Assembly (NCBI GenBank): GCA_001598975.1
Contig: BBXU01000651.1
Location: 30,015-94,014, forward strand
Reading direction: 5' to 3'
Source: Parachlorella kessleri
Taxonomy: Eukaryota > Chlorophyta > Trebouxiophyceae > Chlorellales > Chlorellaceae
Length of the DNA: 64,000 bases
Shown: positions 1 through 64,000 of the stretch, piece by piece
Numbering within the stretch: position 1 is the stretch's first letter
How the letters are laid out: each line of letters starts with the position of its first letter
The notes under the pieces: generated by a model
The model's database searches: none
What the model was told of the DNA's origin: nothing
The model's input: the letters and a program-made list of their open reading frames with translations, nothing else
Translations under genes and position numbers: made by a program

Positions 1-175
1 GGGCGCGCTGGAGGCTGCGCCAGGCCGGTGCATAGCCAGCAGCGTGGGGCTTCTGGCCAGGCAAGCAGATGCACGCGGGCATGTGCATGCCAACCACGCG
101 CATGTGGGTCGGCTTCACAGCTCAACCCCAGCCGTGGGAGCCCCACCAGCGCGTCCCCTCTGGTTTTGCGTGCAG

Positions 176-318
176 AGCACATCAAGGAGCAGATTGCGGC
201 CATCGGCGAGAACATCCAGGTCCGCCGCTTTGAGCGCTTTGTGCTGGGGGAGGGCATCGAGAAGAAGGTGGCAGACTTTGCCGCGGAGGTGGCCGCACAG
301 ACCGGCGCCCAGCTCTGA
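176..318 (+). CDS. tsf: Translation elongation factor Ts, last exon only
   Basis: This is the C-terminal exon of EF-Ts, the nucleotide-exchange factor that regenerates EF-Tu-GTP. A polypyrimidine stretch and TGCAG acceptor at 171-175 precede the coding sequence. The exon encodes [19 protein letters not shown], a hallmark EF-Ts segment, and then [19 protein letters not shown], the typical C-terminus, before TGA at 316-318. In green algae the plastid EF-Ts is nucleus-encoded and often part of a larger S1-domain polyprotein (PETs). The upstream exons lie outside the window, so I cannot tell the plastid polyprotein from a simple organellar EF-Ts. A TGTAA motif at 621 probably marks its 3' end. 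Confidence 0.9.
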
Positions 319-620
319 GTACTTGTGAGGGAGCAGCCTGCCTGGAAGGCTTTGGCGGGCCTTGCCCTGCCCTGCGAGAGGCCCGCGGCAGGCTCTCAGC
401 AAGCTGGTGTGGGGACGGCTGGTGCCCCTCGGGCCTCTGCCTTGGATTGCTGCGCGGGCGGCGGGAGCAAGCCCCCGTGTGTGGGCAGTGGAGTGGTCAC
501 TGCGTTGTCAAGCGCCTTCAGGCGCGACACGAAGGTGCTTCCCTGCTGGTACACACGCGGGGCAAGGCTCGAGTGCTGCCGGCACAGCAGAGGGGCCTCC
601 CAGGTGGCAGGCTGGTGCTT

Positions 621-625
621 TGTAA
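621..625 (+). terminator. Candidate UGUAA polyadenylation signal of EF-Ts
   Basis: TGTAA lies about 300 bases after the EF-Ts stop. UGUAA is the usual polyadenylation signal in chlorophyte mRNAs. The assignment rests on position and motif only. Confidence 0.5.
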
Positions 626-887
626 GATCTTTTACGCTGTTTGGCGAGTGAGGGTGGGCAAGGTCGGTCGAGATGCGCCAGTGTCTTTGGCAGGACTCAG
701 GAGGTTGTGGTTCAGGCATTGACATAGTAGCTGTCTGTCTTTGTGATATTGGGGACTCACTTGTTGGCTTGCAATTTTGGGTGCCCTTTTTCAGTTATCA
801 CAGCTTTCCTGGGCACAGCCCCCCACCATTACTTAAGTTGAATCAGACCACCTTGCTGCCATTCTCGGTTCCTTTTGCAACTGAGTG

Positions 888-935
888 TTACATTCCTGGG
901 TGAGCTTACCAACTGCGGCTGACGATGTTGTTACA
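888..935 (-). terminator. Candidate UGUAA polyadenylation signals of importin-alpha
   Basis: Two minus-strand TGTAA motifs (TTACA on + at 931-935 and 888-892) lie 470-515 bases beyond the importin-alpha stop. Either could serve. This is motif and position evidence only. Confidence 0.4.
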
Positions 936-1402
936 ACAGAGACTAGCATGGGCGGTGTAGCATGGCAGGATGCATACCCTGACCAGGATTGCCAAGCAAA
1001 GACCATGTATCCCCAGTGCTTATGAAGAGCCAAGGTCACTAAGCCAACTTTCAGCAGAGCGCTGCAGCAAGGCTACCTGTCCGGTTCGACCGCAAAGCAT
1101 TGCATGTGCATGCGCCCTGGAAAGGAGACTTGGCATTTTTTGTACCTGCAAGCCTGCTGGCCCCGAGCCACAACTGCGGGAAGCATAGCACACACGAAGC
1201 AAACCACACACACAAAGTACACACACAGCCTGCATCCTAATGGCCAGCAGCCTAGCGGGTCACAAGCCCCTGCTCACCACTGCTGCTGCCCTTGCTTCTT
1301 GAGAGAATGCCACCTGCTGCTCGCACGGGCACGCTGCACCTCAGTCGCCCCAGCACTGCGCCACCTGCTACCGATGCTCAACGAGCCAGCCGCCACTGCT
1401 GA

Positions 1403-4400
1403 TTATGACATATTGAAGTTGAAGCCTCCCTGTGGCTGCTGCTGGCCAAAGCCAGGTGCACCAAACTGGTATGTGCCTGCACGAGGGGCCACCCGACACA
1501 CCTTGAGGACGTGGGGATATTAACTATATTGACAAGCCCAACTGCAGCCAAAGAGTCGCATGTGGAGCAGCAAGTGTGCAGCTGAGCGAGGGGCAACTCC
1601 CGCGCACCGCATGCCGCCAGCCACCCATGCCTGCAACCAACCCCAGCAACCCCCACAGGGCACTGGGAGCAGGGAATGTGACTCAGAGGTGGGTCAAACA
1701 ACAGCAAGCACGCCACCAGCAGCCCTTGGGCTTCCGGCACAGTACCCAGCTCCCCCCTTACCACACACACGCCTGCCCTTCCCTGCCGGGTGATCTCTTC
1801 TACTGAATGTGCTTCCCACGCCCCAGCATCTCCCACCGCGCATGCCCAGGTTGTTCCCTGTGCAGCCCGCACGGCCCGCACCAGCTCTGCACAACCTCCA
1901 CAGCACGTCCACCGCCGCCGCACCCCCCCACTACGCCTTACCACGCATGGTCAGGCCTTACTCACCCTGCGCAGCGTCCACAGCGGGCGCCAGGTTCTCC
2001 ACCTCCCCATCCTCCACATCAAAGTAGTTCTCCAGCAGGGCCACCGCCTTCTCGTAGATGTCCTCGTTGCTGTGGTTCTGCAGGTCCTCGATCTTGTCCA
2101 GCCCCTCCGCCTCGTCCACAAGCGTGGCAAAGGGGTTGGCGGCGTTGGGCCCGCCCAGCTCCTTCTCCGTCTCGCCAACCTGCATCGTTGGCACCCAGGC
2201 GCAGATGGGTTTGCTGGTGAGTGGAACACCAGGTTCTGTTGTGCAACGAAGCTGTGGCGACCCTCGTGTACCCGGGGACCAAACACCCGCCGCTTGGCTC
2301 GGGACCCCACGGGCCTCAACAGCCCTCAACCGTCACTAGGATTATAAGTGCCCTATCATATCATGGTAAGCAGCCCACAAAACAACCCAGAGCCTTGGGC
2401 TCACGAGCTGACCCATGAAACGGGCTTCCTCTGGCACGGACGTTACGCGACGCGCCCCAGTGACAGGTTGCGCCGCGCCCCTACCCCTCCAGGGACCCCT
2501 GCCGCACACACGCGGCTCTCCGACCATGCTGTGCTTCCCTACCCTCAACCCACCGGGGCAGGCGAGGAACCCCTCCCGCCCCGCCCCCGCCCCCCCCGCC
2601 CCGCCCGGCGGTCACCTTGAGTATGTTCTCCAGCCCCTCAAGCGCCACCGTGATGATGCGCACGTCCGAGCAGGTGAGCAGGTCGCACAGCGGGCGGATG
2701 CAGCCCTGGCTGACCAGGTAGCGGATCTGCTCGTGCGTGCCGCCGCTGGTCGCGTTGCTAATGGCCCAGGCCGCCTCCTTCTTGATGTCAAACTCTGGAG
2801 CAGCAGCAGCAGCAACCGCAGCGCAGCGATAGGGAGGGCACCACCTGGCGGCTGCGGCCGCCCCCTACCAGCCCAGCTACCAGCCCTACTTTTAATTGCC
2901 CGACGGTAACCTCTTCCAGCCGCTCGTAGATCAACATCGAACTGCTGGCTGTTCCTACCAGCCGCAAAGCACTTCTCCTCCCACTGCAGGCAGGCGGGCA
3001 GGCAGGCGTCCAGGCAAGGGGCGTGCACTGAGAGCAACCTAAAGGCACCCCACGGTACTACTACCCCAGGCGCAGTGGCCAACGCGCTGTCGGCCGGCGC
3101 GGCACAGCGCACCTGCTGTGGAGAGCAGGTGCACAAGGGGTGGAATGATGCCGGCGTCAATCACATTCTGGATCTGCTCCTTGGTGCCAGCAGTGATGTT
3201 GCTAATGGTCCAGCAAGCCTCCTGCGGCAGAGGAGGTGGGCGCAACATCCCTGCTGAGCACTGGACGCAATCGGGTCAGCCGGTACAATATAAACATGAT
3301 GGGTTAGACATGTCAGGCAGTGCTCGACCAGGTGACGGCTCCCGAGGGCTAGATGCCAGGGCTGCTGGGGGGCCCCCAACAAATTCGGGTGCAATGGAAG
3401 CGGTGCCAACGTCTCGCGCACAGGCATCCCACACGTACCTTCTTGATCGACTTCTTGTGGCTGGTCGTCAACAAGTTGAGCAGGCAGGGCAGCGCGCCGC
3501 AGTTGATAATAGTCTGCGTCTGCTGGTCGTCACCGGTCACAATGTTGCCGACCGTGCGAAGTGCAGGGACCAGCACCGAAGGGGACTGGTGCCTGCAGCA
3601 ATACAAGCCTGGACCTCTACCCCCTCACAACCTCAGCTGCTAACAGGGCCTGGTTGTTGGTAGCTCCGACACGCTGGCGCAAGTATGCAAATAGCTAAGC
3701 CGCCAGGCCACACACCAAACCACACGGACAGCGGGCCTCCCAGGTAGCCAAAAGCGCCAGCATCAAACCCACGTTCACCCAACGCAGGAGCCAGGGACGC
3801 ACCCACCAAAAAGCCCAGGCACCTACCAACAGCATCTCAAACAGTTGACAGCAAATCCCCCCAGGCAGAACATCTAATCCAAACGAACAAAAAGGCAAAG
3901 TAACCACCAGCAGCATGCACTTACAGCAGCAGCTCAACCAGGCGACGGCAGACTCCCGCCTGGATGACCTCCTGGATCTTGTCGTTGGTGCCGTCGCTCA
4001 AATATGACAGCGCCCAGCAGCCGTCGGTCAGCACCTCCTCGTCCTGGCTGTGGATCAGGCGGGCAAGCGCCGGCAGCGCCTGCTTGACCTGCATGGGGAA
4101 GGCCGTGCGGGAGGAGACAGGTTCGTGAGCACCCAACTCATGCAGGCTACGACTAGTCAAGCCAAGCGCAGGCAGAGCGCCTGCTAGACTTGCACTTGTT
4201 AGCATGCGCACTGGAACTGTCAGCGTGCGCACTAGAACAACCGAGCAGGGGACATCCAGTGTATCAATGGGTATACCGCAAACACCAGTGCACAGCGTCT
4301 TGCTGCGGGAGGGCCTCCCCCTCCAGCGAGAATGGGGCACAAATCCTACCGAACAACTGGCCCTCCTGCATGCCATCAACACCCTCAGCACGCCTGCATC

Positions 4401-6492
4401 TCGCCACCCACCACCTCAAGGTTGTACTTCGTGCTCATCCTGCCACCCTGGCATCTCTTATAGCTGCCAACGATCCATGACCTACGTGCCCGACACACCA
4501 TGCCCCAAGCGACATGGGTGCCCAACAGCAGCTGCCGCTTGCTGGTCGCAACCCTACAGAGCTGCCCCAGCTACTCCCCGCTGCGCGCCATCCAAGCTGC
4601 CTGCCCCCACAGATCGCTCAGCGACTCATTGACCAAGACTCCAGGCCAGCGTGTGCACCTGCTCAAAGTCCGGCTGCGGCTTGCCGCGGCAGAAGTTGGA
4701 CAGGGTCCAGGTGGCGTTGCGCAGCATGGACATCTTGTTGTTGTCCTTCAGCTGCTCCAGCAGCGGGTGCAGCGCGCCGTACCCCAGCACAAGGTCGCGG
4801 CACTTGGGCGAGTCGCCAGCAATGTTGCCCAGGGCCCACACGGCCTACAGCGCAAGGGATGGTAGATGGTTAAGACTGCAAAAGCGACACCGATGTCACA
4901 TCTCCGCCTTAGCTCTTGGACTTCTTTTGAACTGCTACTCCACCACATGAACAAAGTCGAGGCTTCTCATCAGAGGTCTGAAGCATACATCCAAGCCATC
5001 CTCAGAGCGAGGGCCAGGGTGGAGAACATTGTGACAGGCAACGCACCACGCAGCAGCCCAGCACAAGGCACCTGCTCCCTGACGTCATCGATTGGTGAGC
5101 CAAGCAGCTGCACAAAAATGGGGACTGCCCCCGCCTCAATGACTACGCGGGTGTGGTCCGAGGTGCCGGAAGCCACGTTGGTCAGGGCCCAAGCCGCCTC
5201 AAACTGCACAAGCAGCACCCACAGACCTGATGCCACCACACTGTCACAGTGTTGAGAGCGATGAAAAGTCCTGAGTCCTGGCTACACCCGTGCTTCTCCC
5301 CTGCCACCAACAACTTCGCCATGACCAAGGCGTCGATGGGTTGGGGGTTGCATCAACTGTGGCTTATAACTGTTCCACATGTTACCTGGATGGGATTTGT
5401 GCCGTGGGGTTTCCAACCGTTGTGAGTGAAAATCCTTCACAGGCTAACTGAGATTTGTTAGGCATCATTCCTTGTGACTTAGTCCTATCTTCACCAAGCC
5501 AAGATTACGTCCCATATACCATGCCCTGGCGCTTGGACTGACCAGCAATGGCCAGGCTGCCACCCGCGAAACAACAACGTCAGGCCGGCAGCCTACGCAC
5601 CTGCAATGCAGGCAGGTCACCACGCTGCAGGAACTGCACAAATCGCGGGATGACGCCCTGGCTGATAACCTCCTCAATGGGCGGGTTGCGCTCTGCACGG
5701 AGGACAGCGGAAACAACACGCCAGGCTTATTGAGGAACACGCACACCCGCAGTTTGGACCTTCGGGTGAGCAGCCCACAGTCTGCCTTAAGCTCACAGCC
5801 GGCTTTAGGCAAGTACGAGGCAACACGCTTTGCAGCCACTGCATGCCAGCAAGATGAGATACGCGACCCCATTGTGCGTTGCTAACCCAGAGGACTGTTG
5901 GCGCTAGCCAGGAAAGCGGCAGAGGGCGACCTGCACTAGTTTAAAGTGGCCAGCTGCGTTGCGCACCAATGGAAAGCAGCTTGCGGAACTGGGTGGTTGC
6001 CTCAAGCTGCGCCTGGTGATCCTCAGACCAGACACCTTGGACCATTGCCGGTAGGCTCTCCAGCTGCACACAATCAGCCAGGGAGCCTGCAGTTGCTATC
6101 TCATACCCTTGCTAGGGTGCCAGGCACAAACTTCCCAAGGCTCAAGGCCCGCTTGATCACCTTCTGCTGCATCATGGGGCGGTTGGACTCCATCTCCCCG
6201 GCTGCCACAACAGCCCCAACCATGCGTTTCTTCTGCAAGTTCTCATCGCGCCTATCCTTGCGCAGCTGGACGATATTGTCCTCGCGCTTCCTACGTGCTG
6301 CAGTCAGGTCAATAAAGCTGCAGGTTGCCAAGTGCGCAAGGCTGCCAGACATCAAGAAAGGGAGGCAGGACGTAGATGGGCCACGAAATGCCCGCATGTG
6401 CCTGCCGTTGAGCCCCGCAAGTCACCTTCGTCAAGGTCAATGCCCTTCTTTATGTTGCGGCCAGCTTTCGAGCCCCCCGGCCGCAAGCTCAT
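1403..6492 (-). CDS. IPA1: Importin subunit alpha (karyopherin alpha)
   Basis: This is the adaptor that binds classical nuclear localisation signals and importin-beta for nuclear import. There are twelve minus-strand exons: 6492-6426, 6297-6107, 6063-5967, 5692-5601, 5203-5072, 4844-4659, 4088-3925, 3592-3439, 3221-3113, 2794-2616, 2179-1966 and 1476-1403 (1659 nt, 552 aa). Start: [20 protein letters not shown]. The basic importin-beta-binding domain follows (RRKREDN, LQKKR). Armadillo repeats carry the family signatures [26 protein letters not shown] and [13 protein letters not shown] with the conserved Trp/Asn ladder. The last exon is tiny: [10 protein letters not shown] then GGFNFNMS and stop, the usual FxFG-like tail. 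All phases agree across the joins. The intron at 6106-6064 is only 43 nt. Length matches the family. Confidence 0.96.
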
Positions 6493-6599
6493 TGTGCTCC
6501 CTCTTACTGGAACTGCGAGTGGGAAAGGTCACAACAACTGATCACTTCCACAGCGTTACTTCGTTGCTGGGAAAACACCACCCCCAAAACAGCTAGAAG

Positions 6600-8617
6600 G
6601 TTAAATATAATTACAAGCTGCAGCCTGCATTGCCTTTGGTCGTTTCAAAGTTTCGCGGGGACCTCATGAAGCGAGCGACCCCAAACCCTGGGCCAGCAGC
6701 AATGGGCTGATGGTTCAGGTCGCAATCCAGACTGAAATCGTGAAACAGGTGAATGTCTTGGACGCCTTGAGACCATAGTGGCTTGAATTATGTACTGCTC
6801 CTGCAGTATGGGGCTTACCAGCCGCCAATGATTGAGCAGGGAGTTGGCCACACTTGCCAGGCTTAAGTGGGTGGTTGGGTACTTGAAGACTTGCTGGTCA
6901 TTAAATATCACCAACATCAGACATACCACGCTAGTAAGGATCCTTCGGGCAGCCTCAGTAGGGAAAACCTCGTGTGCCAGCTGCTTGCTGAGGGACGTCT
7001 ATCATATGTGTTACTGAGCTGTATATGGCAGGTACGCCAGACAGAGCCAGGGCACTTTGCTGCATAATGCATTATGCGCCTTGAGTGCAAAGGAAGCGGG
7101 CGTAGGACTGGCTGAGGGAGGCCTTGGAGATGCTTATATAACGGGCGGTTGAAGAAGAAAACATAAGTATACAGGGCTGTGCAGCTCTCCAGCAACAGCA
7201 TGCCTTCAGCAGGCAGCAGCAGCAGCAGCCGGATGGCAGTCCCGGGTCTGAGTTTTCCAAAAAGGGCTGAAGGGTCAGCTGGGCTTGCCACTGTGAGGTA
7301 GTTTTGAGCAAGACTGCCCCTCATCTAACAGAAAGGGGCCAGGCAGTCTCCTAGTAGTGCTGCGATCGCCTGCAGAAGACATCCTGGTGCCGCAGCCAAG
7401 CCAGCTATCATGCCCTCAAACATGGCCGATTGCCGCTTCTTTTTCCAATGCTTTGTTCTTACAAAGGCAACCCCAGGAGTCCTTTCCCGCCTGCGCTGTC
7501 CTCAGGCGCACAACACAGACTTCTTGCATATGCTAGCAATATTGGCGGGGGCATGACAGTTGAAGGGTCAAAGTCAGTCTCCTTGGGTGCCGGAACACCG
7601 ACATGTGGTGAACCCGCACGGCATGCAAGTCAGCGTCTCTCAAGAGGCAGTCCCAGGCACTTCCTCACAACTTGTTATAATGGTACGGGCTGAGTGCATG
7701 ATGCGCACAAAGACACATACCGTCTGACCTGGCACGAAAGTCAGCATGCTAACCCTCCAACCTGTTTTCCCCAAAGGTGCAAATATGCCCACAATCTCCT
7801 GACGTATTGCACGGCACTCATGCAGTCCAATACGTCAGGAGATTGTGGGCCTAGTACAGCTTGGCGGCCCTCCACCAAGGCGCAGGACCGTGGGGCAATG
7901 TAGCTCCTGCTGTTACCCCTAACGGTATATACAGAGGCAAGCGCAGCCTGGCAGCACACGCATACTGCCTTGTGCCACATGCATGCCGGGATTTGCCTGT
8001 CGCCTTCACTGCGGACCACCCTCATCCGCACGCAGCGGGAGGTTAACTAAGGCACGTGTTGCACGCGCGCTCACCCTGTAAAACTTGGCGGTGTCAAGGA
8101 CCAGCATGGCTTGAATTGCTGCTGGGACCTGGTGAACCTGGGACATATGCCCAAGCCATGCGTGTAGGTGTCGACCTGGTAGCACTCCTGCTGACCATTT
8201 CCAGCTTTTAACGCTGAACCAGGTCGGGATAGGCTCTTCCCTACCCTGGGCCTACCATGGGCCTTGTCTGCTTGCGCCTCGCAAGGGTTACTTGTCAAAC
8301 TGGCTATCTCACTGCTTGTTACGGACCCCTGCTTGCCCATGCATGGGTCCCCAGACTGCCAAAAGCATTCCTGTGCAGGTGATGGAAACAGGTTGTCCGC
8401 TGTACCCAGCACACCCGTCCTTACTAGACTTTATGATTAATAGTACACATCCTCTTATTCTCTTGAATAGGTTAGGTAACATATTGGTCAGAGCGCGCAA
8501 AGAAGAAGGTGCCCCTTTTTTGGTCCCAAAGGCTACGCAACACCCGCATGACCGACGTATTCCTGATGAGGGGAGTGCTTGATCTTTGCTCTTGCAACCA
8601 TAGGCACCTGGCCCGTC
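6600..8617. other. Unassigned intergenic stretch between importin-alpha and FDXR
   Basis: About 2.1 kb lies between the divergent starts of importin-alpha (6492, -) and the reductase (8618, +). It must hold both promoters. On the minus strand there are short stretches that look coding. One, near 8135-8080, would read VPAAIQAMLVLDTAKFYR between an AG acceptor and a GTGAGC donor. Another, near 6720-6612, has an acceptor-like TTTCAG and would end in FETTKGNAGCSL followed by TAA overlapping a TGTAA motif. I could not chain these into a phase-consistent gene or recognise a family. A perfect hairpin lies at 7787-7850. Confidence 0.4.
7787..7850. repeat. Perfect 23-bp inverted repeat, 18-nt loop
   Basis: The left arm is 7787-7809 and the right arm 7828-7850. 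They are exact reverse complements (GCCCACAATCTCC... against ...GGAGATTGTGGGC) around an 18-nt spacer. Transcribed on either strand it would fold into a strong stem. It could be a small-RNA precursor, a relic of a mobile element, or a 3'-end structure. The sequence alone does not decide. Confidence 0.85.
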
Positions 8618-11600
8618 ATGGCGTGGGGGCGTGTTGCGGCCTCGGTTGCCACGCAGCTGGCTAGGCCTAGCTCCCCTTGGGCACGCCTTCTTTCAACTGC
8701 AGCTGCGGCAGGACCGCTTAATTTTTGCATTGTGGGCTCCGGACCTGCGGGTTTTTATACAGCCGACAAGGTGGCCGCCTCTAACTGTTGGCTGATGGGT
8801 TGCTCCTAATATCTGTACAGTATTGATGTTGACCTGTCAACCTCGTCTTGAACCTCTTTCTTGCTTGCAGTTGCTGAAAAAGTATGGGGACAGGGCAAGA
8901 GTTGATGTGGTGGTGAGTCCACGCCCCTGATGACTGCTGCCTCATCTTCAGCCTGCGGCTTTGATCCCTTCAATCCCGAGTCTATGGCTCTGTGACGTAT
9001 CCATATGTCTTGAGAGTTTAGACGTTCCAAGTATCAGCACCTTGGCGTTTGCAGGAGGCTTTGCCCACCCCATTTGGCCTGGTCCGCTCTGGGGTGGCGC
9101 CAGACCACGCAGACACCAAGGCAAGTGACTACCCTACATCCTGCCCTGCAAACACCAGAAGGAATACGCCCAGTCCCGTCCCATTGCATAGAAGCCCGGC
9201 GTGGTTGCATTATGGGGCACTTTCCATTTCCAGTTCCTAAATGTCCTCTTCTTGTTACAGGTGGGGCGGCCTCCGCATTCCCACCCTTCAGCACATGCCC
9301 ACTTTTGCTGTTCTGACGTGTCATCCTGCTCCTTAGCCAGGCGCCGGACACGCAGCCCGGCCCGGTCATGCACCAGCGGCAAGTTTCACTACTCCTTTGT
9401 GGTCCAGAACGTGATCAACCAGTTCACGCAGCTGGCTCAAGATGGGCGCGTGGGCTTCCTGGGCAACGTGCGAGTGGGGAAGGACCTGTCGCTAGAAGAG
9501 CTCCGCGCTCGCTACAACGCTGTGGTCCTCTGCTACGGCGCTGAGAGCGACCGGCCGCTGGGTGTGCCTGGGGAGGTGCGTGGTGCCGGCACAGGTGGTG
9601 GTTGCGCGCGGTGGTGCTGACTGGCAGCCGGGGTGTTCATGACAGGTGCCCTGCACCATGGACGGCGTGGAGTTGATGCTTCGGCCACAATGCGGGGAGA
9701 CATGAGGTTGTGTGCTGGGGGGCCGCTGTCCTGTACTGCTGGGGCCCATTGAAGCTGCTGGATCGCTTCATTTTGTTACTACTGTGTGTGCATTTGCGCT
9801 CGTGGGCAGGGCTGGAGCCTGCACCAATGTGCCCTGCAACCTCTACATCGCAGTACGATGCTGCCTCTGCGCCATGCCTATTGTCACACACCTTGCCACC
9901 CTCCACACAACTTGGCTGTCTGCATCCCATTGCAACAGAACCTGACGGGCGTGTACTCTGCACGCGAGTTTGTGTGGTGGTACAACGGCCACCCACATTA
10001 CGCTGGCCTCCCAATAGACCTCTCCAAGATGCGGCGGGTGGCCATTTGCGGGCTGGGCAACGTGGCCGTGGACTGTGCGCGGGTGCTGCTGCAGGTGGGC
10101 CCCTGCCGCACTGATCTTGCTGTTGGGGTACAGAGTGTTGGTCCTGATCACTCATAAGCAAGCAACTATGACCGGCTTGGGTCTTTCTAAAACATGATCT
10201 TTGGGCCTTACTTGCGGGGCATAGTCGCAAGATACCCTGAGACGAGACTTTGCGCAGCAGGTACTCTTCTGTTGTGCTGGCATGCGGTCCATGAGGAGCC
10301 ACGACGGGCAGACTGAGACGCTGCACCCCACGACCCCTGCTGCAGCCTGCCGATGCGATAGCCACGACTGACATTGCCAGCCATGCGGTGGAGCAGCTGA
10401 GGCGGAGCGCTGTAGAGGAGGTGCACCTGGTTGGGCGGAGAGGTCCCGTGCAGGTATGTGCAGCAGTGGGGGCAGCTCGGGCCAGCCTGCCCACAAGCTG
10501 ACCTGGAATACAGCCACATGCACGTGGTGGCTTGCTCAATAACCTCATGGCCTGCGGCCGCCGTGCTGATGCGGCCGGCCTTCCCATTTGCAAACGCATT
10601 GGTGTGTTTCAGTCGTGCACTGTTTGAGTCCTGCTTGGCTTGGGAGACCGTGCGGGGGAAGAGGTCGACTGGCGCGGTTTCCCGCAGAGGTACAGCCAAG
10701 TACCCCTGCAGTTACCCTGTAGTACCAAGAACAGAGCCCGCCTTGCCGCAGGCGGCCTTCACCCCGAAAGAGCTGCGGGAGGTGCTGGGCCTGGACAACG
10801 TGGCGGTGCGCATGGACGCCGCTACATTTGCGCTGAGCGCGGCCGACGAGGCGGAGCTCAAGGCCACGCGCATGAAGAAGCGCGTGTTTGACATCCTGTT
10901 CAAGCAGCTGAAGGAGAGCAAGGCGGGGTGAGCCGGGGCGCGGGCACTCCCTGGGTGCGAGCACACGTACTGAGGGCTGCTGCGCCATGAAAGTGTGCTC
11001 AAGGGGGTTGCTGTGGGTTCCCAAGCCTGTCTGCAGCGTGTTCCAGCTGGGGTGGAAGCAGTCCCTGTGGCGAGGTTTGAAGCGGCGGGCGTGCAGCTGG
11101 AGAGGCTTGCCCGGTGCGTGTCATAGATGCCTCCCTGCCCACACAAGAGTGCCGCTACAGGCGGCCCCGCTGCGTTGCGCTTCCGTCCCTTGTAGACCCT
11201 CCTGACTGTCTGCAACCCGGGTACTATATTGGCCCCGCTGACGAGCCCCATGCCGCCCTCGATTATCCGCGCCCTGCTGCCCATTTTGCGCAGGGCCAAG
11301 ACGCTAGCTCTGGACTTTTTGCGGAACCCGGCTGAGGTCATAGGTGATGGCCAGGGCCAGGTCAAGGCGCTGAAGCTGGAAAAGACGCGGCTGGAGCCGC
11401 CGGCAGACGGCAAGGGCGACCAGAAGGCAGTCGGCACCGGGGAGTTTGAGACGATCGAGGTGGACCTGGTGAGTAGGGTGGGTTGTGGTAGATGGTGGGA
11501 GGGCGGGACACAGAAGGGCGGCAGCGCAGGGCACAATTCTTCAGGTTCAGCTTATCTTCACAAGATATGTTAGTGTATCATGCAACAAGCCCCAACCCTG

Positions 11601-13478
11601 AAATTGATAAATTGATGCTGGCGTTGCTGAAAAGATGCACGGCTGCGCAGCGGATGGGTGGCACGCCGGCGGTTGCTTGTGAGGCAGGCGGAACTCCTCG
11701 CAACCGTGACTTGTTGTGTGATGGAAGTGATGGTGTGGACTCCTGCTTGACGGGTGGCAGCTGAGGCAAGCTGTGGTTGACGCTGGGGGACGCTAAGCCA
11801 AGCATCTGGTAGCTGTAGCCGCACGCCTTGTTCGTGCACCGACAACTGTGTTCTGCTCGCTGTCGGCCCTCCTTGTGGTGCGTCACCCGAGGTAGCCCTA
11901 GCTCAGGTGCCACGCCCGTGCAGGCATCCCTGCTTGCCTGCTTGACCCAGGATGGATCTTGCCCAGGGCTCTCTCTCACCGACCTGCGAGCACCTTGCAC
12001 GCCTGCGCAGGTGCTGAAGAGCATCGGCTTCAAGTCTGTGGCCGTCCCAGGCGTGCACTTTGACCCTTGCAAGGGAGTGATTCCCAACCAGGGCGGCCAG
12101 GTGGGGCGGCTGCCTGGATAGCATTGTTGCAAATGAATGAAGCATGTGTTGGTAGTCAATATGCATGTTCGTAGAGATGCTTCGCTCATGTATACAGCCT
12201 TTTGTAATCCCATCCATACTCAGAAGGCAAGCAGCATGTACGGAAGTGACAAGTAGCATGTATGAAAGCCCACGGACAACTAAGTTGCTTCGCTTTACTT
12301 TCCAGGTGACCTTCCCCCTGACTCCTCCTCTCCTTCTTGTCCTACAGGTGCTGCTGGAGGATGGATCCACCCCAGACGCGGGCCTGTTTGTGTGTGGCTG
12401 GCTCAAGCGCGGCCCCTCAGGAATCATTGGCACCAATCTCATAGACGCGGAGCAGGCAAGTAGAGGTGGTCTTGCGCGCGCTGTGCACAAAGAGCAGCAG
12501 GGGGCCTGTGGCAGTGGCACCAATCTCATAGACGCGGAGCAGGCAAGTGGAGGTGGTCTTGCGCGCGCTGTGCACAAAGAGCAGCAGGGGGCCTGTGGCA
12601 GGGCGGCGTGGTGAGCAGGTATGGGCAGAGATGCCGTTGGGGCTCCGAAGGACCCTCGCCTGGGCAAGACAGGGAACAGAGCTTGCAGCGTGCCAAACAG
12701 GGTTTGCATCACAATGCGCACATTCTGGTGGAGCTAGGCCACAAGCACACCACTCTGCTTGACGGACGTGAGGGGCCATACCCAGCGCGCTGGCCACCGC
12801 GGCAGGCTACGCACTTGACCCCACCGGGCTGCTCTTGGGCTTCCGGAATCCATGCGGAATCCCTACAGATCCATCCGACCCTGCCCTGCCCCGCAGACAG
12901 TGGCAACGATGGCTGAGAACGAGGGCACTTACCGTCCCATAGCGGATGGAGTGAGGCCGGGGCGGGAAGGGCTGACAGAGTTGTTACAAGAGCGGGGAAC
13001 CAAGGTGGGAAGGGGCCGAGAGGAGCAAGGGAGGGGGGTTGGGTGGTACTGGTGGGTCATGAAGTGGGAGCAAAGCTGGGTTGGGGGTGTGGTGCGCTGA
13101 GGCCTGGTTGGACCAGCCACTGCTTTGGAAGGCCAGGAGGGGTGTATGTTGTGTGGTTGGGAAGGAAGCTTGCTTGCCAACAGCTCGCTGTCACCCTGAG
13201 CTGACAGGAACCCCTTCCCAGCATCCTCCGGCCGCCCTGCTGGGACTTGGCAGCGGTGGTGGACCCAAGCATATCGCAGTGTGCGCCCGCTTTACATCTG
13301 GGATGTGCTACCAAGGGGAGCCCGAGTATGCTGAGCCTGCCAGCCTTCTGTGCAGGTGGTGACTTTTGCGGACTGGCTGAAGATTGACAGGGAAGAGGTG
13401 GCGCGGGGGCAGGACAAAGGCAAGCCCAGGGACAAGGTGGTGTCTGTGGAGGAGATGCTGCAGATTGCCCGCTCCTGA
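8618..13478 (+). CDS. FDXR: NADPH:adrenodoxin (ferredoxin) oxidoreductase, mitochondrial
   Basis: This flavoprotein passes electrons from NADPH to mitochondrial [2Fe-2S] ferredoxin for Fe-S cluster and cofactor biosynthesis. There are twelve exons: 8618-8770, 8871-8912, 9055-9120, 9408-9575, 9939-10094, 10346-10453, 10752-10927, 11294-11468, 12011-12100, 12348-12455, 12897-13004 and 13356-13478 (1473 nt, 490 aa, the usual length). The N-terminus (MAWGRVAASVATQLARP...LLSTAAAA) looks like a mitochondrial presequence. The FAD motif is IVGSGPAGFYTA. LPTPFGLVRSGVAPDH and NVINQF are family blocks. The NADPH motif is ICGLGNVAVDCARVLL, and VHLVGRRGPVQ follows. GIIGTNLIDAE and the C-terminal GYRPI-like block (GTYRPIADGV) are present. 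Introns 3 and 10 use GC donors. An 87-bp in-frame duplication covers the end of exon 10. I chose ATG 8618 over an upstream in-frame ATG (8579) because it starts a clean presequence. Confidence 0.95.
12429..12603 (+). repeat. 87-bp tandem duplication across the exon 10/intron 10 border of FDXR
   Basis: Two copies (from about 12429 and 12516) differ at only a few bases. Each carries the last coding residues GTNLIDAEQ, the donor AG|GCAAGT and about 60 bases of intron. The offset is 87 nt, exactly 29 codons, and the reading frame stays open through both copies. The first donor gives the family-standard protein. Use of the second donor would insert 29 residues. Confidence 0.9.
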
Positions 13479-13894
13479 GGAGCTGCGCGCACTTTCCAGC
13501 AGGGGATATCCTCGCAGCGGCATTTGTGAGCTGGAAGTCAAAATGTGAACTGCTGTTGCCAGAATGGCGGGCAAGGGTGACACCTTTGAATATGCCTACA
13601 CGCTTGGAGGAAGGGGGGGAATATGGTCAAACAAATCCGAGGCAATGGAGTCGTACATCTCATTGTACTGGTCTTCCATTCGATGTGTGCATGCTGAGCA
13701 TGCTGCGTTTGCCCACGCCCGTTGCCGTGCAAGCAATGGCTATTGTTGTGTTTGTTTGGCTCTCAGGCTCTAAGCTGCTGTTATGTCTTGCCTTCCAATG
13801 CTTGTTATTTCTTCTATTTCTGTAGGCCTTCTTGTCTTAATCATCAAAGTCATAGGAAGGATTCAATTTATATTGTATATCCTGGCCCTTAGCT

Positions 13895-13899
13895 TGTAA
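13895..13899 (+). terminator. Candidate UGUAA polyadenylation signal of FDXR
   Basis: TGTAA lies 417 bases after the FDXR stop, before the next + gene. This is motif and position evidence only. Confidence 0.45.
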
Positions 13900-14304
13900 T
13901 GCATGGCAGCTCATCATGGTACCTCCTGCAACCCGTTTCTGGCATAGCTCACCAATGAATACAGTAGATTTTCAACCTCAGGTCTTTAAGAGTAGTTATC
14001 AAACATCCCGTACAGACATTAGCAAGCCAGGCAGCCAGTCCACACACACCCTAGAACATAATCACGTAGACACGATGCCAACGGCACATGCAGAGTTCTT
14101 GGCTTGGCTTGAAACAAGCATTGCGCAGCACCTGCACACCCTGTTCCACCCCCAGTCATTCCCCAGCTAATCCCCATGCCCTGCGGGAGGCTGCCGCGCG
14201 CGCCTTCACAACCGCAGCAGGACTGCATGCAGGAGTGTGTCACATGCGCCTTGACACAATTTGCTGCTTCATAACGCAGATTGGAATCCTCAGTACAGTG
14301 ATCA

Positions 14305-15841
14305 ATGCCTCCTCTGGCCATGTTTGCACGGGGTGAGGATGGCAAGGGCGACGCAGCACAGAGCACTCAACTGCCCCAGCGCTGGAAGCAAGCCGTGGAG
14401 AACATGAACTCTGCGCTGAGCAGTTTCGAGCAACTGGCACAAGCCTTGGACGGGGCCCTCTACCTCGACCAAGATGAGTGGGACAAGGCCTTGCCGACAC
14501 ACAAGTACACGATGGCGGTGCAGGTTCGTGTGAAGGGGTCTGTTAGCGACGATTCAGCTGATGTTGCAGCTGGGCTCCCTAGCTCGGGGGTGCAGAGTTC
14601 CCTGCAGCGCACCCATTGAAACGTCCACCCGTTGGAACCTGTGCCTCTCAGGGCCCTGGCTGCAGCCGTTTGACCTTGCTTGGCGTGTGGGTGCTGCAGG
14701 TGCAACACCAGCGGATTCAGCAGCTAGAGGACCAGCTGGCAAGAATCCAGGCAAGGCTGGCGGACAGTGAGCGGGGCCGCAAGGCGGCTGAGCAAGAGGC
14801 GCAGGAACTGAACGCAGAGCTGGAGAACAACGCACGTGAGTTGCAGGACTCTTTTATAATGAAAGGAAAGGACCCGCTGGTATTGAGGGGCTGCTCAATA
14901 GCTCCTGGCCCTCTCATCAGCTGGCGTTGAGTTTGGGGGCCAGGCGGGCCTGGGGGGCGGCTGCGTTCCTGATGCTAACCAACCTGCGCAGGTGTCAGGC
15001 TTCCTTCTGTCTTCCACGAATGAAGCTGGGTTCTTGCCTGGGTCAGCTGCGCCAGAGCAAGTGTTAAGAGTAGCTCTGTGAAGCCACGCAGGTGTGTTCC
15101 AGCTGCACTATGAGGAGCTGGCACGGAAGGAGAAGGAAATAACTGACTTGCAGGCAAGTTGGCGGCTTGATGTTGCATGTATCAGAGCAGGCTGTGGGGG
15201 CTGCCATGCCCCAGGCAGGGGGTTGCCGTGGGCACGAGTAAGAGGCATGGTGTACATGCAACAGTGAAACAGTCACATGCACATGGCATTCGCAACCTTC
15301 CAGATATGCCTGTACCGAACGCCTGGTGGTGTTTGCCATCCTTTTGCTTGCTTACATGGTGGCATCCTCACTGCAAGCTGCTGGCCACATGCGCTCCTCC
15401 TCCCAGCGTTGGAGCCCTCCACATCATCCACCTGCCACGCTCGTGCAGGCTGTGGTGTCAGCGCTCTCGCTGGGCGGCAGTGCAGAAGGGGCAGGCGGCG
15501 GCTTTGAGCAGGGCGGGAGCGACTGTGGCGGCAGCAGCCCGCGAGGGAGAGGAGGAATACCTGGGCAGGCACCCAGCAATATGGGTGGTGAGCCCGAGCT
15601 TGGGGCTCTAGGCCACAGCAGTGGGCTTGGCAGTCTAGGCACTGGCGAGACTGAGCTGGGAAACCTACTAGGAGCTGCTATCGAGTTTGGAGATCTCAAT
15701 GACGGTGGCATTGGGCTTCCGGGCAGCCCACTCGGCACTGGTAGCGGGGCTATGGGTGATAGCGCTGATGAGGACCAGGAGGTGGATGAGCTGGTGGGTG
15801 CTATGAAGGAGTTGGTAGAGCTGGAGAAGCGCACTCGGTGA
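14305..15841 (+). CDS. Coiled-coil protein of unknown function
   Basis: I do not recognise this family. There are four exons: 14305-14523, 14700-14835, 15092-15153 and 15449-15841 (810 nt, 269 aa). The start MPPLAMFARGEDGKG is the first ATG in an open exon; an upstream non-coding exon is possible. Residues about 20-75 are helical (RWKQAVENMNSALSSFEQLA). Residues 74-140 form a heptad-like coiled coil (QHQRIQQLEDQLARIQARLA, then ELARKEKEITDLQ). The last exon encodes a Gly/Ser-rich low-complexity tail, then an acidic helix (DEDQEVDELVGAMKELVELE) and stop. Joins keep phase. Intron 3 uses a GC donor (CAG|GCAAGT). It could be a structural or adaptor protein of cilia, Golgi or cytoskeleton, but nothing in the sequence fixes that. 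Confidence 0.7.
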
Positions 15842-16218
15842 CAGAGTATGTGACGTGCACCCCAGCTGTGACAGCTGCCAAGCGACAGCTGCAGAGCGGG
15901 GTAGGTCGGTAGGGTGTTATCGTAGTCATCCTGTCTTCGGCATGCCTGGCAAGAATGGCTATGCATGGTTGCACTGCTTGTTTGAGGCATAGGTTGCTGG
16001 GCGGCATGGGTGTGCCATGCTCTTCATTGACGCCCAAGAAGGCACGTATAATGCAATGGGAGGACCAGTGGGATTAGCAGGGATCAGCTCTCTGCATTCC
16101 CGAGGGTGATGCATGGCAGTAGAAAGAAGCCTGCTAGCCCTGGAGCCAACAGGACACACCAGGAACCCTAACCACTCCTACTTGCCGCCACAGTTATTGC
16201 AGAGCAGAAAGTATGTTC

Positions 16219-16224
16219 AATAAA
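16219..16224 (+). terminator. AATAAA motif after the coiled-coil gene
   Basis: AATAAA lies 378 bases beyond the stop at 15841, and I see no TGTAA between. It may be the 3'-end signal, though AATAAA is not the usual algal motif. Confidence 0.25.
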
Positions 16225-16338
16225 GAGGTTCTGATCCAATGCCAATGTATGATACAGATGGTCTAGCCACACAGAACACTCAACGGTTTGTGGCTACCGC
16301 TATGGCAACCAACCAACCACCAACTCATTGACCACAGC

Positions 16339-16343
16339 TTACA
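16339..16343 (-). terminator. Candidate UGUAA polyadenylation signal of the E2 gene
   Basis: TTACA on + (TGTAA on -) lies 38 bases downstream of the E2 stop codon. The resulting 3' UTR would be very short. Confidence 0.4.
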
Positions 16344-16380
16344 CAGCATGTGCAAGCCAGGCACGTGGCCCGAGTTGACG

Positions 16381-18264
16381 CTAAAGCACCCTAGCAGGTG
16401 CCGGAGGCTGCGTGCTCAATGTGACCGCCAGCAGCACAGCGAGCAGTGCAACCCCAGCTGCCCCCAAGGCAAGGCCTGCCCAGCCCTGGCCGGCTTCTGG
16501 AGCATCGCCATTTCTACCGCCGCCACCATCGGGAGCAGCGCCAGCAGCCCTGGGGGCCACAACCTGCGGCTGCAGCCCAGCGAGTGCCGGCTGCTGCTGC
16601 TGCCCCGTTTGCAGCAACCCAGCTGCCGCTTGTGGCTGTGCTGCTGCTGCAGGCTGTGCCGGCGCCACCGCTAGCTGCTGCTGCTGCGCTCCCAGCAGCT
16701 GCTGCCGCTGCTGTGCTGCCGCCATGCGTTGCTGCTCTTGCTGCACGCAAGGGTTGTGAGAGCAGCGTCGGCAAGGTGGGAGACTGCGTGCTGTGTAGGC
16801 CAGCTGCAGCAAGATTTGTGGGGCGACAAATGGTGGCCACAAGCCAGAGCAGTGCCTGCGCTGTGGGCCGCCCTTCTCCCTCCCCCCTCCTTCATCTGCT
16901 GCACCATCTCTGCCATCTCCCTACTGAACAGCAAATGTACATAAACCAGTTGCTGGGCAGTCTGCCTGACCTTGCCGCGGTACAAGGTGGTTCTCACGGC
17001 TGAAGACTTGCCTGCTCCTCAAACTGCTGCACCAGCTCCGGGAAAAGCTTTCTGAAGGTTGGGTTGCGAGTGTTGAAGGCCAGCGACTCTCGAGCATACT
17101 TCTCTTTCTCTGGCTTGGTGCTGCTGATGGCACCTGGGGCCGGAGAAAAGCAGAAAATAAAAGTTCAGCTGCACGTGCTCTTCCAGTGGCCTTAGCTTGT
17201 TCGGGGAGAGAACTACTGGATCAGAGCTCAGGCAAGCCCCAGAGCATAACTGCATGGCCCCTGTCACCACAGTTCAGCGTCACCTTTGTTCGCACGACCA
17301 CCCACCCTAAATAAAAGCAGGCGTGTCGGGAGTCACAAACTGATTTTATGGCCCAACACATTTGGCCTAGCCCTAAAGGCAGCTTTTCCCTAGGGTGTTG
17401 GGATGCCTTGTGATCCCCAGCTCGGTTAAATGAGCTTCCCAGCCGATCTGCCCCACAGCTACTTAGCGAACCCGGTGGGATCACAGATTAGCTCAGCCTA
17501 CAGAAGCATTCCTGAATACTGCGCAGGCGGAACCGCATCATGCTCACCTGTGGTGTGCCCTGTCTCATGCATGAAGGAGTAGAGTCCCGTCAGAATGGTG
17601 GACACACTCCACATGGGGTTCCAGCTCTCTGGGTGGAAGTCGGTCATTGATAAGCACAGCCGTGTGTTGGTTGCAAACCTGGGGCAAATTCCAAGCAAGC
17701 CGTTTAGGCATGAGGTGCAGCTTAAACCTCATGCTAGATACCACCCCAAGTCACAAAGCAGACTACAGGAGCAGCCACATTGCACACCCCACATGCCGTC
17801 TGGCTGATGTGGGGTGTGCCACTGCAGTACATTTTCACCGCAGTGCCACAGAGCATCGCTGCATCCAGCCCTGGTCAGTACATTTACACCAACCCCTCCT
17901 CTGTAAAATGTGCATCCAACAACAAACACCTGGCGCTCACCGGCCGTTGGGGGTGATCATTTGTATGCTGGGCGGCTTGTACGGGTACTGTGTGGGGAAG
18001 GTGACCTTCCCATGGTAAAGACCACCTGCATATTCGCTGTCGGGCTGTCCCTCCAGCACAAAGTGCCACTCGAGGATATTGGAAGGAGAGGGGTGGGCTT
18101 TGATGCCTGGCACCGGCTCCTGCACAGACAAGGAGGGTGCAGGCAGGCTGGGGCGAGGTTCTGCCCAGCTCGTGGACACGTCTCAATATGCATATGAAGA
18201 ATACCTTGACTATGGCTTTGTATTCCTTTTGCAACCTTGTCAAGGCTGCCTTGCTTGCGGCCAT
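16381..18264 (-). CDS. ER-anchored ubiquitin-conjugating enzyme E2, UBC6/UBE2J2 (plant UBC32-34) class
   Basis: This tail-anchored E2 works with membrane E3 ligases in ER-associated degradation. There are five minus exons: 18264-18205, 18119-17941, 17678-17548, 17133-17012 and 16740-16381 (852 nt, 283 aa). The start [18 protein letters not shown] is typical. The UBC fold includes [20 protein letters not shown], the FP..YP..PP motif and TPNGRF. The active-site Cys88 is in [18 protein letters not shown], a signature of the J class. The segment [18 protein letters not shown] follows. The C-terminal exon is a Gln/Ala-rich linker ending in one membrane span ([19 protein letters not shown]) and a short lumenal tail, as expected. 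The last intron (17011-16741) starts with GC. A minus-strand TGTAA (16339-16343 on +) lies about 40 bases past the stop. Confidence 0.94.
17782..17819. repeat. Perfect 13-bp inverted repeat in an E2 intron
   Basis: GCACACCCCACAT (17782-17794) and its exact reverse complement (17807-17819) flank a 12-nt loop. It sits in the intron between E2 exons 2 and 3. No function is evident. Confidence 0.75.
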
Positions 18265-18607
18265 AAGTGCGAGTTGCTAGGATGCTGGAAAGCCAAGATC
18301 AGGCAGAGAAGACTTGCATACTTTTACAGGTCCCCCTTGACTCTAGAAACGAACCTATGTCGAACTGCCAAGGTGGCACGGCAGGCCTGGCACGCTGATT
18401 TTGCGCTCTTGCTCCAAAACAGCAAAGCTGCAAATGCTCCCAGTACATTTCATGGAACTCATTTACCAAGAACTTCATTCACTGTGAAACCTGGCGTGTA
18501 CCTAGTCGCCTAGCCTGCATGCCTTGACACAACTACGCACCTGAAGCCCACAGATGGATCGCCATACAGTGGTAACCTATGAAAACTGATCGACCTTTCC
18601 CTCTGAG
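18265..18607. promoter_or_regulatory. Divergent promoter region, E2 (-) / ABC fusion gene (+)
   Basis: Only about 340 bases separate the two start codons on opposite strands, so both promoters and 5' UTRs must share this stretch. I recognised no specific element. Confidence 0.5.
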
Positions 18608-21600
18608 ATGCTGATCATAGCAGCAGGACCAGGCCTTACCACACTGATGGCTCCCCAGGTAGGTGACAGGTTTTAAGTGCCGCTCAGCAACAAGGGGACT
18701 GTGGCTTTCTTTGCTCCCCTTTGATGAGCATATACCCAGCACTGACTGACTGCAGGGTCGGCAGGCAAGGTCAAGTGTGGGCAAGCCCTGCCAGGTGGAC
18801 TTGCGCTTCCGCCGCCGCTTCCTTGCACTGCTGGGGCTGCTGCGCCCCTACCCAGCGCTCTTCTTGGCGGCCCTGTCCATCCTGGAGTCCGTGGCTGTGG
18901 CAGAGGGTAGGCTTTGGGATGACAGTGGGATGAGGGACTGCTTCAAGCAACTGTGCCACTGGTCTGCCCTTACCATGGTCCCATCCTGTGGTTCTTCTGC
19001 TCACACAGCCTATGTCAGCAGCTCGCCATTTCCGGCAGCAGCACAGCCTTAAGAGGCCTGCCTCTTCCACTCTGTGACTTGAAGCCATGCAGAACAACGC
19101 ATCACCATGCCCTCCTCTGACTGCAGTGGGCAAGGTCGCTGGCTCCTTCTACCGCATTGTGGTTGATGACCAGCCTGCCCAGCTGGCAGGGACCATGCTG
19201 CATGCAGCGCTGCTGTATGGTGCCTGCTGCGCCATTTACGCGGTCAGCACGTGGCTCAGTCAAAGCCTGGCAGTGAGGTGAGCACCGGCTGGATCCCAAG
19301 GATGAGGAGGGCTGCTTGCTCTTTCGTTTTTACATATGACTGGCTAGCGTACCTGGGGGAGGCATGCCCTACTCCCGCACAAGTCGGTTGCCCTGGCAGC
19401 CATGCTTGCTGGGTGTCATTCGCTGTCGTGTGTACAGGGCTAACCCTGTCCCTCAGTCGATCTGCCCTGGTTGCTCATTTAGTACCGGTCGTGGCAGGAC
19501 AGCTCTTCTGGCCTTGCAAGGAAGGTGGCATTCCCTGTGTTCGGCGGTGCAAATGCGGACTAGGCACAGAAACAGTTGTTGTCAGTACGTGCGTGTGTTG
19601 TGTTGTGCAGCAGCTTGAAGGCTAGGCGTCCCTCAGTTTCCATGATGCAGGTGGCGAGAGCGGCTGACATGCCACCTGCAGACCTTGTACTGCAGCAAGA
19701 GCGCCTTCTACCACTTGCAGCAGCAGGTGGACAACCCCGACCAGCGCATCGCTTTTGGTGAGCAAGGAAAACCACATTTGACATGATGCTGCGTTCCCAC
19801 TCCGGAGCGATGAGCCACGGGCTCTGGTTGACCGGCTTGGCTGCAGCCGTCTGACCTTGCGATGCGCAGGATACATGCCCCATGTCACCTGGGGTTTACA
19901 TTGAGCGTTTGTAGGACCTGATCTGCTTGGCCTGGCTCTTGACATCCTACACCCCCCTGTGGCCCTACCACCTCGTTCCCTGCAGACGCGGCAGCGCTGT
20001 GCGACAGCATGGGCTCCGTAGTCAAGGTGGCTCTGGCTGCTCCCTTCAAGGTTGCCTACTACGGCTGGCTGACGGAGGGCTACATCGGGTGGAGGGGCCT
20101 GCTGGCCGTGTTTGGCTTCTTCTGGATGGGGGCTGGGCTCCAACGGTAGGGCGCGGGAGGAGGCGCGGGTCAGGCGTGTGCCAAGATTCTGTGGGGTTGT
20201 GGGTAGGGCGGCAGGTGGTGTGCACAAGGGGGAGGGCAGATTGTGAACCGTAGTGACTGGGCTCGATGCAGGCCTGTGGGGTTGTGCTTGCACCTGGGCT
20301 GGGTGGCGGGCAAGGCGTGGAGCACAGACGGCTGCAGGAGCTGCAGGCAAAGGCGTGCTGTGCTGTGCTGCTCTTTCTGCTCTTTCTCGCCCTTCAGGAG
20401 GGCTGTCTTGCCTGATGTGGGGGCCCAGCACTGTCACCAGCTCAGCGCACCTGCAGCCCCTCCCGGTGTCGCGGCACACCTGCGGGCACCTGGGGGCAAG
20501 CTTTGCGTTCTTAGACTCCCTAACGGCAGCCACTAGAAACGGCTTTACACCATTCAACTTGCCGGTCCTATGTGGCTCACCGCCCAGCTGCTGGCACTCG
20601 CTGCCGTCACCCACTCCCCGGTCCTGTGCTGCTGCCTGCACAGGCTGGTGATGGCGCCCGTGGCGCGGGCAGTGTGGCGGCAGGAGGCGCGAGAGGGGGA
20701 CCTCCGCTTTGCCCACCTGCGCCTGCGCGAGTTTGCTGCGGAGGCCGCGCAGTACGGGGCCGGCACCGCGGAGGGGCAGCACCTGTCAGAGGCGCTGCAA
20801 GCCGCAGTTGAGAACCAGGTGTGGCGCCGACATGCACTGCCTTGCCCACGAACCAGCAGCATGGGGGAGATTCAAGTCGTGATGTACATTGCCAGTAACC
20901 CTTACAGAAGCCTTTGCCGGCTTGGGTGAGGTGCGCTATGGAATGAATGTTACACCTGCCGGTGCTGACTGCACGTGCCTGCTGCCTTGCGCCGCTCACA
21001 GCGACGGCTGGTGTGGTGGAGGGTGGGGCTGGCTGCCACCACCCGCGGCATCGACTACTGCGGAGCCCTGCTGAACTACATGCTGGTGGCTGCGGCAGTC
21101 TTTGCAGGTAATGGTGGGTGTGGGCGCAGGGACTTGAGTGCTGCGTGTTGCTAGGGCGCTGGCCCCTCACAGCAGTGCACGCCCTGTGGTCTCCCTCCAC
21201 AGTTGCTGGTAGCAGCATGGGTAGCAGCAAGGCCTTGCAGGCCTGTTGATGCACAAGGGAGCTGGGGGACTGCACCAGTGGACGCGGCCTAGGTAGCTTT
21301 ACCCTCCCAGCTTGCTCGGGCCCCGAGCCCGGCCCCTTTCTTGGGAATGCAAGTGTCAGGAGGGTGGCAGCGGCTACTCCGAGCTGCCAGAGCTTGAATC
21401 AAGCGCAGACATGAGGGTTGGGAGGCACACACTTGCGAGCACTCGACCCCGACCCCTTGCTGCACAGCAGGCATGGCGGGCGGCGGCGACAGCGGCGCGC
21501 TGGCGCAGTGGGTCTCCAACGCATCCTTCGCCACTCTCATGCTCATCTACTCCTTCACAGAGCTGCTGGACCTTTCCCAGCAGCTGTCAAGCATGGCAGG

Positions 21601-24600
21601 TAAGCAGCGGCGCTGTGCATGCTGGCCTGTCTGAACGGCCACCTGGCCTGGGCTGGCCCCCATCCTGGGCCTGTTCCCGGTGCACCTGTAGTTGGCACGT
21701 AGAATAGGAGTATTGCACGATGGAGGCAGCGCAATTGCACGGTGGGGGGGGTCCCTAGTCGGTGAGGGGCTATGGCAGGCTACTCCAGTGGCGTGTTGCC
21801 GTCCTCGACCTTGTGACCTAAGTCGGCACCATGGTTGTTTGTATAGGGTAGGGTTGCCTTGTGTGGACAGTGAAGGTACCACTGGTATCTGATTCATTTA
21901 CTTGCTCGCTGAGGTGTCCACCTTGGGCGGACTCCCTTGGACTTAGGCAATGCCACCTTAGCGCACCCGCGTGTTGCAGGTCTCACTGCCCGTGTTGGTC
22001 AGCTGCTGGAAGCCGTGGCATGCATGGAGGGCACCACGACCACGGATATAGCTGCGCAGACGGGTTGCCATGGCGGGGGCAACCCGCAGCGCCGCACCGG
22101 CAGTACCGGATGCAGCCACATTGAACCATTAGGGACTAAGGCAGCTGGGGTCCCCTCAGTGGCCCAGCAGGGCGGGTGCCCCAAGCAACACCGCGACAGG
22201 GGTACGCAGCAGCAGGGAACTGGCAGGCGCTGGCGCTCTGGCTGGTGGACCTGGGCCGGCAGCGGGCGGCAGCGGGGACAGGAGGGGTACCAGCACTTGG
22301 CGGGGGAGCCCCCAGGCATGGGTCACAGGCTGGAGGCCCAGCCATCAGCTGACGGGGAGGAGCTGCGCCCTTCAGGTGCCCACGCCCGCACTGCGCTCCT
22401 GCTGCTGCTGCTGCTGCTGCCGCTCCTGGTGCTGTCTGCTCCTGCCGGGGGATCTGCTCACTGCTGCTGCGTGTGCTAGGGGCTGGCCTCTGCTGCTGCG
22501 TGCCTTTCTCCCGGCGCGGCTGCTGCTGTGCAATGGTCCGTTCGCATCCTTGAGAATTGACTGCGCTCCTACACACACTCCCAATGTATTTACCGAATTC
22601 TAGTTTTGGATGGCACTCGGACACTGCCCTTTATCCCCCGCTGATGGAGTGCCAGCTGTCATCGCCACACGAGTGCCATGATGTGTCATGCTTGACAGAA
22701 GGCTGTGTTGGTGCCTGTACAGTGCTGGCCCAGCTTCTGGATGGCCCCACCAGCCTGCCAGGCGCCCTGCCAGATGGTTCCACCTTGGAGTTCTCCATTC
22801 ACCAGCTCAGCAGGGCGTTACAGCACGACTTGGCAGCCATCTTCCCGGGAGAGGCCCGCCTGCGGCCACAGCCGACCCCGCAACTAGAACACAGGCAGGA
22901 TCAGCGGGAGCAGCAGCAGCAGCAGGCAGTTCATGCCGTGCACCCGGCAGAGCACACTGCATCTGCTTGCCAGGATAGGTTGCATGCACCTGAGCAGCAG
23001 AGCAGAGAAGTGGAGGAGGCGGGGGAAGGCTGCTTTGGCCGTGTCCTGGCATGCCTGACCTTCCAGTTTGCGGAGGGCCAAGTCAGCCTGGCACCAGACA
23101 GCAGCGCTGCCACGCTCGACAAGGTGAGCTTTCCTGGGAACAGTTGCGCTGTGGTGGTTGTGGGTCGACAGTGTGTCCTGGATATTAGGCTGCTCCTTCG
23201 TAAGGGGGGAGGGATCCTGGGTGATATCGTAAGTGTTGCGGTACACTCTGCGACCACATTAACTTAGTCTCACGAGATGGGGGGGGGGGGGATGCGAGGC
23301 AAGTTGGCTGGTCCTGGTTAGCGCAGTGAAACTCGCAGTTGCAAGGCCTAAGCCAGTGTGCAGCGTGCCTGCTGGTTGCCTCCATGACTTGGGGGCTTCA
23401 AGTGCACTGTTGCCACATCAGCTGCACTACTACATCATCAGAATGTGCCACGGACACCATCAACACAGGCTGCGAGATGAGCCCTGGTTGGCGTGCCTCC
23501 CCCCCTCCCGCATGCAGGCTGCCCACGAGATGGACCGCATGCTGGACAACTTCCTAAGATGGGAGCGCGCCGTGCGTGCCGGGCTGGCGCAGCAGGGACC
23601 TTACTGGTGCAACTCCATCGACCCCCGCAGGCAAGGACAGCATTCACACACCAGGCAGGCACTGCAGCGAGGTAGGGAGTCTAGAGGATACAAGGCATGC
23701 AAGTTGCATCTGTACTCAGCCGCTTGCAGCACACCGACGACCGTGAGGGTCGCTGCTGTGCTGTGCTTTGCTGTGGCGTAATTCACAGGGTGCTGCTTGC
23801 GCTCAGGCCTCCCACAACCGTGCTTGCCTTCACAGCTTTCCTGTCCAAAGACATGTAGACCCCATTGCTTGGGCTCCCTTTCTTGCCTCACTGAGCTCTG
23901 CCTGAAGGGCCAGGTGTCTTACATCATGACCAACCTACTCTCCTCCCTCTCCCCCTTCATCATAAGATTTCTTATTCAGCGTGGCAGGAAATGCGATGAG
24001 AGAGAAGGTATGGGTATACTGGGCTGACAGGGTTTTTTGTTGTTGCCGTGTGCCTGCAGCGGCATGGCCCTGCATGGCCCGCAGGGTGCCCGGTGGAGTG
24101 AGGTGGCTGCCGCCCACACGCTCCTTGGGTACGAGAGGAGGGATGCCGACATCTGCCCACTGGTGCTCCACCCTGCACATGGTGAGCATAGGTCAAGGCC
24201 GGGCACCCCTGAGGAAACCTTTCATACTGCGTTGGGCCTGTGGGTCGGGTCCTCCCGTGGTGGATACTTTGCGCTCGCCTGCTGACTGGGTAGGCGCCTG
24301 GCTGGCATGATTCAGCCAACCTGGCTACTGTGCAGTGCTCCTTCCGCCCCTCACCCAGGTCGAGGAATCTGTGCTAGGCAGTCTTAAAAGTCTTGCTCGA
24401 TGGCATGTGGTGCTCCACAGCTCAGGTGGACAGTATCTGTGAGAGCTTAGTGCATCTATTGATGTTCATCACTTCTTGCCCTGCTCGTTCCAGGGACATC
24501 CGCCTACCCGGTGACCCTCTTCACCACCGCGCCGTTGACGGCGCTGCAAGCCGCCATTGCAGCTGCCTGCTGCCCCACCACCACCTCGTCTCCTCCTGGG

Positions 24601-26054
24601 AGCCTCTGCCCCGCCCTTGGTGCACCCCGCGCCACAGGGCTCCCTTTGCCGGCTGCCATTGGGGCAGCTGCATGCCCTCCCAGCCAGCAGCCAGGCCCTG
24701 AAGTACGACCACCATTACCAGGGCCCCCTCCATCAGCTCTTTCCCTCCTCCCGCCCTCGGCATCGCCTGCTCAAGCATTGCAGCCGACGTGCTGGTCGCA
24801 GCAGCCCCAGCAGCAGCAGGCAGTGCTGCAGCTGTGTGAGGTCACCCTACGGTGCCCGGACGGCGCCCTGGCAGTTCAGCGCCTTTCTCTGGCGCTGGCG
24901 CCAGGTCAGCATCTGCTCATCAGCGGCCCCAACGGGTGCGGCAAGTCCACGCTGCTGCGCGCGCTGTGCGGCCTGCACCCGCTGGAAGCTGGCTGGGCCA
25001 AGGCTGGCCAAGCGCTGCTGGCAGCAGTGCCGTCAGCAGCGCCTCTAGCTACACCTCAGTACCCAGCAGCAGCAGATGAACCCGGACCGGTCCGCATGTC
25101 GCAGACCTCCCTTCCGATTGGAAGTTTGGGCGGCGGCGCTGGAACTGCGCTGCCTCAGCCAGCTGCCGCCGATGTCATGGTGGTGCCGCAGCGGCCGCTG
25201 GCGGCGCCAGGCGCAGAGCTGTGGCAGCAGGTCGTGTACCCCGACACGCGCCGCCCGCCAGCGGGGGAGCTCCGACGGCTGCTACAAGCAGTGGGCCTTG
25301 GCTACCTGGAGTTGAGGAATGCTGGCCCTGATGCTAGCACTAGCGCAGCTGCGGCCATGGGAACCGCATACAGCCTGCCAGGGGATGGGTCGGCTGCGCC
25401 CCGCGCTAAGAGCGCTGCGGCACCATGGGGCGACATGCTGTCGCCTGGCGAGCTGCAACGGCTGTCGGTGGCGCGAGTGCTTCACAGGCAAGTGGGCAAG
25501 AGGGCAGCCTTGGCTGGGGTACATAACACACTGCACTGTGCTGACGTCCACAGACAGTCATTGCAGGCTACAGTCGTGCCGAGGAAGGCATGGCCAGGTA
25601 GCTTACACGCTGTGCTCATGTGGCTGGTGGTGAGTGATCCAGGTTTTCATGAAGAGCTAGGAGACTGACACTTGCTCTGCAAATCCTCTAGCTGCAGCCA
25701 CAGACATGTAATCAGTTGCCACGCTTGCGCAACAGGCACAGGTCAGCACGAGTATTCTCCCGGCTAGCCCACAAGGGTGTGGATGGAGCCCATCACTGCT
25801 CCCTAGCTCAGTAAGCAGCTGGGCGTGGTGCCTGCAGGCGCCCCGCTGTGGTGTTTCTAGATGAGGTCACGGCCTCAGTCAGCCCCCATGCAGCTGCCGA
25901 GCTGTACGCTGTGCTGCACGATGCGGGCGTCACCTGTGTCAGCGTGGGCCAGGACTGCGAGCACCTGCGGGGGCTGCACACCCACCACCTGCGGCTAGGG
26001 GTGGCGGGAAGCCCAGCCGGGGAGGGGGGTTGGGAGCTATGCACCCTGCCCTGA
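18608..26054 (+). CDS. ABCD4-like cobalamin ABC transporter with an embedded MMADHC/CblD-like domain
   Basis: There are fourteen exons: 18608-18658 (tentative), 18756-18906, 19127-19277, 19651-19757, 19986-20145, 20644-20818, 21002-21107, 21471-21599, 21980-22375, 22723-23123, 23518-23630, 24060-24181, 24494-25487 and 25838-26054 (3273 nt, 1090 aa). Residues about 20-360 form an ABCD-type membrane domain whose blocks (VDNPDQRIAF, EGDLRFAHLRLREFAAEAA, FTELLDLSQQLSSMAGLTARV) resemble ABCD4 best. Low-complexity sequence follows. Residues about 490-710 resemble MMADHC, the B12 trafficking protein CblD: LEFSIHQL..DLAAIFPGE, GLAQQGPYWCNSIDPRSG, GARWSEVAAAHTLLGYE and TSAYPVTLFTTAPL. The ATPase domain has Walker A GPNGCGKST (832-840), Q-loop VVPQRPL, signature LSPGEL (1003) and Walker B VVFLDE. 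The H-loop His is Gln (SVGQ, about 1057). Exon 13 carries the CblD end and the ATPase in one open frame. Two introns use GC donors. A start at 18647 is also possible. Confidence 0.85.
22399..22425 (+). repeat. CTG trinucleotide run
   Basis: A run of GCTGCTGCTG... lies just after the proposed donor at 22376, in the intron between exons 9 and 10 of the ABC fusion gene. If read as coding it would give poly-Leu in the frame of exon 9, which then hits a stop at 22479. I therefore place it in the intron. Confidence 0.6.
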
Positions 26055-26858
26055 GTAATTGGGAGAAGTTAGGTGAAGCTGGCAGGCCCGTTAGGCTGTT
26101 GGACTTGCCGTCGATGGCCGCACATTTTGAGCAGGTGGCGTTGGCGGCAGGTAGTGCGAACAGAGGGAAAGGTAGCTGTAAGCTGAACACAACATTTGCT
26201 AGCAGGTTTTTACTTATAGTTATCGGATGATAGTGAGTGCAGGTGGCGGCAACAACAAGCTGGGCCGCCGTCCCATGGCCCTCCCTAGAACATATCAGCA
26301 AGCTGGGCAGTCCCTCTTTTGTCAGCACGTGGGTCACGCACAGCTGCCCGCTCGACACGCTAGTACTTATGGACGGGTCATTGCGCCATGTGCCTGGCTA
26401 GACTGGGAGTACCTCCGGTTTGAGTTGTGACGGCGCAGTCCGCCGCCAGACCAGATGTGTGACAGTAAGCACGTCTGTAGGCAGACTCTGTGCTATGAAG
26501 CACAGGATAAGATAGCAAAGTTACACTGCAACCAACTTCGCCAGGTGCAAGCGTTGGAATTCAGTGATGGGGCCCGCATAGCCGACCGGGCCATCAGCGC
26601 ATATATAACCTTTCTTATATGTTTGGTTCTCTTCATCTGACCAGACCCCATTAGGAGCGCAGGAGGGGCAAGATCCGCCGCAGTTCACCGAAAAAGTGCA
26701 GGCAGCCGACGTCAGCAGTGTCATCGCGGATGAATAAACCCAAGATGGGGAGGTAAGATGATCTTTGAATTAGCAAAGCAGGCCAGGTTAAAACTCAGTG
26801 TCGAGTCGCACGCCAAGACCAACAGTTACCGGCCTACCTGTTGCCTAAACCCACCATC
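26055..26858. other. Intergenic region before the acetate transporter cluster
   Basis: This contains the 3' UTR of the ABC gene, with TGTAA at 26178-26182, and the promoter of the first GFY gene. No coding sequence is convincing. Confidence 0.55.
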
Positions 26859-28615
26859 ATGGCAACCTCTGACGCCCAGCGCCTTGAAAGGGCTATCCAG
26901 CTCCTCGATGCACGCTTGGCAAAGTCGGACCTCTTCAATGATGGCACCGTGAAGGTTGTGCCGGCAACTTCAAACGTCGGTGAGTCACCGTCACCCTGCC
27001 ATCTAGTCGAACCTGTGCTGAGGGTCCTTTCCTGCCCCAAACCGCGGTATGTGCTCTCGAACATCGCTTGTTTGCGTTCCGCAGGTCCTCTGGGTCTCTT
27101 TGGCTTCGCGCTCACAACCGCTCTTCTGCAAGTGAGTGCAACATCCCTCTGCTGGATAAGCTGCAACTGCAGCACAGGGTGGCGTATGCAGTGTTCAGCC
27201 TAGCATGCTCCCTGGCTAGGAGACAGAGAAGAGGGCACAGCTGTTTTCTGTGTTTGTCAGAAGTCCCTGCGGCCTGACACAAGTCCCTGGTGTCACTGCA
27301 GGGCCAGTACACGACAGTGGCCGATGGCCCCACCGGTGTTGGCGGCCTGGTTATGGGCTACGGCATGTTCTACGGCGGGCTGGCGCAGCTGATTGCCGGC
27401 ATCCTGGAGTACCAGCGCAAGAACACCTTTGGTACCGTTGCTTTCTCCTCCTATGGCGCCTTCTGGATGGGCCTGTCCTACTTTAACACCGTGAGGACTG
27501 TGGTTAACGGCATCACCCCCCAGATTGCCTCAACCACTGCCGACGGCCTGGTCACCTACAAGGCCCCTGTTGCCGCACCAGTGTCTGGAGAGCGGACTAT
27601 GGTGAGCTTTGCATCTGCCTGATCAAATGCCACTTCACTTGCAGCTGCCCATGCCCTGCTTTCGGGCAGGCTGGTTATTGCAGCTTGACCCCGTGCCTCT
27701 GTTGCTATGTTGGGCCTTTCTGCAGCCACAACTAGTGTGCGTTGGCGGCCTGGGGAGCCCCTATAACTCTTAACCCCCTTCACCAAATCTCCCACTTCCC
27801 CCGCCTGTGTGCAGCTGATTCTGTGGGGTATTGTCACCTTCCTGTTCTGGCTTTGCACCTTCTCCATGAACCTGGTCACCTCCGCCCTCTTCATGTGAGT
27901 ATCGTGCCGCACTGGCAGCTCTGCTTTAATGCTGTTGCCATGTGACATGCGCCCCGCCTCTTGCTGGCCGATGCTTGCTGCGCGGTGCCTAGCTGTGGGC
28001 TTAGACCCGTAGGCAGGCCTGTATCGCTCTGCTGATTGTGCCTCTCCAGAAGGTCCCCCGTGGAGTGGGGCCTGGCCTCATATCTGCTGCTCTCCTGCTC
28101 GCAGCTCCCTGGCCCTGCTGTTCTGGTTCCTTGCCGGCGGCCAGCCCCAGTCCACCCACATGAACTGGATGAAGTTCACCGGCGCCTGGGGCTGGTGGGT
28201 CGCGTTCCTGGCCTTCTACGACGGCGCGGCTGCCCTGATGAAGGAGGTGTACGGCAAGGTGAGAGTTTGGAAACCGCTGCATTGGGTCCCCTACTGCAGA
28301 ATGCTCACTACCTATGGAATGATCGCGTGTCGCACCAGCCTGTGCTTGTGCCGGTGTTGTTTGCCTGGTGCACGGCAACCCTTGCTGCAGCAAACTGTTG
28401 AGCACCTTTGTTGACTACTACTTGGTGTGGTAGACAACATCCTGCCTCGTCACAGCATGTCTCACCCGTCCGGACATCACCAACCCAGCTTTATTCTTTA
28501 CCTGCAGCAAATTCTGCCTGTCTTCCCCTTCAAGCCCATCAACCGTGTGTCTGGCGGCAACTTTGGCACCCAGCGCCGGATTGACACCCAGGACCTGGAG
28601 GAGGCCAAGCAGTGA
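26859..28615 (+). CDS. GFY: GPR1/FUN34/YaaH (GFY) acetate transporter, copy A
   Basis: This belongs to the AceTr/SatP family of six-helix acetate/succinate channels; in Chlamydomonas the GFY proteins are linked to acetate assimilation. There are six exons: 26859-26979, 27085-27131, 27302-27601, 27815-27894, 28105-28258 and 28508-28615 (810 nt, 269 aa). [20 protein letters not shown] leads into the family motif [18 protein letters not shown] (the N-P-x-P-L-G-L variant). Then come [53 protein letters not shown] and [20 protein letters not shown], all membrane helices. The C-terminus ([15 protein letters not shown]...DLEEAKQ) is shared with copy C. Every join is in phase. Confidence 0.94.
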
Positions 28616-29662
28616 GCCTGGCCTCCCTTGTTTGGTGTTTTATTTGCTCTGAGTCCAGCCCCAAGGCTTGGTCTGCGAGGACCGCAGAGTTATGTTTTTG
28701 TGCGTCGTTGTAGAACGCATGCTCATTGTGGCTGTTCCTGACCTAGCCACCTTGTATATCCCTCTTTTTCAGCGGTACCGGGTGGCGGCCATTGTTTCGT
28801 GACCACCATGCCTTTAAGTTTTCATGTCTTTTCTGCTGTGGCATATGCCATTCTCTTGCCCATACTTCCTAGCTGCTGCTTGTTGGTCTGCCGTTTATGT
28901 CTTTATGCTGAATTGCATACCAGAGTGATAGCAACTTGCCTTCCCATCGCACGGTTGATCCGTGCCCCCGATTCCTGTGTAACATCTTCACTGGTACATG
29001 CATTATGGCAGGTCTGTCCAGGGTCTCTTGACCTGCGCAGCCTACAGGATGGCAGCCTGCCCTGATGCAAGAGCCTGCAACCTGGTCTTCCACCATCAAC
29101 CTACACTGCAGTGCAGCCTGCCAAGCATGAGAGGACCCCATACTGCGGTCAACCCCTCTAGAAATGGGAACTGCATGGGCTACTAAACAGCCGACCCCTT
29201 GTCGCGTACAGCCCCCATGACTCTCACATTTAAAACGTCTACGAGCTGGGACCATGCAAGTCATTCGACGCTGGTAGCTGAGGTGCTCTATAAACAGATC
29301 AACCAGCTTAAGTCTGCAAAGCCTTCACGTGGAGGAGGAACGTCAAGGTCCCATGTGCCTACGCGAGGCGCGCCCGTGCTTCTGATGGGGCGCAGGCGCC
29401 CTTGCACACAACCAACCGCAACCGGTTCGCTTCCGCTCCTTTCGTATCTCGTGCATACTTTATTACCCCACCTTTACGACCCTGCGTCACGGCCTCCTGA
29501 CTTAGTCAACCCCTGAGAAGGGCGGCTTCGGTGTCACTTCCTCCTTGTTCTTGTGGTTAAGTGCCCTGTTCCCTGACAAACCCTTGACCCATATCCTTGC
29601 AAAATTGTCGCAGCGTGAGGACCCTCAGTGTCGAGACACGCTCGGGCGCCTTTCGACACAAC
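28616..29662. other. Intergenic region between GFY copies A and B
   Basis: About 1 kb. A TGTAA at 28978-28982 may end copy A. I see no gene; the rest should hold the copy B promoter. Confidence 0.5.
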
Positions 29663-32300
29663 ATGGCAACCAGCGTCACAACAGCAGTGGCCGCTCCCCC
29701 GATGGGCCACATGGGCAGCACGGGCGGTGATGCCCAGCGTCTAGAGAGGGCCATTCAGTTGCTAGACGCACGACTGGCTCGCTCTGACCTGTTCAATGAC
29801 GGCACAGTGAAGATTGTGCCAGCCACCTCAAACGTTGGTGAGTAATCCTGTCTGGTGCTCAGACGGGCTGGAGCTTCTGCTCTTGAGCAGACGAAGTGAA
29901 GCAAACCCTTTACCACACGGTACCCAGGAACTCCGTCCCGACAGCTTTAGTGAGGATATCTGCCAAGCTTGGTGTGCTTGCTGTGCAGGTCCGCTGGGGC
30001 TCTTTGGCTTTGCCTTCACCACAGCCCTCCTCCAAGTATGTCAACCAACAACAGCCGTGTGCTAGACTCGGCGCTAGGCGGCTATTTTGGGCGCCGTGCC
30101 TTGCCTTGTTCTGTGCATACAGGATAGCTTGAGAGTGCCTTACTAGTGCCTTTTATTCTGCTGAGCGGTGCATGTGCCGGCTGTGCACTATTGGACCACC
30201 GTTGAACCGCAAGTACAAGCAAAAGGGCTAGGTCTTTGAGATGTAGACGGGTGTTTTAATAAGGGTCTTTCACACCAGGCCAGCTGAAGTGTCAGACTCG
30301 TCGCTGCAGGGCCAGTACACCACTGTGGCTGACGGCGCCCCCGGTGTCGCGGGTTTGGTTTGGGGCTATGGCATGTTCTATGGCGGCCTTGCGCAGCTGA
30401 TTGCTGGCATCCTGGAGTACCAGCGCAAGAACACCTTTGGTACCGTCGCGTTCTCGTCGTGTGAGTAAGGCCAGCCAGTCGCGGTTGAGGAGCGGGTGGT
30501 AGTGTCTGCATAATATTTAGCGGTGAGACCTAGGCGTAGCTGCCCAATATGGGCTTGCACTGGTGCTTCACGTTACCTCTTTCCAGCGGAACCAGTCAGC
30601 CCACCCATAGTGTAGCTGCGTTGGATCCGAGCAGCAGGTGCATCCTAAGAAACTCACTTCATTAAACATTCGAAATTGACGGGAGGATGCTTACTCACCG
30701 GGACGGGTGTGGGTTTGTTCATCGCAGATGGCGCCTTCTGGATGGGCCTGGCGTACTTCAACACCATGAGGACGGTGGTCAATGGCATCACCCCACAGAT
30801 TACCTCAGCTGGTACCAACGGCGTGCCCATCTACAAGGCTCCCGTGGCCGCACCTGTCTCTGGAGAGCGGACGATGGTGAGCGATCAAGACTTGGCCTGT
30901 GAAAGTGCCAACCATGCCAGGGGCAGGCAGCCCGATGTGTGGGTTGCCGTCTTCCCTTTTGCTTTTTTTTAATTTTAGCTTACCATAGACTTAAGGGCGT
31001 GCCCGGGGGTGGTAAGGGGGGGGCTATCATGTGTGCACCAGGTTGCCTGGCTGCAGCGTGACCGGGGCCAGCAGCACGTTGGGTTAGCTCTATTACCATG
31101 TGTAAGCATGACGTCTCCTGAACTGATCATACCTCCCTACACGGCTTGGAAGGGGGTGACATGAAAGCCAGCCATGCGTGTGTAAGGTTGGTGGCTCAGC
31201 CATCTGCCGGCCTGAGCGCCACTGTGCTGCGTGTTTGCTGCTGCAGCTGATCCTGTGGGGCATTGTCACCTTCCTGTTCTGGCTCTGCACCTTCTCCATG
31301 AACCTCGTCACCAGCTCGCTCTTCTTGTGAGTGTCGGGACAGTGCTTACATTTTTACACCTACTTGCCAGGACCCAGCCTTGCTGTCCTGCCAGGACCCT
31401 GTGTGGTTTTCATGCGGCGTCATCCTCCCATCCTGCACAGATGGAAAGGGTATGTTATGCCTTATCCTCCCTAGTTGCTGAGCCAGCATTGGTGGGCTCC
31501 ATTGTAGGGCGCAGCAGGGAGCAGCGAGTACAAGTGGCCATGGTTGCACTGGCTTGCATGTCACCTGTACTTGGTTGCATAGGCAGCCTGATGCCTGTCC
31601 CTAGCATTCTTGACCACTGTCTTGCTTGACCCGCGCTGCGCAGCACCCTGGCCCTGCTGTTCTGGTTCTTGGCGGGCGGCCAGCCCCAGTCTTCCCACAT
31701 GAACTGGATGAAGTTTGCGGGTGCCTGGGGATGGCTTGTGGCGTTCATCGCCTTCTACGATGGGACAGCTGCCCTCATGCGGGAGGTGTACGGCAAGGTG
31801 AGAGAGGCTGCTTCATGGTCCCGCCCCCTTTTGGCGGACTGCCTGTCCAGGGTTGCTGTTTGCTTTGCCACAATTTGTTTGAGGACCCTGATCTCTGGCC
31901 GTGGGGGGGCCTGGCTGCCGGCTACCTGTCAGTGTCCAAGGAAAAGGTGGCCTGTGCAATGCCAGATTTGTCAGGGTGGATGCCAGTCCACCTAAGCTGA
32001 ACATTGCATCTGCTGCCCTGCCCTGCATTGAGCGTCACAACACACTCGAGCACCCCCGCGGGAATAGTGCTCGACTCCCGAGGCCCCGTTTCACTTGCAT
32101 CCCAAAACTGCTAGGCCATCCCTGGGTGCTGACCCTGCCCAACTCCTGCCCCTCAACCTTCCTGTTCGCAGCAAATTCTGCCGGTGTTCCCGTTCAAGAC
32201 CATCAATCGCATCAGCGGCGGCAACTTTGGTACACAGCGCCGCATCGACACCACGGACCTGGAGACAGGCAGGGAGGTTCGGCCCAAGTCCAGCCCTTAG
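29663..32300 (+). CDS. GFY: GPR1/FUN34/YaaH (GFY) acetate transporter, copy B
   Basis: This is a paralogue of copy A in the same orientation. There are seven exons: 29663-29837, 29989-30035, 30310-30460, 30728-30876, 31247-31326, 31644-31797 and 32172-32300 (885 nt, 294 aa). It differs from A and C in three ways. It has an N-terminal extension ([19 protein letters not shown]). An extra intron (30461-30727) splits the Tyr codon of [10 protein letters not shown], which is unbroken in A and C. The C-terminus also differs ([16 protein letters not shown]). The channel core is conserved: [38 protein letters not shown] and [20 protein letters not shown]. It probably transports acetate or another short carboxylate across a membrane; the organelle is unknown. 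Confidence 0.93.
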
Positions 32301-33991
32301 GGATGCGCCAGCTGGGGCTTCTTGCGCGCAAAGGGTGGCTCGGCTCCACCATACAAGGATATCATATCGGTGCGGAGTGCGGTGGGACATACGTGCCTCA
32401 TCCTCCGTGGCAGCAACAGGGGACCCAATGTGTTTGTTGGCAGGCAGCCGCACAGCCGCGCGGTGAGCGTGTTGGGCTCGCAGTGGCAGCAGGTGGTCAG
32501 TGGCAACAGGTGGTCAGGCATGAGAAGCTGGGGCGGACGGTGATGTACAGTGGTCCTTCTGGTCCTGTATTCTTCCTCTTATGCTGCGAGCCACCCTGCA
32601 TACAGCCAAAACGCCTGAAACTCATAAGCTATGGCGCTTGTTGTTGCATTTTTTGGGCATGCTCCGCCATGCAGCCGCATATGTGCTTTGCGTCCATTTT
32701 TGTTTGATAAGCTACCCTCAGGCAATTTTCCCTTCAGCCTTGGCTTGGTCTTCAGCACCCTGACAGCCAAGCATGCGAACAATATATAGAGCAAAGGTGG
32801 GACCCCTTGCTGGAATCCCTCGGCAAGTTTTCCGGTAAAGCTGCTCAGCTATCGGCGTGCTGTTTATAGTTGGGCGTGACAAACTCAGGTGCAATACATA
32901 GTCTTTCGTCGGGACGCCTTCTTGTAACACTGGCGGGCATATATCTGGAAGCAGCCTTGGGCAGCATTTAAGGTGGAAATGCGTGGCAGGAAGGGGTGTG
33001 ACGGGTGCCAGCTGCGCCAGTAAGCAGGCAGAATCGGAAAGGATGGGGCAGGCTGCAAGCACAGATGCAGTGATAAACCACTGGGCAGCATTTAAGATGG
33101 AATGCACGTGACAAAAATGAGGCCAGACAGCAGTTTTGGCGGGTCCAGCCGCGTCAGTAAGCAGAGCTGCTGGTGTGATAGCATAGGTGGCAGGTAGTGC
33201 AGACAGGGAGTAGAGCTGGGCTGGACTGACAGGGCGGATGCAGAGTGAGCCCGAGTCTTGCCTGCTGCTGGTGTTGAGCTTCCTTCTTCTTTGGGTTGTT
33301 TGGCGTGAGTTGTTGAATGTGGCAGGCGATGCGAATAGAGAAGACCCCGGGTTGGATTGTTCAATCTCTTGGGTGGCTGTTAATTGTCAGGACTGGATAC
33401 AAACTGGGGTTGCTGCTTGCAACGAGTAACCAAACACTGTCGGGTTGTAAACTCTGGAGAACATGCCTGGGCTTCTGCTACAATACCCAAGTATCACAGG
33501 GAGCCATCCTGGGGAAAATGGTGGCAGATCAGGAAGGAAAGCACAACCGGCAAACTTGCAAGGGTGTAATGAACATCGCCGGGGATGAGTCCAACACCAG
33601 ATGGCTGGCAACAGCACAAGGTTCGGCAGCCAAGGAAGCATGCAGATCCCACCGACAACCTGTTATGTCGTTCACTGGTGAGCAGCGGGCAAAGCGCTTC
33701 TGCCAACGGGCTGCCACCACTCAGAAAGACGCCGCACAGCACACCACAGCACAGCATCAAGCGCAACATCGATCCACGTCAAAAATTGTATGTATGTCAC
33801 ATAACACACATGGACACCGCGCAAGTGTAGCAAATGACAGAGTCAGCGTCAAAATCTATGGCCTCTGGTGCCTCTAGTTGCGTTCAAGGAATTTTGAAGG
33901 TATAGTCCATTCAGTACCTAGGAAGACTGTACCGATACAAAAGGGTGACCGTGACCTGGACCCAGCTGTCCTACAGACACTGTGGCAAGGC
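32301..33991. other. Intergenic region between GFY copies B and C
   Basis: This 1.7 kb lies between two convergent paralogues. It holds a diverged direct repeat (about 32958 and 33082, TGGGCAGCATTTAAG... with a shared CAGTAAGCAG further on). TGTAA at 32923-32927 could serve copy B. No gene is supported. Confidence 0.5.
32958..33180. repeat. Diverged tandem repeat, spacing about 124 bp
   Basis: Two copies begin TGGGCAGCATTTAAGGTGGA (32958) and TGGGCAGCATTTAAGATGGA (33082). Each continues with partly matching sequence to a shared CAGTAAGCAG block. They lie between GFY copies B and C. No function is apparent. Confidence 0.6.
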
Positions 33992-36079
33992 TCACTGCTT
34001 GGCCTCCTCCAGGTCCTGGGTGTCAATCCGGCGCTGGGTGCCAAAGTTGCCGCCAGACACGCGGTTGATGGGCTTGAAGGGGAAGACAGGCAGGATTTGC
34101 TGCAAGCAGGAAGGGAGAAGCTCGATGAGGGCTTGCGGCATGGGAGATATACAGCACATGTGCAGCCTGGCAGGGTGCTCATGGACACACACGAGAACTG
34201 CCTGCTGACACAGAAGATTGCAGGGTTTTCGTCACTGCTGCAGGCTGCAGATTGCACATCCGCCGAGTAGGGGTAATTGTAATGGTCAGAGGTAAGAGCC
34301 ATGCATGTCCCACGCACAGCCAGGCAGGCTGCAGGCTCCTCCTCACCTTGCCGTACACCTCCTTCATCAGGGCAGCGATGCCGTCATAGAAGGCTAGGAA
34401 TGCCACCCACCAGCCCCAGGCACCGGCGAACTTCATCCAGTTCATGTGGGAGGCCTGGGGCTGGCCGCCGGCAAGGAACCAGAACAGCAGGGCAAGGGAG
34501 CTGCACGCAGGGGAGAAGGGCTTATGGATCACTTCGGTGGTCACACACCGGTTTTGCAGACCACTGTTCAAGCCAGGCCCAAGCCAGGCCCAAGCCAGGC
34601 CCGGAGGGGGGTTCAAGCAAGACAACAGGTAGCAAGCACTGTACTTTGCAGGGTTCAAAGGCGCAGCAGGATTAGTATATATCAGGTGGGATACTCTAGG
34701 AGCATACCATGTTCCAACACCCACAGCTACACCCTGTAGGCAGGCATGGCAGCATCTGACACCTGCCCACCAACTCACAAGAAGAGGGCGGAGGTGACCA
34801 GGTTCATGGAGAAGGTGCAGAGCCAGAAGAGGAAGGTAAGGATGCCCCACAGAATCAGCTGCAGCACAAAGAACAGCTTGTTCGACTCATGATGGCGGGT
34901 GACACTTTGCTCTGCGTGTGACAGAAGAAGCACACAAGGGCGCCAGCGCCACAGTCCTGCTCCTAGAGAAGGTCAGGAGCCAGGTCATGAACCGCACAAA
35001 CAGGGCTTCTAGGGCGATGGGTCCGGCAGCTCAAGGAAGACAAGGGATACTTGCACTGTCAATCACGACGGTCTGCGGCACAAGGTCCGTGCTCGCGCAA
35101 CTCACCATGGTCCGCTCGCCAGAGACAGGGGCAGCAACGGGTGCCTTGTAGAGGGTGACGCCGTTGGCAGTGGAGCTAATCTGGGGGGTGATGCCGTTGA
35201 CCACAGTCCGGATGGTGTTGAAGTAGGACAGGCCCATCCAGAAGGCGCCATAGGAGCAGAAAGCGACGGTACCAAAGGTGTTCTTGCGCTGGTACTCCAG
35301 GATGCCGGCAATCAACTGCGCCAGGCCGCCGTAGAACATGCCGTAGCCCATAACAAGGCCGCTGACGCCGGTGGGGCCATCAGCCACTGTGGTGAATTGG
35401 CCCTGCAGCAATGAAGGGGGAGCTTGGAGGGTTGTTTCATTCTTGGCAAGGGGCGGCAGGTAAGGGCAGAACAGCAGTATGGTGCAGTTAACCAAAGCTG
35501 GACCCCGGACACGAAACTGTTTTTTGGCACAGCATCGACACACAGGGCAGAGCAGGTGCGGCATATGCCCTCTATCGGTGTCCTTGCTCGTGTGATTGTT
35601 GGGTTGCTGCACCTACCGATGGGGCTGTGACAAGTTGATCGTCTAGTTAATGGCTGTCAACGCAGTGCAACCCTCTTCTGTAGTGAAGCCAAGCACGCTC
35701 ACCTGTAGCAGGGCGGTGGTAAGAGCGAAGGCGAAGAGACCCAGGGGGCCTGCACAGTAACAAGCGGTCGGTCGTTACAAGTTGATCGGCAAGCGCTCCG
35801 ATACCCCCCAGCCGGCAAAGATGCTACCTTGACAGCCTCAAGGTTGAAATCTGACAGCATGGAAAGGCCCGGACGAAGCGTCGAGGTTGCGGTAGTGCAC
35901 CTAGCCTGCATGCACCCTGCGGACTGGGCGCGCACGTGTAAAGCTTTGAATCACTTACCGACATTAGATGTCGCAGGAACGATCTTGATGGTTCCGTCGT
36001 TGAACAGGTCGGCCTTGGCGAGGCGGGCATCCAGCAGCTGCAGAGCCCTCTCCACACGCTGAGCATCAGAGGAGGCCAT
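33992..36079 (-). CDS. GFY: GPR1/FUN34/YaaH (GFY) acetate transporter, copy C (inverted)
   Basis: This is the third family member, on the opposite strand. There are six exons: 36079-35959, 35749-35703, 35402-35106, 34858-34779, 34500-34347 and 34099-33992 (807 nt, 268 aa). Exon layout and phases match copy A exactly, and its C-terminal exon gives the same peptide as A. It is therefore closer to A than to B. The start [20 protein letters not shown] leads to [19 protein letters not shown], and the six-helix core follows. Intron 4 carries an 11-bp tandem repeat (34569-34602). It is likely another acetate channel of the same membrane system. Confidence 0.94.
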
Positions 36080-37862
36080 GATGTCGTCAATAAGCACCCC
36101 TGAATGCAAAGCAAGTCACTGAGTAATGTGGAAGTCGGAGCACTGATCGATCGTCTTATACTGGCGGGGCTGAGTAACCCAAGCTACGGGCTGACCACGT
36201 CAGATAGGATGAGTCACAAAAAGCGCGACAGGCGGAAGCGCATTTGCACAGCGCTGCGACCATGCAGCCGAATTGTGAACGACAGCAGGAACGAAGGGTA
36301 GTGTGGGGGTGAGCAGTGCGCGCCGGGTTGGGAGCGCACATCATGTCCTAGGCTGCAATCTCAGCCGCTGGACAGCCGTGCCTAGGTCCATAGGGTGCGC
36401 AACAAGCGAGGGTTTAGGACACTTGGCCCGCACGCGGGGTCCGTTTGTGAGGCTGTCACAGGGCTGAGCGTTTGTATGCCACTGAGCTAGCCTTTCTGCA
36501 CAGTTTGTGTGGAGTGATCAGCTATGAGCAGCTGTGCCACTTCGGTGTAAAGTAGGGGTGGTTGGGATTTAGCTTGATGGTTCCTGAAACGTCAACCAAT
36601 CAGCTTTGGTCTTGCTCCAAATACTTCAAGCCGCCCACATCTTTGGCAGCGCCAGGCTATGGGTCCCCTTTAAAAGGCACTGTGCGTCCTCTAGTCCCAT
36701 GATACATGCGCACCACGCTTACTAAACCAGGGTGGCCTGATGCTGGCTGGCAGTTGAACTCCAAGCCTCTGAACTCCAAGTGTCCTGGGAGCCAGTCCCT
36801 TGAAGGGGCTGGCTCCCAGGACACAGGCCACACATCAGACAACATAAAATACGCTTTGGCGGTCAGTGCTCTAGAAGCCCAGGAGCCTCTTTCAGGCTGA
36901 GCTGGAGGGCAACCCTTGTCTTCCAGCCTCTGGCCTGCTAGATGTATCACTTGTCAGGGTTACACATAAGTAGTGCAACTCACCCGACAGGCAGCAAGGC
37001 AGGGTAGGGGCCTGATCAATGTTCCCCGACACGCTACAGTCTGCACCCTGTGGCAAAGGATGGCAGGGGTACTGGGCAATATGAGGGCTGCGTACAGGGT
37101 ACGCTTTGTGTGCTGGATCTGGACGTCTCACCACTGCTTGGTTGCTCCCAGGGACAGCCCAGTCTGCTTCTGCTCCAAGGCCATCTCTACACATTGGCCT
37201 GACCCACAGACCCGGCCAAACTCCACATGCTTTAGGGCATCCTAGGGCAGCACAATCTACCCCTCCCTGCTTCAGTGCAACATTACAAACTGCCTACGGT
37301 CAAGCAAGGCCGGGTCAGCGCCTAGACTGAAAAACCACACATCGTCATCGAGCCATGTCAGATCAGTATGACTCTGGAAAGAAAAATGGTTAGCATGCCT
37401 GTAAACCCTGAATCAGGCAAGTCAAAATGAGGCTCCACTGCCCTACCCACGACCTACTGTCCGTCACGACAAAGTAGCAAGACTCAGGCGCATTCTGCAT
37501 CCAGCCCTGTCGGTACATATAAACTGTCACTCCCTGTTCGCACTACCTGCCACCCATACTAACTATTTTCAACACCAAACCTCATGGGGACTACTGTATG
37601 ACAGCGAAACACGACTCTGCTCCTAGCAAGACACATGAAAACAAAATGGATACCCGTACAACCCGTGCATTCCAGCCCAATGCACCGGCCTACATTACAA
37701 CTACATCAAGTGCTGATGGCCTCGCCTTGCCCAACAACGAGGGAAGGTCTGCCATGGAATGGCAGTGGCACACCTAACAAGTACACAAGCCACCGACCCC
37801 TGCAAGGTACAGGACGAAGCTAACAAGGCCATGGAACAAACCCTCTGCCAGCCCAGGAACTC
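36080..37862. other. Intergenic region with a near-perfect palindrome
   Basis: 1.8 kb upstream of GFY copy C and downstream of a small minus-strand gene. A 45-nt palindrome lies at 36780-36824. A minus-strand TGTAA (37695-37699 on +) may end the small gene. I found no supportable gene. Confidence 0.5.
36780..36824. repeat. 45-nt near-perfect palindrome (22-bp arms, 1-nt centre)
   Basis: The left arm is 36780-36801 and the right arm 36803-36824. They are reverse complements except at one position, which would be a G-U pair in RNA. The core is CCTGGGAGCCAG...CTGGCTCCCAGG. A short direct repeat (GAACTCCAAG twice) lies just before it. Confidence 0.85.
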
Positions 37863-38230
37863 TCACTCCTTGTCATCTGTCCGTGTGGCTTCCGCTATCC
37901 TCTGCTGCTCTTGAAGCTGCAGTACACCGACAGCAGGTTATAGGTGAGTAGCATTTCGGTTACCACCTGACTGTCAACTCACACACACAGAAAGCAGGGC
38001 TGCTAATGGACGCAGCTGGCACCCGCCATACTGCGGTCTGACCCCTTCTTATCACGGCAGTCCCTTTTAGAGCAGGGCTCTGCAGGTTGTGGTCAAGTGC
38101 TGGGAAATCCCACCTGCCGGTTGTTGTAATACAAGGAGACGACCGTTGAGCCAACCCAGAGGCCAGTCACAAGTGTCACACCTCCAAGAAAAGCAGAGAC
38201 CGACTTTTGTAAAACATCTGCAAGTGCCAT
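37863..38230 (-). CDS. Small single-span membrane protein, 56 aa
   Basis: I do not recognise the family. There are two minus exons, 38230-38114 and 37916-37863 (171 nt, 56 aa). The sequence is MALADVLQKSVSAFLGGVTL then VTGLWVGSTVVSLYYNNRQ, with the tail LQEQQRIAEATRTDDKE. Residues about 12-34 form one hydrophobic, Gly-rich span. The charged tail is likely helical. Splice sites are good (CAG|GTGGGA donor, CTGCAG acceptor) and the frame closes at TGA. Its start is 308 bases from prohibitin-2 on the other strand. Size and shape resemble small mitochondrial inner-membrane subunits or assembly factors, but that is only inference. Confidence 0.6.
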
Positions 38231-38538
38231 GGCAAGGTCAACGAGCAAACCTTAATTCCTAAGCAGGACGGAGATTCACAGGCTTGAACCAAATTCCGTA
38301 TTGACTTACTGCTGGGTCGTGTGGCTAGGAAACGTCTCGATTGGCTTACGCCACCTGCTGCCGCCACAGCCTGCTGTGTGTGCTTGGTCACCCTAGAGAG
38401 GCAATGCTCACTCGATAGTGCGTCCTAGGCTTCGGTATCAGCTCCTGTCGATCAATTCGTGGCAAGGGAAGGTTGTAAGGGTGGCTTGCTGAACCCAAGC
38501 CTTCCGGCCCTGATCACCGCCTGCAGCCTCGAGCAGGC
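38231..38538. promoter_or_regulatory. Divergent promoter region, small membrane protein (-) / PHB2 (+)
   Basis: 308 bases separate two opposite start codons, so both promoters lie here. No known element is recognised. Confidence 0.45.
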
Positions 38539-41531
38539 ATGGCAGAGAACTTGAGAAATATTAGAATGCCTCCTGGCAACGCAGTGGGCAGGCTCGCGCG
38601 GGTAGTCATCATCGGCGGAGCTGCTGTATATGGCCTGACCAACAGCTTGTTCAACGTGGAAGGTGGTCACAGAGCCATTCTTTTCAACAGAATAGGAGGC
38701 ATCTCCGAGAAGGTACTGGAGAGGTTGGGGAAGGTGGCTTGTGGCATGCAGACATGTCGCTGTATCACAACGTTGCTGCACCTGTCGTTACTGACCTTCT
38801 GTGACAGTGTGTTGTACATCCTTCTGACAGCACTATCAGGAGTTAGAAGTCAAAAGGCCGCTGTCGCGCATTGCAGGTGTATGCTGAAGGCACCCACCTC
38901 ATGGTGCCCTGGTTTATGCGGCCCATTATCTATGATGTGCGTGCACGACCCAACGTCATCACTAGCACTTCAGGGTCAAAGGATCTGCAGATGGTGAGCG
39001 CGTGCCTGAGCAGCTCCCTGCGAACTCATAGCGACCTTGCCTGCCGTGGGACGGGTGGGGAGGACCAGTTGGCCTTCCTGCTGTGTCGCTTGCTAGCAGC
39101 AGGCTGCTGCCAGTTCTTGCGCAAGCAAGGGCTTGAAAGGAGAGACTTGGCTGATTGCGACTTGGCCGTGTAATCACCCAGCCATCCAGGCTATGCAGCT
39201 ATTTTGTGCCTTGGCTGCGCATAAATGTCCATGGCTTTTGCTAGCCACCCTTCCACTCGCCCACTGTCATTGATCGTATTTGGAGGTAGTGCGGTCTGCC
39301 GGATAGCGAGCCTGGGCCTGGCAGAGGTGCGTGGAAGGGGTCGCGCTGGGTCCTGGCAGATTGCCTAAGCCAGGAAATGCCACCGGCGCTCCTCAGTGTT
39401 TCTCATAGGCATCTTGGCCGCCTCGCGCCGCCGCGCTTGCCTGCAGGTCAACATTGGGCTGCGTGTGCTGACGCGGCCGATGTCCGAGAAGCTCCCAGAG
39501 ATCTACCGGACCCTGGGCACCGACTACGCGGAGCGGGTGCTGCCGTCCATCATCCAGGAGACGCTGAAGAGCGTGATCGCGCAGTACAACGCCTCGCAGC
39601 TGCTCACCATGCGTGAGGTGGGCGCCTGGGCTTTGGAGTTGTGGGGGCTGGCGGGTGTGAGCTGTGAGCTGGGGAGTTGTGGGGGCTGGCGGGCGGGAGC
39701 TGTGTCCAGCTGTGCACCAGGGGGGGCTGCTGACCTTGGTGGCTCGGGATATCTGTTATTGCTGGTGCCAAGTTGAGGGCGATTGCGGGCCTGTGCTACC
39801 CTTTTAGGGCATGGAGCGGCGGAGTTGTGGTATGTATAGGGCCCTATACATACCCATAGATACTTTACATACCTATAGGGCGTTAAGAGCTGCTGGCACG
39901 TGCCAAGTCTTGCGTTGCAGCCAACCCCTCATCATCGCTCAGCTGCCAGACCCAGCGTGCCCGCCCAACCTCCCCCTGTGTCGCTCCGCATGCAGGTAGT
40001 GTCCCGCGACATCCGCCGCATCCTGACCCAGCGCGCGCGATACTTCAACATAGTGCTGGACGACGTGTCCATCACCCAGCTCACCTTCTCGCGCGAGTAC
40101 ACTTCGGCCGTGGAGGCCAAGCAGGTCGCGCAGCAGGACGCTGAGCGCGCCAAGTTCATTGTGAGTGGGGCTGGGGGCCACGGGGGAGGGGCTTGGGGTG
40201 TTGTTCAGCGGTGGTGGCGGAGGCGGCCAGACAGGCCTGCCAGGGGTTTGCAGGTGGTGTTGGAAGGCGGTGGCAGGTGGGCACCGGCTTGCCTGGGATT
40301 TTGTTGTACCCCGTGGTTGCTCTCCAGAGGCAGGCAGAGGAATTTGTGCAGTACACCTTCCTTGTGGGACTAAGTCGCATGTGTCCCCGGTGAACCCACC
40401 TCCTGCCCTGTTCCTTGCCGGCCTGGCATCGGTTACCAGTGGACCTTGGCTCCCCCGCATGGGACGGGAGCATCGTTGGCTGGCCCATTGCTGGCACTCA
40501 AACCTCGCTGCCCGCTCACCCTGGCTTGCCTGCCGACCTGGGCTGCCCTGCTGTGGCCACACTGGGTTGGTGCAGGTGGAGAAGGCCGAGCAGGACAAGC
40601 AAAGCGCCATCATCCGGGCGCAGGGTGAGGCGCAGTCGGCCACGCTGATCGGCCAGGCCATCCAGCAGAACCCGGCCTTCATCACGCTCAGGTGCGCTGC
40701 CATTAGTCATCGTCAGTCATCCTCCCAGGTCGTGCCCCCTAGCAGAACCTTGCTTCCTTCAGGCATAGGTGGGAAGGTGTAGCGTGGGGTTGATATTAGT
40801 GACCTGCTGGGCTGAGAGAGCAGCCAATGGAGCGTATGGCAAAGCAGGGCTCCGTAACACATGTCTGGCCGCATGTGGGTGCCCAGCTTGCCAACTCTTG
40901 GCCTGAGCTGTTGGTCACAGTAGTGGGAGGCAGGGTTGCTGGATGTCCATGTGGTGAGACTGTGAGCACTTTGGGCCGCTGGCGGCCATGGCTCTGTGCC
41001 CCTGCCATCTTGCCAAGCACACTTGCCTGCAAGCGCACCGCGCAGACAGCGTTGCCAGTGTGCCGGCACCCACCCCTGCCGTACTGTGCCTGGCTTCGCT
41101 GCCGCAGGAAGATCGAGGCTGCACGCGAGATTGCCGGCACAATCTCCGGGTCCGCCAACCGCGTGTTCCTGTCGGCTGACAGCCTGCTACTCAATCTGGT
41201 GCGCTGCTGTGATAGTGCTGTATATCCGTCTCCTTTCCCTTCTATCTCCCGGGAGGCCTGCCGTGCCTGCTGTACCAGTCAGCTTCGTTTCTGGCGGTTG
41301 CTGCGCCCTGTGCAGCAGCGCAGCAGCGCGTTCCGGTCGGTCTGAATATTTGCACATTGTTTGCTGTCCAACGTCCCTAAGCGGCGCTCGGGATGTGTGC
41401 ATGTGCTCATGTGTGCGCGTGCGTGCATGTGTGTGCTATGGCCGCTATTGCTATTGTATTGTAGTGTGCTCTTGAGGATGTACCTGGCTGCTGCACTGCA
41501 GAGCGATCTGGAGATTATGAAGAAGAAGTAG
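38539..41531 (+). CDS. PHB2: Prohibitin-2, mitochondrial inner membrane
   Basis: This SPFH protein forms ring scaffolds with prohibitin-1 in the mitochondrial inner membrane. There are seven exons: 38539-38712, 38877-38993, 39447-39617, 39996-40160, 40576-40691, 41108-41198 and 41502-41531 (864 nt, 287 aa, the usual length). The N-terminus [20 protein letters not shown] precedes a membrane span ([17 protein letters not shown]). Family blocks follow: [88 protein letters not shown] and SADSLLLNL. It ends in MKKK after a 30-nt last exon. PHB2 is favoured over PHB1 by the N-terminal extension and the Lys-rich tail. TGTAA lies at 41838. Confidence 0.95.
39829..39854. repeat. Perfect 26-bp palindrome in a PHB2 intron
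   Basis: GGTATGTATAGGG and its exact reverse complement abut without a loop. A third, partial copy of the motif (ACATACCTATAGGG) follows near 39870. It lies in the intron between exons 3 and 4. Confidence 0.8.
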
Positions 41532-42510
41532 ATTGTCTGCTGGGAGGCCGAGAGCTGTGCTGGGAGCCTGGCTCCTGATGGCTGATTGCTTGAGACACCA
41601 CAAGCTCTATCCGCACCACGGCGTTGCCTGACGGGATGGGTGTGGAGTGCCTTGCGGTACAACTGGCGCCTGTAGGAATTCCTAGTAGAGTTGCCGGAGC
41701 ATGGCTATGCAGTGGCAATGCGCGGGGTTAAGTGCATGCAACCCCGAGTGCAATGTGGTTGAAACTCTTTGTTGACAACTCTTTTGTGGCAAGGAGAAGG
41801 AGTTACTGAGCCTGGTGAGGGCGTTAGTACCTGGTTATGTAACTTGTATGGTCAGATCCTATGCCCAGCGGAAGGACCGAGCCAGCCAGCGGGGTACTTA
41901 TCTCCAAGCTGCAAGCTCCTGGCCGCTGCGGCACTGGGCAGACGGTCTAAGCCCAGGCAGCCAAGCATTTCCGGCCTACCAAACGTCTATAACAGTGCCT
42001 ACGAACGCGCCTGTGCTGCTCAGCGCATACCGTAAGCGTCCGCCTTGTTGGAACCCAGCTGCTATTAGCGCCACCCTTGTCCGCACCCCTGCGGTTGCTA
42101 TCCAGTTCTTCATGTGCTCCCGAGGACAGTGCGACTCCACACAGCCTCTTGACTTGTGTTCTAAAGCTTGCCTCACAAAGTCAATATCATGCTGTGTCAC
42201 CCTTGCTGACCTGGAGCCAGGTGTGCTGCTGGGCCCTTGGGAGCATGCAGCACGGTCCAAATGGCAACCACATGCCCTGACCGTATAGCCTTCATCCGCA
42301 GCAAATGGATTGTTAGCAAGCCGTCATCAGGGCCCTGCTCACAGTAAAAGCAAACGACAGAGGCAGCCAGGACCAACTGTGCTACTGTTACCAGTCAAAG
42401 TGTTGGTACCGACAACAGCCGCGTCAAAGCCATCAAGCATCACCATGCAACCTTGCGCACATGGCCGGGCAGCCATGCCGCCATTTGCCACACCCTTCCA
42501 GACTGCCCTG
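41532..42510. other. Convergent intergenic region, PHB2 / CCT3
   Basis: About 1 kb holds both 3' UTRs. I see no coding signal. Confidence 0.5.
41838..41842 (+). terminator. Candidate UGUAA polyadenylation signal of PHB2
   Basis: TGTAA lies about 307 bases after the PHB2 stop. This is motif and position evidence only. Confidence 0.4.
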
Positions 42511-45500
42511 TCACTCTGCCAGCATGCGCTCTGAGTCAACGTTGTCACCCGCGTCTGTCTCCATCTGCGGCTTGCTGCTCTGCCCCGGCGCCAGCTTGTC
42601 TCGCTTCTTCAGCCCACTGCAGCATGGCATGGTACAAGCCCAGCGCTAAGGTGCTTTGCCTCAAGAAAGCCTTGTCAGTCCATTTTCACATCCCTTCTTC
42701 CCTTCTACTGCTGGGGGTCGCCACCTACATGAAAGCTTCTCACCTCATCAGACCTTCTTGCGGTCATGGCAACTGCTCAGAGGCTGCATTGCCTAGAACC
42801 AAGTGCCATGGCTGCAACCGCTGGGACAACAAACATTTCAGACTTCCCCCACCGCTCCAGCTCCTCCCCCACCGAGTCGCAACAACGACAGCACCCTGAC
42901 ACCAAAAGCAGCCTAGGTAGTGCTCAAGTGTTCTGCCTGCATAGAGCGAGATGTTCGCCAGGCGGTGTTGGTTGCATGCCCACAATCTGCAGCCCCCGGG
43001 GCTCCCCCGCCCACCCCCACCCCCCAACACCCACCTGACGATGTCGTCAATGCGCAGCAGCAGCGTGGCGCTCTCCACTGCGGTCTTCAGCGTCTGCGCC
43101 TTCACCTGGTACGGCTCCCACACCCCCAGCTCCTTCATGTCCACGATGCTGCCGCTGGTGCCTGCGACAAGCCAATGGGTTGTGCCCTAAATAGTCATGC
43201 CAGCCACCCAGCCACCCAGCCACAATGCATGCACGGGTGGGTCCAGAGGTGCGTGCAGCGACGTTTGACCTGGGCAGAGGGCCCATGCCACCGCTCCCGC
43301 CGTCGTGGCCTCCATGTTGCCTGCCGCCGATGTGCGGGGGTGGGGGGGGGGGGGACGGCGGCAGCAAAGCCAGGGGCCTGCAAGACTCGACTGGCGTGCC
43401 CTCGAGGAATACCTAGATACTCGGATTTTCTACTGAATGCTTGCCTAGGCTAGCCGGAGCCTCACGGGGGCAGCCAAGGCTGCCTAGCAAGCAAGCCTTT
43501 GAGCGGAGAAATAGCTAGACGCCAGCCACAGTCGCCCCCCGAAACCTTGCAGCAAATGTCCCACAAAGCAGCACCTCCACCTCAAACACCTGCAACCATT
43601 GAGGCAGCAGTGCCGCGTCAAGGCCGCCACCCACCGTCGATGCCAAAGGTGCAGCTGGGCGACTCGGCGTGCTTCCCGCGCAGCTTTGTGAGCGTGCGGA
43701 TCACGTTGGCGCCGCAGTTCTGTGCCAGCGTGCGGGGGATGACCTCCATGGCCTGGCCCACTGACCGGTAGGGCCCCTGCATGGGGAAATCTACGCAGAT
43801 TCTGGGGGACCATGGCAAGGTGCCAGTGGGGTGCAGCACCTCCCAAGCCGACCAGCCGTGCGCACTGCTCCTGCCTGAGCAGCCTCCCCCCCCCCCTCAA
43901 TTTCTCTTTAAGACACAGCACTCGTAAAGCAACCCCACATCACCACACCCACCCACCCAACCGCCCACGCGTGGAACCTAGGTCGGAGAGCAAGCAGCAG
44001 GTGCTCGCCCTTGGCACACTCCCTAGCCACCTACCTGCTCTACACAGCCCGCCGTGCCACTGAACCCACCCCGCTCCACAGGCCAAGTGCGGCCCAGCCA
44101 CGTCCGCCCCCCCCACCGCCTACCGCAAGCCGACAGCTAGCCCACCCACCTGCTCCACGCCGCCCACTGCGCCGCTGTTGGCCCGCTCCGCCAGGCCGCG
44201 CGACACGGCCATCTCCGCCACGCCGCCGCCCGGCACCAGGCGCGGGTCCAAACACACGTTGCGCGCCACGCCGACCGCGTCGTGCAGGTTGCGCTCCACC
44301 TCGTTCAGCACGTCCTTGGACGCGCCGCGCAGCACGATGCTGCACGCCTTGGGCTCCTGCACGCACGCAGGCATGCGGGCAGGCAGACTGGCTGGGAGAT
44401 GGGCCATGGGGGAGGCTTGGGAAAGGAAGGGCGGGTGGGTTTGACGCCGAGTTGAAAGGCTGGTGATTGCGACAACTCGGAAGGGCTGGAGGCCGGCCGG
44501 CTGGCAAGCAGAGCTTGGGTGGGTGGGAAGGCCCTAACTAGCGCTTGCTAGCCGTAACTACGGGCTCCCTCATAACCTTCAAGGCCGCAGACGCCACACC
44601 GCCGCCTCGCATTGCTGTCATTGATTTTATGTTCAGAATTGGTTCTGATGCATGCTCTTGTGCATGTCAGTGCAACCCAGGGATGTCAAAAACACATCAA
44701 CTGTCGCGCACGCCTGTGTGAGAATGAAGCTGCCAAACTTCTGTCGACAGAAGACGACATTACTGCAGTCAAACAGTGTGCGCATGTGGGAGGTTGATAG
44801 TCACGTGGCCGGGGTGGGAGGGCTAGGGAAGTGGGGCACCGTGCTGCAAGCCTTTGGCTACTATACCGGCCACAGGGGTCAAGCGTATGTGGGACAGTGA
44901 CAAAGCAGCACGACAGGGCTTGTAGTATGATGCCAAGCTGTGCAATATTGCACACCGGGCCAGCAACACAAGGTGCTTCGCCATGTCACCATTCATATCA
45001 CAACCAGCGCCAACTTCACTCCCCAGCCACCCACCCATGTTCCATGGGCGTGCGCTCCAACCCCCGCCCACCCTGCCACGCCCGCCCAACTCAACATCAC
45101 TCCCCACCACCCACCCACCCACCCACGTTCCGTGGCGTGTGCTCCACCCCCTGCCCGTACCTTGCAGTCCACAATGAAGGTGTAGAACTCGTCCCCGATT
45201 TTGCGGACCTCAAACAGCCCCGCCCCCGTGCCGATGTCCGACTCCCGGATCTCATCCGGCCGCGACACGATGGTTGCCCCCGTGGCACGCGCGATGCGGT
45301 TGTTGTCGGTCTTCCGCAGCCGGCGGATGGCAGAGATGCCTGCACGGCCACAGAGCTGGTCCATACACTTCACCTACCTCCGTGCAATGGTCAGTCCCGA
45401 GCAGAGGCACAGGGGGTTGGCGGCGGCAAGCAGGCAGGCAGGCAGGCAGGAGGCATAGTACTGCGAGAGCTGGGGTAAGCAGGCGTGGCCTTCTGGGGCC

Positions 45501-48500
45501 AGAACAGGTATGGGGGTACGTAGCAGCATCAATAATTTTTTTGCCAAAAAAATCATAACGTGTTAACACCCATGTTATAATAAAACCAAAAATTGTCCGC
45601 AATTACAGGTGGCCCCCCTCAACGCCTCAGGACCATCTAACAGGACACAGCCTGCCAGAGAGGCAGCAGGGAAATACATTGCCAGGATATGTGGCGACAG
45701 GTACCCAACCCTTGCATGCCAACCCTTGGGCACAGATTCCCAGACTGGCTGCACCTGCTTTGGTGAGGAAGTGGGCCGCCAGGTCGGACAGGCCCTTCTC
45801 TGTGATGACCACATCCGGTTTGAACTGCGCAATCTGGGAGCAGGTGCGCTCAATCCACTCCTCCTCCATCTTCAACAGCGTGGCCCTGCACACACAGGTG
45901 AGCGCACACTGCCGCTGGGCATTACAAGCATTCAAGGGTCACGGGCAAAAAGACACCCGCAGGAAGTACCCTCTGCCAGGCAGGTGCCCAAAAGTATGGC
46001 TGTGCGGCCCCCGACGCCAGAGCCTGGCATGAGCAAGGCACGCAAGTGACACGCTTTAATGCACGCTGGGGGTGCCCGGGTACGTCTCATCATACCTGCC
46101 CCCAGGCAGCTTCCCCACAGCACATGACCCGCTCCACTCTGCCGACACCACTAATAACAGCAAGCTAGCTAGCTTGCTGCACCCTGACGGGGGCCGCCAC
46201 CACAGCCAGGGGCCACCTCCGGGCCAGCCATACAGGGCCCGACCTCGCGCCCACGGGCCCTTCCCTAGGCAAGCAACCAAGAAGGGGAGCCTGGGCTGGG
46301 CTGGGCTGGGCCCAGGGCTAGGGCGGCTCACCAGTCCTCCTCCTTCATGAGCTCCACATTGGCCTGGTTCTCCAGCTTCTTGTACTCCAGCGGGCAGTCC
46401 ATCAGCAGCACCCGGGGGTTGGAGATCTTCCTGCACGCCAGCCACCGCCCACCCAGCAGAAGGGTAACGCTAGCAGCCCAGTAGGAACCTGGATACCACC
46501 CGATTCGTTGGCGGGGCCGCGGTTCTAAGAAGCAGTGGCAGAACAATCATGTACATGCCTCCAACACCCCTGCCACTTGGGGCCGCCCACCGCCTCCTGA
46601 GCTGCTGTTCCCAAGCACGGCCCATGCTGCTTGAAGTCTGCTGAACTAATGCATCATGTCCAGATAGCAGCATACGGGCAACTGGCTTCCATGCTGAGAC
46701 TCTGTGCGGTGCTCCACGCGCGGCTCCAGAGGCCGTATCACAACAGCGCCCTTGCTCACCGCCGCATGCGGCCAGGCACCACGACGTCTTTTGAGAACAT
46801 CACGCCACGCAGCACTCTGCTGTCCTCCAGCGCACCGCCTGCACACAGGGGACACCGGTACAACCTATGCAGTACAACCCTATGCCGACGCCACCAATAG
46901 GCTTGAGGGTTTCTGCTGCATGGGACGCCTTGAGAGCCCTCTGGTACCCATGGGAGGAACACCTGTTTCCAGCAGGCAGGAGGCCCCAAGACTTACGGGC
47001 ACCTGTTATGTACTTGCCAGGAATGTTTTCTGACACGGCATGCTCCACAGCTGCCTGGTCAAGGCACCTGCAGCCTTGCCTGCCGACACATCTGCCACCT
47101 GGACCCTGCCATTAATAGTGCTGCCATCCGGCTGCGTGCTCCCAGGCACTCGGCCCCCGTCCGCTAGCCGATGGCTGACCTGGGATCTTCTCAATCTTGG
47201 CATACTTCTTGACATCGATTTCCCGCTGGCCATTGCCGAGGTCCACCATCACTGTCTGCACTGCATCGATGGCCAGATCCTGCAGCAGGCAACAACGCCT
47301 GTAACATACCCTCTTGCAGGCGTCTTCAAGGGCGGGGCAGTATCAGTATCACAATGGCATCTGGTATCTCCACAGCGGCCGTTTCAAATAGTCAACATGT
47401 GGACGCCTCAGAAGCCACAGAAGAACGATATGGGCAAGACCAGCAGCTGCCAATACTTTTGCAGCTGTGCCGAGCTACCCACCCATGCCAGCAAGCTAGG
47501 CCCACACGTGCTAGTTATCACACACTAGCTAGTTATCACACACTAGCTCCACCAGTTGCTGCCTACCCTCAGCCCCACGCACCGCTATAAGAGTGCCAAA
47601 CCGCTGCGTAAACTTGGTACCGATACAGCTGTTTACGATGTTCAGCATCTGCTGCCGGTCGTTGATGTCTATGGGGAAGGCGATCTCGTCAATGATTGCG
47701 AGCGCATCCTCCAGGGCCTTAATGTAGCCACGGATGATGACGGTGGGGTGCAGGTTGCGCTCCAAATGCGGCTCTGCCATGGCTAGCAGCTCCCCAGCTG
47801 CAACACAGCCAAGTGCAGCCAGCGCCCAGTGTGTGCACCCCGCCCCAATTGCAAGTGTCACCGTAGCCCAGCAAGCACTACAAGCAGATCCAGTAACCGA
47901 TGCCGGCTGCTGCTGACCTGACAGCTGTGCATCTGCAAACCAAGGTTGCTCAACTGCTGCCAAACGATGCACGCTGTTACGAGGAGCAAAATGCAAGAAG
48001 GCGCCCTCGGCAGGCAAATTCAAGAGGCGGGTGTGGTCCAAGGAGTGCTCAGCTTGGCTGCTGCTCCAGCACAGCACTGCAGCTCACCCAAAATGATGAC
48101 AGAGGTGGTGCCGTCGCCCACCTCCTCATCTTGTGTCCGGCTCAGCTCAATGATGGACTGCAGGCACCCAGCATGCAATCGACCTTGCAACAGCTGAAGA
48201 CCAAAGGCCAGGAGCAGATGATACCAGTCAGCCTGCTGTAGAGCACTCTTCAGCCCACCTTGGCTGCTGGGTGGGAGACATCAATCTCCCTGAGGATTGC
48301 GTTGCCATCATTTGTTAGCACAATACCCCCGTTGGCATCCAGCAGCATCTTTAGCATGGCACGAGGCCCCAGCGTCGTCCTCACGATGTCTGCCACCGCC
48401 TGCACGAAAACGGAAGTTCACAGGAAAGATGGCAACCTAAACTCATAGCAGTCAAACCATGCAACTGATCAGGGCCAACTTGGGAGGTCGTTCCCACTCC

Positions 48501-48642
48501 GGGCAAGCAGTGTGAGTTGAGGATCCACAAAGCTACTAAGACTTGCCTTGGCTGCTTGCACGTTGTTAAGCTGTGCTTTACGCCCGGTCTCTCTTTTAGT
48601 GTTTGTCTGGAGCACCGTGACAGGAGCCCCCATAGGCATCAT
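42511..48642 (-). CDS. CCT3: T-complex protein 1 subunit gamma (CCT3)
   Basis: This is one of eight subunits of the cytosolic chaperonin that folds actin and tubulin. There are thirteen minus exons: 48642-48547, 48399-48259, 48157-48088, 47797-47583, 47279-47180, 46838-46760, 46430-46332, 45885-45755, 45339-45161, 44356-44150, 43776-43635, 43161-43035 and 42616-42511 (1692 nt, 563 aa). The N-terminus is [20 protein letters not shown]. ATPase motifs are [24 protein letters not shown] and [12 protein letters not shown]. Gamma-specific blocks include [34 protein letters not shown] and [20 protein letters not shown]. The last exon reads [12 protein letters not shown] to an acidic tail. The first intron uses a GC donor (AAG|GCAAGT). 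The intron at 45160-44357 is the longest (804 nt). All phases agree. Confidence 0.96.
45530..45606. other. A/T-rich island in a CCT3 intron
   Basis: About 75 bases of A/T-rich sequence contain an inverted pair (ATTTTTTT GCC AAAAAAAT), in sharp contrast to the GC-rich surroundings. It may be a remnant of an inserted element, but I see no terminal repeats or target duplication that would show this. Confidence 0.4.
46158..46179. repeat. Perfect 22-bp palindrome in a CCT3 intron
   Basis: CAGCAAGCTAG and its reverse complement abut in the intron between exons 7 and 8. No role is evident. Confidence 0.75.
47509..47548. repeat. 18-bp tandem repeat in a CCT3 intron
   Basis: Two full copies and a partial copy of a CTAGTTATCACACACTAG-type unit lie in tandem in the intron between exons 4 and 5. 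Confidence 0.7.
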
Positions 48643-49185
48643 CTTGTCAAAACTTGTCTGGAAGGAAAGAGATGCAAAGCACAAGAGAAATACGGCCTCT
48701 GATCAGTTCAGTGATGGGAATTTGGTTCGGATTTGTCAGGTCAAGCTTAGGTGGAGATATTATAGTATAGTGTGTGTGATCATATGACTGAGGACCAAGA
48801 TGGAATGCTAGCCATGTGCATGGGTGCTACTGAGAAAATTGGCCGCTGGCGGGCTCCTCTCCCGCTGGGTAGAGTTCCTTGCTCATCGAGGCTCCTGGCC
48901 TCGGTTGTTCTGACAGACGGTGCCCTACAAGCCTCTAATGAAGATGAATCCACTTTCACTTACTTCCCGGGCTCCCTGTGCTGCGAGTGCCACCAGCAGG
49001 CTACGACATGCTTGCTGCAACAGACCCCGGGCAGGCTGCGTCAGAGTTATTGCGAAGCATGACCCAAAGGTGCTTAAAAGGGTGGGGACAGGGTGTTGAA
49101 CCCGGTTGTGCCACCCCTCCTGTTGCTGCGGCATTAGGCGTGGTACCTCAGCGTTGGGTGAGAGGGTTCCTTTGGAAATGTGCAG
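48643..49185. promoter_or_regulatory. Divergent region: CCT3 promoter and 5' part of the plastid protein gene
   Basis: This contains the CCT3 promoter (-) and the missing first exon(s) of the + gene. A candidate exon begins at an ATG near 48805-48820 (MGATEKIGRWRAPLPLGRVP, transit-peptide-like). I found no donor whose phase matches the acceptor at 49185, so it is not joined. Confidence 0.4.
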
Positions 49186-50439
49186 GGCGAACTGGAAGCT
49201 CCAGCAGCCTTGCAGCGGCTTCGAACAGCAGCAGTGGCGGTGGCGGCAGCGGCTTGGTTGGTGACAGGCAGCCCAGCAGCAGCGGAGATACAGACGGTGT
49301 CAGCCAGTGAGGCTACCAAGCTGGCCAAGCCTTTGCAGCAGCAGCCTGTGAACAAGAATGGCATCTGGTTGCTAATGGTGCTTGGCGGTGCAGCGCTATT
49401 TGGCAGCACAGTGGTCTTGGAGAATAATGAGAAGTTGTTCCCTGCTATCTACAAAGCCAACCGAGCAATGTCTGCCGCCAAAATGAAGCAGCAGGTGGGT
49501 AGCTGGGAACTTCAATCGTTCGGGGGCAGTGGAGATGCAGGGGCTGCTGTGCTGCTTGTTGTTGAGCAGGACGGACCTCCTAGCCGGGGTTGGCGCCTGG
49601 CATCCTCCCCGCCTGCCATTGGGAGTGACTCAGCGCCCCACCTTGCATTGCTCTGCTCACCCAGTAGGCCCAGCTCGATTGTTTGAGTGTCTGCAGCAGC
49701 AGCCACAGCCGCCGGCGGTTGACGTGGAGTTTGAGCTGCAGCAGGAGCAGCAGCGGCTGGCAGCTGTGCAAGCAGAGCGGGAAATTGATGCTCGGCAGCA
49801 GGCTGCTTTCTTGGCAGGCCTGCAGGAAGCTCGCAGCCGCTCCTCTGCTGCAGCTTCTGCAGCTCCTGATGCAGCGGCTGAAGCAGCTGTGTCACCCAAT
49901 AGCGCAATGCTTGATGAAGCCCTGTCCGGGGGCCCCACTGTTGACAGACCTCAAGATGGGGGTGCAGAGGCAGCAGCAGCTGCTGCTGCTGCTGCTACCG
50001 CTCCTGTATCTGGAGCAGGTCGCGAGGCAGTGCAGCATGCGGCTAGCCAAGCCAATGGAGCAGATGAAGTTCGGCAGCCAGGACAGCATGAGGCAAGCGG
50101 CAGTGAATCAGCAGCCGACGTTGGCGACGAGCCTGGCAATTTGCAGGTAGGTTGCCAGTTGTGCCAAGCCAGATGCGCCTGTCTTTGGGAATGTGGGCCG
50201 GGAGCGCTACATGTGCCACTTTGCTTGTCAGTGGTGTAATGAGTAGGACAGCATGCCGCTTAAGGTGAAGGAGGGTGCGGCGACCGTTGTGTCAGGCGCT
50301 GGTCAGCGCCCGTGCGGGAAGAGAGATTGTTGTAGCACAACACCACAGCAGGTGCCTTGTTGTGCAGGGCATGACGGTTGAACAACTGGAGGCCGCATTG
50401 AAGGCACGGAAAGCCAGGGATGCTGCTGCAGCGCAGTGA
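49186..50439 (+). CDS. Probable plastid membrane protein, function unknown (5' exon unresolved)
   Basis: I do not recognise the family. Three exons are supported: 49186-49494, 49697-50146 and 50368-50439 (831 nt). An upstream start exon must exist, because 49186 follows a TGCAG acceptor and the nearby ATG at 49178 is out of frame. The first supported exon begins GELEAPAALQRLRTAAVAVA and runs through a hydrophobic stretch to SPAAAEIQ, which looks like a transfer domain and cleavage site for the thylakoid lumen. Next is a membrane span (NGIWLLMVLGGAALFGSTVV). Exon 2 is Gln/Ala-rich and likely a long helix (EFELQQEQQRLAAVQAERE) plus low-complexity Ala. The C-terminus is MTVEQLEAALKARKARDAAA. It lies head to head with CCT3. 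Confidence 0.65.
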
Positions 50440-51403
50440 TGTTCCCTTACTCTTCCTCCTGCCTGGCTAAGCAGTGGTGCCAGTCTTCTCCCAAATGCCT
50501 TCAACTGTGATTTACTGTTTGCTGAGCGTCCAGACCTTCTCTAGGTACTTGAGCACGGGGGCGCCTGCCATGCCATGCTGGCCCTCTCCCATTTTGTCCC
50601 GTCAATTTTATGATGGGGAGGGCATATATTACTCTTCTTGTCGCTCTGTTTTCTAGCCTTCTTGGTAGTTGTGTCCTCTACCTCGGGCTCTCATAGCCGA
50701 AGAGGGATGAGTGGAACTGTTGCCGCCGAGTGAAGTTTTGGCGATGTATGCCCTGCTTCTTAGACAGGTGTGAGGTTGCTAGGGACGATAATAAGCTGGG
50801 CGTTCCGCTGAGCTGGAGCAAGAGGCAAGGGCTTCGATGGTGCGGCACAGTCTGGGAGATTTGTACTAGTCCAGCGCTGGCTCAGTTTGTAGACCGGCGG
50901 CAAAGAGAAGCTGTTCAGTTGCGTCTCACTATTCATAAGCTGCACAAGCTGCTGTGGGAGTCTTTGCACCCTTCTGTGGGGACCCCTTCGTCCTGTTCCA
51001 CACAGCTGTGTGTGCACAGCCCTTCTCTCCACAAACCAGTCTGAGCCAAAGCGTTGCGTGGAGACGCATAGTTTACTCCAAAAACTCCACCTGCAAGCGC
51101 TGCCATGCACAGGCTGACCGAAAGTGATCCGGCGTCATGGTCCGCTAGTTCCCGGCAGGCGCCGCGCATCAACTACACTAGCTTGCGCCGAGGCGAGCAT
51201 ACACACACTTGGGTTCGACAAGTTTGCCTGTCCAACCTTGATCTTACGCCAAGTTTACCAACACGCTTTCTGACTCCCTTGCTGACTAACGACGCTCGCC
51301 TGGCTGGTTTGCCAGCGAATCTAGGCAGGGCTGCCAGCAGGCCAAACCTCATCTGTTATTTCGGTTTGACTATCGAACGCCGCCTGCGCACCCTCGGCAG
51401 TGC
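50440..51403. other. Intergenic region before the F-box/LRR-like gene
   Basis: About 960 bases with no supportable gene. It should hold the 3' UTR of the plastid protein gene and the promoter and 5' UTR of the next. Confidence 0.45.
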
Positions 51404-54400
51404 ATGCCCGTGGGTGTTCCGGTGGTAGGTCGCATGGGTGCACGGCCAGCAGCAGACTGGGGCTCACTGCCCCACGCAGTCGCCCACCAAATAGTACTTC
51501 ACCTGGTTCGCAATCAGCGCCAGGAGCGCGCGGTGGCTCGCTTGCTTGCACCCTTGGCCTTATGCTGCAAGGGTTGGAGGGCCGCTATCGCTGATACGCT
51601 GCTGGAGCTGTCCATCAATGATGCGAGGGCTGAGCCGACTCACTGGCTGTCATCGCAGCGCATGCAGGTGGGTGATACTGCTAGGGCTTTGCTTCTGCTT
51701 GTCAACGCAGTACCCATCCTGTTCTGGGTACCTACCTGTTGACTATCAGCTCACGGCTGGATCTACTCTCCCACAGGAGGGGTACCTATTCCCTCGGTTA
51801 GTTGTTCAATCTTGCCTGGCTTAGAAACCTGGCTGCTGCCGCCTGGTCCGCAGGCGGTCGGCTTTGCAGCCCACTTAGGGTCCCAGCTAGCTGCCGACCC
51901 AGGCCTGCCACTTCAAATCGTGTCACCTTCCGCACCAACGCTGCGGCGCCTCTCTGGGCTACCCAACCTCGAGCTCATCCGCGCTCTGTTGCCCACGCTG
52001 CGCTGCCTTAGCCGGCTGGACCTGCGCTGCCCTGCAGCCAATGCGCCGCAACGCAAAGCCGCTGCTGCGGCGCCGCCCTTGGAGGGCATGCTCACCCAGG
52101 TTGACCTTGCGCACTTGAGCAGCCTGCCAGCCCTCACACAGCTCTCCATATCTGGCCACTTCCAGCTGGCTAGCTTGGATCGCCTGCCGGCGGCGTTAAC
52201 ACGCCTAGAGCTTTCCAGCCAGGGTCGGCAGATCTGCCTGGGGGCGTCTGCCTCGCTGACTCTGCCGCCCAGCATGCAGCTGAGGCACCTCCGTCTTAAG
52301 GCGCGTGTGGTACTGCTCAGCGACTGGCCGCAGCTGTGCCGGCAAGCGCGCAATGTGCGTGTGGAGGCCTCAAGGCTGGTGCTGGGCGTGCCGTGTGCCA
52401 CGCAGCGCAGCGGCAGCGGCAGAGCGGCGTCGCCTTTCTGGGAGTTGGCGGAGGATATTGGGAACGACCTGGCGCTCTATAAAACCTTGGCCGAGGAGGT
52501 GTCAGCCAGCGCTTCCCTGGACCAGGTGGGTAGTGGCGGGGGCGCCTTGTCAAGCACAAATGTAGGCTAGACTGTATGGTATTTGCAGGTCTCCCAGCGT
52601 AGATGCCTTCCGGAGCGGCCCTATGATGCATAGGCTGCGCCTGGCCGGCTCTTGGGGTTTGTCAGCGGGCAAAGGGTATTTTTGAAAGCCATCCGAAGCA
52701 GGGAGAAGGGACCCTGGCTAACACAGGACCTCACCTGCCCCTCCCGCTGCAGGTGGTGCTGATGTTCCAGCGCATGCAGATCTACGCCTACAGCGCCTCG
52801 CGCTGCAACGCAGGCCGGCTTTCCTCCGCCGATGCCACCCACGCCATCAGGGCCCTGCCAGAGCTGCATTTAACCCGGCCCTCCCTCCTCCTCCCGCCCT
52901 CTGGCGAGGCTGCTGCTCTCAGCCCACCGTCCAGCCCACGGGGACCTGCTGCAGCAGTTAACCCATGGGCGCCTGTGCAGCGTCCTGCGCAGCATGAGGT
53001 GGTGGCGGCCTGGGTGGACGGCTTTGAAATGCTGGCGGCACTGCGGGAGGAGCTGGTGGGCAGGTGAGGTCGAGCATCGCAAAATGGCGGCATGTTCTGG
53101 CTGTGCAGCATCTAGTCCCTGGATGGCAAGGTCGGAGGCTGCACAGGGTGCACGGCGGCGCACTAATGGACCCACCAATGCCGTCTGCTGTGGCGCACTG
53201 GCAGGGGCACTCAACGGCCTCAGTGAGTGGACATTAAGCAAGGATGTGGCATACCTTGTGGACACAGCCTCAACCTAGAAGTAATACTCAGTCAAGCATC
53301 CATGGTGCCCTGGTTTAACTGTTGCTGCTGCAGCCACCTGGTGAGCACCTTTTACTCAAGTTCAAACTTCGGCAGTGACGAGCAGGCCCCAGACGACGTG
53401 GCATCGGTGCTTTGGGTGGAGCGCCAGCAGGCCGAGAAGCGCTTCTGCTTCTTGTGAGTGGGCAGCAGCTGTGTTAGCTTTGAGATGGCGACCCTGGTCT
53501 CGACACCACCAGAGCGTGTATGGTTGATGTCTTTGCCGGCTCTGGGTTGTAGGCAGCGCACCCGGTGCCCACGAGCGCAAGTAATAGGGCCTGCATTAAT
53601 AGCCTAGTGGGTGCTACTTTGTACGTCAGTGACTATGCGCTGGCAACGCTGGGGCTAACTCTTGTTCCATCGACTGCTTTGCAGGACGCCTGCCACACAG
53701 AAAGAGCGGGAGATGCTGCTGCGCACACCTGTGGCTGCCCTTGAGTGGTGCCCAGACACCCAGGCCCTTGCGCTGCTGCACCAGCCAGCCTTCCTGGCGC
53801 ACTCGGCTTCGGTGCGTGGGCGGTTCAAGTGTGCATACAGTTGATGTCGCAGAGTGTGACACAGAGCAGTGTATTGGCTGTCTTTCGAGCCCTGCATGAG
53901 ATGAGCAGCCCTGAGCTCTGCCCGTCTGAACTCCCTCTAGCCGAGTAGACTGTCTAATGCTGTGAGCGTGGTCTGCGCCAGGCTCCACGTCCATTCGCCT
54001 CTGTGCAACAGCCTCATCATAAGACCTTCATGCTGTGCAGACGCTGCGTATGCTGGGCCCTATCCCTCTGACCCCTGGCCTGGACCTATCTGTCTTCCCT
54101 CACCTGAAAGAGCTTCACGGCCTGCTCCAACAGCAGCCCACACTGGCAGCGCCCCTCCATCTCCAAGCGGCTCCTGCCCCAGGCGCCACAAGTACCAGCA
54201 GCAGCGGCATTGGCACTACCGTTAGCCACCTTGCGCCCATCCGGCTGCCGCAGTCGGTCTCCGTGCTAGGCCTGCAGGCGTGGGAAGGCCAGGCCCCTGG
54301 GTTCAACTCTACAGTAGTTGCTGGGCTCAGCTCCCTAGTGGAGCTGCGGCTCGGCAGCTTTGCCACGCACGATTTGCGTGCTTTGCCGCCTAGCGTGACC

Positions 54401-55565
54401 ATGGTGACACTGACCAACCCCCGCACCACCGCCGCCTGCCCGGTTCTGGGGCCTGGCAACATCCTGCTGCCCAGCTGGGGGAGCAATGGCAGTGGAGGCA
54501 GCAGCCAGAGCTCTTCCCTGGAGGGTGCCACGGTGGGCAGCAGCAGCTCGCAGGCCAGTGGCCGTTTCCTGAGGCGCCTAGGCGCCTGGCTGTCCACGGA
54601 GGAGCAGCAGGCTGAGTGCGAGGCTGCAACTGTCGCGGGCAGGAGCGGCAGCTTCAGCTCACTGTGGGCCAAGGCTGTGGGGCCCTCCAAATGGCTTCAT
54701 GAGCAGCGGCCGATCCAGCCAGGAACTGGTAGCCTGCCGTCACGGGCGGCTGCAGCGGCCCCGCAGGGCCGTGCGGCTTTGCGTGGGCCAGCCCTGCACC
54801 TGCACATCACCTCTAGCACAGCAACCCAGCTGGCAGTAGACGTTTCGTGGGCCCTGCGGCAGCCGGCGCTGCGTCGGTACACGGTCAGCGGCAGCCAAGT
54901 GTGGCGAGACCAGGTGGTGTGGCTACACCTGTCTGGGGGCGGCGTGGGCAGCAAGGCCGCACCCTGCCGGCGCCTTCTGCGGGAACTTGCTGCAGCTCCA
55001 GGTGAGATAATGAGGGTTGTTTGGACATAACACACCATGTTGGTAGTGAGCGAAGGGAGCCCAGTAGCTCAAATGCTGAGGGTTGAAGAGCACAGTAATC
55101 TCTGCACCTGAGGCTGTATTTGACATACTGCACCCACCAAGTTTTACTGCCTGTTTTGCTGAGTACCACGCACGCTTCTCCGTTTGTGCAGGGCTGGAGT
55201 GTCTCACCGTGCTGCCCAACCTCGCAGCTGTGACCTTCCAGTCAGCGTGCCCCAAGGTACTCCAGAGCCTGGGCTTCCCTCCTAGCGAGCATAGTCTGGT
55301 GGATGTGATGTCTAGGGCAGCGCGGCAGCAGGCCGAGGCCAGCCGCAAGAAGGCGCGTGGCAGCAGGCGTGCTACTGGCACTGCAGGGGCCCAGTGCGGC
55401 AGCAGGAGCTCCGCGCCTAGCTGGCGCGTTGAGTCGTGGGCAGTTGACAGCTTTGTTACTGGGTCTGGTGAGGGGGGCGATGCGGAGGGCTTGGCGTGGG
55501 CGGAAGGCGTGTTGGGCTCAGCTAGGGGCCTGCGTGTGCTGAGCACCGCAGCAGCCAAGGGCTAG
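51404..55565 (+). CDS. F-box-like / leucine-rich-repeat-like protein, 942 aa
   Basis: There are seven exons: 51404-51667, 51854-52525, 52753-53063, 53334-53453, 53685-53811, 54041-55001 and 55192-55565 (2829 nt, 942 aa). The N-terminus resembles an F-box: WGSLPHAVAHQIVLHLV, then ALCCKGWRAAIADTLLELSI. F-box proteins tether substrates to SCF ubiquitin ligases. Exon 2 has Leu-rich, LRR-like segments (LPNLELIRALLPTLRCLSRL, LSSLPALTQLSISGHFQL). Later exons hold further Leu-rich blocks (LSSLVELRLGSFATHDLRAL, LECLTVLPNLAAVTFQSACP) separated by Ser/Gly-rich low-complexity stretches. Algae carry many such lineage-specific proteins. The F-box reading is a weak match; SCF membership is inferred. All joins keep phase. 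The second exon start uses CCGCAG|GCG because an earlier acceptor would break the frame. Confidence 0.75.
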
Positions 55566-56900
55566 GGTTGTGGTGAGGAGTATTGTGGGTGTATAGGTTC
55601 GGCAGCGTGGGCAGGGACGGTGACTTATTAATGGATTTGGGGGTTTCTTATTGAAGCTGTGGCACTTCCTTTTCCCAGCATTGGCGGTATGGCCTTGTGC
55701 GAGCCGCATTCCTATCCTACGAGGTCCTTGCTTCACTTCTTGGTTGACGACTTGTCTTGCAAGCAGCGCCTTATCGTACAGTCATTGGGCCTGATCTTGC
55801 TTCTTAACTTATTACGATTGATCTGTGCTCTTCCTCAAGCCATACTCCAGTAGCCCTGCTAAGGGGCGGTTGTACCTGTGTGGCCAGCCAAGGTGTCTTG
55901 CGCAAGAAGGGTGTGTGCTGCTACCTGCCGCGGCCGCGCATGAGAGGTTTTACATGGTTCCAAACAAGTGCGCTGTCCATGTTCCACTACGGCATCTGTT
56001 TTTTGTCAGCGGTCAGTACAGTACCCCTAGCGCTTGTATGTGCTGTAGGGATGGAGGGCAGGCTACAAAAGGCAGTTCAGCTTTTATCGGTGTCTTTTTC
56101 CTCACCTGTACAATGTTGTTTTGCATGCGTTTTTACTTCTGAAATGAAGCTGGTAGTGCTGGGCCTAGAGCTCTACACGCTCTTTGTTTGGCAGCCAGCC
56201 AACAGGTTCCATTACAAATGTAGTCTCATGGTACATGAAGCTAAGCTTTCCCTGTGTTCCCATGGCCATGTTTGCCCTTCTGCATGCGCGTAGTGTCGTA
56301 GCAAACCCAGCCGGTGATCGTTGCTGCGACCTTTGCTTACATTACAACAAACCCAGCTCGGAGAGTATGTGTGCACTCCTAGCATGTTGCTTGGGCTCTA
56401 GAGGATTGTGGTGGCTACAGCTCTGATGGCAGGCAAGCAAAGTTCCCTTTGGCGCTATGATGGGGAAGTCTTTTTGTTGCTTTGATCCCGAATCGTGCAG
56501 TACCTGGCTTGGTGGGTTTACCCCATACACAGTGTGCAAGTGTTTAATAGGCATGCAAAGCGCTGCAGCTCTCATTTTGCCGCTCCTGTGCTGTGCAGCC
56601 CAGTTTATAATTACAAGTCCGACCACCATGTGGTCATTTGAGTTTAAGATACTTCAAGACACCCAGGGTACCGTTGATGGAGTACCACCAAGTTACTGCA
56701 AACATCTGCATGCACAAGGCGGCCTTACGTTAAAGGGACAGCGCAGGCATGCACGACAGTACCTAAGCCTCCTACAGCATGCCAAGCAAAACGCTTTGCT
56801 GAAGGACTGTAAACAGCCGCGCAGTTATCTGCATCACATGACAAGGCTGCTCAGAACACCAGGCTGGGCACCTCTGGCGCCTGCACTGGCCCAACACCCG
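55566..56900. other. Convergent intergenic region, F-box/LRR-like gene / peroxiredoxin
   Basis: This 1.3 kb holds two 3' UTRs. A 137-codon open frame at 55880-56293 has no recognisable content. A minus-strand TGTAA (56611-56615 on +) could end the peroxiredoxin mRNA. Confidence 0.5.
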
Positions 56901-59871
56901 TCACTCTTCAGGCACTTTTGTCTTGCGGATGTAGAGTTTGCCAGACTGCACGGAAATGGTCCGGTAGTCGGGGAACTGCAAGGACATCATGGCAGAACAT
57001 GTACAATATACCGCAACTGTCCAGCCTGAGCACCTGGGTTGAACCCTGGGCAACATCACTACCACTGCACTTGCGCACTTGCTTGTGGCCAAACCACCTT
57101 TGCATGACAGCCTTTGGGTGTAGTGCAGCGAGGCGGCAGCATGGTCCACATGTCTACTGCTGTCACTGCCCATGCCGGCAGTCACTGCCCTGGCAGGGCA
57201 TCGTCCCCTCCACTTCAGGTCACCCAATAACACATTAATGCGGACAGTTGCCCGCCACTCTTTCAGCAATGGCCTGGCTTAGGTGCATCTCTCAAGTGAC
57301 CCGCAGCCTCACCAGTTTGTGTGCCTCCTCCTCCGAGACCTTGGGCGATATCATCACCCTGCAATGTAACCCCAGCCAGCAGTGGAATCTGTCTCGCCAC
57401 AGCACTGGTGCTTCTTGGGATGACGGGGTGGCGGCCCCTCTCAAACCCCCCCTTCCAGAGCAGCATGTTCTCAGAACGATGAACGACAAGCCCTCCTCCC
57501 TCCCTGTGGTTGCATGTGAATGCATGCTGACGCAGTGGTCGCTTCCTCAGCTGCAAAGCCCAGCAATAGATTAACATGAAGGCCATAGGCGGAAACAAGC
57601 ATTACAGAGTGGTAGTGTGGCTACCCATGCGGGATTACCACCCCTCCCACCCCAGCCTACTCACTCTTCCCCCTGCTTCCAGTTGGCAGGTGTGGCCAGT
57701 GGGTACTTGTCAGCCAGTTGGAGCGAGTCCACCACCCGGATGATCTGCACTTGGCACAAGCTGATAATAGTAAGTAAGATGACAGTGGCCCAAGCCGGCC
57801 TAGCAAGTTTGAGTGTTCACATGGCTTAACGGCACTTGATCAGCAACTCGGCTACAGCAGGTGCCCCAGCCGGGCACTAATTCCAAGTGGGCACTGTATA
57901 GCATGGTTGACTACCGTTGTGCACTGTCCTGCCAGCCGCCAATGCACCAACCCAGGTGGGCGCTGCGAAAGGCAGACAACGCGCCCAACTCTAACAATCG
58001 ACAGGACAACTGGCATTTTGCTGTGTAGCAGGGCGATACGCACTGCACCCCCTTATTACTGGAGTCGGCCTCCTGGCCAACACCTAAGCTAACCCTGTAG
58101 TTGCACTTGCCTCATCGAAGTTCCGCCCAGTGGAGCTTGGCTGCACAAGGCAAGCATGCACCTTTCAGAGGACAGGCCTTGTAGTAACTCTACAGGCCGT
58201 GTGCTGGCCTAGACAGAGGAAGTGCATGAGCGCAAAGTGCCACAGATGCAGCTGCTGGGATACGACATGGCCAGGAGCAGCACAGGCACGCATGTGAAGG
58301 TTGCCTGCCTAGGGTGGCGTGGCCCAGGGACGAAAGCAGCAGGAAGAAGGGCGCCTCCATAGTGGCAGCCAGCCAAGGGGGCTATTGCCAGAGCCAGTCA
58401 CCCATCCCCTTGCTTGAATCCTTGTGCTGGCACTCACATAGAGCAGAGACAGCTTGAGGGTCTTGTCGGGTCCCACAATGAACACCGCCCGCGCTGCAAA
58501 GCTACGCCCCTGATCGTCCTTCTCGTCAGGATCCAGCATCCCAAAGCTGCAACAGGGGGTATGGCAGCGCCTTGTGAGGTTCTTATGGTGGGGAAGAAAT
58601 CAGTCTTGAGACGCAGCAACGCCCTTGCACTGCTAGCTGACAGGGGCAGGACCAGGTTGTTTGTTGTACCGTGGCGTGAGGAACCCTGAGCCTCAGCAAC
58701 GGCCTTGGTCAGCAAAGCACAGCATGCATGGCTAGTATCATTAAAGTACCTGTGTGACCCACCCAGCGGTGGTACACTTTGGAGTGGCTGGTAGATGGAT
58801 GAGCTGGAACCTCACAGCGGGTTTGCAGTGCTGGCAGGCAGCTGGCCAGGCCGGGCTTGGTTTGACCCTGTGTTAGTGTCCCATGTATGCCCCGCCACCT
58901 CCACTACCGCTTACTACCCACATACTACCCATGACCAGTGCACTCACTCCTTGGCTATCTTGCGGTCTGGGTCGGCAATGATGGGGAACTCTAGCTTCCT
59001 TCCAGACGACATGGAGCCCTCAATGTCCTTCACCCATCCTGCAGCCAGCAACAACAGAGGACGCACACCTCGGCACCCTAACCGCCTAAGGGCCTGCCAA
59101 CACAGGGGGCCTGCAGTAATCTGTCAGGCCAATTAGCCGATGAAACCATACCGGTATCAAACTGCAGTAGCACTGATCACGCTCCTCACGCCACCCTGAG
59201 AGAGAGCGGTGTGATACACAACCGACTGCCCACAGCTAACCACACTAAGGTGACCCATATCCAGCCCTGCTCTCACCCTTGTGACTGTCGAGGCTGTTGC
59301 ATGACAGGGCAATCAGCTTGACGCCCCTCTTCTTGAACTCATCCTGGTACTTGCAGGCCAGACCCAGCTCGCTGGTGCACACAGGGGCTACAGGGGCGGA
59401 ACCGAAAGTTGAGGTGACTTGAAGCCAGCAGGTGAGAGAGCACGGCGCTGGGCCGAGCTGGGAGGCAGGAGGACAAGCAGACTTGTTTACACCCCCTTCA
59501 TCATCAGCAAAGCGGGACCAGCGGATATGTGTTGTGACTTGAGGCGCGGTACCACTATCCCTGTGGTACAGGCGTGGGCCCTGCTTTACTCACTAAAGTC
59601 ACTGGGGTGGGAAAAGAGGATCTGCAGGGCAGCAGGAAGCCGTTGCATGTGGTATCCACTGGATAACCATGCCTCCAGGTCCTAAGTGGAACCATGTCTG
59701 TCTGCTGCTGCACTGTGCATATCAAGGAGTTGACCGGGTGTACAATAGTATGGTACTGGTGTTCAACGGCCAACTTACCACCCACGAGTTGTCCACAAAG
59801 TCGTGGAATTTGATAGGTCCCTGAGTAGTTTCTGCGTCAAAGTTGGGAAGAGTGTCCCCCAGTACCACCAT
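56901..59871 (-). CDS. 1-Cys peroxiredoxin (Prx6 class)
   Basis: This thiol peroxidase reduces H2O2 and organic hydroperoxides. There are nine minus exons: 59871-59779, 59621-59594, 59387-59277, 59038-58948, 58546-58438, 58140-58111, 57744-57665, 57358-57313 and 56975-56901 (663 nt, 220 aa, exactly the family length). It begins MVVLGDTLPNFDAETTQGPI, with no presequence, so it is probably cytosolic or nuclear. The peroxidatic Cys44 lies in FSHPSDFTPVCTSELG, which is split between a 28-nt exon and the next. Family blocks follow: KLIALSCNSLDSHKGWVKDI, FPIIADPDRKIAK and FGMLDPDEKD. The Prx6 C-terminal dimer domain is present (STGRNFDEIIRVVDSLQLAD, ATPANWKQGE). The intron at 58110-57745 uses a GC donor. 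The C-terminal exon (FPDYRTISVQSGKLYIR) fits the class. Confidence 0.95.
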
Positions 59872-60777
59872 CCTGCGGCGTGACAGGCCACTCTATTGCA
59901 TATAGAGGGTACTTATATTGATAGAAGGGACCGGATCAGCTGAACATGATAACTGACCCAGACTGTCCAAAGACCCGCGCGCAGCCGCCACGACCAGAAG
60001 GTGCCCGGCGACTACCAAAGGCAGAGTTCCTGCCTAGTTCCGACCGTTTGTGGTGTTGCAATGCCCATGATCGTACTTGGACATGACACACGCTGGCTAG
60101 CTGCAGAGGCATTTACCTGGCACGTGAGAAACCCAAAGAGCGGCGCCTAACTGAATAAGTGGAAGTCGTGCAAGGCGCGTGCTTAGCAAGTTTCTGGGCT
60201 AAACAAAGCGGCGAATAACAAAAGCTTGGGTCGGTGTGCGTGGTTACTGCCAGCACGTTGGGAAGCTGTGCGGCCGGCGAACCCACCTCGAAGGCCCCTA
60301 TTTCAGGAGTCGGTCGGTACGAAGCTATCTCACTTTCTCCCTCGACACAATCCAACGCATTTGGAGACATAGACGCTGCGTCTCAGGGGTTCGCATCCCA
60401 TTGAGAGGCGGCGGCCTAGCCTAGTTAAAGCCCCCATAGCCCCTCTCCCAGCCTTCTTGGTACGCTTTGAGACTCTCTGCAGTGCCAAAAACGTCTAGCC
60501 AGGAGTGTATCCAGCGCACAGTCTTGGCTACCACACCCTGGGCCTGTAGCCTCCGTGCCAATCACAAGGTTACAGAGGGGATCACCTGCACAGCGGTCAG
60601 CCAAGCATCAACAGGAACTTCCGCACAACACACCAGCCTGACACACCTCGTCTGCTCCACAACTTGATGCAGTTTGATGTAAGAGACGGACCCCCCTCAC
60701 TACTGCCTAGCCAATTACTTAGGGTCTACTGCATATACTGCATGAAGCACTGCCAGGGCTGCTGCCACCCAGCAGTT
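59872..60777. other. Intergenic region, peroxiredoxin promoter / CRNKL1 3' end
   Basis: About 900 bases. A minus-strand TGTAA (60570-60574 on +) lies 204 bases past the CRNKL1 stop. The rest should hold the peroxiredoxin promoter. No gene or RNA gene is supportable. Confidence 0.5.
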
Positions 60778-63700
60778 CTACTGCCCCTCGGCTTCAGCAG
60801 CAGCACCATCGTCGTCAGTACGCTGCCGCTTCCAGCGGTAAGCTGCCTCCAGGATCTTCAAGTTGGGTGCCGCAGCGCTCTCCTCCTGCAGACACACACA
60901 CAGGCAGTTATCGCCTGAACCTCTGCTCATGCTAGCAAACAACAATCATTCCCAGCCTTCTGGCAACGTATGCTGGCCCGGGTCCCCCACCTACCCAAGA
61001 TTAGAGGTGCTGGAGGTGTTACAGCTTGGGCATGTCTACCATGCAACTGGCAGCGACCCACCCCTTCCAAGCCCCCTTCAGAGATTCATTCAACATGACG
61101 TCCTCCGCCCGACAACCCCGCGCCTGGCCTGCTTGAGCGAGCCATGCCACACCCCTACTACACCCCCTCAGCAGCTGTGCACCTGGACCTTACCGCCCAC
61201 CCAGGCCACCAGTACCCAGGCGGCCAATGCAACCGACCCAACCCTGCAAAGCCATTTGTCACCCGGGTTACCACCCGGGTTACCAAAGCGACGACTCACC
61301 GGGAAGATGTAGTCGTAGTACTCCTCCATGCCGCCCGCCTCCGTGCCGTCCTCCAGCACGATGGGCCGCTTGCGCTTCACGCGGCGCGGCATCTTCTTCT
61401 CCACAGCCGCAACCGCGCGTGCACGCTCGTCGGGCGGCCTGCAGGGCAGGCGGCACAGTACCACAGCGAAGCAGCAGGTTTACCGGGAGGCACAGGGCGG
61501 CCAGCAGGGCAGGAGAGCAACCGGCGTGCAGGGTACGAGCTGGTCGCTTCTTTACAGAGGGCCGCACTGCATTGCATATGCTTATCGGGTCTGTTCAGGC
61601 AACCACCAGAGCTCCCCCCCCCGGTGCAGGAGCATGCGCAGCACTGGTGCCTGCTGCCGCGCTGCCCTGCCCCCTAGACATGCAGCCTGCCTTCCAGCCC
61701 TTGCGTGGCAGGCCCCTGGGCGCACACTCTTGCTACCCTGGAAACCCTGCGACAGCCAGCAAGCAAAGCACAGCCACGTCAACTCACGCCGAGCAGCCCC
61801 CACCTGGACGTGCATCCCGCCTCGAATTCCCGCCACGCCTCCAGCAGCATGACGGCCTCCTCCTTGGCGTCCGGCTGGCCCTCCCGCAGCGCACGCAGCG
61901 CGCGCTCGTACACCCGCCGAGCGCGCGTCTCGCGCTCCGCCGCCCCCGCCGCGCCGCCCTCTGCCTCCGCCGCCTCGGCCTCACGCTGCCGCCTGCGCAG
62001 GGGAGGAGCCACAGGGCGTTGACAAGAGCGCCATGGCTGCTGTTGGCAAATCTCCGCGTCACAAGGCGTCAGCTGTGCATGGCGCAACGGGCACTTGTCA
62101 CGTTATCACACCCCCCGCTGCAAAGCCGACACAGTATTTCACACCGGCACAGGGCTGCCCAGCGCTGACCTGGGGCAGGCAGAACCAGCCGCACTGCGCA
62201 AGCACCCTAATCAGGCAGCCCAGCCAGTCGGTCGGCAACACCTACCCTGCGCACGCATGCCCGCCACCCCCTGCCCATCCCCCCCCCCCTCAGCTACCTG
62301 GCCTCGCTGCCCCCCTCCTCCTCCTGCTCCTCCTCCGGAGGCGTTGCTAGCACCGCCAACGGTGTCGCCTCGAACTTGGCATAGGAGAGCCACACCTGCT
62401 CACCAGCACAGCTGGGGGTTGTAATACATCAAAGGCCTTGGTGGCCGGCCACCAGGTGGCAGGGGAGCATCCTTATGCGATCCCAGTGCCAGCTGCCACA
62501 AAGCAACCGTCATGAGGACCTGGGGCTGCCAACAGTTACTTGGACAGGCGGACCATCTATCATGCTTTGCAGGACATGCCAGGCGTTCTGCCTCAGACGC
62601 CCCCCCCAGGGACTGGGCAGGCACCCAAAGCCCCACGTGTGGTGCAGAGAGCCAGCCACCTGCCACCAAAACATCCACCGCTGGGCTTCAACCCCCGCGA
62701 AGTCCTACTAAGGACACCCAACTACAAGCGAGGCAGCATAGCGGCCGCTCGTGCGCGGCGCCGTCCCTAGGGTGGTGGTTTCATGTGCACGCGTACCTTG
62801 ACGTGCTGCGTACGCTGCAGCAGGCGCTCATACAGCTCGCGGCCGCCCTCGCGGTTGCCCTCCTGGATCTCAAAGTCGATGTATGCCTGCACAGGGCCAG
62901 CACACGCGGCAGCCGCAGCTTGAGGGCAAGGTCCCCTGGGCCTTGAGCGAGGCACAGGGGCCCAGGAGGACGGCATAAGCCTGCAGCCTCCGGCGGGGAG
63001 CCACGTTGCCCGCTGGGAAGAAGGGAGGTGGCGCCTCCCTCTTTCCCCAGCTCTCCTTCTTGGCCTACAGATGAGCCCGTGCCCACCCAGGACCGGTCGC
63101 ACAGTGGCCCATTTCATGCCTGCGCTCGCCTCTTTCGTAAAGACCTCCCTGTGGCGGAAGCTGCTTCTCCAATGGGCTCTAGATAACCCCTGCGCCAGGG
63201 CGGCCTTGCTTGGGCCTACGCCCCCAGGCTGGCCGCGCTCCAATCAACCCCAGTCTGATGCACTTGCCTTCCAGATGGCTTCCGGCATGTCCAGCGCCGG
63301 CTGCGCAATGGCCAGCTCATAGATGCCCCTCGCCCGGTCCCCCTCACCCAGCGACCGCTCCAGGTCAGCAAACCTGCGCCAGGCAGAGCCCCGAGAGCTT
63401 GCGGCACGCAGGCGGGGGTGGGCAAAGTACACCCTGCAAGAGAGGAACCCCCTCTGTCCTAGCCTCTGGTAGGCCAGCTTGTTTTACCCAAGGTGCGGGT
63501 GAGACTACCTGCGGAGGAACACAGCGCCTGGCGAAAGAACCGCGGTAGCAACCCCGCGCAGCTGTACGGTCAACAGCACCTCAGGATGACTCGCTGTACG
63601 GCTTGCAAATAGAGTGTCCGCGGGGCCATGCCTGAGTACAGCACCCCATCAGCCAGCCAGCCAGCCAGCCAGCCAGCCCGCCCTCCTGCAGTGGCACCTG

Positions 63701-63927
63701 CTGAGCTCCACTAGAGGAGATACATGTAGCCCACAACAGCTAGGCAACACCAGGTGCTGCTTGGGACCCCATACAAGCACCCCAGCTGGCACCAGCCCGC
63801 CCACCCACCTGCCCCACGCGCCCGCGTTGGCTGGGCTCCACTCCAGGTACTTGTTGTACAGCACCCGGCAGCGGTCGATGTTGCCCAGCTGCAGCTCCAT
63901 CTCGATGTAGCTGCGGAACAGCTTGTC
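60778..63927 (-). CDS. CRNKL1: Crooked neck-like splicing factor (CLF1/Syf3/CRNKL1), C-terminal part
   Basis: This HAT-repeat protein of the Prp19/NineTeen complex is needed to assemble the active spliceosome. Seven minus exons lie in the window: 63927-63809, 63373-63268, 62886-62797, 62395-62298, 61992-61804, 61438-61300 and 60885-60778. The 5' part continues past the right edge. HAT repeats are clear: [54 protein letters not shown] and [20 protein letters not shown]. Next are [20 protein letters not shown], an acidic linker and the conserved end [39 protein letters not shown]. Phases agree throughout. The intron after the LDMPEAIWK exon starts with GC. A (CAGC)n microsatellite lies upstream in an intron. 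Confidence 0.94.
63651..63680. repeat. (CAGC)n microsatellite in a CRNKL1 intron
   Basis: About seven tandem CAGC units lie in the intron between the first two in-window exons. It is a simple repeat. Confidence 0.8.
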
Positions 63928-64000
63928 CTGCACACACGCACCCACAGCGGAGGGGTCCCCAAGGTGGATGGAGGGGGGCACACAAGGCACACAGGGGATA

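Follow-up and report, generated by a model that had tools for sequence, protein, structure and literature searches.

A 64-kb stretch of Parachlorella kessleri DNA (the window; contig BBXU01000651.1, assembly GCA_001598975.1) encodes, in this order, a membrane domain of the ABCD4 type, a block resembling CblD/MMADHC and an ABC ATPase, and the end of the CblD-like block is joined to the ATPase in one unbroken reading frame. These pieces very probably belong to a single gene, whose predicted product is an ABCD4-type half-transporter with a diverged CblD domain placed between its last transmembrane helix and its ATPase.

Gene model

The gene was rebuilt from the raw sequence of the window, which contains no N letters and whose coordinates are used throughout.

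18608..26054, + strand: whole gene model, 14 exons, 1090 aa; ABCD4-type transmembrane domain (TMD), CblD/MMADHC-like block, ABC ATPase (phases, splice sites, Pfam)
18608..18658, + strand: exon 1, start codon, 17 aa, without homology support
18756..21599, + strand: exons 2-8 (18756-18906, 19127-19277, 19651-19757, 19986-20145, 20644-20818, 21002-21107, 21471-21599), ABC_membrane_2 TMD, nearest ABCD4 (Pfam PF06472 3.7e-42; ABCD4 6.6e-52)
21980..22375, + strand: exon 9, in which the membrane domain ends (GLTARVGQLLEAVA), then a linker of ~113 residues
22376..22722, + strand: intron 9, weak splice signals, least certain join; scores non-coding in all three frames
22723..23123, + strand: exon 10, first part of the CblD block (GSTLEFSIHQ...AAIFPG), with a Gln-rich insert (match to canonical MMADHC, six-frame scan)
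23518..23630, + strand: exon 11, CblD core (...PYWCNSIDPR), GC donor (match to canonical MMADHC, six-frame scan)
24060..24181, + strand: exon 12, CblD core (SGMALHG...TLLGYERRDADICPLVLHPAHG) (match to canonical MMADHC, six-frame scan; whole-genome scan 3.9e-4)
24494..25487, + strand: exon 13, one open frame with CblD C-terminus (~24496-24573), Pro/Ala-rich linker, Walker A, Q-loop and LSPGE signature; GC donor
25838..26054, + strand: exon 14, Walker B (VVFLDE), H-loop position with Gln (VSVGQ), C-terminus, stop
26177..26181, + strand: TGTAA, lying 123 nt beyond the stop, candidate poly(A) signal

The 1090-aa frame has no internal stops, and all 13 exon joins are phase-consistent in the rebuilt model, as the original prediction had claimed. 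Eleven introns are GT-AG and two are GC-AG, with the GC donors CAG/GCAAGG after exon 11 and CAG/GCAAGT after exon 13. The predicted order of TMD, CblD block and ATPase on one strand is matched by Pfam hits within this one frame, and exon 13 was confirmed in the raw sequence as a single frame, running open and unspliced from the CblD end (TSAYPVTLFTTAPL) through Walker A to LSPGEL. The TMD had been assigned to exons at 18756-21599; the domain does lie there, but exon 9 carries its end together with the linker. For the end of exon 11, a GT donor at 23671 was rejected because it breaks the frame of exon 12, and GT donors at 23606 and 23678 preserve it at the cost of the IDP motif or of extra residues that canonical MMADHC does not have; the GC donor at 23630 yields SIDPR-SGMALHG, in agreement with canonical MMADHC.

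The model is least constrained at its 5' end because no homology backs exon 1, the ABCD4 match starting only at aa 26. The limits of the gene are bounded by identified neighbours on both sides: upstream a ubiquitin-conjugating enzyme, encoded on the - strand, and downstream a GPR1/FUN34/YaaH protein. Between 17903 and 25706 the + strand has no start of a TGTAA, which we take to be the green-algal poly(A) signal, although ~3.4 would be expected from the rate in the window (28 in 64 kb); one starts at 25707, within the last intron. The gap, together with the TGTAA 123 nt after the stop, is weak evidence for a single gene.

The CblD/MMADHC-like block

The block had been predicted to be MMADHC-like, and this identification is well supported: Pfam PF10229 (MMADHC) matches at aa 609-703 (8.8e-9; 35.9 bits, curated cut-off 27), and comparison with the genome's own MMADHC gives a score of 210, against 63 for the best of 2000 shuffles. 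The 26-aa CblD tail in exon 13 scores 61, a value reached by none of 20000 shuffles (best 43). When the 1618 open pieces of at least 25 aa from a six-frame scan of the window were compared with the alga's stand-alone MMADHC, the top four were the collinear CblD pieces of exons 10-13 on the + strand, and exon 12 was found from canonical MMADHC in the whole-genome scan. The shuffles and the six-frame scan thus exclude a chance resemblance in low-complexity sequence. Solved MMADHC chains match at 9.8e-6 (5a4r) and 1e-5 (5cuz); in the 296-residue chain 9mrs_D the match extends over residues 194-283. No stop interrupts the frame in any of the four CblD exons, and the block is flanked on both sides by long low-complexity linkers.

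A canonical stand-alone MMADHC is encoded elsewhere in the genome (contig C859, L001 635-2495; 110.8 bits to PF10229), so that the fused block is a diverged second copy; the idea that it is the cell's only CblD was therefore rejected. Nor is it a misplaced copy of the canonical gene, since the latter differs in sequence and lies on another contig. The two are identical at 51/127 positions by BLAST, with a separate N-terminal match of 16/31 that reflects a motif common to both, and at 37/92 positions in the core. The canonical gene has six short exons, and none of its intron positions coincides, by eye, with those of the fused block. Relative to a human-type chain, the fused block is identical at 26/89 positions, compared with 39/90 for the canonical algal protein. 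MMADHC/CblD (PF10229; PDB 5a4r, 5cuz, 6x8z, 9mrs) is a free protein, whereas the algal block is fused and bears the Gln-rich insert.

In the aligned core, 20 of the 39 positions common to human and canonical algal MMADHC are kept in the fused block, including Y220, W221, I225-P227, S229, G230, L252, G253, C262, H267 and G271, and 19 are lost, including the counterparts of Cys261, Asp223, Lys263 and Trp270. The Cys261-Cys262 site is thus Ile-Cys in the fused block and Cys-Cys in the canonical algal protein. Human Cys261 is presumably the cobalt ligand, and its replacement by Ile makes cobalt coordination by the fused domain, and hence cobalt chemistry in the block, appear unlikely.

The membrane and ATPase halves

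For the membrane half, the ABCD4-type assignment of the original prediction stands, with ABCD4 as the nearest solved transporter (6jbj, 6.6e-52 over aa 26-357), followed by plant ABCD1 (1.9e-32), ABCD3 (1.2e-8) and ABCD1 (7.2e-7). Searched as a whole protein, the product matches PF06472 at aa 53-299. A simple hydropathy scan shows six hydrophobic stretches in the membrane half and a seventh at aa 696-714, inside the CblD end, because of which the topology is not certain. The algal protein shares with ABCD4 (PDB 6jbj, 24vc) the half-transporter layout of one TMD and one ATPase. However, these are joined by a short linker in ABCD4, whereas in the algal protein ~450 residues, the CblD-like domain among them, separate the TMD match from the ATPase, and Walker A and the Q-loop are set apart by another low-complexity insert. 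Plant ABCD1 (PDB 9wfg), which we take to be a peroxisomal full-size transporter, has related membrane and ATPase domains, but it comprises two TMD-ATPase halves and no CblD, in contrast to the algal half-transporter.

The ATPase half contains Walker A (GPNGCGKST, aa 832), the Q-loop (VVPQRP, aa 917), the signature (LSPGE, aa 1003) and Walker B (VVFLDE, aa 1023), and the whole protein matches Pfam PF00005 at 3e-15. Its nearest relative among ABCD members is not ABCD4: plant ABCD1 ranks at 1.2e-36 (two ATPases), ABCD1 at 9.3e-22 and ABCD4 at 5.5e-18, where each ABCD1 value adds up at least two stretches and the ABCD4 value represents one, at the C-terminus of the algal ATPase. The H-loop position (aa 1053) has Gln in place of the His that ABCD4 presumably carries, and in the alignment the second ATPase of plant ABCD1 also has a Gln near this position.

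Coding signal and the exon 9/10 join

The splice between exons 9 and 10 is the weakest link of the gene model. Its donor at 22375 scores at most 3 bits, compared with 6.6-12.5 for the 17 donors on which the matrix was trained, and its acceptor at 22723 scores 4.2 (training acceptors 4.0-13.7). An alternative GC donor at 22315, in the same phase, scores 6.3; an alternative acceptor at 22699 keeps the frame but scores at most 3 bits. On a coding score whose training codons come from the fused gene itself and the C859 gene, the exon 9 tail reaches 0.09 in the model's frame versus -0.10 and -0.06 in the two others; 80 overlapping intron windows reach at most -0.215. The score is noisy: the exon 13 linker, though in an open frame, is intron-like (-0.24), and a value of -0.06 is obtained for the start of exon 9, which is conserved.

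Copy number and other B12 genes

The locus is single-copy, with no second full copy of 24060-25487 in the assembly. The membrane-domain query detected no further ABCD4-type membrane domain in the assembly, all 7 of its matches falling in the fused gene. ABC_membrane_2 has at least 10 exon matches in the assembly, 2 in the fused gene, 6 on C290, 1 on C258 and 1 on C1137; compared with solved structures as one exon per contig, C290 is ABCD1-like, C258 is ABCD3/ABCD1-like and C1137 gives weak ABCD1 matches only (E 0.25). A second, unfused ABCD4 is not among these exon matches. No relative was found for the exon 13 protein in viral_contigs (63 pattern matches, 0 confirmed) or for canonical MMADHC in genome_contigs (128 pattern matches, 0 confirmed); these collections are not meant to hold eukaryotes, so that the negatives say nothing on other algae.

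Besides canonical MMADHC, the genome has further components of the B12 pathway, with a methionine synthase B12-activation domain on C662 and an MMACHC-like match on C101; a METE-type methionine synthase lies on C994. The MMACHC-like match is a single exon of 21.5 bits, below the Pfam cut-off of 27; the PF16690 search gave nothing at the default threshold and one exon at 0.003 when rerun at E 10, with the control silent both times. A methylmalonyl-CoA mutase was not found in the genome, which together with the presence of METE suggests that the B12 requirement of the alga is probably not strict.

Alternative explanations

Even in a single fused gene, the CblD-like insert could lack a B12-specific role and be a decayed or repurposed spacer, in a transporter whose cargo is perhaps not B12. 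Such a spacer would fit the lost counterparts of Cys261, Asp223, Lys263 and Trp270 (20/39 positions kept), the canonical MMADHC elsewhere, the long low-complexity linkers that flank the insert and the Gln at the H-loop. However, the frame is open across all four CblD exons, Y220, W221, C262, H267 and other common positions are kept, the Pfam score still exceeds the curated cut-off and the membrane domain matches ABCD4 best; we consider a mere spacer unlikely. It is improbable that exons 10-12 form a cassette by which alternative splicing yields a plain exporter and a CblD-bearing form from one gene. These exons total 636 nt with both ends in phase 1, and without them the frame would run uninterrupted by stops through an ABCD4-like protein of 878 aa, but matching flanking phases are expected by chance in one third of cases, and the last CblD stretch, in exon 13, would be retained in both forms.

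The locus might also be divided into a membrane-domain gene ending at a stop at 22479 and a CblD-ATPase gene starting at 22.55-22.78 kb, with the two polypeptides assembling afterwards. The exon 9 frame does continue to this stop, and the exon 9/10 splice sites are weak. Yet only ~100 bases separate the stop from the first ATG in the CblD frame, the + strand has no TGTAA start from 17903 to 25706, the model's frame gives the exon 9 tail a score higher than that of intron whereas 22376-22722 is intron-like in all three frames, and an ABCD-type ATPase lacking a membrane domain would, to our knowledge, be exceptional, all of which makes two genes quite improbable. A chimeric contig of unrelated genes might be suspected in an assembly of 1642 contigs, but the CblD tail and the ATPase share one open frame with no N and the exon phases fit over the whole locus, so that an artefact is barely credible.

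Proposed function and significance

ABCD4 is the lysosomal cobalamin transporter, and the product of the single fused gene is likely to be a B12-related transporter. It would act as a dimer in the vacuolar/lysosomal membrane and carry cobalamin into the cytosol, and its two CblD-like domains would, as we infer, hang on the cytosolic face beside the ATPases; this cytosolic placement, already proposed in the original prediction, is supported by the position of the block between the last membrane helix and the ATPase. Since the canonical role of CblD includes binding CblC (MMACHC), the likeliest role of the tethered domain would be that of a docking site that holds CblC at the transporter exit, a step that is put forward tentatively. 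A hand-over of B12 by the fused domain itself, as first suggested, is consistent with the identities and order of the domains but is weakened by the existence of canonical MMADHC, by the 20/39 positions kept and by the lost Cys261 counterpart; direct hand-over thus stays conjectural, and docking appears likelier than cobalt chemistry. The cobalt-thiolate hand-over to methionine synthase would instead be performed by canonical MMADHC. Taken as a whole, a B12 exporter to which a CblD-like domain is tethered as a docking site for CblC is the explanation that we favour, with evenly balanced confidence. It is doubtful, but conceivable, that export is coupled to capture in this single polypeptide, such that CblC held at the exit lets cobalamin bypass the bulk cytosol, a second, soluble CblD serves methionine synthase, and skipping of exons 10-12 may switch between tethered and plain exporter.

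The route of B12 from lysosomal ABCD4 to cytosolic CblC and CblD is not known to have been settled. Because fused proteins often betray partners that act together, an ABCD4-CblD fusion, if true, would be evidence for a single working complex of the transporter and the CblD/CblC module. It would also offer a single protein to purify and image, one that, if transcripts confirm it, would unite the pump with a hand-over partner. Many algae obtain B12 from bacteria, and the fusion would bear on how B12 is handled within algal cells.

Gene model and domain composition

When rebuilt from raw sequence, the fused gene comprises 14 exons (18608-26054, + strand) encoding 1090 aa with no internal stops. 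The original prediction had claimed phase-consistent joins, and 13 of 13 are in phase; two introns, those after exons 11 and 13, start with GC, both in a CAG/GCAAG context. The window, at C390:30015-94014, has 59% G+C and 0 N, and the assembly searched spans 50.86 Mb in 1642 contigs. The 38 matches to chlorophyll a/b-binding exons in this genome, together with the introns, identify it as that of a photosynthetic eukaryote. The only second copy of the DNA at 24060-25487 in the assembly is a 46-base, 87% match on contig C1305.

A Pfam search with the full protein returned ABC_membrane_2 at aa 53-299 (3.7e-42), MMADHC at aa 609-703 (8.8e-9; 35.9 bits vs. a cut-off of 27) and ABC_tran (3e-15), so that the predicted order of membrane domain, MMADHC-like block and ATPase was recovered in one 1090-aa protein. 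For the membrane half, the best solved match by a wide margin is ABCD4 (6jbj, 6.6e-52), followed by plant ABCD1 (1.9e-32), ABCD3 (1.2e-8) and ABCD1 (7.2e-7). However, the ATPase half ranks plant ABCD1 at the top (1.2e-36 as the sum of several stretches), with ABCD1 (9.3e-22) and then ABCD4 (5.5e-18) below it, and the ABCD4 assignment therefore rests on the membrane half. The protein would thus belong to an established transporter family and carry a known domain at an apparently new insertion site; to our knowledge, no protein with an ABCD4-CblD-ATPase layout has been described.

The CblD-like block and its fusion to the ATPase

The block matched solved MMADHC chains (5a4r, 9.8e-6; 5cuz, 1e-5; 6x8z, 2.5e-4; 9mrs, 5.6e-4), and a stand-alone algal copy served for closer comparison:

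C859:69825-71682 (635-2495 of L001, the locus taken from this contig): canonical stand-alone MMADHC, Cys261 and Cys262 kept (human numbering)

This canonical copy has 176 aa in six exons and scores 110.8 bits to PF10229; on visual comparison, it has no intron position in common with the fused block. Its contig was the sole place matched in a PF10229 search of the genome; the fused block presumably escaped that search owing to its divergence and its division among short exons. The two sequences align with 51 of 127 columns identical, plus 16 of 31 in a separate N-terminal stretch, at a score of 210 (mean 31 and best 63 in 2000 shuffles). When all 1618 open pieces of at least 25 residues in the six frames of the window were scored against canonical MMADHC, the top four were the frames of exons 12, 13, 10 and 11 (94, 67, 62 and 58), with the fifth-best piece at 47. 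A genome scan with canonical MMADHC hit its own locus in six stretches and exon 12 of the fused gene (3.9e-4), with two further stretches at E 0.56 and 0.80; two CblD copies were found in the genome.

The 26-residue CblD tail of exon 13 alone scores 61, a value reached by 0 of 20000 shuffles. This tail and Walker A lie in one open frame with no intron between them, as had been claimed for exon 13, and the CblD-ATPase fusion is therefore seen directly in the DNA.

One gene or two

The membrane domain is connected to the CblD block through introns only. Matches on either side of the fused gene are:

14583-14927, + strand: weak match to ATG16 (1.7e-4; 22.3 bits against a cut-off of 33.7)
17940-18182, - strand: ubiquitin-conjugating enzyme exon (6.7e-13)
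26859-27622, + strand: GPR1/FUN34/YaaH-family match (4.7e-15)

The nearest neighbours of the fused gene are the ubiquitin-conjugating enzyme on the - strand and, downstream, the GPR1/FUN34/YaaH gene, which seems to begin at 26859, some 800 bases past the fused gene's stop. A hydrophobic stretch near 16.4 kb lies in a frame of the strand that carries the ubiquitin-conjugating enzyme exon, and its inspection suggests a tail-anchored UBE2J-type E2. The ATG16 match may be a mere coiled coil. Frames at 9192-10928 (+) appear, by their motifs, to resemble an adrenodoxin-reductase-type flavoprotein; Pfam searches with three single frames from this region gave no match.

A two-gene arrangement would draw on the splice sites at the exon 9/10 join, both weak on a crude scale trained on, and applied to, the fused gene and the C859 gene only: the exon 9 donor CAG/GTGCCC scores at most 3 bits vs. 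6.6-12.5 for 17 training donors, and the exon 10 acceptor 4.2 vs. 4.0-13.7. An alternative GC donor at 22315 in the same phase (6.3) and an alternative acceptor at 22699 also keep the frame, so the exact join is uncertain. However, on an equally crude coding score with the same training set, the exon 9 tail (22040-22375) reaches 0.09 in the model frame (-0.10 and -0.06 in the others), above the intron windows (at most -0.215 in 80 overlapping windows), while 22376-22722 is intron-like in all frames (-0.24 to -0.38); the noise is such that the exon 13 linker, although an open frame, falls to the intron level (-0.24), and the conserved beginning of exon 9 reaches -0.06. Moreover, TGTAA, which we take to be the green-algal poly(A) signal, has no start on the + strand from 17903 to 25706, where about 3.4 would be expected at the window's rate; it occurs at 25707, in the last intron, and then 123 nt past the stop. 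Two separate genes are improbable, and the neighbours, the TGTAA pattern, the exon 9 tail score and the fitting exon phases count in favour of a single gene.

Exons 10-12 (22723-24181) total 636 nt between phase-1 introns, and skipping them leaves the frame open for an 878-aa ABCD4-like protein, which would allow plain and tethered forms from one gene; matching phases around a block arise by chance one time in three.

Possible roles of the fused domains

Aligned over the core, canonical algal MMADHC has 39 positions identical to the human-type chain. The fused block retains 20 of these, including Y220, W221, I225, D226, P227, S229, G230, L252, G253, C262, H267 and G271, and loses 19, among them C261 (replaced by Ile), D223, K263 and W270. 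In the complex of CblC with CblD, Cys261 coordinates the cobalt; the remaining role of the block is likely protein binding rather than cobalt chemistry. A hydropathy scan placed six hydrophobic stretches within aa 39-303 and one more at aa 696-714, in the CblD end; the latter is probably a helix buried inside the soluble domain.

Walker A, Q-loop, signature and Walker B motifs are present in the ATPase, but the H-loop position is occupied by Gln, so that a homodimer would be without the H-loop His on both sides. By alignment, the second ATPase of plant ABCD1 likewise carries Gln here, and the substitution therefore need not mean a dead transporter.

B12 genes and a proposed mechanism

All seven matches of the membrane-domain query in the genome fall in the fused gene. 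Of the three other contigs with ABC_membrane_2, one exon each was compared: that on C290 is ABCD1-like, that on C258 ABCD3/ABCD1-like, and that on C1137 unassigned, leaving the fused gene as the only ABCD4-type gene detected. Matches to the LMBR1 family, to which ABCD4's partner LMBD1 belongs, lie on C13, C871 and C258; C258 carries both its ABCD3/ABCD1-like exon (3718-3852) and LMBR1-family matches (27589-30634). Methionine synthase with a B12-activation domain (METH) was found on C662 and a B12-independent methionine synthase domain (METE) on C994. Methylmalonyl-CoA mutase was not found in the genome by a search positive in 8 of 14 control genomes. A candidate exon for CblC (MMACHC) is below threshold:

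C101:39934-40011 (1501-1578 of its locus L041): MMACHC-like exon, HPKYGPWFSLRAAVVF / HLCLHPKYGPWFSLRAAVVFD (21.5 bits, below the Pfam cut-off of 27)

A possible upstream exon lies at 738-1136 of L041, with no Pfam match.

ABC transporters have the segment that joins their last helix to the ATPase on the cytosolic side, which would place the fused CblD block in the cytosol. The sequence itself establishes the domain content and order and the unbroken CblD-ATPase frame. We propose that a dimer in the vacuolar/lysosomal membrane would move cobalamin into the cytosol, where the tethered CblD-like domains may hold CblC at the transporter exit and soluble MMADHC would afterwards serve methionine synthase.
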